From: Porticoccaceae bacterium
GTDB lineage: Bacteria > Pseudomonadota > Gammaproteobacteria > Pseudomonadales > Porticoccaceae
Reading direction: 5' to 3'
Assembly: GCA_012960115.1 (NCBI GenBank)
Contig: DUBX01000004.1
Coordinates: forward strand, 1 to 40,953
Length of the DNA stretch: 40,953 bases
Shown here: in pieces, positions 1 through 40,953 of the stretch
Numbering within the stretch: position 1 is the stretch's first letter
Layout of the letters: each line of letters begins with the position of its first letter
The notes under the pieces: model-generated
Told to the model about the DNA's origin: nothing
Database searches by the model: none
Seen by the model: only the letters and a program-made list of their open reading frames with translations
Program-made: the position numbers and the translations under genes

Positions 1-2
1 CC

Positions 3-974
3 AATATGTGCGATTCTGCGATTGATGGTGACTTTAAAGGGCTTTACTGCCAGGGCGAAGATATTGCCCAGTCTGATCCCAATACGCAGCACGTTGAGGC
101 GGCCCTGAAATCAATTGAATGTTTGGTCGTGCAGGACATTTTCCTTAATGAAACGGCTAAGTTTGCTCATGTGTTTTTACCCGGGGCCTCATTTTTAGAG
201 AAAGACGGCACCTTCACCAATGCTGAGAGACGTATTTCTCGCGTTCGTAAGACAATGCCGCCGCTCAGCGGCAAAGCTGATTGGGAAGGTACGATGGCAC
301 TAGCGAATGCCTTGGGCTGTGATATGCACTATAACCATCCGTCGGAAATTATGGATGAGATCGCCAAACTAACGCCAACATTTAATGGCGTTTCTTATAA
401 GAAACTTGATGAATTGGGTAGTATCCAGTGGCCCTGTAATGACCATACACCGGCCGGTACTCCGGTAATGCATGTCGATGAATTTGTCAGGGGCAAAGGT
501 TTTTTTGCGATTACTGAATATGTGGCCTCTGAGGAGCGCGCCAACCGTAAGTTCCCATTGTTACTGACGACAGGTCGCATATTATCACAATACAATGTGG
601 GCGCTCAGTCTAGGCGGACTAGCAACAGTGAATGGCACGCCGAAGATATTCTAGAAATTCATCCTCATGAAGCTGAAGAACGAGGCATTAATCACGGTGA
701 CTGGGTTGGCATTCAAAGCAGAGTAGGGCAAACGGTGCTGCATGCTGACGTGACGAGCCGAGTAAAGCCTGGTGTGGTTTACACGACCTTCCATCACCCA
801 GTATCAGGCGCCAACGTTATAACGACTGACAACAGCGACTGGGCGACTAATTGTCCTGAATATAAGGTCACAGCAGTGGAGATTAGCAAAGTAACTGCGC
901 CTTCAAATTGGCAAGCCAGACAAAAAGCCTTTGATACTGAACAGTTGCAGTTGTTAGCGAAAGCCAGACACTAA
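3..974 (+). CDS. fdsA: NAD-dependent formate dehydrogenase, alpha subunit (C-terminal part, cut by window start)
   Basis: The reading frame is open at the left edge, and 323 C-terminal residues are visible. They match the molybdopterin-binding part of the cytoplasmic FdsA/FdhF-type formate dehydrogenase: 'VFLPGASFLEKDGTFTNAERR' style residues near 55-75, 'LLTTGRILSQYN' near 187-198, and the C-terminal dinucleotide-binding domain with 'TTFHHP' and a terminal 'NCPEYKVTAVEI'. Family role: oxidation of formate to CO2 at a bis-MGD molybdenum centre, with electrons passed through FeS and FMN subunits to NAD+. The active-site Cys/Sec and the FeS domains lie outside the window. The stop overlaps the next start by one base (TAATG), and the downstream genes fdhD and fdsD fit an fdsGBACD-type operon. 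The subfamily assignment rests largely on fdsD. Confidence 0.93.
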   Translation, partial: NMCDSAIDGDFKGLYCQGEDIAQSDPNTQHVEAALKSIECLVVQDIFLNETAKFAHVFLPGASFLEKDGTFTNAERRISRVRKTMPPLSGKADWEGTMALANALGCDMHYNHPSEIMDEIAKLTPTFNGVSYKKLDELGSIQWPCNDHTPAGTPVMHVDEFVRGKGFFAITEYVASEERANRKFPLLLTTGRILSQYNVGAQSRRTSNSEWHAEDILEIHPHEAEERGINHGDWVGIQSRVGQTVLHADVTSRVKPGVVYTTFHHPVSGANVITTDNSDWATNCPEYKVTAVEISKVTAPSNWQARQKAFDTEQLQLLAKARH

Positions 975-1786
975 TGAATAAGACAATCCATCGTGCTAGT
1001 CGTGTCAAAAGGCATATATGGCTGGATGGTGAACTGGTAACAGCCGATGATCAGGTGGCGACTGAGACGCCAGTAGCAATGGTTTATAACGGCATCTCGC
1101 ATGTGGTCATGATGTCAACGCCGTGTGACCTTGAGGACTTTGTAACAGGCTTTAGTTTGAGCGAGGGCATTATTACCGGCACCAAACAGCTACTGGATGT
1201 TGAAGAAATTACAACAGATAAGGGTATTGAGTTACATGCCACTATAACGGCTGAGGCCTTTGTGGGATTAAAAGAAAGGCGAAGAAATTTGGTCGGTAGG
1301 ACAGGCTGTGGTCTCTGCGGTGCAGAATCATTAGACCAGGCCATACCAACGCCAAAGACCGTTAATAGTTTATTACAACTAAGTCACAAGGCGTTACAGA
1401 GGGCTGTTGTCGCTCTGGCTGACTGGCAGGAACTTCAGAAAGAAACCGGTGCTGTGCACGGTGCAGCTTGGTGTGACACCCAAGGTAATATACTGGCTGT
1501 CCGTGAGGATGTTGGACGCCACAATGCGTTGGACAAACTGATTGGTACCATGGCGCGAAATCATTTCACTAGTGACGGTTTTGTACTAGTAACGAGTCGA
1601 GCAAGTTATGAAATGGTGTCTAAAGCGGCTAGCGCTAATATCTGTTTGTTGGCAGCAGTTTCAGCGCCGACATCTCTTGCTATTAATTTGGCTAAAGAGT
1701 GCGGTCTTAGCTTGGTAGGCTTTTCGCGACAGGGGCGACATGTTATTTATTCAAACGAACAAAGATTAGTAGGCGAAACATCATGA
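974..1786 (+). CDS. fdhD: Formate dehydrogenase accessory sulfurtransferase FdhD (FdsC)
   Basis: This 270-residue protein has the full FdhD family length. The hallmark Cys pair lies in 'GRTGCGLCG' (C112 and C115), followed by the conserved 'VREDVGRHNALDKLIG' and 'SRASYEMVSKAA' blocks. FdhD binds bis-MGD and relays sulfur from IscS-type desulfurases to the molybdenum centre of formate dehydrogenase, giving the terminal sulfido ligand without which the enzyme is inactive. It acts in the cytoplasm. The gene starts inside the fdsA stop codon and its end overlaps fdsD by four bases (ATGA), so all three are translationally coupled. Family assignment is secure. Confidence 0.97.
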   Translation: MNKTIHRASRVKRHIWLDGELVTADDQVATETPVAMVYNGISHVVMMSTPCDLEDFVTGFSLSEGIITGTKQLLDVEEITTDKGIELHATITAEAFVGLKERRRNLVGRTGCGLCGAESLDQAIPTPKTVNSLLQLSHKALQRAVVALADWQELQKETGAVHGAAWCDTQGNILAVREDVGRHNALDKLIGTMARNHFTSDGFVLVTSRASYEMVSKAASANICLLAAVSAPTSLAINLAKECGLSLVGFSRQGRHVIYSNEQRLVGETS

Positions 1787-2019
1787 GAGCATCAAAAATC
1801 GATCGGTTAGTCAAAATGGTCAATCAAATTTCTCTTAATATGAGTTCAAATGGGCCTGCCGATGAAGTTGCAATGCAGGTCGCAGAGCACCTCGAAAAGT
1901 TTTGGTCGCCTCCGATGAAAGATTTGGTCAGTGATTATGCTGATGATGAGACTGTTGGGTTCGCCTCAATTTCTCATAAGGCCATTATTCAACTTGCAGT
2001 AATGCAAAAAGCAAAATAA
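1783..2019 (+). CDS. fdsD: NAD-dependent formate dehydrogenase delta subunit
   Basis: This 78-residue acidic protein has the FdsD pattern: an N-terminal 'RLVKMVNQIS' helix, a central 'VAEHLEKFWSPPMK' motif and a short C-terminal helix. FdsD is a small subunit or maturation partner of soluble NAD-linked formate dehydrogenases, and its exact role is poorly known. The ATG overlaps the fdhD stop by four bases. Its presence directly after fdsA-fdhD supports the soluble Fds type rather than membrane-bound FdnGHI. It is the last gene of the operon; the next gene is convergent. Confidence 0.9.
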   Translation: MRASKIDRLVKMVNQISLNMSSNGPADEVAMQVAEHLEKFWSPPMKDLVSDYADDETVGFASISHKAIIQLAVMQKAK

Positions 2020-2062
2020 TACGATTATCCGGGTAGTAACGTCACCCCCTCAATATGCCGAT

Positions 2063-3556
2063 TTACTGGCTAAATTGACTGTCAACAAGTGAGGGTTTTA
2101 TTGTTATCGACTGTTGAAATGTCTTCGCGTATTGGTCAACGTCCTCGGCGATGGCAGGTTTTTTTTCAGAGATATCAGTCGTTTCACCTATATCATTCTT
2201 TAAGTCGATTAGCATCGGTGGATTATGGTCTTTCCGTTTAGGCGGCATGCCATAGCTGCCCTGGGTGACATAATGTATTTTGTGCCTATTTACGCGAAAC
2301 GCGCGTAATTCTGAGCCAGAGTAGAAGGGTACAAACGTTCGTGGACTCGATTCTTCACGCGTTAGTGTGGCGCTAAGGTCAAAGCTATCCAGCGCAGTTT
2401 TGGATGCCTTAAATCCCGCCAGTTGAGAGAAGGTTGCATACAGATCTGTTTGCATGCCAAGACCCTCAATGACTCCGTGTTGAATACCAGGCCCACTAAA
2501 GAGTGTCATGACACGCATTCCACCCTCAAAGGTTGTTGATTTACCATTTTTTAGAGGCTTAGCTGACCCTGCATGGCTCCCGTACAGCAGCCAGGGGCCG
2601 TTATCGCTGGTAAAAACGAGGTAAGTGTTTTGTACAATATTTAGCTTATCTATCGCTGCCATTATTTGGCCAACGCTCCAGTCAATCTCTTCAATGACAT
2701 CACCATAGAGCCCTCTCTCGCTTTTGTTCGCGAACGCGGAAGACCTAAATAATGGCACATGCGGCATGCTGTGCGAGAGCATTAGAAAAAACGGTTTGTC
2801 TTTAGAAGAGGCTTCCACCATAAAACGAACAGACTCTTCGGTATAGCGCCTAGTGATCAAGTTTTGATTAGCTGGTTTTTCAAGAATGCGATCTGTAAAT
2901 GTTCCATCAAGATTGGTTCTGCTAGAAATAAGTGGAACCTGCCAATCAGCAATATCGGGTTCGAATATATTTTCTCGTATTTTGGGTACTATTTTTTGAT
3001 ATTTAGCAGCTACCTGCTCCGATGGGGTGAAAATATTTTTTGAGGTTATACCCTCAATTTCCCAGTCCATATCATTGGAATAGGGGATCCCTAGCCATTC
3101 GTCAAAGCCATGTCTTGTTGGGTAATAGGTTTTAGCATCCCCTAAATGCCATTTTCCGAACATTCCTGTAGCGTAGCGATTATCTTGAAATACTTCAGCG
3201 ATGGTTTTTTCACTATGGGGTATGCCCGATTTGCTGCCGGGAAAGAACACTGAAATATTGTCCCCATACAAGCCCGTTCGGACTGGCAATTTTCCTGTTA
3301 ATAAAGCGCCTCGGCTAGGTGTGCAGACGGACGCAGCAGCGTAAAAGTTAGTCCATACCTGACCGTTTTCTGCCAGCGAATCGATTGCTGGGGTGTCTAT
3401 CAAGGGGTCGCCGAAAGGACCCGCGTCGGCATAGCCCATATCATCGGTATAGATGACAATAAAGTTTGGTTGGTTGGCGCTATTTATTACTTGTCCGGCC
3501 TGGACTAAACAGGTGATCGTAAGTAGCAAAATAGATGTTATTTGCTTGCAAAGCAT
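2063..3556 (-). CDS. Exported type I sulfatase (arylsulfatase A-like)
   Basis: A 497-residue protein with a cleavable signal peptide (about residues 1-20, hydrophobic 'ILLLTITCLVQA'). The metal-binding 'YTDDMGYAD' block (D38, D39) and the sulfatase signature C78-T-P-S-R82 with downstream 'LLTGKLPVRTGLYG' are intact. C78 is the residue normally oxidised to formylglycine by a formylglycine-generating enzyme, which is not encoded in this window. Later blocks 'GKWHLG', 'SHSMPHVPL' and 'FTSDNGPWL' agree with the alkaline-phosphatase-like fold. Expected role: hydrolysis of sulfate esters, for example on algal polysaccharides or aryl sulfates, in the periplasm. The substrate cannot be read from sequence. 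It is a lone gene convergent with fdsD and divergent from moaC, with no polysaccharide-utilisation neighbours. Confidence 0.92.
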   Translation of the reverse strand: MLCKQITSILLLTITCLVQAGQVINSANQPNFIVIYTDDMGYADAGPFGDPLIDTPAIDSLAENGQVWTNFYAAASVCTPSRGALLTGKLPVRTGLYGDNISVFFPGSKSGIPHSEKTIAEVFQDNRYATGMFGKWHLGDAKTYYPTRHGFDEWLGIPYSNDMDWEIEGITSKNIFTPSEQVAAKYQKIVPKIRENIFEPDIADWQVPLISSRTNLDGTFTDRILEKPANQNLITRRYTEESVRFMVEASSKDKPFFLMLSHSMPHVPLFRSSAFANKSERGLYGDVIEEIDWSVGQIMAAIDKLNIVQNTYLVFTSDNGPWLLYGSHAGSAKPLKNGKSTTFEGGMRVMTLFSGPGIQHGVIEGLGMQTDLYATFSQLAGFKASKTALDSFDLSATLTREESSPRTFVPFYSGSELRAFRVNRHKIHYVTQGSYGMPPKRKDHNPPMLIDLKNDIGETTDISEKKPAIAEDVDQYAKTFQQSITIKPSLVDSQFSQ

Positions 3557-3742
3557 GCCTGTATAACCTTTTAATGATGGGAGATGCAGCGTTAATGTTC
3601 AGAATCTTATCACCCAGTGAATAGCTGCGCTAGATGAAAACATGGATGAGGGTTTAATTCATATGCCATTCAGTGAATTTTTGCGATAATAGCCCCCTGA
3701 CCAAAACGCTAACGTTTAATTTTTGATTTAAGGGTACTAATA
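3557..3742. promoter_or_regulatory. Divergent intergenic region, sulfatase / moaC
   Basis: The 186 bases between two divergent genes must hold both promoters. On the plus strand a 'GATAAT' -10-like hexamer occurs within 'TTGCGATAATAG' near 3684-3695, but I see no convincing -35 at the right distance. AAGGG at 3730-3734, eight bases before the moaC ATG, is a good ribosome binding site. No recognisable molybdenum-cofactor riboswitch could be identified by eye. Confidence 0.4.
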
Positions 3743-4237
3743 ATGACCAAAATGACCCACCTAAATAGCCTTGGCGAAGCACATATGGTTGATATATCGA
3801 GTAAGGAAGATACTGCACGCAGTGCCTTGGCTGAGGCGCAAGTAGAGCTCACTGATGCTATTGCCACCGCGGTACAAGACGATCGTTTACCAAAAGGTGA
3901 TTTGTTCGCCACCGCCAGAATAGCCGGCATTCAAGCGGCCAAAAAGTGCAGTGACTTAATTCCGTTGTGCCATCCTTTGCCGTTGTCCAACATCACGATT
4001 GATATTAATTTAGAGGGCAATGTCATGTGGGTTAGAGCCCTTTGTAAAACCACAGGAAAGACAGGGGTGGAAATGGAAGCCTTAACGGCCGCCTCTGTTG
4101 CGGCGCTGACTATTTATGATATGTGTAAGGGAATTGATAAAGGAATGATCATCCGAGAGACTCGCTTACTCGAGAAATCTGGCGGCAAGTCTGGGCTTTG
4201 GCTCAGTGCAGATCGGCAGGGAGTCAGCGATGATTAA
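3743..4237 (+). CDS. moaC: Cyclic pyranopterin monophosphate synthase MoaC
   Basis: The 164-residue product matches MoaC over its full length: '[11 protein letters not shown]' near the N-terminus, the active-site 'LCHPLP' at 75-80, 'KTGVEMEAL' at 106-114 and '[11 protein letters not shown]' at 125-135 with the catalytic Asp/Lys, ending in a 'GGKSG' tail. Together with MoaA it converts GTP to cyclic pyranopterin monophosphate, the first step of molybdenum cofactor synthesis. It starts a tight moaC-moaD-moaE-mobA run. The ATG has AAGGG eight bases upstream. The last eight bases are shared with moaD, implying translational coupling. Confidence 0.98.
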
Positions 4238-4481
4238 TTTATTCTTCTTCGGTTGCTTAGGAGACCTAGCCAAAGATGCGCCGACCTGTATCGCTAACCT
4301 AGAGCCTGATGCGACACCGCAGGGAATTAGACAGATGATGAAGGCCGATCACCCAGAGTTATTTAAAGCCTTGTCAGAACCTCAGGTTCTCGTGTCTGTG
4401 AACAAAATGATTGTGAAGTGGGATCAGCCGCTGTTTGAAGGTGATGAACTCGCATTCTTGCCTCCGGTCACTGGGGGTTAG
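4230..4481 (+). CDS. moaD: Molybdopterin synthase small subunit MoaD
   Basis: This ubiquitin-like sulfur carrier has 83 residues and ends in the diagnostic 'PPVTGG', whose terminal Gly is adenylated by MoeB and converted to a thiocarboxylate. The start at 4230 is preferred over an in-frame upstream codon because AGGGAG lies at 4218-4223, six bases before it, and the resulting length is the family norm. It overlaps moaC by eight bases (ATGATTAA). It donates sulfur in the MoaD-MoaE heterotetramer that turns cPMP into molybdopterin. Confidence 0.95.
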
Positions 4482-4486
4482 GGGTA

Positions 4487-4978
4487 GTGAAAGACTTAGT
4501 CTGTGTGCAAGCTGATGATTTTAGCTTGGCTGATGAGTATCAGAGATTACGTGACATCAACGCGCGAGTGGGGGCAGTCGTAACTTTTTGCGGATTAGTT
4601 CGAGATTTCGAGTCAAGTGCAGGAGAGCCCGAATCTAAGAAACCAGTCAACTATCTTACCCTTCAGCATTATCCTGGAATGACAGAAACCTTACTCGACG
4701 ATATCGTAATGCAGGCGAAAGCCCGCTGGGAGTTAGTCGCAGTGACTGTGATTCATCGAATTGGCACCTTGGCGCCTAATGATCAGATCGTCTTTGTAGG
4801 GGTAGCTAGTGAACACCGAAAAGAAGCCTTTGATGCCGCTCAGTTTTTGATGGACTATCTGAAAACTAAGGCGACTTTCTGGAAAAAGCTAACAGCTGAG
4901 GGCGGAGAGCAATGGTTAGATGCTAAGTCGTCTGATAGCGATGCCGCGGCAAAGTGGGGGGAGGACAGTCATGATTAA
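4487..4978 (+). CDS. moaE: Molybdopterin synthase catalytic subunit MoaE
   Basis: The 163-residue product begins at GTG, five bases after the moaD stop, with the purine-rich GGGG just ahead overlapping the moaD end. MoaE motifs are present: 'HYPGMTE', 'VTVIHRIGTL', 'EHRKEAFDAAQFLMDYLK' and the catalytic-lysine segment 'KTKATFWKK'. MoaE joins two MoaD subunits and inserts the dithiolene sulfurs into cPMP. The last eight bases overlap the mobA start in the same ATGATTAA configuration seen at moaC/moaD. Confidence 0.96.
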   Translation: MKDLVCVQADDFSLADEYQRLRDINARVGAVVTFCGLVRDFESSAGEPESKKPVNYLTLQHYPGMTETLLDDIVMQAKARWELVAVTVIHRIGTLAPNDQIVFVGVASEHRKEAFDAAQFLMDYLKTKATFWKKLTAEGGEQWLDAKSSDSDAAAKWGEDSHD

Positions 4979-5567
4979 TGTTGATGCCGTGATTCTCGCG
5001 GCGGGTCAATCTAGCCGGATGAGGGTTGCAAGCAAAGCTCTGTTGCCCTTGAAGGGTTTGTCTTTATTAGATCATGTGATCAAGCGATTAGCACCACAGG
5101 TTGACTCTTTGGTCGTTAGTGGTGATCAAACGTTATTGGGTTATCTTGAGTATCCGGTGGTAGAGGATCTCACCGCTAAATTCTCAGGTCCGCTGGCCGG
5201 GCTATACAGTGCTTTAATCTGTTCAGATTTGTCAGGCGCCGAGTATCTCATGGTTGTTCCCTGTGATGGCCCTTTGGTTCCTGAATCCTTGGTTGCGCGG
5301 TTATATCGAGAGATCAGGCTGGCTGATTCTGATGTGGCTTGTGCCCGCTATGAGGGCGTTATTCAGGGTACGTTCTCTTTGTGGCATAAACGGCAAACAG
5401 GCACGATTAAAAATACGTTATTAGTAGATAAGTGTGGTGGTTTTAAACCGCTGCTTGATAAGATGGACGCTGTTTATGTCGATTGGGCAAAGGCATCTGT
5501 TAATCCATTTTTTAATATTAATACACCTGACGATCTTAAGCAGGCTGAGAAGTTACTAGACCTTTAG
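4971..5567 (+). CDS. mobA: Molybdenum cofactor guanylyltransferase MobA
   Basis: A 198-residue nucleotidyltransferase with the 'ILAAGQSSRM' P-loop-like start, 'SKALLPLKG', 'SGPLAGLYSAL', metal-binding 'VPCDGPLVP' and a C-terminal 'FFNINTPDDL'. These fit MobA, which attaches GMP to Mo-molybdopterin to give MGD, as formate dehydrogenase requires. MocA (CTP-using, for xanthine dehydrogenase-type enzymes) is the alternative: the 'AAG' start resembles it, but the GPLAGL and NINTPDDL blocks are MobA-like. The start at 4971 was chosen because it gives the canonical N-terminus and couples to moaE. The stop lies in the loop of a small hairpin. Confidence 0.85.
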   Translation: MINVDAVILAAGQSSRMRVASKALLPLKGLSLLDHVIKRLAPQVDSLVVSGDQTLLGYLEYPVVEDLTAKFSGPLAGLYSALICSDLSGAEYLMVVPCDGPLVPESLVARLYREIRLADSDVACARYEGVIQGTFSLWHKRQTGTIKNTLLVDKCGGFKPLLDKMDAVYVDWAKASVNPFFNINTPDDLKQAEKLLDL

Positions 5568-5577
5568 GTCTCTTTTT
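5558..5577 (+). terminator. Short intrinsic terminator overlapping the mobA stop
   Basis: AGACC (5558-5562) pairs with GGTCT (5567-5571) around a TTTA loop and is followed by C and five Ts. The mobA stop codon TAG (5565-5567) spans the loop end and the first stem base. A five-pair stem is weak, so termination may be partial. Confidence 0.45.
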
Positions 5578-5601
5578 ATAACGAATACATAACCTATGCT
5601 T

Positions 5602-5668
5602 GGGGGCTGGCAGGGTATTTTTAGACCGAAATACCTGCGCTGGGATTAGTTTTTAGAAAGTAGCCCCC
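5602..5668 (+). promoter_or_regulatory. Candidate structured leader RNA upstream of xdhC
   Basis: GGGGGCT (5602-5608) is complementary to AGCCCCC (5662-5668), closing a domain of about 67 bases. Inside it GCAGGGTATTT (5610-5620) pairs with AAATACCTGC (5629-5638), leaving one bulged G and an eight-base loop. The nested pairing, with no U-tract after it, looks like a cis-regulatory leader rather than a terminator. Placement inside a molybdenum cofactor cluster makes a Moco- or metal-sensing element conceivable, but I could not match it to the published Moco riboswitch consensus. Confidence 0.4.
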
Positions 5669-5702
5669 CGTTTAGCGGTATAGGTAGAGAGATTTTGACC
5701 TT

Positions 5703-6806
5703 ATGGCAAATAAACATTCACATTACGCCCTTTTAGGGCATTACTTGTCTGATACATCTGATTGTGAATGGGCCTTGGCTACGGTGGTGAATAAAGAGGG
5801 TTCGAGTTACCGCTCGCCGGGGTCGATCATGATGGTGAACTCTTTGGGCCAGTCCTTTGGTCTTGTTAGCGGTGGATGCTTGGAAGCGGACATTGTTAGG
5901 CGAGTAAAAAAGGTTTTCTATAACGGCAACGCGATTTATGCCGAATACGATTTACGTGAAGAGGATTCTTTTGCTGCAGAGCTTGGAATTGGCTGCAAAG
6001 GCAAAATCGGGGTGCTGATCCAGAGATTGACCGAAAAGCACCGAGTGGTGCTGGATATTTTGTACACTACTCTAAAGACTGGTGGGTCCTGTTACCTAGT
6101 CCAAGAATTTGAAGCTCCCATCACATCCACTGGCCTAAACGAAATCTCCTTGTTAGACAGCCATGGTAAACAATTGGCCTCAACGGCTGTTCAAGGCAAA
6201 GACCAAGCTGGGATGATTAAGGGTGCTGAACACACAGATCAGCATCAGACGTTTTACTTAGGTGACTCTAGATATTCCCTCTCAAGAATTGACGCAGCTT
6301 TCAACTTTTGGATCTTTGGTGGTGGCGCTGATGCAGAACCCCTAGCCTCTATGGCTTCACAGCTAGGGTGGCGAGTGACAGTAGTGGACCATAGAACGGC
6401 TTACGCAAGAGCGAATGCTTTCAAATCGGCGGAAACTATTGTCAAGGCTAGGCCTGAGGCGTTGGATTATGCCGAAGGACGACCGCCTATAGATGGAGCA
6501 ATGTTAATGACCCACAATTTAAAGCTAGACGCGCAGTGGTTAGCTTTTTTACATGAGCATTCCAACCCAATTTATGTCGGCCTTTTAGGTCCTGTTGAGC
6601 GGCGAGAGAGAGTGCTGGAGTTATGCGATGTGACAGACTTAGATTGGCTCGATGAGCGCGTAAATGGCCCTGTAGGTCTTGATCTGGGAGGAGAATTGCC
6701 AGAGTCCATAGCATTGTCGATTCTCGCTCAGTGCCATGCAGTTTTGTTTGACGCCAGTGGCGAAGTATTGAATAAAAGAAGCTATATTCGAGTAAACAAT
6801 AGCTGA
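5703..6806 (+). CDS. xdhC: XdhC/CoxI family molybdoenzyme maturation protein
   Basis: This 367-residue protein carries the XdhC N-terminal domain ('SSYRSPGSIM', 'SGGCLEADI' at 56-64, 'GIGCKGKI' at 95-102) and a C-terminal Rossmann domain beginning with 'FWIFGGGADAEPL' near 202-214, then 'VGLLGPVERRE' and 'LGGELPESIALSI'. Family role: XdhC binds molybdenum cofactor, aids its sulfuration and delivers it to xanthine-oxidase-family hydroxylases, as CoxI-type proteins do for CO dehydrogenase-like enzymes. No such hydroxylase is in the window, so its client is elsewhere or it serves the formate dehydrogenase. It sits between the moaC-mobA run and moeB. Confidence 0.9.
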   Translation: MANKHSHYALLGHYLSDTSDCEWALATVVNKEGSSYRSPGSIMMVNSLGQSFGLVSGGCLEADIVRRVKKVFYNGNAIYAEYDLREEDSFAAELGIGCKGKIGVLIQRLTEKHRVVLDILYTTLKTGGSCYLVQEFEAPITSTGLNEISLLDSHGKQLASTAVQGKDQAGMIKGAEHTDQHQTFYLGDSRYSLSRIDAAFNFWIFGGGADAEPLASMASQLGWRVTVVDHRTAYARANAFKSAETIVKARPEALDYAEGRPPIDGAMLMTHNLKLDAQWLAFLHEHSNPIYVGLLGPVERRERVLELCDVTDLDWLDERVNGPVGLDLGGELPESIALSILAQCHAVLFDASGEVLNKRSYIRVNNS

Positions 6807-6830
6807 TTAGTGATTGAGTGAGTAGTTTAT

Positions 6831-7580
6831 ATGCCCTTAAATGACGATGATTTTATGCGCTACAGCCGGCATCTTTTGATGGATGACATCGGCGAGGTGG
6901 GCCAACAGCGGTTATCAGATGCAAGAGTGCTTATTGTAGGTCTTGGCGGTCTTGGTTGTCCTGTGGCGCTATATTTGGCCGCGGCTGGCGTTGGCCAGAT
7001 AGGACTTTGTGATCCAGATCATGTTGATAAGACGAATCTACAGCGTCAGATCTTGTACCGAACTGATGACTGTGGAAGGCTTAAGGTGGACTGCGCTAAG
7101 GAAGCGCTAGAGGCATTGAATCCGGGGATTGTTGTTAGTGCTTTCCCTCGAGAAATTAGCAGAGAAATATTGGCTGATAGATATGATTTGGTGGTCGACT
7201 GCACTGACAACCTAGAGCCGCGCCAGATAATGAACCGAGCTTGCTACGCACAGGAGATTCCCTTTGTTAGTGCCGCGGCAGTCGTGTGGGAAGGCCAGTT
7301 AGTAGCATTTGACTTCGGTCACTGCAGAAGTCTTTGTTTTGACTGTATTATTGATCATAATTCGGCGGAACCTATGATGAACTGTTCTAATTCAGGGGTT
7401 GTTGGGCCTGTGCTAGGGATTATGGGGAGTATGCAGGCCACCACGGTGATTAGGTTGTTATTAGGCTATTTTGAACAGCACGGGGAAATGACGCGCTATG
7501 ATGGTAAGCGCGGTCAATGGCTGTCAATACACTGTAACCGTAACGTAGACTGTCCAACCTGTGGTTCTACATCTGATTAG
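6831..7580 (+). CDS. moeB: MoaD adenylyltransferase MoeB (ThiF/HesA family)
   Basis: The 249-residue E1-like enzyme has the nucleotide-binding 'VGLGGLG' at 36-42, 'DPDHVDKTNLQRQ' at 61-73 and 'VDCTDN' at 122-127. It has two zinc-binding Cys pairs, C169/C172 ('CFDC') and C241/C244 ('CPTC'). C185 lies in 'MNCSNSGVVGPVLG'. MoeB activates the C-terminal Gly of MoaD as an acyl-adenylate before thiocarboxylation. Length and motifs equal MoeB, with no rhodanese domain. ThiF for thiamine is the main alternative, but the neighbours moaB-moeA-moaA favour MoeB. Confidence 0.92.
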   Translation: MPLNDDDFMRYSRHLLMDDIGEVGQQRLSDARVLIVGLGGLGCPVALYLAAAGVGQIGLCDPDHVDKTNLQRQILYRTDDCGRLKVDCAKEALEALNPGIVVSAFPREISREILADRYDLVVDCTDNLEPRQIMNRACYAQEIPFVSAAAVVWEGQLVAFDFGHCRSLCFDCIIDHNSAEPMMNCSNSGVVGPVLGIMGSMQATTVIRLLLGYFEQHGEMTRYDGKRGQWLSIHCNRNVDCPTCGSTSD

Positions 7581-7590
7581 GAGATTTATT

Positions 7591-8115
7591 ATGAGCGAAG
7601 CAACTGCGTCTACACGACGATTTTTGAAAATAGCGGTACTGACTATCTCTGACACGCGCTGTTTTCAAACCGATAGTTCTGGCTCTTGGTTGCAAAAAGC
7701 TATCGAGAATGACGGGCACGAACTCGTTGACCGGAGAATAGTTGTCGATGATATTTATCAGATGAGGGCTATTGTCTCCAATTGGATCGCGGAGGATGAC
7801 ATAGAGGTGGTGATTACCAGCGGTGGTACTGGCTTCACTGGCCGTGATAGCACACCCGAGGCATTGGCACCCATTTTTGATAAACATATCGAAGGTTTTG
7901 GCGAGCTTTTTCGTCAATTATCTTATGATGAGATAGGAACCTCCACCGTTCAGTCCAGGTGTCTTGCTGGGCTTGCGAACAGGACGGCCATATTCTGCTT
8001 GCCAGGCTCTACTGGTGCCTGCAAGACTGGCTGGAATGGCATTATTAGAGAGCAACTAGACAGTACTTTTGAACCCTGCAATTTCGGTCAGCATGTTGGG
8101 TCTCAGGTCAAGTAA
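7591..8115 (+). CDS. moaB: Molybdenum cofactor biosynthesis protein MoaB (molybdopterin adenylyltransferase type)
   Basis: A 174-residue protein of the MoaB/MogA fold: 'AVLTISDTR' near the N-terminus, 'VITSGGTGFTGRDSTPEA', and 'FCLPGSTGACKTGWNGII'. Proteins of this family adenylate molybdopterin to prepare it for metal insertion by MoeA. No separate mogA is in the cluster, so this gene may do that job. The start at 7591 is supported by AGGAGA at 7579-7584 and by the family N-terminus; the frame extends upstream into moeB but lacks family similarity there. The last base overlaps moeA. Confidence 0.94.
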   Translation: MSEATASTRRFLKIAVLTISDTRCFQTDSSGSWLQKAIENDGHELVDRRIVVDDIYQMRAIVSNWIAEDDIEVVITSGGTGFTGRDSTPEALAPIFDKHIEGFGELFRQLSYDEIGTSTVQSRCLAGLANRTAIFCLPGSTGACKTGWNGIIREQLDSTFEPCNFGQHVGSQVK

Positions 8116-9308
8116 TGCAATCTGTCCAGCAGGCCATTGCCAGTCTGATTGAACGATCCTCTGTACTGCCAGTGGTTGAGTCGATCGAGGTTACTGATAG
8201 TCTTGGCCGAATATTAGCGGAGGATGTGGTTGCTTGTGTTGATGTGCCTCCGGCAGATAACAGTGCAATGGATGGCTATGCCTTTTGCTACGAGGATGCG
8301 ATTAACCAGAGCTACAGTCTGCCGATCAGTCAGCGCGTTCCGGCAGGCACTGCGCCACTACCTTTGCTAGTCAATACGGCCGCTCGCATCTTTACCGGCG
8401 GTGAGATGCCAGAAGGTGCTGACACCGTAGCCATGCAGGAAAATTGCACCGAGCAGGGTGATGTAGTGCAGTTGAACCCTGGTATTCTAGCCAACACCAA
8501 CGTTAGGCCCCGCGGGCAGGACATTACCGCTAAATCAATGATGTTAACTGCAGGTAGTCGATTGGGTCCTGCAGAGATGGGATTGCTCTCATCGCAAGGT
8601 ATTAGCCAAATTGTGGTATATAGGCCACTTAAAGTGGCTGTTTTTTCAACAGGGGATGAGCTTGTCGATCCGGGCGTTGAATTAAAACCCGGCCAAATTT
8701 ACAATTCAAATCACGCTACCCTGACTGGCCTTATTCAGTCACTGGGTATGGATTGCGTTGATATGGGTACAGTGGCCGACGAACTCGAACCGACTAAAGT
8801 GATTTTGCATAGTGCTTCACTTAAGTCGGACATTGTGATTAGCGCCGGGGGTGTTTCAGTCGGTGAAGAAGATTACGTTAAAGAGGCTGTCGCAGCCCTT
8901 GGATCAATAGAGTTTTGGCGGGTGGCCATCAAGCCTGGCAAACCCTTAGCTTTTGGACGTATTGGCAACACTCCGTTTATCGGCTTACCGGGCAACCCGG
9001 CCTCGGTATTTGTAACATTTACAGTACTTGCCAGACCTTTTTTGTTGGCTTGTCAGGGCCTACGTGCCCAGCATAAACCTATGTTGAAAGCAGTGTCTCT
9101 GTTCAGTCGAGAGGCTGAGTCTCGCGAGGTTTATCTGCGGGGTCGCCTAAGCTGCACTGAAAAGGGCGAGGGCGTTGAAATCTACCCTAATCAAAGTAGT
9201 GGGGTGCTTTCTTCTGTCAGTTGGGGTGATGTCTTGGTTAGGCAAAATAGTGGCGAACATATTCAAGTTGACGACCTTGTTGATGTGTTAGTCTATTCAG
9301 CATATTAA
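8115..9308 (+). CDS. moeA: Molybdopterin molybdenumtransferase MoeA
   Basis: The 397-residue protein has all MoeA landmarks in order: 'DNSAMDGYAF', 'RIFTGGEMPEGADTV', 'IYNSNHATL', 'SAGGVSVGEEDYVKEA', 'AIKPGKPLAFG' and 'GLPGNPASVFVTF', followed by the small C-terminal beta domain. MoeA inserts molybdate into adenylated molybdopterin with release of AMP. It overlaps moaB by one base (TAATG), indicating coupled translation. Family assignment is secure. Confidence 0.98.
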   Translation: MQSVQQAIASLIERSSVLPVVESIEVTDSLGRILAEDVVACVDVPPADNSAMDGYAFCYEDAINQSYSLPISQRVPAGTAPLPLLVNTAARIFTGGEMPEGADTVAMQENCTEQGDVVQLNPGILANTNVRPRGQDITAKSMMLTAGSRLGPAEMGLLSSQGISQIVVYRPLKVAVFSTGDELVDPGVELKPGQIYNSNHATLTGLIQSLGMDCVDMGTVADELEPTKVILHSASLKSDIVISAGGVSVGEEDYVKEAVAALGSIEFWRVAIKPGKPLAFGRIGNTPFIGLPGNPASVFVTFTVLARPFLLACQGLRAQHKPMLKAVSLFSREAESREVYLRGRLSCTEKGEGVEIYPNQSSGVLSSVSWGDVLVRQNSGEHIQVDDLVDVLVYSAY

Positions 9309-9330
9309 AATTGAGAAATAAGAGTAATAA

Positions 9331-10347
9331 GTGACTGATTCTACTGAGCTGCCGCCGTTGAGCAACACACTGATCGATCCTTTTGGTCGTAAGGTTGATT
9401 ATTTGCGCCTGTCAGTTACAGATCGTTGCAATCTGCGCTGTACCTACTGTATGGCAGAAAACATGACGTTTCTGCCACGTCAGCAGATTCTGTCCTTAGA
9501 AGAGCTTCGCGACGTTGCCTCAGCTTTTGTTGAGCTAGGCGTGCGCAAGATCAGACTAACAGGCGGTGAGCCCCTTATTCGCAGGGATATCATCAAGTTA
9601 GTGAGTGCAATATCGGTTCTGCCTTCCCTAGATGAAGTAACGATGACCACCAATGGCATGTTGCTGCCTAAAATGGCGCAACCACTTAAAGATGCAGGCC
9701 TGAACCGGCTCAATATTAGTATCGACAGCCTGCGTGCCGATCGTTTTAAGGCGTTAACTCGGCTTGGGGATCTAGATGTATGGCATAGGGGGATTCGGGC
9801 GGCTAAAGCGGCTAATTTTGCAAAGCTCAAACTAAATGCGGTTATATTAGCCGGCTTTAATGATGACGAGGTTCTCAATTTAGCCCGTTATGCGATAGAT
9901 AACCAGATGGATATTTCGTTTATCGAGGAAATGCCTCTTGGAGAGATATCTTCTCATCATCGAGCTAATACCCAGGTTACTAGCCAGGCCATACGCGACC
10001 AGCTCGAGGCCGAGTTTGGGTTGACGGATAGTGTGGAAACTACAGGTGGGCCAGCGCGATATGTCAGAGTGGCAGGTAGTGACAGTAAGATTGGCTTCAT
10101 TTCCCCTATGTCGAACAATTTCTGTGAATCTTGTAATCGTGTCAGAATGACTGCAGAAGGGCGATTATTGCTGTGCTTGGGTAACGAGCAGAGTATGGAC
10201 TTACGTGAGGTGATTCGGTCTCACCCAGGGGATTCGGTGCTATTGCGGACTAAAATAGTGGAGGCTCTGCAAGATAAGCCCGAACGCCATGAGTTTGATC
10301 CTAATCGGACAGATATTGTTCGGTTTATGAATATGACGGGTGGTTAA
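9331..10347 (+). CDS. moaA: GTP 3',8-cyclase MoaA (radical SAM)
   Basis: The 338-residue product starts at GTG, 22 bases after moeA. The radical-SAM cluster motif is C33-x3-C37-x2-C40 in 'DRCNLRCTYC'. The second 4Fe-4S site uses C265, C268 and C282 ('FCESCNRVRM...LLLC'), and the protein ends with the essential Gly-Gly tail 'NMTGG'. MoaA cyclises GTP to the 3',8-cyclo intermediate that MoaC rearranges. It is the last gene of the moeB-moaB-moeA-moaA run. Placing moaA last, well away from moaC, is a less common order but all the parts are intact. Confidence 0.98.
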   Translation: MTDSTELPPLSNTLIDPFGRKVDYLRLSVTDRCNLRCTYCMAENMTFLPRQQILSLEELRDVASAFVELGVRKIRLTGGEPLIRRDIIKLVSAISVLPSLDEVTMTTNGMLLPKMAQPLKDAGLNRLNISIDSLRADRFKALTRLGDLDVWHRGIRAAKAANFAKLKLNAVILAGFNDDEVLNLARYAIDNQMDISFIEEMPLGEISSHHRANTQVTSQAIRDQLEAEFGLTDSVETTGGPARYVRVAGSDSKIGFISPMSNNFCESCNRVRMTAEGRLLLCLGNEQSMDLREVIRSHPGDSVLLRTKIVEALQDKPERHEFDPNRTDIVRFMNMTGG

Positions 10348-10502
10348 GACTTGGTAACAGTTTGCTTGGTGCATCACCTCGACATAATCAATTCTGTGGG
10401 CGGTTAGACTACAAAATTGATATTCTAGTATGTTATTGTTCCCCCAAGTATAAATTTTGAACTTATCTATAGTGCAGTTGCCTATTGGCGAGCTAAGTTC
10501 TC
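10348..10502. promoter_or_regulatory. Intergenic region moaA / tandem TetR gene
   Basis: These 155 bases probably hold the promoter of the TetR-type gene. A 'TATAAA' hexamer occurs in 'AAGTATAAATTTTG', but no good -35 stands 16-18 bases before it. A 'TAGACT' half-site occurs at 10405-10410, resembling repeats upstream of the acyl-CoA genes. No clear terminator for moaA is visible. Confidence 0.3.
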
Positions 10503-11798
10503 ATGGGGCTAGGGATGAATTCACTTGATCAACATGTAATCACCTCACCGTTCGTCAAGGGCCGGCAGCATCAGTTGAAATTTCAGCTGATTCTATCTGA
10601 AGCCTCGCAATTGTTTAATTGGCAAGGCTCACGTGCTACTACGTTAGCTGATATTGCCGGCACGATGAGCTTGACCAAAACCTGCCTTTATTACTATGTG
10701 AAGAATAAAGAAGATCTTATCCACAAGTGTTATGTGGCAAGTTGCGAAATGTGGTTGCGGCGAGCCGTTGAGGCCAGTGCTTTAAAGGGCTCTGGCCTAG
10801 GTAAAATTATTTTCATGATTGGTGGGCATTTACAGCAATATGCCGCGACGCTGCGGGATGAATCGCCTCATTTCGCTATGTTGACCGAAGTTTCTTCGCT
10901 TAATGATGAATGCCGTCAGGATATTGTTAAGCGTTGGTCTGAGGTCTTTGTACTTTGCCGGTCAATGATTGAGGATGGTATCGAAGAGGGCGTAATTGCA
11001 GATCTAGATCCTTCGGTGGCCGCATTGGCTATATTTTCTATTATTCAGTGGTTTCCGGTTTGGATGAATAGGAAACATGCGGCTAATGCCAGTTCAGTCA
11101 TGGCGAGCGTTTTGAGTCTAGTCACTAACGGATTGGCTAGCGAACATCATGCGTTTGAAGATGTTGATTTTCCGGCTGTAGGTGATGTTGATCCAGATAG
11201 TTTTAATCGTGACATTCAAAATTATAATAAACGTGAGGCCTTCTATCGTGTGGGTTCTGCCTACTTTAACCAAAAAGGTTACAAGGGAGCCTCACTTGAT
11301 GAGATAGCTAATTCTCTAGATGTGACTAAGGGCGCTTTTTATTACCATATAAAAAATAAGGAGGAGCTTCTTTATCAATGCTTCAATCGTACATTGGACT
11401 TGGAGAACGGTCTGCTTTCTAAAGCTGGAGAAGCCGGTAAGGCGGGGATCAAGAAAATTGAGCTATCGCTGCGCTATTTATTCCACATTCAATTTAGTGA
11501 TCAGGGCCCATTAATCCGTTATCGTACACTTCCTTCGTTGGGGCAGGATCATCGGAAAAGGGTGTTAAAGGCGACGAAAGAAAATAGCGAAAAGCTCGGT
11601 GCGTATATTCGCCAAGGTTTGATCGATGGCACAGTGCGTAATATCGACTCGGAGATAACCCAGAATCTTTTATCGGGGGCGATTGAGGCTAGTCCTGAGC
11701 TAGCCGATTGGCTCCCAAATTTTCGAGGACAAGACTTGTCAGCAGATTATTTTTATATATTTATCAATGGTTTGTCGTTCAAACCTATAGTTGATTAG
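10503..11798 (+). CDS. Double TetR/AcrR-type transcriptional regulator (two HTH domains in one chain)
   Basis: This 431-residue protein is about twice the usual TetR length and contains two TetR-like DNA-binding segments. The first is at about residues 28-76 ('TTLADIAGTMSLTKTCLYYY', 'VKNKEDLIHKCY'). The second is at about 243-291 ('ASLDEIANSLDVTKGAFYYH', 'IKNKEELLYQCF'). Each is followed by a helical ligand-binding-like region. It may act as a single-chain pseudo-dimer. An ATG at 10515 is an alternative start. The location ahead of alcohol dehydrogenase, thioesterase and SDR genes in the same direction suggests control of acyl or alcohol metabolism; this is inference. Confidence 0.88.
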   Translation: MGLGMNSLDQHVITSPFVKGRQHQLKFQLILSEASQLFNWQGSRATTLADIAGTMSLTKTCLYYYVKNKEDLIHKCYVASCEMWLRRAVEASALKGSGLGKIIFMIGGHLQQYAATLRDESPHFAMLTEVSSLNDECRQDIVKRWSEVFVLCRSMIEDGIEEGVIADLDPSVAALAIFSIIQWFPVWMNRKHAANASSVMASVLSLVTNGLASEHHAFEDVDFPAVGDVDPDSFNRDIQNYNKREAFYRVGSAYFNQKGYKGASLDEIANSLDVTKGAFYYHIKNKEELLYQCFNRTLDLENGLLSKAGEAGKAGIKKIELSLRYLFHIQFSDQGPLIRYRTLPSLGQDHRKRVLKATKENSEKLGAYIRQGLIDGTVRNIDSEITQNLLSGAIEASPELADWLPNFRGQDLSADYFYIFINGLSFKPIVD

Positions 11799-11834
11799 AA
11801 TTAATTAAACATCTTTTTTGCAGGGCGATGACTT

Positions 11835-12992
11835 ATGGGCAACTTTCTTTTTAGTACGGTATCTGATGTTGTAGTCGGTGCAGACGCTTCCGATCAACTT
11901 GGGGAAATGGCTGTTGGGCTGGGCATTAAGCGAGCCTTAATAGTGACTGATCCGGGGATTATTCAATTTGGTTTATTGGATTCAGCTATTAGAAGCCTTA
12001 ACACACATAATGTTGAATACAGTGTTTATTCTGATGTAGTAGCGGATCCCCCTGAGCATGTGGTGATCGACGCTGTCATTGCAGCACAATCTTTTGGTTG
12101 CGATGGGGTTGTCGGTTTTGGTGGAGGTAGCTCTATGGATGTGGCCAAGATATTGGCTGTCCTGATCACCGGGGAGCAGGCTCTATCTGAGATTTATGGA
12201 GTCGATCAAATCACGGCTAGCCGATTACCCCTGATTCAGGTGCCCACCACAGCTGGGACTGGATCTGAAGCGACCATGGTGTCAATTATAACGACCGGAG
12301 AGACCACAAAAGCCGGTGTGGTGAGTCGCACCCTGCTGGCCGATAAGATTATTCTGGACGCTGCTTTGACGGTGGGCTTGCCGCCACACGTTACGGCAGC
12401 TACAGGAATCGACGCGATGGTGCATTCAATTGAAGCGTATACGTCAAAGCGGCTCAAAAACCCACTGTCTGATATGCTCGCCCGCGAAGCTCTGCGGTTA
12501 TTATCGGGCAGTATTGTTACTGCAGTTAAGCAGGGGGGTAATCTAGAGGCCAGAGGGGATATGTTATTAGGCGCTATGTTAGCAGGGCAGGCATTTGCTA
12601 ATGCGCCTGTGGCAGCGGTGCATGCCTTGGCCTACCCGCTGGGTGGCAATTATCATATCCCTCACGGTCTATCTAATTCATTGGTGCTACCTCATGTACT
12701 TCGGTTCAACGGGCCGGTAGCGTCGGATCTTTATGCCGAGATAGCCCCTTTGATCATGCCTGATCAGGTTTTACCTGACGATACTGTCGTTACGACGGAG
12801 ATGCTCGCTGACCACTTTTTGTCTCTGGCGGCTGATCTAGGGTTACAGACGACATTGCGAGAGATAAATATTCCTGAAGGTGACCTACCCAAGCTGGCAG
12901 AGAATTCGATGCTTCAGCAACGTTTACTCATTAATAATCCGCGCGAGCTTGATCTTGAAGATGCTCTGGGTATTTATCAGCAAGCCTACTAA
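11835..12992 (+). CDS. Iron-containing alcohol dehydrogenase
   Basis: The 385-residue enzyme belongs to the type III metal-dependent alcohol dehydrogenase family. It has the NAD(P)-binding 'GFGGGSSMDVAK' at 94-105, 'PTTAGTGSEAT' at 137-147, and the four expected metal ligands D193, H197 ('DAMVHSIEAY'), H263 ('AVHALAYPLGG') and H277 ('HIPHGLSN'). It should interconvert an alcohol and an aldehyde or ketone in the cytoplasm; the substrate is not evident. It starts 36 bases after the tandem TetR gene and is followed 19 bases later by a thioesterase, so one transcription unit is likely. Confidence 0.93.
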   Translation: MGNFLFSTVSDVVVGADASDQLGEMAVGLGIKRALIVTDPGIIQFGLLDSAIRSLNTHNVEYSVYSDVVADPPEHVVIDAVIAAQSFGCDGVVGFGGGSSMDVAKILAVLITGEQALSEIYGVDQITASRLPLIQVPTTAGTGSEATMVSIITTGETTKAGVVSRTLLADKIILDAALTVGLPPHVTAATGIDAMVHSIEAYTSKRLKNPLSDMLAREALRLLSGSIVTAVKQGGNLEARGDMLLGAMLAGQAFANAPVAAVHALAYPLGGNYHIPHGLSNSLVLPHVLRFNGPVASDLYAEIAPLIMPDQVLPDDTVVTTEMLADHFLSLAADLGLQTTLREINIPEGDLPKLAENSMLQQRLLINNPRELDLEDALGIYQQAY

Positions 12993-13011
12993 TGCGCATG
13001 GAGAACACAGT

Positions 13012-13443
13012 ATGAATGATGATCAACGATCAAATTATAAGTACTTTTCACGGATTACTACCCGCTGGATGGATAACGACATCTATGGCCACGTCAATAA
13101 CGTTGTTTATTACAGCTATTTTGATTCGGTAACCAATAAGTACCTTATCGAGGAGGGGGGGCTAGATATCCAGAATGCCGATGTTGTTGGGTTTGTGGTC
13201 GCCTCAAATTGCCAATACAAGTCCCCAATTTCCTATCCTGAGCCGCTTACTGCGGGATTACGGGTTAATAAATTAGGTAATAGCTCTGTGGAGTATGGCA
13301 TAGGTATTTTCAAGGAAGGTGCCGAACAGGCTTCGGCAATGGGTACCTTTACCCATGTTTTTGTTGATCGTACCACTGACAAGTCAGTGCCTATCCCTTC
13401 AAAGCTTAGGGCCGCGTTAGAGGCGCTAGTGAGAAAGGAATAA
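13012..13443 (+). CDS. 4-hydroxybenzoyl-CoA thioesterase family acyl-CoA thioesterase
   Basis: A 143-residue single hot-dog-fold protein. The signature 'RWMDNDIYGHVNNVVYYSYF' includes the catalytic Asp followed by the GHVNN turn, as in YbgC/FadM-type thioesterases. It should hydrolyse acyl-CoA thioesters to free acid and CoA. The start at 13012 is chosen because GGAGA at 13000-13004 precedes it by seven bases and family similarity begins there; the frame extends upstream without similarity. Its neighbours are an alcohol dehydrogenase and an SDR. Confidence 0.88.
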   Translation: MNDDQRSNYKYFSRITTRWMDNDIYGHVNNVVYYSYFDSVTNKYLIEEGGLDIQNADVVGFVVASNCQYKSPISYPEPLTAGLRVNKLGNSSVEYGIGIFKEGAEQASAMGTFTHVFVDRTTDKSVPIPSKLRAALEALVRKE

Positions 13444-13466
13444 CAAATTTATAAAGGAGTTGCCAG

Positions 13467-14267
13467 TTGGAATTTAATAATAAAGTAGTGGTTGTGACCG
13501 GGGGTGCCAATGGCATCGGCAAGGCTCTGTGTGAACAATTCGCGGCCTTAGGTGCAAAAGTCGCTGTTGTTGACCTTGAGATTGATGCGGCGCAGCAAGT
13601 GGCTAAGTCATGTGGTGGTCTAGGTTTAGGTGCAGATGTGGGTATAGAAACTGATATTCAGTCAGTTGTACTGGCGGTTGAGGCCAAGCTAGGGCCAGTT
13701 GACATATTTGTATCTAATGCGGGCGTTTCTTTTAGTGACGCACCTGGGTGGATGGCCGCTTCAGCGTCTAATGAGTCTTGGCAAACCAGCTGGAATGTCA
13801 ATGTAATGGCTCATGTGTATGCGGCTCGTGCCGTCATTCCTGGCATGATTCAGCGCGGCGGTGGCTATCTTGTCAATGTCGCATCCGGAGCATCCTTGCT
13901 CTGTCAGGTTGGAGACGCTGCTTATTCTACAACGAAGACAGCTGCGCTTGGCTTTGCAGAATCCCTTGCCATTACCCACGGTGATGACAACATAAAAGTG
14001 TCAGTCGTTTGTCCGCTTTATGTAGCGACGCGTATGACCGAGGGCGGGCGAGGTGTTAGCGGTAATGATCAAGTGATGACCGCGGAAGATACTGTCAAGT
14101 CAGTGCTGGAGGGCATGGAGGAGGAGACCTTCTTAATTATGCCTCATGGTGATCTAGCGACCTATGCTCAAGGCAAAGGCGCTGATTATGATCGTTGGCT
14201 GAAGGGTATGAGGAGAATGCGCAAGGGCATTATCGAACAGAACCCTAGTTACGACTATCAACGGTAA
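13467..14267 (+). CDS. Short-chain dehydrogenase/reductase
   Basis: This 266-residue classical SDR has the coenzyme motif 'TGGANGIG', 'VSNAGVS', the active-site Ser in 'NVASGAS' and the Y-x3-K pair in 'YSTTKTAALGF'. It should oxidise or reduce an alcohol/ketone with NAD(P)(H). It starts at TTG, supported by AAGGAG at 13454-13459 seven bases upstream and by the family N-terminus. It is 23 bases after the thioesterase and directly abuts the next gene. The substrate is unknown. Confidence 0.9.
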   Translation: MEFNNKVVVVTGGANGIGKALCEQFAALGAKVAVVDLEIDAAQQVAKSCGGLGLGADVGIETDIQSVVLAVEAKLGPVDIFVSNAGVSFSDAPGWMAASASNESWQTSWNVNVMAHVYAARAVIPGMIQRGGGYLVNVASGASLLCQVGDAAYSTTKTAALGFAESLAITHGDDNIKVSVVCPLYVATRMTEGGRGVSGNDQVMTAEDTVKSVLEGMEEETFLIMPHGDLATYAQGKGADYDRWLKGMRRMRKGIIEQNPSYDYQR

Positions 14268-15332
14268 ATGACAATGTTAACGCAGAAAAATACAGGCCTT
14301 TTGACCTCAGTATTGATGGCTGGAATGTTCCTCCTGATTGGTTGGGCAAAGCCCTCCCTTGCAGGAGATTACGATGGCTATGACGACGATGTAGCCAAGC
14401 TATTGCAGGAATATCAAATTCTTCCAGATGATCAGGGGTCCTATGCACCGTCAGTCCTGTTGTTTAATGAAGGAAGAGACAGCAATACCTTGGTTGATTT
14501 TGAAACAGGGCTAATTGTGATCACCGCTACAACGGAAAACTTATTAAAGCAGTCAATCATTGACGTCCTACTCACTCAAATTGACCCCTCAGTTATTGAT
14601 GCTAAAACGGCTCAAGATTTTGGCCTAACCAACAACAAAACTAATCGACCCTTTTTTTGGGAGCAAGTACTTGATCATACCGGTCAGGCGATAGGCTCTG
14701 AATGGAGGGCGGGTAAATTTGCAGATTACCTTCTGAAGGGCAAAACGCGGCAGAGTGGCCGCTTTAAGGTGTCTCTAGTCATGGTTGAGACCCATAAAGA
14801 TATAGCGGGAGGCAAATACGTGAAGTTAGCTAAAGCGGCTAGTCGTCAGCATAGAGTCCCTGTATCGCTGGTTATGGCAATTATGGAGACGGAAAGTTCA
14901 TTTAACCCGTTGGCACGTTCGCGGTCCAATGCCTTAGGGTTGATGCAGATCAAAGCAGACACGGCGGGACGCGATTATTTCTCCCTTATTAAGGGCTATA
15001 AACATACCCCGACGTCATCCTTTTTATATAGTCCTAAGAACAATATTGAGGTCGCTGCAGGCTATCTCAGTATCTTAGGGAATCGTTATCTGGCGGGGAT
15101 CAAACACTCTAAAAAGAGAGAATACGCGATTATTTCAAGTTACAACGGCGGTGCAGGTAATCTCTGGTTAAGCTTGGATAGAAAGGGAAATAAAACGAAG
15201 TCTCTAGCTCGCATAAATAAAATGTCAGTCTCTGAATTTTATTGGTTTCTAACCAATCGTCATATTCGCAGAGAGACTCGTAATTACGTCAAGAAGGTCA
15301 GTGGGAAACAGGCGAAATATGCCAATTTATGA
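14268..15332 (+). CDS. MltC-like membrane-associated lytic murein transglycosylase
   Basis: A 354-residue exported protein: hydrophobic leader about 10-32 ending 'KPSLA', an N-terminal MltC-type domain, then an SLT domain from about residue 185. The catalytic Glu is E209 in 'METESSFNP', followed by 'SNALGLMQI', 'NIEVAAGYL' and 'SSYNGGAGN'. It should cleave peptidoglycan glycan strands to 1,6-anhydro-muropeptides. Unlike enterobacterial MltC, the leader has no Cys lipobox, so it is probably periplasmic rather than a lipoprotein. It begins immediately after the SDR stop (TAAATG), so it is cotranscribed with metabolic genes despite an unrelated function. Confidence 0.87.
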   Translation: MTMLTQKNTGLLTSVLMAGMFLLIGWAKPSLAGDYDGYDDDVAKLLQEYQILPDDQGSYAPSVLLFNEGRDSNTLVDFETGLIVITATTENLLKQSIIDVLLTQIDPSVIDAKTAQDFGLTNNKTNRPFFWEQVLDHTGQAIGSEWRAGKFADYLLKGKTRQSGRFKVSLVMVETHKDIAGGKYVKLAKAASRQHRVPVSLVMAIMETESSFNPLARSRSNALGLMQIKADTAGRDYFSLIKGYKHTPTSSFLYSPKNNIEVAAGYLSILGNRYLAGIKHSKKREYAIISSYNGGAGNLWLSLDRKGNKTKSLARINKMSVSEFYWFLTNRHIRRETRNYVKKVSGKQAKYANL

Positions 15333-15392
15333 GCGTTTCTGTGACCCTCTAGGTTATCTCTACACTCTAAACAACAACAAGATTTTGCCGAT

Positions 15393-15992
15393 ATGACAAA
15401 ACAGATTACACAGGATGATGGACCCCAAGGTCGCCTCCAGCGCAAGGCATCATTGAGTGGCATCTATATAACAAAATTCCGGCAAGTCTTTCTTCGACAC
15501 GGACTAACCATGGGTTTAGCGGCCCTTGTATGCTTGTTGATGCCTATTGCGACGGAATCTATCCAGTGGAGTACCGCTTCGGTTCTAGGTGATTACCCCC
15601 GTTATTTTGTAATCGGCTCAATGCTAGTTATATTTTTTCTTGGTTATCTGCGCGTTAGAGGCTATTCCACTGACGGACGCGAGCTATTTTGGCTGGTATA
15701 TTTACTGTTTATATCAATTGTTGAGGAGTTTGCCTTTAGATTGATATTGCCTAGTTTTCTGATGGTGCCTGTGGGGGTGATCCCGGCCGCTATTTTAAGT
15801 AATTTGGTGTTTGCCAGCGTGCACTTCTTCACTCTACGCTGGAGACTAGCTAACTGTGTAGGTGTGTTCTTAGGCGGCTTAGGTTTGAGTCGGTTGCTAG
15901 GGACCACTGAAGACATTATTTTAGTCATCGGTGTCCACTGGTTGGTGACATTTTTAAACACGCCGACAGCGCCCACAAAGCAAACAGGTTAA
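15393..15992 (+). CDS. CPBP-family intramembrane glutamic protease
   Basis: The 199-residue protein has several hydrophobic segments (about 38-55, 72-87, 99-110, 122-142, 155-165 and 175-190). The CPBP/CAAX-protease motifs are in place: E111-E112-x3-R116 ('EEFAFR'), 'FASVHFF' with H144, and a final 'GVHWLVTFLN' with H182. Family members are intramembrane proteases related to Rce1. In bacteria they process small membrane substrates or bacteriocin-like peptides, but the target here is unknown. It lies 60 bases after the transglycosylase and is convergent with tesB. Confidence 0.85.
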   Translation: MTKQITQDDGPQGRLQRKASLSGIYITKFRQVFLRHGLTMGLAALVCLLMPIATESIQWSTASVLGDYPRYFVIGSMLVIFFLGYLRVRGYSTDGRELFWLVYLLFISIVEEFAFRLILPSFLMVPVGVIPAAILSNLVFASVHFFTLRWRLANCVGVFLGGLGLSRLLGTTEDIILVIGVHWLVTFLNTPTAPTKQTG

Positions 15993-16032
15993 CGCCAGTA
16001 TGAGACACTGCCGACGTAACTATGTAACGTTT

Positions 16033-16914
16033 TTAGCTGTCGCGCAGACGCATTAATCCTTCTTGGATAGTGCTCGCCACGAGGCGGCCATCACGGCTGT
16101 AAAAAGTGCCACGACTTAGCCCTCGACTGCGGCTAGAACGCAGGCTATCCATATGATACAAAAGCCATTCATCCGCCCTAAAGCTATCGTGAAACCAAAT
16201 CGCATGATCCAAGGATGCTGGTTGGAGCTTGGGATTCATGATGCTCACCTCATGGGGCATCAATGCGGTGCCCATCAGGCTAAAGTCAGATGCATAGGCG
16301 AGGATCGCATTATGCAGGTTGGTGTCCTGTTTTGCAGGCAACTCTCCAGCTGTTTTGATCCAAACAAATTGTTCCGCTTTTCGAGCCACCGGGTTAATGT
16401 AATCAACTGGCTCAACTGATCTCATTTGAATCGGCCGTAAGCTAGGACGATGTTTGGTCGAGCTTGCCTTTGCTTCAGGATTTAATTGCTCACGTATTTT
16501 GTCCCAGCGCTGGCTATCGTCTGGCAAATTTTCGGGGCCAGGGCACTCAGGCATCTCACACTGGTGACTTAAGCCGAGCTCTAAGATTTGAAAGCTTAGG
16601 GAAGTGTTGAAGATCGCTTTGCCGCGCTGCGAAGCGACGACTCGGCGAGTGGTAAATGAACCGCCGTCTCTAATGTCGTCTACGTCGTATAAAATGGGCA
16701 CCGAAGGGTCGCCAGGGCGCAAAAAATAGGCGTGCTGGGAGTGAACCATGCGTTCGGAATCGACAGTGTCCTGTGCTGCACACATGGCCTGAGCGAATAC
16801 CTGACCACCAAAGACTCTTTTATTGGTGGTTTTTGGTGTCACACCACGATAGAGATTGGTGTCGATCTTTTCCAGCTTCAAAATATTGAGCAATTGATTC
16901 AGGGCTTCACTCAT
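16033..16914 (-). CDS. tesB: Acyl-CoA thioesterase II (TesB)
   Basis: A 293-residue double-hot-dog thioesterase. N-terminal 'KRVFGGQVFAQAM' and 'HSQHAYFLRPGDP' are TesB hallmarks. Catalytic positions correspond to D210 ('AYASDF'), S234 ('ASLDHAIWFH') and Q284 ('TIQEGLMRL'). It hydrolyses medium- to long-chain acyl-CoAs, often releasing products beta-oxidation cannot process. It lies 32 bases downstream of the MDR oxidoreductase gene on the same strand, so both are probably one operon read away from the acyl-CoA dehydrogenase cluster. Confidence 0.95.
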   Translation of the reverse strand: MSEALNQLLNILKLEKIDTNLYRGVTPKTTNKRVFGGQVFAQAMCAAQDTVDSERMVHSQHAYFLRPGDPSVPILYDVDDIRDGGSFTTRRVVASQRGKAIFNTSLSFQILELGLSHQCEMPECPGPENLPDDSQRWDKIREQLNPEAKASSTKHRPSLRPIQMRSVEPVDYINPVARKAEQFVWIKTAGELPAKQDTNLHNAILAYASDFSLMGTALMPHEVSIMNPKLQPASLDHAIWFHDSFRADEWLLYHMDSLRSSRSRGLSRGTFYSRDGRLVASTIQEGLMRLRDS

Positions 16915-16946
16915 TCCGCTTTTCCTTGGGGTTAGGGAGTTATTAC

Positions 16947-17972
16947 TTATTCGTCCGCTATTTTAACAATTAACTTACCAAAGTTCTTGCCGCTAAATAA
17001 CCAACTGAAGTACTCGGGAGCGCGCTCGAGCCCCTCGACTATGGTCTCTTGGTACTTTAATTCGCCATTGGCAACCCACTTGGTCAGTGCGCTGTTGGCC
17101 TCGGCAAAGTCGGCGTAGTGATCAAACACTAAAAAGAACTTATGTTCTGGGGGGTTCTCGAGCTCTCCGAAGATACGGAAGGGGGTGCGTTCCTTGGTAA
17201 TATCGGTGGCATTGTAGCTCGCAATATAGCCACAGATTGGTGCTCGTGCGCCAGAATTGAACTGTTTGGAAACGGCTTCGGCTACCACGCCGCCAACAGA
17301 TTCAAAATAGATATCAATGCCCTTTGGGCAGGCTACCTTCAGCGCGCCATCAAGATCTATTGCTTTATAGTCAACGCATTCATCAAAGCCAAGCTCATCT
17401 TTAACATAAGCACATTTTTTCTCACCTCCAGCGATCCCTACTACATGCAACCCAAGCTTTTTACCAATTTGGCCCACTACAGAGCCAACCGCGCCAGAGG
17501 CGGCAGAGACCACAAGAGTTTCACCGGCTATAGGCTTACCTTCGTGTTTAAGCCCAAAATAAGCGGTTCTGCCAGGCATGCCGCAGACACCTAGGTAGGT
17601 GGAGAGAGGCACAATATCTGGGTCTACTTTGTAGGTCATTGGGTCTTTTTGGTTAGAGACGAAGTACTCTTGCCAACCAGAGCGGCAGCAGACATAGTCA
17701 CCTATGGCATATTGAGATGATTTTGACTCAACAACAACACCCGCGGTTTCCGCCGGCATAACCCCACTAATTGGCACAGGTTCAGCATAGGATTTTGCCG
17801 CGCTCATACGCCCTCGCATATAAGGGTCTAAGGAAAGATAGAGAACCTTAATTAACACTTGACCATCTTTGACCTCTGGGATGACGGCTGTTTCTACGCG
17901 AAAGTTGTCGGCGGCAGGTTCACCAATGGGGCGGCTAGCGAGTACGATGCTTGTGTTCTGCTGTTCAGACAT
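16947..17972 (-). CDS. NADP-dependent MDR oxidoreductase (CurA/YncB, prostaglandin-reductase-like)
   Basis: The 341-residue zinc-independent MDR protein has 'LSLDPYMRGRM' near the N-terminus, 'GMPGRTAYFGL', and the nucleotide-binding 'VSAASGAVGSVVGQIGK', then 'VDYKAIDLDG' and 'FESVGG'. This is the leukotriene B4 12-hydroxydehydrogenase/CurA group, which reduces activated carbon-carbon double bonds with NADPH. The start at 17972 ('MSEQQNT') is chosen by family length; the frame continues upstream for 46 residues without similarity. It is divergent from the acyl-CoA dehydrogenase operon. Confidence 0.92.
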   Translation of the reverse strand: MSEQQNTSIVLASRPIGEPAADNFRVETAVIPEVKDGQVLIKVLYLSLDPYMRGRMSAAKSYAEPVPISGVMPAETAGVVVESKSSQYAIGDYVCCRSGWQEYFVSNQKDPMTYKVDPDIVPLSTYLGVCGMPGRTAYFGLKHEGKPIAGETLVVSAASGAVGSVVGQIGKKLGLHVVGIAGGEKKCAYVKDELGFDECVDYKAIDLDGALKVACPKGIDIYFESVGGVVAEAVSKQFNSGARAPICGYIASYNATDITKERTPFRIFGELENPPEHKFFLVFDHYADFAEANSALTKWVANGELKYQETIVEGLERAPEYFSWLFSGKNFGKLIVKIADE

Positions 17973-18021
17973 AGTTAGAGTACTCTTTAATATGATTAAA
18001 TAATTTATTGCGCGAGGCAAA

Positions 18022-18040
18022 TAGACTTTCTTTAAGTCTA
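18022..18040. promoter_or_regulatory. Inverted repeat, candidate operator in divergent region
   Basis: TAGACTT (18022-18028) and AAGTCTA (18034-18040) form a perfect 7-bp inverted repeat with a 5-base spacer. A further TAGACTT copy lies at 18071-18077, and a short palindrome GTTAT-C-ATAAC at 18122-18132. They lie in the 257-base region (17973-18229) between the divergent MDR/tesB and acyl-CoA dehydrogenase genes, where a shared regulator would bind. Which protein binds is unknown; a TetR-type regulator is plausible. Confidence 0.45.
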
Positions 18041-18229
18041 ATAATAGGCTGGGCAGATAACCAGTATTAATAGACTTGAGGGCCTGTATTTGTGGGCGGT
18101 GAGTCACCAAAATGCTTGAAAGTTATCATAACATACTGTAAGTTCAATTTCTCAAAAATACTCGGTCAAGCTGACATCATTTTCCAGCGACGAACATCTT
18201 TCGATTATATAAACCAGTAGGAGCCTAAT

Positions 18230-19408
18230 GTGAGTGATTTAGAAGTTTTCAGGCAAGAAACCCGAGAATGGCTAGAAGAAAATTGTCCCCCAAGCATGCG
18301 TTCACCAGTAATAGCGGGGGAAGGTGCCTGTTGGGGAGGCCGCAATTGGATCTTTGAAAGTGAAGACCAGCAGCTGTGGATGGAACGCATGGGTGCCAAA
18401 GGTTGGACTGCGCCTGATTGGCCCACTGAATACGGTGGTGGTGGATTGGTAAAAGCAGAACATAAGGTTCTAAAGGAAGAAATGGGCCGAATTCGGGCTC
18501 GATCCCCACTTGATAGCTTTGGTATCTGGATGATTGGTCCCGCCCTATTAAAGTTTGGCTCAGAGGAACTCAAACAGCAGCATTTACCGCCGATTATTCG
18601 TGGCGAGATCAGATGGTGCCAGGGCTACAGTGAGCCCAATGCAGGGTCTGACTTGGCCGGATTACAGAGTAAAGCGGTAGATATGGGTGACCACTTTATC
18701 GCCAATGGCCAAAAGGTATGGACTTCCTATGGGGACAAAGCTGATTGGATGTTCTGTTTGCTCCGCACGGACCCGGAAGCTAAAAAACAATCGGGTATTA
18801 GTTTGATGTTATTCGACATGGAAACGCCAGGAGTAACGCCCAAGCCGATCAAACTCATTTCGGGCAGCTCTCCTTTCTGTGAAACCTTTTTGGATGATGT
18901 CCGCGTGGAGAAAGACCAGGTGGTGGGTGACGTCAATCAAGGTTGGACTATTGCAAAATATTTGCTTACCCATGAGCGCGAAATGATCGGCGGCATGGGT
19001 CTTACTGGTGCTGGTTCTAAAACTCTAGGTAAGATTGCTGCGCAAACCATAGGCACGACTGATGGTCGTTTAAATGACCTGTTCATGCGTACGGATGTTG
19101 CTAGATGGGAGATTGATGCGGCGGCGTTTGCATTGACCGTTGAGCGAGTAACAGATGAAGCGAAAGCTGGACAAGGTATTGGAGCCACCTCTGCAATGCT
19201 CAAATATTATGGTACCGAACTCAACAAGCGTCGTTTTGAGACGTTGTTGAAAATTGGTGGTAGCGATGATCTCATTTGGGAAGGTGATGTGTCCAACAAT
19301 GGCTGGACTGCACGAACATTGTTGCGGACAAAGGGCAATTCAATTGAAGGTGGGACCTCAGAAGTTCAACTGAACATTATCGCCAAAAACATTCTTGGCT
19401 TGGGTTAA
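18230..19408 (+). CDS. Acyl-CoA dehydrogenase (first of an adjacent pair)
   Basis: A 392-residue flavoprotein of the acyl-CoA dehydrogenase family: 'GYSEPNAGSDLAGLQ' near 139-153, 'GQKVWTSYG', and C-terminal 'EGGTSEVQLNIIAKNILGLG'. It should form a trans-2,3 double bond in an acyl-CoA using FAD and pass electrons to ETF. The GTG start has AGGAG at 18219-18223 six bases upstream; the overlapping ATG at 18228 is immediately followed by TGA and cannot be used. The next acyl-CoA dehydrogenase starts 21 bases later, the layout of heteromeric dehydrogenases known for steroid side-chain oxidation. Confidence 0.93.
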   Translation: MSDLEVFRQETREWLEENCPPSMRSPVIAGEGACWGGRNWIFESEDQQLWMERMGAKGWTAPDWPTEYGGGGLVKAEHKVLKEEMGRIRARSPLDSFGIWMIGPALLKFGSEELKQQHLPPIIRGEIRWCQGYSEPNAGSDLAGLQSKAVDMGDHFIANGQKVWTSYGDKADWMFCLLRTDPEAKKQSGISLMLFDMETPGVTPKPIKLISGSSPFCETFLDDVRVEKDQVVGDVNQGWTIAKYLLTHEREMIGGMGLTGAGSKTLGKIAAQTIGTTDGRLNDLFMRTDVARWEIDAAAFALTVERVTDEAKAGQGIGATSAMLKYYGTELNKRRFETLLKIGGSDDLIWEGDVSNNGWTARTLLRTKGNSIEGGTSEVQLNIIAKNILGLG

Positions 19409-19429
19409 CAGACTTTAGGGGTATTTATC

Positions 19430-20569
19430 ATGGCACTGGTATTAAACGAAGAACAACAAATGCTTAAAGAGTCTGCTCAGGGTTTTCTGTCTGAGCATGC
19501 TCCCGTTGCGGAACTGCGTGCACAGCGCGACGCGGGCAGTGATACGGGCTATTCAAGTACTCTATGGGGCCAAATGGTCAACATGGGTTGGGCGGCAATT
19601 TTAGTGCCTGAAGAATACGGCGGCTTGGCCTTTGGTCATGTCGGTATGGCACAAATTGTTGAGCAAAGCGGACGGACGTTAACCGCATCTCCTCTGTTAT
19701 CAACAGCAATTCTTGGTGTTACCGCGATTAATTTGGCGGGCAGCGAAGACCAAAAGACTGAACTGCTTGGTGCGATTGCCGGTGGTGAGTTGACAATAGC
19801 GCTCGCGGTTGATGAGAAAATCCACCACGACCCGATGCAGACTGCTATGTCGGGTGAAGCCACAGATGACGGCTATGTATTAAATGGCGAGAAACGTTTT
19901 GTCGTTGATGGCAGCACTGCAGATAAACTAATTGTTGCGACCCGCACTTCAGGTAGTCTCGGCGATATGAAGGGTATTAGTTTATTTTTGGTAGATCGAA
20001 CTGCACCCGGCGTTAATGTGCAAAGAACCCAGATGCTCGATGGCCGCAATGCTGCGATAATCACCTTCAAAGATGTTGAAGTGACTGCAGATGCATTGCT
20101 TGGCCAGCAGGACAGAGGCTTTCGTGCATTGTCAGCGACGCTAGATGCTGGCAACGCTCACCTAGCCGCTGAACTTTTGGGTATTGCTCAAGAAAGTTTT
20201 GATCGTACGCTTCAGTATATGAAAGAGCGTAAGCAATTTGGTGCATTAATTGGCTCGTTTCAGGCATTGCAACATCGGACCGCCCACTGGTGGAGCGAAA
20301 TTGAGATGTGTAAGTCAGTTGTTTTGAAGGTTCTGCAATCACTGGATGAAGGCGATGTAAAGAGTCCAGCTTTCGTCAGCATAGCGAAAGCCAAGCTTTG
20401 CGAAGTGGCCGAATTGTCCACTAACGAAGCTATTCAGCTGCATGGTGGTATCGGCATGACTGATGAATATGAAATTGGATTTTTCATTAAACGTGCTCGA
20501 CCTGCTCAGATGCTCTTTGGTGATTATAATTATCACGCCAATCGTTTTGCGCTGATCAGTGGATACTAA
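19430..20569 (+). CDS. Acyl-CoA dehydrogenase (second of an adjacent pair)
   Basis: The 379-residue protein has the acyl-CoA dehydrogenase fold ('MGWAAILVPEEYGGLAFG', 'LNGEKRFVVDG', 'MKERKQFGALIGSFQALQH', 'QLHGGIGMTDEYEIG'). The C-terminal segment that usually carries 'GTSEIQ' instead reads 'LFGDYNYHANRFA'. The region 'ALAVDEKIHHDP' replaces the common 'TEPxAGSD' substrate/FAD segment. These traits suggest a non-canonical partner subunit acting with the preceding dehydrogenase in an alpha2beta2 complex. This is inference from layout and motif differences. Confidence 0.92.
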   Translation: MALVLNEEQQMLKESAQGFLSEHAPVAELRAQRDAGSDTGYSSTLWGQMVNMGWAAILVPEEYGGLAFGHVGMAQIVEQSGRTLTASPLLSTAILGVTAINLAGSEDQKTELLGAIAGGELTIALAVDEKIHHDPMQTAMSGEATDDGYVLNGEKRFVVDGSTADKLIVATRTSGSLGDMKGISLFLVDRTAPGVNVQRTQMLDGRNAAIITFKDVEVTADALLGQQDRGFRALSATLDAGNAHLAAELLGIAQESFDRTLQYMKERKQFGALIGSFQALQHRTAHWWSEIEMCKSVVLKVLQSLDEGDVKSPAFVSIAKAKLCEVAELSTNEAIQLHGGIGMTDEYEIGFFIKRARPAQMLFGDYNYHANRFALISGY

Positions 20570-20675
20570 ATGCAATAAATTAAGGGGTTGCCATTAGGGC
20601 GGTCACTTTTTGGTTTAAACTACCGAGAGTTTCAGGTTACTAAAATTATGATTTTTAAATTATGAGGAATAAGCA

Positions 20676-21893
20676 ATGGATTTAGGCATTAGTGATAAGG
20701 TCAAACCAATACTTGAAGAAGTTAAAAACTTCATTGATATTGAAATTCTTCCACTTGAATCGGAATACCACGAAGAAATAGCCAAAGGAGATCGCTGGAC
20801 GTTCACCGATCGCCAAACTGAAATTCTTGAAAACCTCAAGACAAAAGCCAAGGCTCGTAACCTATGGAACTTCTTCCTGACGCATTGGGAAGGGGGTTAT
20901 GGTCTTAATACCGTCGAATATGCCTACATAGCGGAAGAGACAGGGCGTTCATTCTTAGCGCCAGAAGTCTTTAACTGCGCCGCGCCTGATACTGGCAATA
21001 TGGAAGTCTTGGCACGTTACTGCAACGAAGAACAAAAAGAGAAATGGCTAACACCACTCCTTAATGGTGAAATCCGTTCTGCCTACGCCATGACTGAGCC
21101 ATCAGTTGCCTCCTCTGACGCGACCAATATTTCAATGAGCTGCGTTGAAGATGGCGATGAGTGGGTTCTAAATGGTGAAAAAATGTGGATTTCTGGCGCT
21201 GGTGATCCGCGCTGTAAAATCATGATTGTAATGTGTAATACCAATCCCGACGCACCTCGGCATTCGCAGCACTCTCAGGTGTTAGTACCTTTTGAAACTC
21301 CCGGGGTTAAAAACCTGCGTCCTATGACTGTGATGAATGTGGATGATGCACCCCATGGTCATATGCATATGCGCTTTACAGATGTACGTGTTCCTAAAGA
21401 AAACATGATATTAGGCATTGGTCGTGGCTTCGAAGTGGCTCAAGGCCGACTCGGGCCAGGTCGTATCCACCATTGCATGCGCTCCATCGGTCTTGCTGAG
21501 GCTGCGCTCAAGTTACTTTGTGAACGTGCGGTTAGCCGTGAAGCCTTTGGTCGTCCTTTATACAAGCTTGGCGGCAATGTAGATATTATTGCTGATGCGC
21601 GAATCAATATTGAAATGACGCGATTATTGTGCCTCAAGGCAGCTTGGTTGATGGACAATGTGGGTACAGATGCTGCGCAACCGTTTATCTCTATGATAAA
21701 GGTGGCAGCGCCAAATATGTCGTTGAAAATTATTGATGAAGCAATGCAGATGCACGGCGGACTGGGGGTTTCATCGGATACACCACTGGCCAGTTGGTAC
21801 GGCGCACAACGTACGCTGCGCTATGCTGATGGTCCTGATGCTGTGCACCGGATGGTTATTGGTCGTCGTGAACTGCGTGAATATAACAAATAA
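20676..21893 (+). CDS. Acyl-CoA dehydrogenase (ACAD10/11-like)
   Basis: The 405-residue product contains 'YAMTEPSVASSDATNI', 'LNGEKMWISGAGDPRC', 'CERAVSREAFGRPL', 'QMHGGLGVSSDTPLASWYG' and the C-terminal 'TLRYADGPDAVHRMVIGRRE', typical of the ACAD10/11-like branch. It should oxidise acyl-CoA, possibly long or branched. A GAGGA site at 20664-20668 precedes the ATG. A 106-base gap separates it from the preceding dehydrogenase; it is followed 25 bases later by an SDR with a near-identical leader (AGGAATAAGCA). Confidence 0.93.
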   Translation: MDLGISDKVKPILEEVKNFIDIEILPLESEYHEEIAKGDRWTFTDRQTEILENLKTKAKARNLWNFFLTHWEGGYGLNTVEYAYIAEETGRSFLAPEVFNCAAPDTGNMEVLARYCNEEQKEKWLTPLLNGEIRSAYAMTEPSVASSDATNISMSCVEDGDEWVLNGEKMWISGAGDPRCKIMIVMCNTNPDAPRHSQHSQVLVPFETPGVKNLRPMTVMNVDDAPHGHMHMRFTDVRVPKENMILGIGRGFEVAQGRLGPGRIHHCMRSIGLAEAALKLLCERAVSREAFGRPLYKLGGNVDIIADARINIEMTRLLCLKAAWLMDNVGTDAAQPFISMIKVAAPNMSLKIIDEAMQMHGGLGVSSDTPLASWYGAQRTLRYADGPDAVHRMVIGRRELREYNK

Positions 21894-21918
21894 CGATTCC
21901 ATAGATTAAGGAATAAGC

Positions 21919-22833
21919 ATGACAATACGATATGACGGTCAGGTAGCGATTGTTACTGGTGCTGGAAATGGACTGGGGCGCTCTCATGCTCTGGCGCTTG
22001 CGTCCCGCGGTGCAAAGGTTGTGGTTAATGATCTTGGCGGCTCAGTAGACGGATCTGGAAGCTCAAGTAATGCGGCTCTTGAAGTAGTACGCACCATTGA
22101 AGCGGCCGGGGGTGAAGCTATTACTAATGGTGCAAACGTTGCTGATTATGAGCAAGTTCAGACTATGGTCGCTCAGACCATTGAGAAGTGGGGTCGCGTA
22201 GATATCTTGGTCAATAACGCCGGGATATTGCGTGATAAGAGTTTTGTCAAAATGACCATGGCTGATTTTCAGTTAGTGGTTGATGTCCATCTGATAGGGT
22301 CGGCTAACTGTACCAAGGCTGTTTGGGAATTAATGCGTGGGCAGGGCTACGGCCGTGTGGTTATGACTACCTCCTCTAGCGGTATGTACGGAAACTTTGG
22401 GCAGGCTAACTATGGTGCTGCGAAAATGGCTGTTGTTGGTTTGATGAACACGCTAGTGCTTGAAGGCGACAAATACGACATTAAGGTTAACTGTCTCTCA
22501 CCCACCGCAGGTACACGTATGCTTGACGGGTTGTTGACCGAAGAGGTTTCAGCGGTCTTAACCGTTGAAGCGGTCACAACTGGGCTATTAACGCTGTGTG
22601 ATAATGATGCACCTAACCGCACCATATTGTGTGCAGGTGCTGGAGGGTATGCGCGCACCCACATTTATGAAACCGATGGCATATTCTTAGTGCCAGAAGA
22701 TCAAACTCCAGAAAATGTAAGAGCTAATATGGACGCGATTGAGAACACTGATAACCAAAAAATGCTAGTGAGCGGTTTTCAACAAACCGATAAGTTTGTT
22801 GCTAAGGCTAGTGCTTACTTTAAGAATAAATAA
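21919..22833 (+). CDS. SDR oxidoreductase, HSD17B4 (multifunctional enzyme type 2)-like
   Basis: A 304-residue SDR with 'TGAGNGLGRSHALALA', the characteristic insertion 'VNDLGGSVDGSGSS', 'VNNAGILRDKSF', and catalytic Ser and Y-x3-K in 'TTSSSGMYGNFGQANYGAAK'. This is the dehydrogenase domain type of peroxisomal multifunctional enzyme 2, which oxidises (3R)-3-hydroxyacyl-CoA. Next to the dehydrogenases it could supply the third beta-oxidation step. No hydratase or thiolase is in the cluster, so the pathway is completed elsewhere. Confidence 0.9.
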   Translation: MTIRYDGQVAIVTGAGNGLGRSHALALASRGAKVVVNDLGGSVDGSGSSSNAALEVVRTIEAAGGEAITNGANVADYEQVQTMVAQTIEKWGRVDILVNNAGILRDKSFVKMTMADFQLVVDVHLIGSANCTKAVWELMRGQGYGRVVMTTSSSGMYGNFGQANYGAAKMAVVGLMNTLVLEGDKYDIKVNCLSPTAGTRMLDGLLTEEVSAVLTVEAVTTGLLTLCDNDAPNRTILCAGAGGYARTHIYETDGIFLVPEDQTPENVRANMDAIENTDNQKMLVSGFQQTDKFVAKASAYFKNK

Positions 22834-22854
22834 ACAAATTATTAGGATAGGATT

Positions 22855-23832
22855 ATGAAAGCATTAGTTTGTAGCGAACTCGGATCAACCCAGGACTTAA
22901 CGCTTGAGACTCGTGACGATCCTGAACCCGGCGCCGGTGAGGTGCTTATCGAGGTTAAAGCTGCCGGCGTTAACTTTCCCGATATTTTAACGGTTGAGGG
23001 CAAGTATCAATTCAAGCCGCCACTACCGTTTATTCCAGGTACTGAAGTTTCGGGTGTAGTGACTAAGCTGGGTGAAGGAGTGACCACTCGTCAGGTTGGT
23101 GATGAAGTGGTGGGTATGGTTCAGATGGGAGCCTTTGCCACTCAGGTTGTTACCTCTGAATATACAACCTTTCCGAAGGGTGACAGCATGTCCTTTGATC
23201 AAGCGGCAGGCTTCGCAGTAACCTACGGCACGTCATACTATGCGCTTAAGCAAAGAGCTCAATTGCAACCGGGTGAGACTGTTCTTGTCTTGGGTGCGGC
23301 CGGTGGAGTAGGCATAGCTACTATTCAGATAGCCAAGGCTATGGGTGCGACAGTCATTGCTGCAGCCAGTACTGAAGAAAAGCTCGATTTTGCCTGTGAA
23401 GCGGGTGCTGACATGAGAATAAACTATTCAACTGAAGACCTAAAAGAGAAAGTGAAAGAGCTAACCAAAGGTAAAGGCGCAGATGTTGTCTATGATCCTG
23501 TTGGTGGTGATTTCTCAGAGCAGGCATTTCGTGCTATCGCATGGGATGGACGGTTCTTAGTTATTGGGTTTGCGTCGGGTCCCATCCCTAAAATGCCACT
23601 TAACTTGGCATTACTTAAAGGTGCATCGTTGGTTGGCGTTTTTTGGGGTGCATGGTCTGCTCGAGACCCACGGTCGTCACAGCAGAACTTTAAAGAACTT
23701 GTAGAGATGATTGACAGAGGCAAGTTCACGCCGTTAGTGACTGAAGTGTACTCTCTTGATGACCATAGCTCTGCTTTTGGTTCAATTGCTGAGCGTCGAG
23801 CCAAAGGCAAAGTTATACTGTCTATGGGCTAG
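22855..23832 (+). CDS. NADPH:quinone oxidoreductase-like MDR protein
   Basis: The 325-residue zinc-independent MDR enzyme has 'GAGEVLIEVKAAGVNFPD', 'IPGTEVSGVV', 'AVTYGTSYYAL', NADPH-binding 'LGAAGGVGIATIQIAKAMGA' and 'VYDPVGGDFSEQA'. Family members reduce quinones or enoyl thioesters; the acyl-CoA context makes an enoyl-CoA reductase role possible. It lies 21 bases after the SDR and ends at a strong terminator, so it closes the operon starting at 18230 or 20676. Confidence 0.9.
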   Translation: MKALVCSELGSTQDLTLETRDDPEPGAGEVLIEVKAAGVNFPDILTVEGKYQFKPPLPFIPGTEVSGVVTKLGEGVTTRQVGDEVVGMVQMGAFATQVVTSEYTTFPKGDSMSFDQAAGFAVTYGTSYYALKQRAQLQPGETVLVLGAAGGVGIATIQIAKAMGATVIAAASTEEKLDFACEAGADMRINYSTEDLKEKVKELTKGKGADVVYDPVGGDFSEQAFRAIAWDGRFLVIGFASGPIPKMPLNLALLKGASLVGVFWGAWSARDPRSSQQNFKELVEMIDRGKFTPLVTEVYSLDDHSSAFGSIAERRAKGKVILSMG

Positions 23833-23859
23833 TTAGAGCTTTAGCCATTGGTTAGAAAA

Positions 23860-23881
23860 GCCCGCGGAAGCGGGCTTTTTT
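23860..23881 (+). terminator. Rho-independent terminator
   Basis: GCCCGC (23860-23865), GGAA tetraloop, GCGGGC (23870-23875), followed by six Ts and preceded by four As that extend the stem. A strong intrinsic terminator 27 bases after the MDR stop, ending the acyl-CoA operon. The A/T flanks would also allow some activity on the opposite strand. Confidence 0.95.
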
Positions 23882-23913
23882 GTGGTCCAGTAGGGTGATA
23901 TAAATCCAAAATA

Positions 23914-23939
23914 TAGACTAATCATTGAGATTTAGTCTA
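23914..23939. promoter_or_regulatory. Inverted repeat upstream of ybjQ-like gene
   Basis: TAGACTAA (23914-23921) and TTAGTCTA (23932-23939) form a perfect 8-bp inverted repeat with a 10-base spacer, about 80 bases before the ybjQ-like start. The core TAGACT is shared with the repeats at 18022-18077, but the spacing differs. It may be an operator; the regulator is unknown. Confidence 0.4.
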
Positions 23940-24017
23940 ATTATGGGATGTTGTCACTGAATAATTAGATTTTGACTGTTAATATGAAATCACAGTAAAA
24001 AAATACGAGGAAAGTTC

Positions 24018-24332
24018 ATGATTTACGTAACGACGGAAACAATCCCCGGTAGAAATATCACTGAGAGTTTAGGGGTTGTCACAGGCAACGTAGTCCAAGC
24101 CAAACACATTGGCCGTGACATTATGGCCGGTTTAAAAAGTATTGTTGGTGGTGAAATACGGGGTTATACGGAAATGCTCAATGAGGCTCGAGATGTCGCT
24201 ATTGGGCGTTTAGTCGACAGCGCGAAAGAAAAAGGCGCAGATGCCGTGGTAGGCATACGATTTACGACTAGTGCCATCATGGATGGGTCTTCTGAGATTA
24301 TGGTGTTTGGTACAGCGGTTAAACTTGGTTAA
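24018..24332 (+). CDS. YbjQ/UPF0145 family protein
   Basis: This 104-residue small protein matches the YbjQ family over its length: 'TTETIPGRNITESLG' at the N-terminus, 'GGEIRGYTEMLNEAR' centrally and 'KGADAVVGIRFTTSAI'. Family members form pentameric rings of the 'putative heavy-metal-binding' fold; biochemical function is not established. GAGGA precedes the ATG. It stands alone between the terminator of the acyl-CoA operon and a convergent DedA gene. Confidence 0.9.
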   Translation: MIYVTTETIPGRNITESLGVVTGNVVQAKHIGRDIMAGLKSIVGGEIRGYTEMLNEARDVAIGRLVDSAKEKGADAVVGIRFTTSAIMDGSSEIMVFGTAVKLG

Positions 24333-24348
24333 TTAGAAGTGCCGTCGT

Positions 24349-24888
24349 TTAGCTAAATAAATTATCTAAGCCTATGACTAATAGTCCAAGCCCAGCAGTC
24401 CAAATGCTGCAAGCGAGAATGTCAGCAATGGTAAATTTAATACGGCTGGCACCGCTAACGCCCACCATCATTGGCACTATGCTTCGTACCGCGGTAAGAA
24501 GTCGCCCGCCTGCGACAGACAAAGTTCCATACTTTGAAATGAAGGCTTCACCTTTTTGAATTTTATCGATTCTTTTCATAGCAAATGCAGTGTGGTGAAA
24601 CTTAGGCCCAAACCAGCGACCCAGATAAAAGCCAAGGTGATCTGAGATAAAGGCTCCGAGGAAAGCAAGAGGGAGTATCTGGGCTAGCGTAGCAATCTGT
24701 TCGGTATATAACACCGTGCTAACGGTTAACAATATTACACCAGAAACAAGCAGGCCAACGCCAGGGCATGCTTCAAGAAAGGCCAGTACAGGGACCATGA
24801 CCCAAGCATGTTGCTTGTTACTGTTGAGCCAATTTAATACGAAGTCGTCGATGAGAGATGTCCAGTGCTTGTTTGCGCAAGACGACAA
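24349..24888 (-). CDS. DedA-family membrane protein
   Basis: A 179-residue integral membrane protein with hydrophobic stretches near 33-55, 64-90, 118-140 and 155-175. The DedA signature is present: 'GAFISDHLGFYLGRWFG' and 'GGRLLTAVRSIVPMMVGVSG'. Family members act in undecaprenyl-phosphate or phospholipid transport and envelope homeostasis. The longest frame begins at TTG without an obvious Shine-Dalgarno, so the start is uncertain. It follows the acyltransferase gene by about 21 bases, suggesting a small membrane-lipid operon. Confidence 0.85.
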   Translation of the reverse strand: MSSCANKHWTSLIDDFVLNWLNSNKQHAWVMVPVLAFLEACPGVGLLVSGVILLTVSTVLYTEQIATLAQILPLAFLGAFISDHLGFYLGRWFGPKFHHTAFAMKRIDKIQKGEAFISKYGTLSVAGGRLLTAVRSIVPMMVGVSGASRIKFTIADILACSIWTAGLGLLVIGLDNLFS

Positions 24889-24909
24889 TAATAGCAGAAG
24901 CTTGGATCT

Positions 24910-25494
24910 CTAGGACGCGTAATTCTTAGGTTTGAGCCCGCTCTTTGTATCAAAAAATTGTTTTAATTCTTGCAGATCGGCCTCGGGGTCGGAGGATGGT
25001 TCGATAAGCCCTTCAATACCGATAGTGCGAGTCGTACTGTCGACATACACCACAAGGATGGGGACCTCAGCCGTGGTGGCAACATGATGAAAACCTAGCT
25101 TCCACTTAGAGTTGGGCCTGCGCGTTCCCTCAGGGGTAATGAGTAGTACGAACTCGTCACGCTCCTGAAAAAGACTAGCTATATGGTTTACTAGCGATGT
25201 AGGTTGTGTTCGATTCACAGGAATTCCACCACAGTAACGTAAGAGCCAGCCTAAGGGGCCGATAAAAAGGGTGCTTTTAATCAAAACGCTTGGTTGAAAC
25301 TGAAGGACTGACACCGCCAAAACGAACAAAAAGAAGTCCCAGTTCGATGTGTGTGGCGCGGCAATCAGAACATACTTTTTTTGACCTTTGGGTAACTCTC
25401 CTGTTACACGCCAGCGGATGAGTTTTAAGGTGATCTTGGATAGGACCCTTAGAGTCGGCGACAGAATTGGGGTTGAGAACAGGGTGTAGCGCAT
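24910..25494 (-). CDS. PlsC-like 1-acylglycerol-3-phosphate O-acyltransferase
   Basis: The 194-residue protein has the acyltransferase motifs: HX4D in 'APHTSNWDFF', 'GGIPVNRTQ' and 'ITPEGTRRP'. It should transfer an acyl chain to lysophosphatidate or a related acceptor at the inner membrane. The start at 25494 ('MRYTLF') is preferred because GGAG precedes it by about six bases; upstream ATG/TTG codons in frame overlap that site. It is the first gene of a likely pair with dedA and divergent from the flavin oxidoreductase gene. Confidence 0.87.
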   Translation of the reverse strand: MRYTLFSTPILSPTLRVLSKITLKLIRWRVTGELPKGQKKYVLIAAPHTSNWDFFLFVLAVSVLQFQPSVLIKSTLFIGPLGWLLRYCGGIPVNRTQPTSLVNHIASLFQERDEFVLLITPEGTRRPNSKWKLGFHHVATTAEVPILVVYVDSTTRTIGIEGLIEPSSDPEADLQELKQFFDTKSGLKPKNYAS

Positions 25495-25642
25495 GCATAT
25501 CTCCATCAAGGTTTGAATAATATAACAAATATGGATTCAGATAAATCATAGACTGCAAGGTCATGGATTTTCAGAGCTGATGGATTAACTCGGGTTATAG
25601 TATCTTTCACTTAGTAATGATAAAAACAAAAGGGAGTAGGTT

Positions 25643-27064
25643 TTGATCGAAGCATTAAAAACTGATTATTTAATCATTGGAAGTGGCCTTGTAGGAATGG
25701 CTTTTGCGGACACTTTGTTTACCGAGACTGATGCTAATATCATTATTGTTGATCGCTATGCCAAGCCTGGAGGCCATTGGAATATGGCCTACCCTTTTGT
25801 GACCTTACACCAACCGTCGTCTTATTTTGGTGTGAGTTCGAAAGAGCTTAGTCGAGGTGAGGTTGACCATATTGGTTTGAATAAAGGTATGGCTGATCTA
25901 GCGACAGGTGATGAATTACTCGCTTATTTTGATGATGTAATGAGACAGCGCTTTTTAGCCAGCGGTCGAGTGCAGTATTTCCCAATGTGCGAATACGAGG
26001 GCGATGGAAAGTTTAGGTCTAAGCTCACCGGGAAAGAACACGCTGTTTCCTATCAGAAGTTGGTCGACGCGACTTTTTTGACCATCGCAGTGCCATCCAC
26101 CCATACACCCAACTTCACCATAGCCCCAGAAGTGACGTTTATGCCTCTCAATGACCTTCCTAAGGTGACTCAGAAGCCAGAAGGTTACATTGTTATAGGA
26201 GGCGGGAAAACGGGTATAGACGCCTGTTTATGGCTTCTTGATAGGGATGTCGACCCCGATGACATCACCTGGATACGATCTCGTGATGCATGGTTGCTTG
26301 ATCGCACCAATACACAACCAACGGAGGAATTTTTTAGTTCCTCGGTAGGCTCTATAGCCGCCCAATACGAGGCTGTTGGCGGCGCCAGTTCTATTGAAGA
26401 TATGTTTGATCGTCTTGAAGAAGGCGGCTATCTACTGCGTTTGGATAAGACGGTACGGCCGACTATGTTTCACGCGGCCACTATCAGTAAGGCTGAAATT
26501 GCGCAGTTGCAGCGAATTAAGAACATTGTGCGCCTGGGTCAGGTTAGCGCGATTGAATCAGACCGTATTATCTTATCAAAAGGCGAAATTCCCACCACCA
26601 CAGGGCACGTTCATGTTGACTGCTCGGCTAGTTTGGAGCGCTCGTTTGGCCACAAAGAGCCATGCCCCATATTTGGTGGCGACTGTATTACGCCGCAAAT
26701 GATACGTGCCTATCAGCCAGCATTTAGTGCGTCAATGGCAGCCTATGTTGAGGTAAACTACGAGAAGGAAGCCGAGAAAAACCGTCTTTGCTCTTTGGTG
26801 CCGCTACCAAACAATGATGTGGATTTTATACCTATGACCTTGGCTACGATGATGAACCAATTCAATTGGTCTCAAGATAAGCCGTTGCGCCATTGGATTC
26901 GTGAAAACCGGCTAGACGGGTTTACTAAACTTATTAGTGGGATAGATAAGAATGATCAAGAAAAAATGAAAATTATGCAACGTATTCAAAACAACGCAAT
27001 GCCAGCCATCGCTAAACTACAGCAGTTTAACGTGGAACTGGCGCAAGGAGCTGAAAATGAGTGA
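25643..27064 (+). CDS. FAD-dependent NAD(P)-binding oxidoreductase of unknown substrate
   Basis: This 473-residue protein has an N-terminal FAD site 'LIIGSGLVGMAFADTL' with 'VDRYAKPGGHWN', and a second dinucleotide site 'YIVIGGGKTGIDACLWLL' near 181-198, as in flavin monooxygenase-like enzymes. 'AYPFVTLHQPSSYFG' follows the first site. I recognise the fold but not a named enzyme. It starts at TTG with AGGGAG at 25631-25636. The last eight bases overlap the DUF2855 gene, so the two are coupled and may act together. Confidence 0.8.
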   Translation: MIEALKTDYLIIGSGLVGMAFADTLFTETDANIIIVDRYAKPGGHWNMAYPFVTLHQPSSYFGVSSKELSRGEVDHIGLNKGMADLATGDELLAYFDDVMRQRFLASGRVQYFPMCEYEGDGKFRSKLTGKEHAVSYQKLVDATFLTIAVPSTHTPNFTIAPEVTFMPLNDLPKVTQKPEGYIVIGGGKTGIDACLWLLDRDVDPDDITWIRSRDAWLLDRTNTQPTEEFFSSSVGSIAAQYEAVGGASSIEDMFDRLEEGGYLLRLDKTVRPTMFHAATISKAEIAQLQRIKNIVRLGQVSAIESDRIILSKGEIPTTTGHVHVDCSASLERSFGHKEPCPIFGGDCITPQMIRAYQPAFSASMAAYVEVNYEKEAEKNRLCSLVPLPNNDVDFIPMTLATMMNQFNWSQDKPLRHWIRENRLDGFTKLISGIDKNDQEKMKIMQRIQNNAMPAIAKLQQFNVELAQGAENE

Positions 27065-28166
27065 ATTTCAAACCTATAAAAACGACCTAGCCAAGTCACG
27101 TGTGGTTCAGACAGACAAGGCTCAAGCCTTAGTTGACCTAAAAGACGGCGACATTTTGGTCAGTATTGAACGCTTTGCCTTTACCGCTAACAATGTCACC
27201 TATGGCGCCGCTGGCGATACTATAGGCTATTGGAAGTTCTTTCCGGCCACGGCCAACGAGAGCGGTGAGTGGGGCTGTTTGCCCGTTTGGGGCTTCGCGG
27301 AAATCACAGCCTCTAAGCGTGAAGGGTTGAGTGTCGGTGAGCGAATTTACGGCTATTTCCCACCGGCTGATTTTCTTGTTATGTCGCCAATCAAAGCATC
27401 TGTTCAGCGTTTCATGGATGGTGCACCGCATCGGGCAGAACTGCCTGCGGTGTACAACAACTATCTGTTAATGTCAGGTGAGGCTAACTACGATGCGTCC
27501 AGTGACAATGTTCGCGCCCTGTTAAATCCATTGCATGTGACCTCATTTTGTTTGTGCGATGCCTTACAAGACGAAGACTATCATGGTGCTGAACAGGTAA
27601 TTGTTCTCAGTGCGTCCAGTAAAACGGCAATCGGCATGGCCCAAGGGTTAGCAGATGACGCAAGTGCCCCAAGGGTTGTGGGCATCACGTCCAGACCAAA
27701 CTATGACTTTGTGGAGTCTCTAGGTTGTTATGATGAGATTATCTGTTACGACGAGTTAGGCTCTATTGATGCAAGCAAAGCCACTGTAATAGTTGATATG
27801 GCCGGTAATAGGGCAGTGTTGGGCGCTATACATGGACCCTTGGGCGACAATATGCTCAATTGTGTCAGCGTTGGTATGACCCACTGGGAAACCCTGGCTG
27901 ACAATGATCCTCTGGCCGCTCAAATTAATCGAGGGCGAAGCAACTTTTTCTTCGCACCGGCGCATGTTCAAAAGCGTGTTGGTGACTGGGGTCAAGACGG
28001 ATTTAATCAGCGTACTGGTGCATTCATGAAGGCTCGCATGCAGCAGAGCGCAGGCTGGATGAGTGTGGAGACGGTGGCTAATTTTGAGGCGTTCACTAAG
28101 GTTTATGCTGACGTGGTGGTGGGTAAAATGAATCCCAATGAGGGCCTTATTGTCTTGCCCCTGTAG
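27057..28166 (+). CDS. DUF2855 family protein
   Basis: The 369-residue protein has the DUF2855 pattern: 'IERFAFTANNVTYGAAGD', 'IGYWKFFPA', 'WGCLPVWGFAEI', 'GERIYGYFPPADFLV' and 'LSASSKTAIGMAQGL'. The family is distantly MDR-like, but the usual glycine-rich dinucleotide loop is not clear. Its function is unknown. The ATG has AAGGAG at 27045-27050 six bases ahead, inside the preceding gene. Overlap with the flavoprotein suggests a two-component oxidoreductase. Confidence 0.88.
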   Translation: MSEFQTYKNDLAKSRVVQTDKAQALVDLKDGDILVSIERFAFTANNVTYGAAGDTIGYWKFFPATANESGEWGCLPVWGFAEITASKREGLSVGERIYGYFPPADFLVMSPIKASVQRFMDGAPHRAELPAVYNNYLLMSGEANYDASSDNVRALLNPLHVTSFCLCDALQDEDYHGAEQVIVLSASSKTAIGMAQGLADDASAPRVVGITSRPNYDFVESLGCYDEIICYDELGSIDASKATVIVDMAGNRAVLGAIHGPLGDNMLNCVSVGMTHWETLADNDPLAAQINRGRSNFFFAPAHVQKRVGDWGQDGFNQRTGAFMKARMQQSAGWMSVETVANFEAFTKVYADVVVGKMNPNEGLIVLPL

Positions 28167-28290
28167 AGTGGTGATGGATGATCCAGGTGATGGTACTGGC
28201 TTGACTAGAAAATATGCCTTAAACAAGGCAAAATACAATCTGGCGTGGCTCTGGCGCTGCATTGAAATCCGTTCTTAAGGAATTGTGTGA

Positions 28291-28857
28291 ATGAAACGCT
28301 TAGTTATTGGTATGTCGGGTTCTAGCGGTGTGATTTATGGCATTAGAATGCTTGAAGTACTGGCGAAGGACCCTGAAGTTGAAACGCATCTCATTTTGAG
28401 CCAAGCCGCCAAGATGAACATCGGCATTGAGACCGAGTGGTCTGTGGCTGACGTTGAGGCCCTTGCCGATGAGGTCCACAACAACAAAAATATTGGCGCC
28501 AGCATTGCCAGTGGCTCCTACAAAACGGCAGGCATGATTGTGGTGCCTTGCTCTATGAAAACTTTGTCGGGCATCGCTAATTCTTACGCAGAAAATCTAA
28601 TTATCCGCGCCGCTGATGTGATGTTAAAAGAGCGCCGCCAACTGGTCATTGTTCCCCGTGAGTCACCCCTGCATACCGGCCACTGTGAACTGATGCTAAA
28701 GGCGAGCCAAATAGGGGCTATTATTTGCCCTCCATCACCTGCCTTTTACACATCCCCTAAGACTGTGGATGACATCATTAATCACTCGGTAGCACGAGTG
28801 CTTGATTTGTTTGATATAGAATCCGACAGCCTGCAACGCTGGCAGGGTAATGTCTAA
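28291..28857 (+). CDS. ubiX: UbiX/Pad1-type flavin prenyltransferase
   Basis: A 188-residue flavoprotein with 'IGMSGSSGVIYGIRMLE', 'SIASGSYKTAGMIVVPCSMKT', 'NLIIRAADVMLKERRQLVIV', 'RESPLHTGH' and 'PPSPAFYTSP', matching UbiX. It attaches dimethylallyl to FMN to make prenylated FMN for UbiD-type decarboxylases. No UbiD homologue is in the window, so its client is elsewhere. 'RESPL' replaces the commoner RETPL. It starts 124 bases after DUF2855 and overlaps the next gene by eight bases. Confidence 0.92.
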   Translation: MKRLVIGMSGSSGVIYGIRMLEVLAKDPEVETHLILSQAAKMNIGIETEWSVADVEALADEVHNNKNIGASIASGSYKTAGMIVVPCSMKTLSGIANSYAENLIIRAADVMLKERRQLVIVPRESPLHTGHCELMLKASQIGAIICPPSPAFYTSPKTVDDIINHSVARVLDLFDIESDSLQRWQGNV

Positions 28858-29338
28858 AGACTTCACTAAGCTGCATCAGTTTTTGCACCAAGAGTCGGTA
28901 TTAACCCTATCTACCCATGATAATGAAGGTGATTGGTCTGCGCCAGTTCTCTATGTCGCTGACACCGTCCAAGACCCATTCGCCTTGTACTTCTTGTCAT
29001 CCACTAATAGCAGGCATGTTAAAGCGTTGGCCGAGGGAGATCGTGCCGCGGCATCCATTTATTCAGATTACACCGGTCAGTGGCAGTCAATTTGCGGTGT
29101 GCAGATGCAAGTACGGATCTCAGTGCTGAATGAAGCCGAGACTGCAAAGGCTCAGCGGGTGTACTTTGACCGTTTTCCTGAAATCAAGGCACTCATTAAT
29201 GACCCTAAAACGAAGCAAGAGCAGTTGATCGGTGCGGCTTTTGGTAAGAGCTTTTTTTACCGGGCAGATCCATCCTTTGTTCGATTCATCAATAATTCTG
29301 ATAGTTTTGCCGGCCGTGCCGAGTGGTATTTCACCTAA
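28850..29338 (+). CDS. Pyridoxamine-phosphate-oxidase-like FMN-binding protein (YhbP-like)
   Basis: The 162-residue protein has the split-barrel flavin-binding pattern: 'ESVLTLSTHDNEGDWSAPVLYV', 'LYFLSSTNSRHVKAL', 'RAAASIYSDYTGQWQSICGVQM' and C-terminal 'FVRFINNSDSFAGRAEW'. The length and ends resemble YhbP. Function is not established; a flavin reductase or flavin/heme carrier role is possible. Translationally coupled to ubiX by an eight-base overlap. It converges with putA, separated by only two bases. Confidence 0.82.
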   Translation: MSKDFTKLHQFLHQESVLTLSTHDNEGDWSAPVLYVADTVQDPFALYFLSSTNSRHVKALAEGDRAAASIYSDYTGQWQSICGVQMQVRISVLNEAETAKAQRVYFDRFPEIKALINDPKTKQEQLIGAAFGKSFFYRADPSFVRFINNSDSFAGRAEWYFT

Positions 29339-29340
29339 CG

Positions 29341-32300
29341 TTATTCAGTTAGATTAAACAGCTGTGTATTGCCTCCCCGTGCAACTAAGTTTTCGGTACG
29401 CGTCCGTTCGCTTAAAAACCATAACAGCCAGTGATAGTGGTAACCCTGATTATTTTTAGGCCACTCGATTAATGGGATAATACTGCCGCTGCGCTTGGCG
29501 ATGATTTGTCGCAATGATTGACTATTAGTATCCGCGGTGTTGGCTATTACTCCGGAAATGTCAGGGTGCTGAATAAGATCTGCTGACTCATCAAGGCTAA
29601 CTATGGTTATTAGATGTTTTGGGGTGCCGTCTTTAGAATAGTTATTCATCACCCTGATTAGTTTGGTTTTTAAACTCTGATGGACTGCAATAATGAGGGG
29701 GCAACCGCAGAGTAATGCGCAACCGATTTGCTGGAGAGCTGATTCGAACAGATCAGCCTCCCTTATCAGCAGGAGCATGACTCCACGTCCATGTACTGAC
29801 AGTTGGTTGGCTTCGCCAGTTGGACCGGGCAGTTCAATGGGCATTGCGATATTCTTTAAGGCAATGGCCTGAGTTTCAGGGCTAAGTAAAACAGATTTGT
29901 CATCTCCTGATAGAATATTAATGCGTTCCTTTATGGAGCTGCTTTGCCACTGCTGCATTGCCTGTGATGCGAGAGAAACCTTAACTATCTCATCTCTCCC
30001 TCTGGTTTTTTCGATTAGGCTGAAGATGGGGCCGCCACTAGTTAGTGATAATCCGGTCTCATCCTTTACTGAAGAAAAACGAAAAAGATAATTCGGCCCT
30101 CCAGCTTTGGGTCCGGTTCCTGATAGGCCACGCCCACCAAACGGATTAACACCAACGACGGCTCCGATCATGTTCCGGTTAATGTAAACATTGCCAGCGA
30201 TCGTTTTTCTAAAGACCGTGTCCGCAAAAGCTCCAATGCGGCTGTGAATGCCTAGAGTAAGCCCATAACCGGTACCGTTAATCTGTTGTATGACCTGGTC
30301 GAGTTGACCTGCAGAGTAGCGAATGACATGTAGTACTGGCCCAAAGACTTCTTCGTTAATCTGATCCAGTGAATCTATTTCAAAGACATGAGGCGCGACA
30401 AAGCTACCATTGCCGCAAGATTCATTTAGTTCAACCTTGGCGATTAAGGTGGCCTCTCGTGTCATACGGTCAATATGAGCATCAAGAGCGTGCTTTGCAC
30501 CCATGTCGATCACAGGCCCTAAATCAGTGTCCAGGTGCCTTGGGTTGCCACCTTTAATTGAGGACATGGCGCCAGATAGCATCGTGAGTACCTGATCGGC
30601 AATATCCTGCTGTATAAACAGAACGCGAAGAGCAGAGCAACGTTGCCCCGCGCTTAGAAATGCGGAGCTGATAACATCATCAACCACTTGCTCAGGCAGA
30701 GCCGTTGAATCCACTATCATGCAGTTTTGACCACCCGTTTCGGCAATAAAGGGGATAGGGTTTCCTGGGCGACTAGCTAGATGACGGTTAATGATTAGGG
30801 CTGTCGCGGTTGCACCGGTAAATGCAATTCCCGCAATACGTGGGTCTTCAATGAGTATCGTACCTATTTTGGAACCGCTTCCTAAAAGCAGATGCAATGC
30901 CTGGTGCGGCACACCAGCGAGGTGAAATAGTTTTATAGCATAGGCGGCTACAGCTGGCGTTTGCATGGCCGGTTTGGCAATCACAGTGTTGCCTGCGACT
31001 AACCCTGCGGCAATTTGACCCACAAAAATGGCCAGCGGAAAATTCCATGGACTGATGCATAAAAACACGCCTTGGCCTTGTAATTCTAACGATGACTCCA
31101 GGTTTATGTGACGCGCCTGGGTGGCATAGTAGCGACAAAAATCAATGGCTTCTCTGACTTCTGATAAACCATCATTAAGTGTTCGCCCGGCTTCGTTCGC
31201 TATTATAGTGATGAGGTCGGCACAGTCGCGCTCCATGTAATTTGCGACTTTGTCCAAGATGTCCGCACGATAGGTATGTCCTTTGCTATTCCAGCCGGAC
31301 TGAGCTGCGTAGGCGGATTCTAATGCCTGCAAAACGTCATCTTGACTCGCTGCACTGAAATGGCCAATAAGTTCAGAATGGTTCGCCGGGTTGAAATGCT
31401 GTCTGAGCTCATGCTCGGCGTTTTCACCATTAACGATCGAGTGCGTCAGGAGTAAATATTTTGAAAATTTCTCGGCATGATTTAACAATGCTTGGGTATC
31501 ATGGGCCGAATCCAGATCAATACCTCGAGCGTTCTTGCGCATCTCACCCACGGCTTCGAAAATCCGTTCTGGAATCGGTATTCCTTTGTGTTGGTATGGA
31601 AATGTACTCGTCACTTCTGTTCGTGTGTCGTTGAGGAGTTCTTCAACGGGTGTCTGCTTATCAAGAAAACGATTAACGAAAGAACTATTTGCGCCGTTCT
31701 CAAGTAGTCGACGAACAAGGTAAGGCAGCAGATCTTTATGGTTACCAATAGGGGCATAGACTCTGACCGCAAATGGCCTGTCGGGATGCTGTTTTTGCAG
31801 TTGAGGGTATAGGCTATGACCCATGCCATGCAATCTTTGAAATTCAAACTCACGATCACCTGCTAATGCCAATATCATGGAAGCGGTATAGGCATTATGC
31901 GTAGCAAATTGAGGGAATATTGATTGCGGCGCATCCAGCAATAGTTCTGCGCAGTGTTGATAACAGAGGTCGGTGTTGGATTTTCGGGTGAACACAGGGT
32001 AGCTTTCAAGCCCTTGCTCTTGGGCATGCTTAATCTCTGCATCCCAATAGGCTCCTTTAACCAAACGCACCATTAATCGCCGATTGGTTTGTTTAGCAAC
32101 AGCAATGAGCCATTTGGCTGTATCGGGTGCTCGTTTTTGGTAGGCTTGTAATACAAAACCAAGGCCTTGCCAGCCGGCTAAGTCGGCATCGTTGGCTAGA
32201 TGTTCAAAGATATCTAGGGATATGTCTAGGCGATATGATTCTTCTGCATCAATAGAAAGACCTATATTGTGGTCTTTGGCTTGTTGGCAGAGTTGCTTGA

Positions 32301-33114
32301 TACGAGGTAACAGCTCATTCATCACTAGTGAGTGTTGGGCGAAATAGTAGCGTGGGTGCAGAGCAGAAAGTTTTACGGAGATGCCATTTGCCTGATAAAC
32401 GTCTGAATAATTGTCCGTACTTTTTTGGCGTGCGGCACCGATCTCATCAATGGCTTGGCTATAGGCCCGCAAGTACGCACGAGCATCATCATCGGTGCGG
32501 GCACCTTCGCCGAGCATGTCGAAAGAAAACAGAGTGTCACTATGGTTCTTCTTCAGGCCTTGATTAATACCTTCAGCGATAGTGCGGCCAAGTACGTATT
32601 GCCCTCCCATGATACGCATTGCTTGCATCACAGCAGCACGAATGGCCGGCTCGCCCATGGTTGCTGTGAGTCGCTTTATCCAGCTGTCTGGATGCTGAGT
32701 AATATGCGTATCTAAGCTAACTAAGTGCCCGGTCAACATAAGCCCCCAGGTAGACGCGTTGACGAATAATGAGTCTGACTGACCCCGATGAGCACTCCAC
32801 TTCCCTGATCGAATTTTTTCGGCGATTAGGCGGTCTGCTGTTAGTCCATCAGGGACACGCAAAAGCGCTTCGGCTAAGCACATCAACGCAACACCCTCAC
32901 CATTGGATAAGCCAAACTGGAGTAAAAAAGCATCGAGGGTTCCGCCGCTGGCTTTGTTTGCTCTGCAGTCGGTGACGAGTTGTCGGGCAGAATTAAGTAT
33001 GCCGTCTCTAGCCTCTTGCGACAGAGGATTGCGATGGATAAGTTGACTCACTGCTTGGTGCTCATCGATATGCGCGGTTTTCCGGATGTGTTGTCGTAAT
33101 TGAACTTGGTTCAT
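29341..33114 (-). CDS. putA: Bifunctional proline dehydrogenase / glutamate-semialdehyde dehydrogenase PutA (long form without DNA-binding domain)
   Basis: A 1257-residue PutA. FAD-dependent proline dehydrogenase domain: 'KLSALHPRY' 248-256, 'SIDAEESYR' 287-295, 'RLVKGAYWDAEI' 350-361, 'FATHNAYT' 403-410. Aldehyde dehydrogenase domain: 'ISPWNFPLAI' 687-696, general base E792 ('AETGGQN'), catalytic C826 ('AGQRCSA'). About 230 residues follow the dehydrogenase, as in long PutA forms. The N-terminus begins in the arm region, with no ribbon-helix-helix, so unlike the E. coli protein it should not repress its own gene. It converts proline via pyrroline-5-carboxylate to glutamate. A divergent Lrp-type gene is the likely regulator. 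Confidence 0.96.
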   Translation of the reverse strand: MNQVQLRQHIRKTAHIDEHQAVSQLIHRNPLSQEARDGILNSARQLVTDCRANKASGGTLDAFLLQFGLSNGEGVALMCLAEALLRVPDGLTADRLIAEKIRSGKWSAHRGQSDSLFVNASTWGLMLTGHLVSLDTHITQHPDSWIKRLTATMGEPAIRAAVMQAMRIMGGQYVLGRTIAEGINQGLKKNHSDTLFSFDMLGEGARTDDDARAYLRAYSQAIDEIGAARQKSTDNYSDVYQANGISVKLSALHPRYYFAQHSLVMNELLPRIKQLCQQAKDHNIGLSIDAEESYRLDISLDIFEHLANDADLAGWQGLGFVLQAYQKRAPDTAKWLIAVAKQTNRRLMVRLVKGAYWDAEIKHAQEQGLESYPVFTRKSNTDLCYQHCAELLLDAPQSIFPQFATHNAYTASMILALAGDREFEFQRLHGMGHSLYPQLQKQHPDRPFAVRVYAPIGNHKDLLPYLVRRLLENGANSSFVNRFLDKQTPVEELLNDTRTEVTSTFPYQHKGIPIPERIFEAVGEMRKNARGIDLDSAHDTQALLNHAEKFSKYLLLTHSIVNGENAEHELRQHFNPANHSELIGHFSAASQDDVLQALESAYAAQSGWNSKGHTYRADILDKVANYMERDCADLITIIANEAGRTLNDGLSEVREAIDFCRYYATQARHINLESSLELQGQGVFLCISPWNFPLAIFVGQIAAGLVAGNTVIAKPAMQTPAVAAYAIKLFHLAGVPHQALHLLLGSGSKIGTILIEDPRIAGIAFTGATATALIINRHLASRPGNPIPFIAETGGQNCMIVDSTALPEQVVDDVISSAFLSAGQRCSALRVLFIQQDIADQVLTMLSGAMSSIKGGNPRHLDTDLGPVIDMGAKHALDAHIDRMTREATLIAKVELNESCGNGSFVAPHVFEIDSLDQINEEVFGPVLHVIRYSAGQLDQVIQQINGTGYGLTLGIHSRIGAFADTVFRKTIAGNVYINRNMIGAVVGVNPFGGRGLSGTGPKAGGPNYLFRFSSVKDETGLSLTSGGPIFSLIEKTRGRDEIVKVSLASQAMQQWQSSSIKERINILSGDDKSVLLSPETQAIALKNIAMPIELPGPTGEANQLSVHGRGVMLLLIREADLFESALQQIGCALLCGCPLIIAVHQSLKTKLIRVMNNYSKDGTPKHLITIVSLDESADLIQHPDISGVIANTADTNSQSLRQIIAKRSGSIIPLIEWPKNNQGYHYHWLLWFLSERTRTENLVARGGNTQLFNLTE

Positions 33115-33171
33115 TGGCCTTCCCAGATAGTGACGTATGTATTATTCTGCATTCTGGGGTAAAAGGCTTAG

Positions 33172-33207
33172 TATATGGCTCCATATATGTTATTTGGACC
33201 ATATATA
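33172..33207. promoter_or_regulatory. Candidate Lrp-family operator between putA and the Lrp-type gene
   Basis: TATATGG (33172-33178) and CCATATA (33181-33187) form a perfect 7-bp inverted repeat with a two-base spacer. A third copy, CCATATATA, starts at 33199, 18 bases after the second half-site. The AT-rich, helically phased half-sites in the 209-base divergent region fit the wrapping mode of Lrp/AsnC proteins. Confidence 0.55.
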
Positions 33208-33323
33208 ATATCGCTTAATACTATTTATTAGATTATTATGCTTTGTAAGATTTTGTTAAATAGAGATCGTGTGGCGGTGGTAATAGACGTCGTTCTTAAT
33301 TGGGATTAAACAAAGAGGTGGCA

Positions 33324-33800
33324 ATGAAAAATGTAGCGGAGCTTGACCGGATAGATAAACGAATTCTAACGGTACTGCAAGGTAACGGAAGGATTTCTAA
33401 TGTAGAGTTATCACGCCAAGTTAATCTGACACCAACGCCCTGTCTAGAGCGAGTGAAAAGATTGGAGAAAGAGGGATTCATCACAGATTATGTGGCTCTA
33501 ATTGATCCCGTAAAGGTTAATTCTGGCCTCTGTGCTTATATCGAGATTCAGTTGGTGAGTTCAACCACTGATGCATTTAAGCGTTTTAACCAACAGATGA
33601 TTGATCTTCCTGAGGTCCAAGAGTGTCAAATGGTGGCTGGAGGTTTTGATTATTTGATTAAGATTCGAGTGGCCGATATGCAGCATTATCAGCGTTTTTT
33701 AGGTGAGAAACTTGCCTCGATCAGTGATATCAGCCAAACCCATACATACGTCGTTATTCAAGACGTTAAATCTGAAACTGCAATACAGATTAACAGCTAG
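33324..33800 (+). CDS. Lrp/AsnC-family transcriptional regulator (PutR-like)
   Basis: This 158-residue regulator has an N-terminal HTH ('ELDRIDKRILTVLQGNGRIS', 'NVELSRQVNLTPTPCLERVK', 'RLEKEGFI') and a C-terminal RAM effector domain ('VQECQMVAGGFDYLIKIRV'). The ATG at 33324 has GAGG five bases upstream; a TTG in the same frame at 33300 lacks a site. Divergence from putA suggests it activates putA in response to proline, as PutR does in some alpha-proteobacteria; this is inference. Its 3' end overlaps alanine racemase by four bases, convergently. Confidence 0.93.
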   Translation: MKNVAELDRIDKRILTVLQGNGRISNVELSRQVNLTPTPCLERVKRLEKEGFITDYVALIDPVKVNSGLCAYIEIQLVSSTTDAFKRFNQQMIDLPEVQECQMVAGGFDYLIKIRVADMQHYQRFLGEKLASISDISQTHTYVVIQDVKSETAIQINS

Positions 33801-34897
33801 TTACTATAAACCCGAGGCACTCGGGAGGGCATGCGTGTCAGCAGTTCGTAACCGATCGTGTTGCAGTATTCGGCAATTTCGTTAACCGAAAGTTCAGGCC
33901 CCCAAAGAATGACTTTGTCTCCGATAGATACAAGATTGAGGTCGGTGACGTCCACGGTAATCATATCCATTGAAACGCGTCCCACCAGAGGGCAGCGCTC
34001 TCCATTAACAAGTACGGGAGTGCCATTGGGCGCCTGACGTGGGTAACCGTCACCATAGCCAACGGTTATCGTGGCGATGATTGAGTCTCGATCTGCCGTC
34101 CAGTTAGCGGTGTAGCCTACTGAATCGCCAGATGCAATATGACGCAGGGAAATCACTGCCGACTGCAGAGACATAACAGGTTGAAGTTTGTTGGCGTTAT
34201 CTTGTTTTTCTGAGAAAGGTGAGTTTCCATAGAGCATATAGCCAGGTCGTTGCCAGTCGCGATGCGTTTCAGGCCAAGCTAGGATTGCTGCAGAATTAGC
34301 CAGGGATTCAGCAATAACATCGCCAGCAGTTGGTTTCAGGGATGTCATCCATCGATCAAAAATTGCCATTTGTTTTTTTGTCGCGCTACTACCTAAATCA
34401 TCAGCACAAGCGAAGTGCGAGGATGCGACAATGGGTTTGGCGACATTGTCGGTATTGCTAAGCGCAAGATAGGTTTGGGTAGCTTCTTGAGGCTGAAACC
34501 CGAGTCGGTGCATACCTGTATCGACGCTGATCCATACACTCACCGGGCGGGAGATGGAAGCATTGATAATCGCATCTTTTTGGGAGGAATTCTCAACCAT
34601 TAGGATGAAATTATTATCAGCTGCAATCTCAACTTCATCAATAGAAAAAGTACCCTCAAGCAATAAAATAGGTTGCTTGATACCTGCCTCCCTAAGTACC
34701 AGCGCTTCATCAATTGATGCAACACCAAAGGCTGGCGCAGATTGGGATAACGCACGACATACCTCTACCATGCCATGCCCATAAGCATTCGCCTTTACCA
34801 TAGGAATGGCGCTGGCTTCTGGTGCCAATGATTTTACCAAGGCGAAATTTGCCCTTAGAGCTTTTAGATCAACAATAGCGACAGTAGGTCTTGTCAT
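33797..34897 (-). CDS. alr: Alanine racemase
   Basis: The 366-residue fold-type III PLP enzyme has the PLP lysine K35 in 'MVKANAYGHG', 'DTGMHRLGF', the catalytic tyrosine Y262 in 'SVGYTANW', and 'VGYGDGYPR', 'VGRVSMDMITVD'. It interconverts L- and D-alanine. The biosynthetic (Alr) or catabolic (DadX) role cannot be fixed; no DadA is adjacent. It follows D-amino acid transaminase by 14 bases, so the pair can make D-alanine and convert it to D-glutamate, or the reverse. Confidence 0.96.
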   Translation of the reverse strand: MTRPTVAIVDLKALRANFALVKSLAPEASAIPMVKANAYGHGMVEVCRALSQSAPAFGVASIDEALVLREAGIKQPILLLEGTFSIDEVEIAADNNFILMVENSSQKDAIINASISRPVSVWISVDTGMHRLGFQPQEATQTYLALSNTDNVAKPIVASSHFACADDLGSSATKKQMAIFDRWMTSLKPTAGDVIAESLANSAAILAWPETHRDWQRPGYMLYGNSPFSEKQDNANKLQPVMSLQSAVISLRHIASGDSVGYTANWTADRDSIIATITVGYGDGYPRQAPNGTPVLVNGERCPLVGRVSMDMITVDVTDLNLVSIGDKVILWGPELSVNEIAEYCNTIGYELLTRMPSRVPRVYSN

Positions 34898-34911
34898 AAT
34901 AGTGGGTGCCG

Positions 34912-35769
34912 TTAGTAATTAAACTTATGGGCGGAAAATAGCCTTTGAGCTGCCAGCCAGACATCGCCGACTTTGCCGTCTCCAATGAGGCTTCCGTCCA
35001 CTTCAATGACCGCGCCAATCTCTTTGGTAGAACTGGTAATCCAGACCTCATCAGCGTCAAGTACCTCTTGTTTGCTGACGATTCGCTCTTCAACCGGAAT
35101 TGAACCATCTTTACGCAGAATATCTAGTAGCATATGGCGCGTAATCCCAGGTAAAAGCTGATTATCTAGAGGTGGAGTGATAAGCGCTCCATCTTTAACG
35201 ATAAAGACATTACATGAACTGGCTTCTGTGAGTTCATTGTTGGCGTTAAACAATAAGGTCTCATCAGTGCCCTGGTCGTATCCTTGCTGAAAATGCAAAA
35301 CATTGCCCAGTAGCGCGGTCGATTTAATGTGGCAGCGCTGCCACCTCAGGTCCTCGGCAGTTGATACCTTATAGCCTTTAGCAACCATTTTGTCTGCTAC
35401 TGGTGCCGTAGGAATGTCAAAGGTAAAGCCAAAGACCGTTGGCTCAACGTCTTCAGGGAAAGCATGGAACCGTTTGGTATCTGCTCCCCGACTAACCTGT
35501 AGGTAAATACCTAAATTACCGTTGCCATTTTTACTGGCAAGGCCTTCACAAAGCGCTTTCCATTGCTGGTGCGACCAATCAATGTTCAAGCCAATACCTT
35601 TGAATCCATCGTTCATTCGGTCAATATGAGGGCCAAAACCTAATAAGATTCCTTGGTAGGAGGGGATAACCTCATAAATGCCGTCACCGAAAAGAAAGCC
35701 TCGATCCAGTGGCGAAATCTTTGCCTCTGACATGGGCATGTACGAACCATTTAGAAAAACAATACTCAT
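34912..35769 (-). CDS. dat: D-amino acid transaminase (D-alanine aminotransferase)
   Basis: A 285-residue class IV (fold-type IV) aminotransferase: 'LDRGFLFGDGIYEV' 21-34, PLP lysine K149 in 'CHIKSTALLGN', 'ELTEASSCNVFIV' and 'LLPGITRHMLLDIL'. The 'RxH' substrate-carboxylate motif (R100, H102 in 'KRFHAFPE') marks D-amino acid transaminase rather than branched-chain or ADC lyase members. It catalyses D-Ala + 2-oxoglutarate to pyruvate + D-Glu, reversibly. It is upstream of alr and downstream of the PxpC-cyclase fusion, with its own candidate promoter between. Confidence 0.9.
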   Translation of the reverse strand: MSIVFLNGSYMPMSEAKISPLDRGFLFGDGIYEVIPSYQGILLGFGPHIDRMNDGFKGIGLNIDWSHQQWKALCEGLASKNGNGNLGIYLQVSRGADTKRFHAFPEDVEPTVFGFTFDIPTAPVADKMVAKGYKVSTAEDLRWQRCHIKSTALLGNVLHFQQGYDQGTDETLLFNANNELTEASSCNVFIVKDGALITPPLDNQLLPGITRHMLLDILRKDGSIPVEERIVSKQEVLDADEVWITSSTKEIGAVIEVDGSLIGDGKVGDVWLAAQRLFSAHKFNY

Positions 35770-35843
35770 TGGTAAACCTTACGTTAATTTGAGCTAAAAA
35801 AAGCGAGGAGCTAATCGTTCGTTTTACATATTATCGATCAAAA

Positions 35844-35872
35844 ATAGTACCAGTTAGTGCTGTTTTAGACAA
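35844..35872 (-). promoter_or_regulatory. Candidate sigma70 promoter for dat-alr
   Basis: Read on the minus strand, TTGTCT (35867-35872) and TACTAT (35844-35849) are separated by exactly 17 bases, giving a transcript leader of about 70 bases before dat. The 195-base gap (35770-35964) after the fusion gene is the longest in this strand run, so an internal promoter is plausible. No terminator for the upstream gene is evident. Confidence 0.5.
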
Positions 35873-35964
35873 AGCTAATTGGTTTTAAATTACGCTAATC
35901 AGCTTCGTTCGAAGGAGAATTTTTGGCTAAATCAGCGTTTTAGTTGAAAATATCTGGTGAGTCG

Positions 35965-37737
35965 CTAAAACCCTGATAACTTTCTTAGATTAGTGACAAG
36001 CTGCTGGCTGACCTCTGAATCGACACCATCTTCTGTTAGGGTGTTTTCGCCAGTGACACCGTCCACACTGCCGCCGTCTGAAAGCATCTGGAGTACCGCC
36101 TTATTATTCCAGTCTGCGAGTATATCTTGACCGCTGATTGCAGATAATAATGCGGTTAAACCATGGGCAGCCCAGTTGGAGATGTCAGCAAGAAGAAGCT
36201 CGTCGCAACCGGTGATTGCCGGACGAATATGAAGCAGTTCTAGTGCTTTAGCAATGTTTCCCATACCTATCTCATTACCCCCATCACCTATGGCGATAGT
36301 GGGGCAGGTGGCTAGGGACAGAAAGCTATCATAATCGGCACAGTGCTCTGAAATGTCTATACCACGCATGTTGTAGTAGCGACCATCATTAGACAGCCCT
36401 GGGCGTTCAATTGAAATAACCAAGGCAGGTTGGTAGTGATCGAGAGCTTTCTGGGCTTGGTTTTGACCGTCTTCATCTATTTTGATCTCTAGAGTCTGAA
36501 AGTCTGTGTTTAACAAAGTACATAGTGGCGTCTCACAGACTAACATTGGAGAGCCACCAATGGCTTCTATCGCCCGATATAGTGCGATTGCGCCAAGTGG
36601 ACCATCGGTTTCAAAGCTACCATTTACGGGAAAACCGGTGCCGATTAGTATTTTACCTTGGGCATTGTGAATCAGTTGAGCGGCTCTTAAGTATGATCCG
36701 TCTTCGATAGCGGATGACATTGTCTTCATGCCCCTAGGGTTGCTAGCGACTAACAGGTTTTCTATTGTTTTGGATAGAGCATCTAGGTTTACGGTAGCCT
36801 TATGTTGCTGAAAACTAATCTCAGCAAGATGCTTTAGATTATGTGCTTGCTCGATACTCACCTCTTCAAAACACACAGCGGCTTCTGGCCCAAGTTGCGC
36901 TAATTTATCGAGATCCAAAGACAGTACAGAGCCTATTTTGGGGTATCCACCAATGGTTTGGCGGTCATTAAGTAGGATTATCGGTTGCCCATCAGGTGGG
37001 ACTTGAATTGCACCCTGGCAAATACCTTCAGACAGAATGCCGCCAACAGAGGGTTTGATAGCCGGTCCGAGCAGTCTAAAACCCATCCGATCATTACGCT
37101 CTGAAATACGGTATTGCCCGTGAAAAAACTGTTTTCTCTGTTGCTCTGTGAAGTAATCTTGCTGGTAGCCTAAGACGACCCTCAGGCTCGTCAATTCAGG
37201 GGTTATTGTTAGATTTTTAGGTTGCTCTTCGTTCGGCATGAAAGATGGAGAGTGCAATAGAGTTTCAGTGCAGGGTATGACGTCACCGCTAGCAAGAGGC
37301 CTACCGTCACCGGTTAAGCCTCCAACCGACTCTCTGGTAACCGTCGCACAACTGCCAAATGTAGGTTCTACATTAAAGCCCCCAGTCACGCCTACATAGC
37401 ATCGCATGCCTACCTTGGCGTAACCTAACTCAATGCGGTCTCCGGGCTTGATCCGATGAGCCGTCCAACAATTTACCGGGATTTTGTTGAGGCTAAGCTC
37501 GACGAGGGCCCCGGTAACGACAAAATAGGTATCAACCGTGGACTCTAGCACCAAGCCGCCTATGGTCACTTCAATAGTGGGTGTGTTAATAGGGTTTGAG
37601 CACAATTTGTTGGCCCAGCGAAAAGAATGACGATCTAAGGGTCCTCCTACCGTAAGACCAATATGATGTTTGCCAAAGCGGCCCTCATCTTGGATTAAAC
37701 TGTGAACGCCTGGTTGAATAACTCTTAGCCCGGTCAT
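35965..37737 (-). CDS. pxpC: Fusion of 5-oxoprolinase subunit PxpC and DUF4392 (D-glutamate cyclase C-terminal-like)
   Basis: A 590-residue two-part protein. Residues 1-305 are PxpC/KipA (biotin-dependent carboxyltransferase-like): 'VHSLIQDEGRFG' 11-22, 'GGPLDRHSFRWAN' 31-43, 'LLNDRQTIGGYPKIG' 255-269. Residues about 320-590 are a DUF4392 domain: 'GTGFP' 366-370, 'ETDGPLGA' 376-383, 'SIERPG' 442-447, 'YYNMRGIDIS' 454-463, 'GDGGNEIGMGN' 484-494. PxpC with PxpA and PxpB cleaves 5-oxoproline to glutamate using ATP. DUF4392 is the C-terminal part of eukaryotic D-glutamate cyclase DGLUCY. The frame is continuous and both motif sets look intact. It overlaps pxpB by four bases (ATGA). The fusion suggests coupling of 5-oxoproline formation and cleavage. 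Confidence 0.9.
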   Translation of the reverse strand: MTGLRVIQPGVHSLIQDEGRFGKHHIGLTVGGPLDRHSFRWANKLCSNPINTPTIEVTIGGLVLESTVDTYFVVTGALVELSLNKIPVNCWTAHRIKPGDRIELGYAKVGMRCYVGVTGGFNVEPTFGSCATVTRESVGGLTGDGRPLASGDVIPCTETLLHSPSFMPNEEQPKNLTITPELTSLRVVLGYQQDYFTEQQRKQFFHGQYRISERNDRMGFRLLGPAIKPSVGGILSEGICQGAIQVPPDGQPIILLNDRQTIGGYPKIGSVLSLDLDKLAQLGPEAAVCFEEVSIEQAHNLKHLAEISFQQHKATVNLDALSKTIENLLVASNPRGMKTMSSAIEDGSYLRAAQLIHNAQGKILIGTGFPVNGSFETDGPLGAIALYRAIEAIGGSPMLVCETPLCTLLNTDFQTLEIKIDEDGQNQAQKALDHYQPALVISIERPGLSNDGRYYNMRGIDISEHCADYDSFLSLATCPTIAIGDGGNEIGMGNIAKALELLHIRPAITGCDELLLADISNWAAHGLTALLSAISGQDILADWNNKAVLQMLSDGGSVDGVTGENTLTEDGVDSEVSQQLVTNLRKLSGF

Positions 37738-38462
37738 TTAAGTGCTCCCAGACTATCCAGGCTACCACCAAGATCTATAAATTCTTGTTTACTGATGGCT
37801 TTAAATATAACTCTGTCTCCCGTCGATACGGGCATGATCGAGTCAGCCTTTGCCTCGAACATGGGTGTTGGGCAAAGCCCGATTACGTTCCACCCGCCGG
37901 GTGATTCAGCAGGATAAACAGCTGTTTGACGGTCGGCAATTGCCACGGCTCCACGAGGCACTTTAAGTCTTGGTGTAGCCAGTCTAGGTGCCGCTATACG
38001 CTCGTCGACTTCCCCTAAGTACGCAAAGCCAGGAGCGAAACCAATGGCGTAAACTCGATATTCTGTAGTTTGATGAATATCTATTACTTGATCAGTTGTT
38101 AAGCCTTTTTTTTCCGCTAAGGAGACTAAATCTGGCCCTGATTCAAGGCTGTAATAGACAGGGAGAGTAATGAGGTTCCCTGCATGATTTGTTGATGTCT
38201 CAGTACATTGGCTGGAAATCTCAGTTGTAGCCGCACGAATGATTTTAGATACCGCAAAGTGATCGGTAAGTAGAGCATCATAGATGACTAAAATAGAGGC
38301 ATAAGAGGCGACTAGATCAATGAGCTTAGAGCCCAGCGCGAGACGAATAGCCGACGAACAAGCTTGTATCTGAGTTGCTACTGCGGCATCAACATGATCG
38401 GAAAAATACACTATTAGAGAATTTTCTCCGGCGACCGATATTCTGACGGCTTGATTTGTCAT
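37734..38462 (-). CDS. pxpB: 5-oxoprolinase subunit PxpB (KipI-like)
   Basis: The 242-residue product has the KipI/PxpB core: 'VYAIGFAPGFAYLGEVD', 'RLKVPRGAVAIADRQTAVYP' and 'ESPGGWNVIGLCP'. With PxpA and PxpC it forms the ATP-dependent 5-oxoprolinase; in Bacillus the homologue was first described as a kinase inhibitor. The start at 38462 ('MTNQAVRIS') is preferred because the frame upstream overlaps the end of pxpA without similarity. It begins 10 bases after pxpA and overlaps pxpC by four. Confidence 0.93.
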   Translation of the reverse strand: MTNQAVRISVAGENSLIVYFSDHVDAAVATQIQACSSAIRLALGSKLIDLVASYASILVIYDALLTDHFAVSKIIRAATTEISSQCTETSTNHAGNLITLPVYYSLESGPDLVSLAEKKGLTTDQVIDIHQTTEYRVYAIGFAPGFAYLGEVDERIAAPRLATPRLKVPRGAVAIADRQTAVYPAESPGGWNVIGLCPTPMFEAKADSIMPVSTGDRVIFKAISKQEFIDLGGSLDSLGALK

Positions 38463-38472
38463 TGGTGATCCA

Positions 38473-39204
38473 TCATCGGAGTAACTGGCGGACTTCTTCA
38501 ATGGCCGCCACGCCATCTGCATTGTCACCATGGACGCAAATTGAATCGGCTTGAATGGATAGCCTATGACCACTGACGGTTGTTATGGTGCCGCTTTTAT
38601 CAAGTTGCGCGACCTGTTCCAGCATCATTTCACGGCTGTGTACTGCGCCAGGTAGTTTTCTACTCAGCAAGGACCCATTATCAGCATAGCAACGATCGGC
38701 AAAGGCTTCAAAGATAACCTCTAGACCAAAAGCGGCAGCTTCTTGGCGATGAGTGTCGGCATCTGGGGTGGCTTGTAACATAAACGCTAACGGCTGTGGT
38801 GTGGAGCTGACAGCCTGCATTACGGCGCTACGAACAAGCCCATTTACCATCATATCGTTGTACAAGGCGCCGTGAGGTTTCACATAAGAAACTGAAACGC
38901 CTACCTCGACCGCAATTTGAGTTAGCGCTGCAATTTGAGACTGTACTAGCTCGATCAATTCGTGGCTGGGCAGTGACATTGAACGACGTCCGAAGCCTTC
39001 TCTATCTGGATAGCTAGGATGGGCACCCACGCAAACACCATTTTCTTTGGCTAGAAGCAATGTTGATCTCATCATGTCTGCGTTACCTGCATGGACACCG
39101 CAAGCAATATTGGCTTGATCGATATGAGGCATTACAAGGGCGTCAACATCCATGACATCACAATGGGTGCTTTCACCTAGATCACAATTTAACAATAGAG
39201 ACAT
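38473..39204 (-). CDS. pxpA: 5-oxoprolinase subunit PxpA (LamB/YcsF family)
   Basis: This 243-residue protein has the full YcsF/PxpA set: 'LLNCDLGES' 4-12, 'ANIACGVHAGN', 'GAHPSYPDREGFGRR', 'YVKPHGALYN', 'FADRCYADNG' and terminal 'SICVHGDN'. PxpA is the catalytic subunit that opens the 5-oxoproline ring with PxpB and PxpC. It is 33 bases downstream of the DUF1445 gene and leads the pxpABC order seen in many bacteria. Family assignment is secure; stereochemical preference is not visible from sequence. Confidence 0.96.
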   Translation of the reverse strand: MSLLLNCDLGESTHCDVMDVDALVMPHIDQANIACGVHAGNADMMRSTLLLAKENGVCVGAHPSYPDREGFGRRSMSLPSHELIELVQSQIAALTQIAVEVGVSVSYVKPHGALYNDMMVNGLVRSAVMQAVSSTPQPLAFMLQATPDADTHRQEAAAFGLEVIFEAFADRCYADNGSLLSRKLPGAVHSREMMLEQVAQLDKSGTITTVSGHRLSIQADSICVHGDNADGVAAIEEVRQLLR

Positions 39205-39237
39205 AACCGTATCCTAACTAAATTCTGGCCCAATTAA

Positions 39238-40044
39238 TTAGCGCTGATCAAAAGTGCTATTGAGTATATCTGTAACCAACATACAGCCAGGGCTGTGAGT
39301 GATGCAAAAGGGCAGTTTTGCCTGTTCAAGCGTGACCTGAGGCGTCACTCCACAGGCCCAAAAAACAGGTTGTTCATCGTTGTTAATTGTTACGGCATCA
39401 CCGTAATCTGGCTTATTAATATCGTTTATCCCTATTAGTTTAGGGTCACCAAAATGGATTGGCGCGCCATGCACCGATGGAAATCGCCCCGTCACCTGGA
39501 TGGCTTCCTGAGTATCTTTGCTGTTGAAAGGGCGCATGCTAACCACCATCTTTCCCTTAAAGGGTCCAGCGGGAGTGCAGTCAATGTTAGTTCGATACAT
39601 GGGAACATTTCGATTTTGGCTAATATTGCGCACCTCTAAGCCTTCTGCAATCAGGGCGTCCTCAAAGGAAAATGAACAGCCGATTAAGAAAGCGACTAAA
39701 GTGTTGTCCCATAAAGCTGAAATGTCAGACATTTCACGTGTTAACTGGCCATTTTCGAACAATCTGTAACTCGATAGATCTGTTCGAACGTCAAGGTCTT
39801 GACCTAACTCGGCAAGATGAGGGTCGCCGACTTTGGACACCGCAATAAGTGGGCATGGCTTTGGGTTGGCTCGACAAAAGAGCCTAAAGTCTTCAGCAAA
39901 TGCTTCAGGTAAAATCACCATATTGCATTGAACATACCCCTTACAGAATCCGGAGGTGGCACCGATGTGCTCGTTGTTGCGGATCAACCTACGAAGTTGC
40001 ACTGGACTGAGGTTATTGGGCATATTATTGGGCGCCTTTTGCAT
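39238..40044 (-). CDS. DUF1445 protein (YcsI / D-glutamate cyclase N-terminal-like)
   Basis: A 268-residue member of DUF1445, often labelled 'putative hydro-lyase': '[17 protein letters not shown]', '[12 protein letters not shown]', '[18 protein letters not shown]', '[13 protein letters not shown]', '[11 protein letters not shown]' and '[12 protein letters not shown]'. In eukaryotic DGLUCY this domain precedes DUF4392, and the enzyme converts D-glutamate to 5-oxo-D-proline. Here the domain is a free protein next to pxpA. Start either at 40044, directly after the proS stop (TAAATG), or at 40023 ('MPNNLS') behind AAAAGG. Its separate role beside the fused DUF4392 is inference. Confidence 0.9.
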
Positions 40045-40953
40045 TTAACTAGCTTTAAATGCATGCTCTTTTAGGAAATTAACAGTATCTTTCAAGGCAA
40101 TATGTTGATTTTCAGTATCTCTACGATGCCTGTATTCTATAGAGCCAGCTTCTAGTCCTCTATCACCCACAACAATTCTATGGGGGATCCCAATGAGCTC
40201 GACATTTGCAAGCATACCGCCAAGCCTAGCCTTAGCTTCGTCCATGAAGAGTACCTCGTAACCTGACTCGGTTAATTGATCATAAAGCGTCTCGCAGGTT
40301 TCTTTGACAGCATCAGATTTATGCATATTAATGGGCACAATAGCAATCTGAAATGGGGCGATAGATTCGGGCCAGATTATGCCATTTTCATCGTTATTTT
40401 GCTCAATAGCAGCCGCTACTATTCGGCTAACGCCAATGCCATAGCAGCCCATGCTCATATACTGTTCCTTACCATTCTCATCCAATACAGTAGCTTTCAT
40501 CGCCTCACTATATTTTGTGCCTAGCTGGAATATGTGACCCACTTCAATGCCGCGCTTTATTTCCAAAATACCCTTGCCATCGGGGCTTGCATCACCTGCT
40601 ACAACATTACGAATGTCAGCGATGACATAGTCAGCAGTATCTCGCTGCCAGTTGGCTCCGGTAAAGTGGTAACCATCGCGATTTGCACCGCAGGCAAAGT
40701 CACTGAGTACTGCGGCACTTGGATCTACCACTAAAGGCAGGGCGAGGTTGACCGGTCCGATCGACCCTGGAGAGCATTTGAGAACATCTTTAATCTGCTC
40801 TTCGGTGGCGAAACTGATCTTTGACTTAAGCCCTAAGACCCCTTGAGCTTTGACTTCATTAAGTTCGTGGTCACCGCGTAACATTAGCCCGTAGAGCTGG
40901 GTCTTACCCATGTCATCTTCGGCACTTATAATAAGAGATTTTAGCGTCTTCTC
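40045..40953 (-). CDS. proS: Prolyl-tRNA synthetase (C-terminal part, cut by window end)
   Basis: The frame is open at the right edge; 302 C-terminal residues are visible. 'LMLRGDHELNEVKAQ', 'SPGSIGPVNL', 'DFACGANRDGYHF' belong to the end of the inserted editing domain. 'EVGHIFQLGTKYSEAM', 'MGCYGIGVSRIVAAAIEQ' and 'IIWPESIAPFQIAIVP' are class II motif 3 and the anticodon-binding domain of bacterial ProRS. It charges tRNA-Pro. It abuts the DUF1445 gene with no gap, so the 5-oxoprolinase genes may share its transcript; together with putA this gives the right-hand region a proline/glutamate theme. Confidence 0.97.
   Translation of the reverse strand, partial: EKTLKSLIISAEDDMGKTQLYGLMLRGDHELNEVKAQGVLGLKSKISFATEEQIKDVLKCSPGSIGPVNLALPLVVDPSAAVLSDFACGANRDGYHFTGANWQRDTADYVIADIRNVVAGDASPDGKGILEIKRGIEVGHIFQLGTKYSEAMKATVLDENGKEQYMSMGCYGIGVSRIVAAAIEQNNDENGIIWPESIAPFQIAIVPINMHKSDAVKETCETLYDQLTESGYEVLFMDEAKARLGGMLANVELIGIPHRIVVGDRGLEAGSIEYRHRRDTENQHIALKDTVNFLKEHAFKAS

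Follow-up and report, generated by a model that had tools for sequence, protein, structure and literature searches.

A putative D-glutamate module in a Porticoccaceae genome links separate counterparts of both vertebrate DGLUCY domains to pxpABC, dat and alr

The described systems closest to the locus analysed here are the bacterial pxpABC operons, vertebrate DGLUCY and the archaeal protein TON_0340. The adjacency of a DUF1445 gene and pxpABC is already known: ycsI, coding for a DUF1445 protein, lies within the B. subtilis pxpABC operon ycsF-ycsG-ycsI-kipI-kipA, according to PMC10448178, and the characterised PxpABC enzymes act on 5-oxo-L-proline. Mouse DGLUCY possesses D-glutamate cyclase activity, and the purified enzyme yielded 5-oxo-D-proline and no L-glutamate. 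A preliminary description of the DNA studied here stated that DUF1445 and DUF4392 form one protein in eukaryotes; this holds for vertebrates, but "eukaryotic" is too wide, since, according to the paper on the mouse enzyme, conservation of DUF1445 is confined to vertebrates. DGLUCY is a mitochondrial enzyme conserved in vertebrates; the literature searched does not explain what becomes of its product or how the two domains divide the work. TON_0340 has a two-metal site and a weak Mn-dependent phosphatase activity, described as low (PMC5132392).

The window, i.e., the whole stretch of 40,953 nucleotides analysed, harbors the genes listed in Table 1. The four-gene minus-strand run of DUF1445, pxpA, pxpB and pxpC-DUF4392 recognised in the preliminary description, with DUF4392 joined to PxpC, was confirmed by Pfam for all four genes; the unit is longer, however, since it continues beyond position 35965 with dat (same strand, 195-nt gap) and alr (14 nt after dat), both belonging to the conserved order. 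Of the short gaps and overlaps first reported, the overlap of roughly 100 nt between pxpA and pxpB is probably spurious, because the pxpB open frame (37734-38573 on the minus strand, GTG included) has an in-frame ATG at 38462, 10 nt past the end of pxpA. The stop codon of proS immediately precedes the DUF1445 start. The scans for promoter sites (9 versus 12.7 in shuffles) and terminators (5 versus 6.7) revealed no excess, and thus the extent of the operon is judged from gene spacing and conservation. The six module genes are under purifying selection, with dN/dS values of 0.05-0.11 between the window and genome G007.

Table 1. Genes and domains of the locus, in window coordinates.
Feature	Position	Strand	Evidence and remarks
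DUF1445 / D-Glu_cyclase (PF07286)	39238..40044	-	First gene of the module; Pfam over curated cut-off
pxpA (LamB/YcsF; LamB_YcsF)	38473..39204	-	Pfam over curated cut-off; NF003816
pxpB (CT_C_D)	37734..38462	-	From likely ATG; open frame from GTG 38573; Pfam over curated cut-off, TIGR00370
PxpC half of PxpC-DUF4392 fusion, residues 1-305	36823..37737	-	Pfam CT_A_B, TIGR00724
DUF4392 / GLUCM-like_C half of fusion, from residue 321	35965..36777	-	Pfam 222 bits, TON_0340 match
dat, D-amino-acid transaminase (class IV)	34912..35769	-	Pfam Aminotran_4, PDB matches, conserved place in order
alr, alanine racemase	33797..34897	-	TIGR00492, proximity to DUF4392
Lrp-type regulator	33300..33800	+	Retained beside the module at most loci of the genus; no pathway role proposed
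putA	29341..33114	-	Retained beside the module at most loci of the genus; no pathway role proposed

The DUF1445 protein corresponds to the N-terminal half of vertebrate DGLUCY; it matched its Pfam family (228 bits) and, at 401.6 bits over a cut-off of 324, the NCBIfam model NF003969 ("putative hydro-lyase"); a control match was obtained in B. subtilis, and relatives with solved structures are 3db9 and 2pif. A Foldseek search with its AF2 model (mean pLDDT 86.6) retrieved a single structure from beyond the family, 3nek (MJ0159, nitrogen-repressor-like; E 8.5e-5), a weak lead that was set aside (TM 0.36-0.45, rmsd 8-11). The three subunit genes of PxpABC were found together. PxpA and PxpB exceed their curated cut-offs (NF003816, 305.5 bits versus 213; TIGR00370, 147.2 versus 145.55), solved relatives of the former being 2xu2, 1v6t, 1xw8 and 2dfa. 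The PxpC half exceeds the wider domain model TIGR00724 (273.3 bits versus 230.2; PDB relative 5dud, YbgK) and stays below the equivalog NF045499 (204.9 bits, cut-off 500); hence, we call it PxpC-like and do not assign the equivalog function to it.

In the fusion frame (35965-37737, minus strand) Pfam places CT_A_B at residues 26-291 and GLUCM-like_C/DUF4392 at residues 329-585, both over the curated cut-offs. The DUF4392 half retrieved TON_0340 from the PDB (E 3e-33). The six metal-ligand positions listed for TON_0340 (PMC5132392) align with E376, D378, E444, D485, E489 and D570 of the fusion and are invariant in 11 aligned sequences; judging from this alignment, the metal site is intact. PxpC-DUF4392 is one open frame, likewise open in eight other aligned genomes of the genus, and in relatives DUF4392 is mostly a separate gene. 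The fusion state changes twice on each of two trees (three times if G032 and G037 are scored as split, twice if G012 and G032 are left unscored), which would fit two origins of the fusion; the fusion group table displays four changes because it treats rows cut by contig ends as not fused. The AF2 model of the fusion (mean pLDDT 59.7, from nine sequences) was not used.

The intact metal site and the fusion to PxpC also agree with another explanation, namely that DUF4392, with the help of DUF1445, is an Mn-dependent phosphatase finishing the PxpABC reaction, hydrolysing gamma-glutamyl phosphate before it re-cyclises, with no D-stereochemistry involved. The phosphatase activity and two-metal site of TON_0340 point the same way, but that activity is low, mouse DGLUCY is a D-glutamate cyclase, the 36 control pxpA loci considered below manage without DUF4392, and DUF1445-DUF4392 pairs exist without adjoining pxpABC. 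We consider this explanation quite improbable.

The comparison of DUF1445-pxpABC-DUF4392 neighbourhoods that the preliminary description had called for was carried out on the best 80 of at least 567 DUF4392 loci, using for each count those with enough flanking DNA. Among these best-scoring loci, PxpA lies near DUF4392 in 70/70, PxpB and PxpC in 70/71 each and DUF1445 in 63/66; Dat is found within 3 kb in 59 of 70 (of the 11 loci where it is not, four have it at 3.2-4.4 kb) and Alr within 4 kb in 33 of 70. By contrast, 36 control pxpA loci lacking DUF4392 (40 PxpA genomes minus G000, G319 and G415, which harbor DUF4392, and G164, with a fragmentary PxpA) displayed one Dat, one DUF1445 and no Alr. 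The order DUF1445-pxpABC-DUF4392-dat-alr recurs across the Gammaproteobacteria in many families, and relatives commonly show the same bracketing of pxpAB by DUF1445 and DUF4392. In a sample of 369 genomes of the class, PxpA occurs in seven of the nine DUF1445 genomes versus 40/369 overall (Fisher p 3e-6; since the named loci are interrelated, p-values overstate independence), and DUF1445 adjoins PxpA in four of the seven genomes having both. Other arrangements exist: the DUF pair without adjoining pxpABC in G202-type loci (L202, L203), pxpBC elsewhere in the genome in P. lipolytica and G037, and PxpABC-Dat without the DUFs in L222 and L255. In four genomes outside the Gammaproteobacteria (L195-L198), blastp did not find DUF1445, Pxp or Dat in the fetched flanks, that of L196 being only 6 kb long and the DUF4392 of L195 itself being missed by the ORF caller.

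Within the genus of the window (SAR92/Porticoccaceae), where both sites are assembled, both DUFs lie on one contig in 19 genomes and neither is present in eight, which still have pxpABC-dat-alr; in two further genomes they lie on separate contigs. According to the tree, the joint absence represents two separate events, in two clades. Four genomes (G001, G006, G013, and G016) harbor DUF4392 and no DUF1445; their contigs end before the DUF1445 site, yet G016 is 99% complete. The joint absence, the two inferred fusion origins and the fixed order support the earlier claim of a link between the two halves of DGLUCY, and between these and pxpABC. The same data bear on the view that this is an ordinary pxpABC operon for 5-oxo-L-proline, with the DUFs, Dat and Alr as chance neighbours. 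PxpABC alone is common, acts on 5-oxo-L-proline where characterised and outlives the DUFs in the genus; nevertheless, the order fixed over many families, the contrast with the control loci, the two fusions and the joint absence of genes from opposite ends render this view highly improbable.

Dat scores below the equivalog TIGR01121 (237.5 bits, cut-off 277.45) and is therefore called "D-amino-acid transaminase-like". The nine best of its 13 PDB matches (E 1.6e-55 for the best) are D-amino acid/D-alanine aminotransferases, followed by four branched-chain ones, and the alignment retains IKS and R-x-H, which we take to be the PLP lysine and the R-x-H motif. Alr exceeds TIGR00492 (380.3 bits, cut-off 168). 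Glutamate racemase (MurI) over the cut-off occurs in none of the 35 genomes of the genus and in 15 of 21 order-level relatives, and Dat is present in 33 of the 35. The 42 module genomes given by the best 80 of at least 567 DUF4392 loci include 14 with MurI; MurI loss is thus not a condition, and the idea that the module needs it was rejected. The idea that the module is the route of D-glutamate synthesis was also rejected, as Dat and Alr persist in those genomes of the genus that lack both MurI and the DUF pair. These two enzymes, a source and a sink for D-glutamate, had been left out of the preliminary description and bear on the puzzle it raised, i.e., how PxpABC could serve a D substrate.

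In some relatives, the module or the DUF pair is surrounded by NamZ, a kinase-MurQ fusion (TIGR00274, 419.7 bits, cut-off 302), a symporter, GH3 and a MurR-like regulator; this MurNAc-catabolism setting was found in L199, L201 and L203 and partly in L111. In some relatives, DUF4392 also shares a gene run with a MurL-like protein and with MurD, the latter scoring 294 bits against a cut-off of 212. No NamZ, MurQ, MurK-like, GH3 or MurR-like gene was found at E 1e-12 in the window or the examined genus loci. The D-glutamate setting previously suggested is borne out by Dat, Alr and the lack of MurI over the cut-off in the genus, together with MurNAc catabolism or MurD plus the MurL-like protein in relatives.

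On the basis of the gene content and order, the metal site, the purifying selection, the joint absence of the DUFs, the PxpC fusion and the missing MurI, we propose that DUF1445-pxpA-pxpB-pxpC-DUF4392-dat-alr represents a D-glutamate module with a D-to-L inversion feeding PxpABC, a reading to which we assign a probability of about 0.5 and whose every chemical step we infer. It is likely that DUF1445 and DUF4392 work together, at the D-glutamate/5-oxoproline node and with PxpABC. Alr would convert L-alanine to D-alanine, and Dat would convert D-alanine and 2-oxoglutarate to D-glutamate and pyruvate, a D-glutamate source without MurI; both could also run backwards. DUF1445 and DUF4392 would form one two-part enzyme, a split bacterial counterpart of vertebrate DGLUCY, turning D-glutamate, either surplus or from cell-wall peptides, into 5-oxoproline handed to PxpABC, which would open the ring with ATP to give glutamate. 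For the inversion, one DUF half would cyclise and the other epimerise, ahead of an L-specific PxpABC. This is favoured because a plain D-glutamate cyclase with a D-specific PxpABC would make a futile ATP cycle; however, the products of mouse DGLUCY argue against epimerisation inside the pair, and the net D- to L-glutamate inversion within DUF1445/DUF4392, taken as a single step, is tentative. Further counts against the module are the DUF pairs without pxpABC and the distant pxpBC genes mentioned above, the lack of MurNAc-catabolism genes at the genus loci, the four genus genomes without DUF1445, the 11 of 70 loci without Dat inside 3 kb, the MurI of 14 module genomes, and the scores below NF045499 and TIGR01121.

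The mammalian gamma-glutamyl cycle consists of a cyclotransferase plus 5-oxoprolinase, and the main rival explanation is its mirror image: DUF1445/DUF4392 would be a gamma-D-glutamyl cyclotransferase acting on peptides of the cell wall, for instance converting gamma-D-Glu-mDAP to 5-oxo-D-proline and mDAP, a D-specific PxpABC would release D-glutamate, and Dat/Alr would yield 2-oxoglutarate and L-alanine. Such a route needs neither an epimerase nor a futile cycle and agrees with the D ring made by the mouse enzyme, with PxpABC-Dat in L222 and L255, with the MurNAc-catabolism setting of L199, L201 and L203, and with the retention of Dat and Alr beside pxpABC where both DUFs are gone, as if the product of PxpABC were the substrate of Dat. 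Nevertheless, Dat and Alr may persist merely to supply D-glutamate to the wall, we know of no D-specific PxpABC, and tests of gamma-D-glutamyl peptides were not found in the literature searched; on balance, this explanation is unlikely. More doubtful still is the extension of this D-series cycle by which, from homology, vertebrate DGLUCY could dismantle gamma-D-glutamyl-DAP, a bacterial peptide and innate immune signal; if true, DGLUCY would not be merely a cyclase of free D-glutamate.

The literature searched described neither the whole module nor the PxpC-DUF4392 fusion nor the association with Dat. An operon with separated halves, one of them on a 5-oxoprolinase subunit, beside D-glutamate enzymes makes both DGLUCY questions testable with small soluble proteins of bacteria. 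Moreover, the module proposes a fate for wall-derived D-glutamate in marine bacteria, marine D-amino acids being counted as slow-cycling organic matter in PMC10845958.

Compared with the known systems, the locus shares the grouping of pxpA, pxpB and pxpC with the operons of B. subtilis (ycsF-ycsG-ycsI-kipI-kipA) and C. glutamicum (pxpTABC); unlike these, it includes DUF4392, dat and alr, whereas the Mn/NRAMP importer encoded by B. subtilis ycsG has no counterpart among the window genes examined. Vertebrate DGLUCY (9030617O03Rik/C14orf159) combines DUF1445 and DUF4392 in one polypeptide; here, both domains, with the metal ligands of the DUF4392 family intact, are encoded in two genes, and since DUF1445 is separate and DUF4392 lies on PxpC, the pair is filed as a split counterpart rather than as DGLUCY itself. 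TON_0340 of Thermococcus onnurineus (4fc5, 5gl2-5gl4, 5gkx) is homologous to the DUF4392 half and has the same six acidic ligands, but it is a stand-alone archaeal protein described as a probable Mn-dependent phosphatase. The transaminase route to D-glutamate without MurI is matched in the genus by Dat plus Alr and no MurI over the cut-off; unlike in the plain route, Dat and Alr of the window share an operon with a 5-oxoproline module. Lastly, the mammalian gamma-glutamyl cycle turns a glutamyl unit into a ring that is then opened with ATP, and the window would encode its D-series version if the cyclotransferase explanation were true.

The closest named matches to the window are SAR92/Porticoccaceae records; thus, it was assigned to that clade (hereafter, the genus). 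With the window's own genome counted in the genus and in both samples, DUF4392 occurs in 25/35 genomes of the genus, in 3/369 of a class sample and in 10/398 of a phylum sample; among the order-level relatives, 3 of 21 searched carry it. A contig scan confirmed at least 567 relatives, the best 80 of which are referred to as named loci.

The preliminary description had reported four genes (DUF1445, pxpA, pxpB, and pxpC-DUF4392) and read them as a route from D-Glu through 5-oxo-D-proline to glutamate. All four are present, and the run extends to dat and alr, encoding a D-amino-acid transaminase-like protein and alanine racemase, respectively. Starting from DUF1445, whose start lies directly behind the proS stop codon, successive genes are separated by 33 nt and 10 nt (assuming the pxpB ATG at 38462), then overlap by 4 nt, and are again separated by 195 nt and 14 nt. 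The dN/dS values of 0.05–0.11 between the window and the genus genome G007 indicate purifying selection on each of the six genes. In the alignment, the DUF4392 half possesses all six acidic metal ligands of TON_0340 from Thermococcus onnurineus (as given in PMC5132392), and these positions are invariant across 11 sequences. Dat falls under the equivalog cut-off, its top PDB matches being D-amino acid aminotransferases. Separately, the DUF1445 model weakly resembles the nitrogen-repressor-like MJ0159 (3nek; E 8.5e-5, TM 0.36–0.45), and the window also encodes a protein of the uncharacterized family DUF2855 (323.5 bits).

Coordinates of the features considered (L, loci from relatives or controls; G, genomes)
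Feature	Sequence	Position	Remark
DUF1445, pxpA, pxpB, pxpC-DUF4392 fusion, dat, alr	window	33797-40044	minus strand
DUF1445 (modeled)	window	39238-40044	
DUF2855 protein	window	27057-28163	
DUF4392, MurD, MurL-like, 415-residue protein	L198 (G556)	7753-12710	one run
3573-residue open frame	L200 (G771)	4679-15400	
LysR regulator (cluster c6)	L125	8872-9774	example
PALP enzyme	L150	8888-9928	example
Ligand-gated ion channel	L119 (Rheinheimera sp. D18)	9879-11018	

The tblastn analysis of 29 relative loci and of the 80 named loci retrieved the order DUF1445-pxpA-pxpB-pxpC-DUF4392-dat, often with alr next. When only the named loci with DNA extending far enough were scored by profiles, DUF4392 was accompanied by PxpA in 70/70, PxpB and PxpC in 70/71 each, DUF1445 in 63/66, Dat within 3 kb in 59/70, and Alr within 4 kb in 33/70. 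Of the 11 loci without Dat inside 3 kb, L150, L169, L173, and L177 have it 3.2–4.4 kb away, L122 and L145 show only a 33–36% relative on the opposite strand, and L114, L124, L131, L151, and L174 gave no Dat match by tblastn. Conversely, the 36 control pxpA loci of the class sample lacking DUF4392 include one Dat (L222), one DUF1445 (L207), and no Alr; the Fisher p for the Dat contrast (3e-17) is, given the kinship of the loci, descriptive rather than a probability. In the class sample, PxpA occurs in seven of the nine DUF1445 genomes versus 40/369 overall (p 3e-6), with the two genes adjacent in four of the seven genomes carrying both.

Other arrangements were also observed. A LysR regulator (25 of 85 loci; one representative scanned) lies mostly between DUF4392 and dat among the loci listed, a position occupied in four loci by a PLP-dependent PALP enzyme (one ORF cluster; one representative scanned). 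In Rheinheimera sp. D18, a channel with a glutamate-receptor-type binding domain is encoded directly downstream of dat. Scattered modules occur in G037 (L056, L206, L205) and P. lipolytica (L111, L204), with pxpA-DUF4392-dat together and pxpBC elsewhere; in G037, DUF1445 is also located separately.

The single PxpC-DUF4392 frame is shared by the window and eight other aligned genomes, DUF4392 being a separate gene in the rest of the genus. G004 is fused and clusters with split genomes in both trees, implying two changes; the best explanation for such recurrence would be that the two proteins have a substrate or a complex in common. In L200, a much longer open frame matches DUF4781 and contains the DUF4392 domain twice; a DUF1445 gene adjoins it.

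Considering the genus genomes with both DUF sites assembled, 19 carry DUF1445 and DUF4392 on one contig, and eight (G005, G008, G010, G014, G017, G018, G033, and G034) carry neither, retaining pxpA-pxpB-pxpC-dat-alr in unchanged order beside proS. In G012 and G032, the two DUF genes are present but lie on different contigs. DUF4392 occurs without a DUF1445 match in G001, G006, G013, and G016, which is accounted for by contigs ending before the DUF1445 site, G016 (99% complete) being less settled; G030 and G031 (74% and 85% complete), without either DUF or Dat, were left out of the joint-absence count. In the tree of flanking and core proteins, the absence requires two events inside the genus, plus a third in the non-genus genome G044, which sits on a long branch. 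Since the two genes flank pxpABC at opposite ends, a single deletion cannot take both and spare pxpABC; their joint absence is the strongest sign that DUF1445 and DUF4392 function as a single unit, like the vertebrate D-glutamate cyclase DGLUCY.

Regarding the D-Glu supply, no genome among the 35 of the genus scored above the cut-off for glutamate racemase (MurI, TIGR00067), G007 and G019 giving weak matches below it; of the 21 order-level relatives, 15 exceeded it. Dat, which is able to supply D-Glu, is present in 33/35 genus genomes. The genus therefore appears to rely on Dat, and Dat plus Alr represent its likely D-Glu source. MurI is present in 14 of the 42 named module genomes (among the best 80 of at least 567 loci), so the module is not tied to MurI loss. 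In-frame stop codons within dat in G011 (L053) and G017 (L254), and within DUF4392 in G011, reflect either decay or assembly errors.

DUF1445 adjoins DUF4392 in all five gammaproteobacterial phylum-sample genomes other than the own one (L199–L203). pxpABC is complete in L199, only pxpBC occurs in L201, and no pxpABC gene was found in the fetched flanks of L200, L202, and L203; Dat is present in L199 and L201. L199, L201, and L203 are flanked by NamZ, a kinase-MurNAc-6-phosphate etherase fusion (TIGR00274 in L199, 419.7 bits, cut-off 302), and a sodium symporter, and variously by GH3, a MurR/RpiR-type regulator, a D-Ala-D-Ala carboxypeptidase, and an FAD/Fe-S dehydrogenase of uncertain substrate; GH3 and the dehydrogenase also occur in P. 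lipolytica (L111). GH3, the regulator, and the dehydrogenase score below curated NCBIfam cut-offs, and no member of this cell-wall-type setting was detected in the window or in the loci of the genus. In L198, from another class, DUF4392 (37% identical) belongs to the same gene run as MurD (294 bits, cut-off 212), a MurL-like protein (E 2e-79; 267 bits, under the cut-off of 700), and a 415-residue protein without Pfam or NCBIfam matches. MurD and MurL together make D-Glu at the nucleotide-precursor level. The remaining three non-gammaproteobacterial genomes showed no such link of DUF4392.

If free D-Glu were closed by the DUF pair and reopened by a D-specific PxpABC, ATP would only be burnt, and a fusion of such enzymes would hardly be expected; hence, the glutamate entering and leaving should differ. 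The reading we consider best supported is that D-Glu enters, the DUF pair would close the ring, and PxpABC would open it, releasing L-Glu; under this reading, DUF1445 possibly supplies the missing step, one of the options in the preliminary description. Against this reading, mouse DGLUCY yielded 5-oxo-D-proline and no L-Glu, according to PMC5339696. The main rival predicts that a gamma-D-glutamyl peptide enters and D-Glu leaves to Dat; it agrees with Dat and Alr remaining beside pxpABC in the eight genomes devoid of the DUF pair and with pxpA and Dat without DUF4392 in L222, although a cell-wall role of Dat and Alr may account for their retention. The interpretation originally proposed is supported in part.

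The whole module, the PxpC-DUF4392 fusion, and the Dat link are undescribed in the titles and abstract beginnings of the open-licence matches listed, and the text of a C. glutamicum 5-oxo-L-proline study (PMC13274462) mentions neither 5-oxo-D-proline, D-glutamate, nor enantiomers. A DUF1445 gene within a pxpABC operon is already in print: that of B. subtilis holds ycsI and a Mn importer, according to PMC10448178. We consider the module a new variant assembled from known families.
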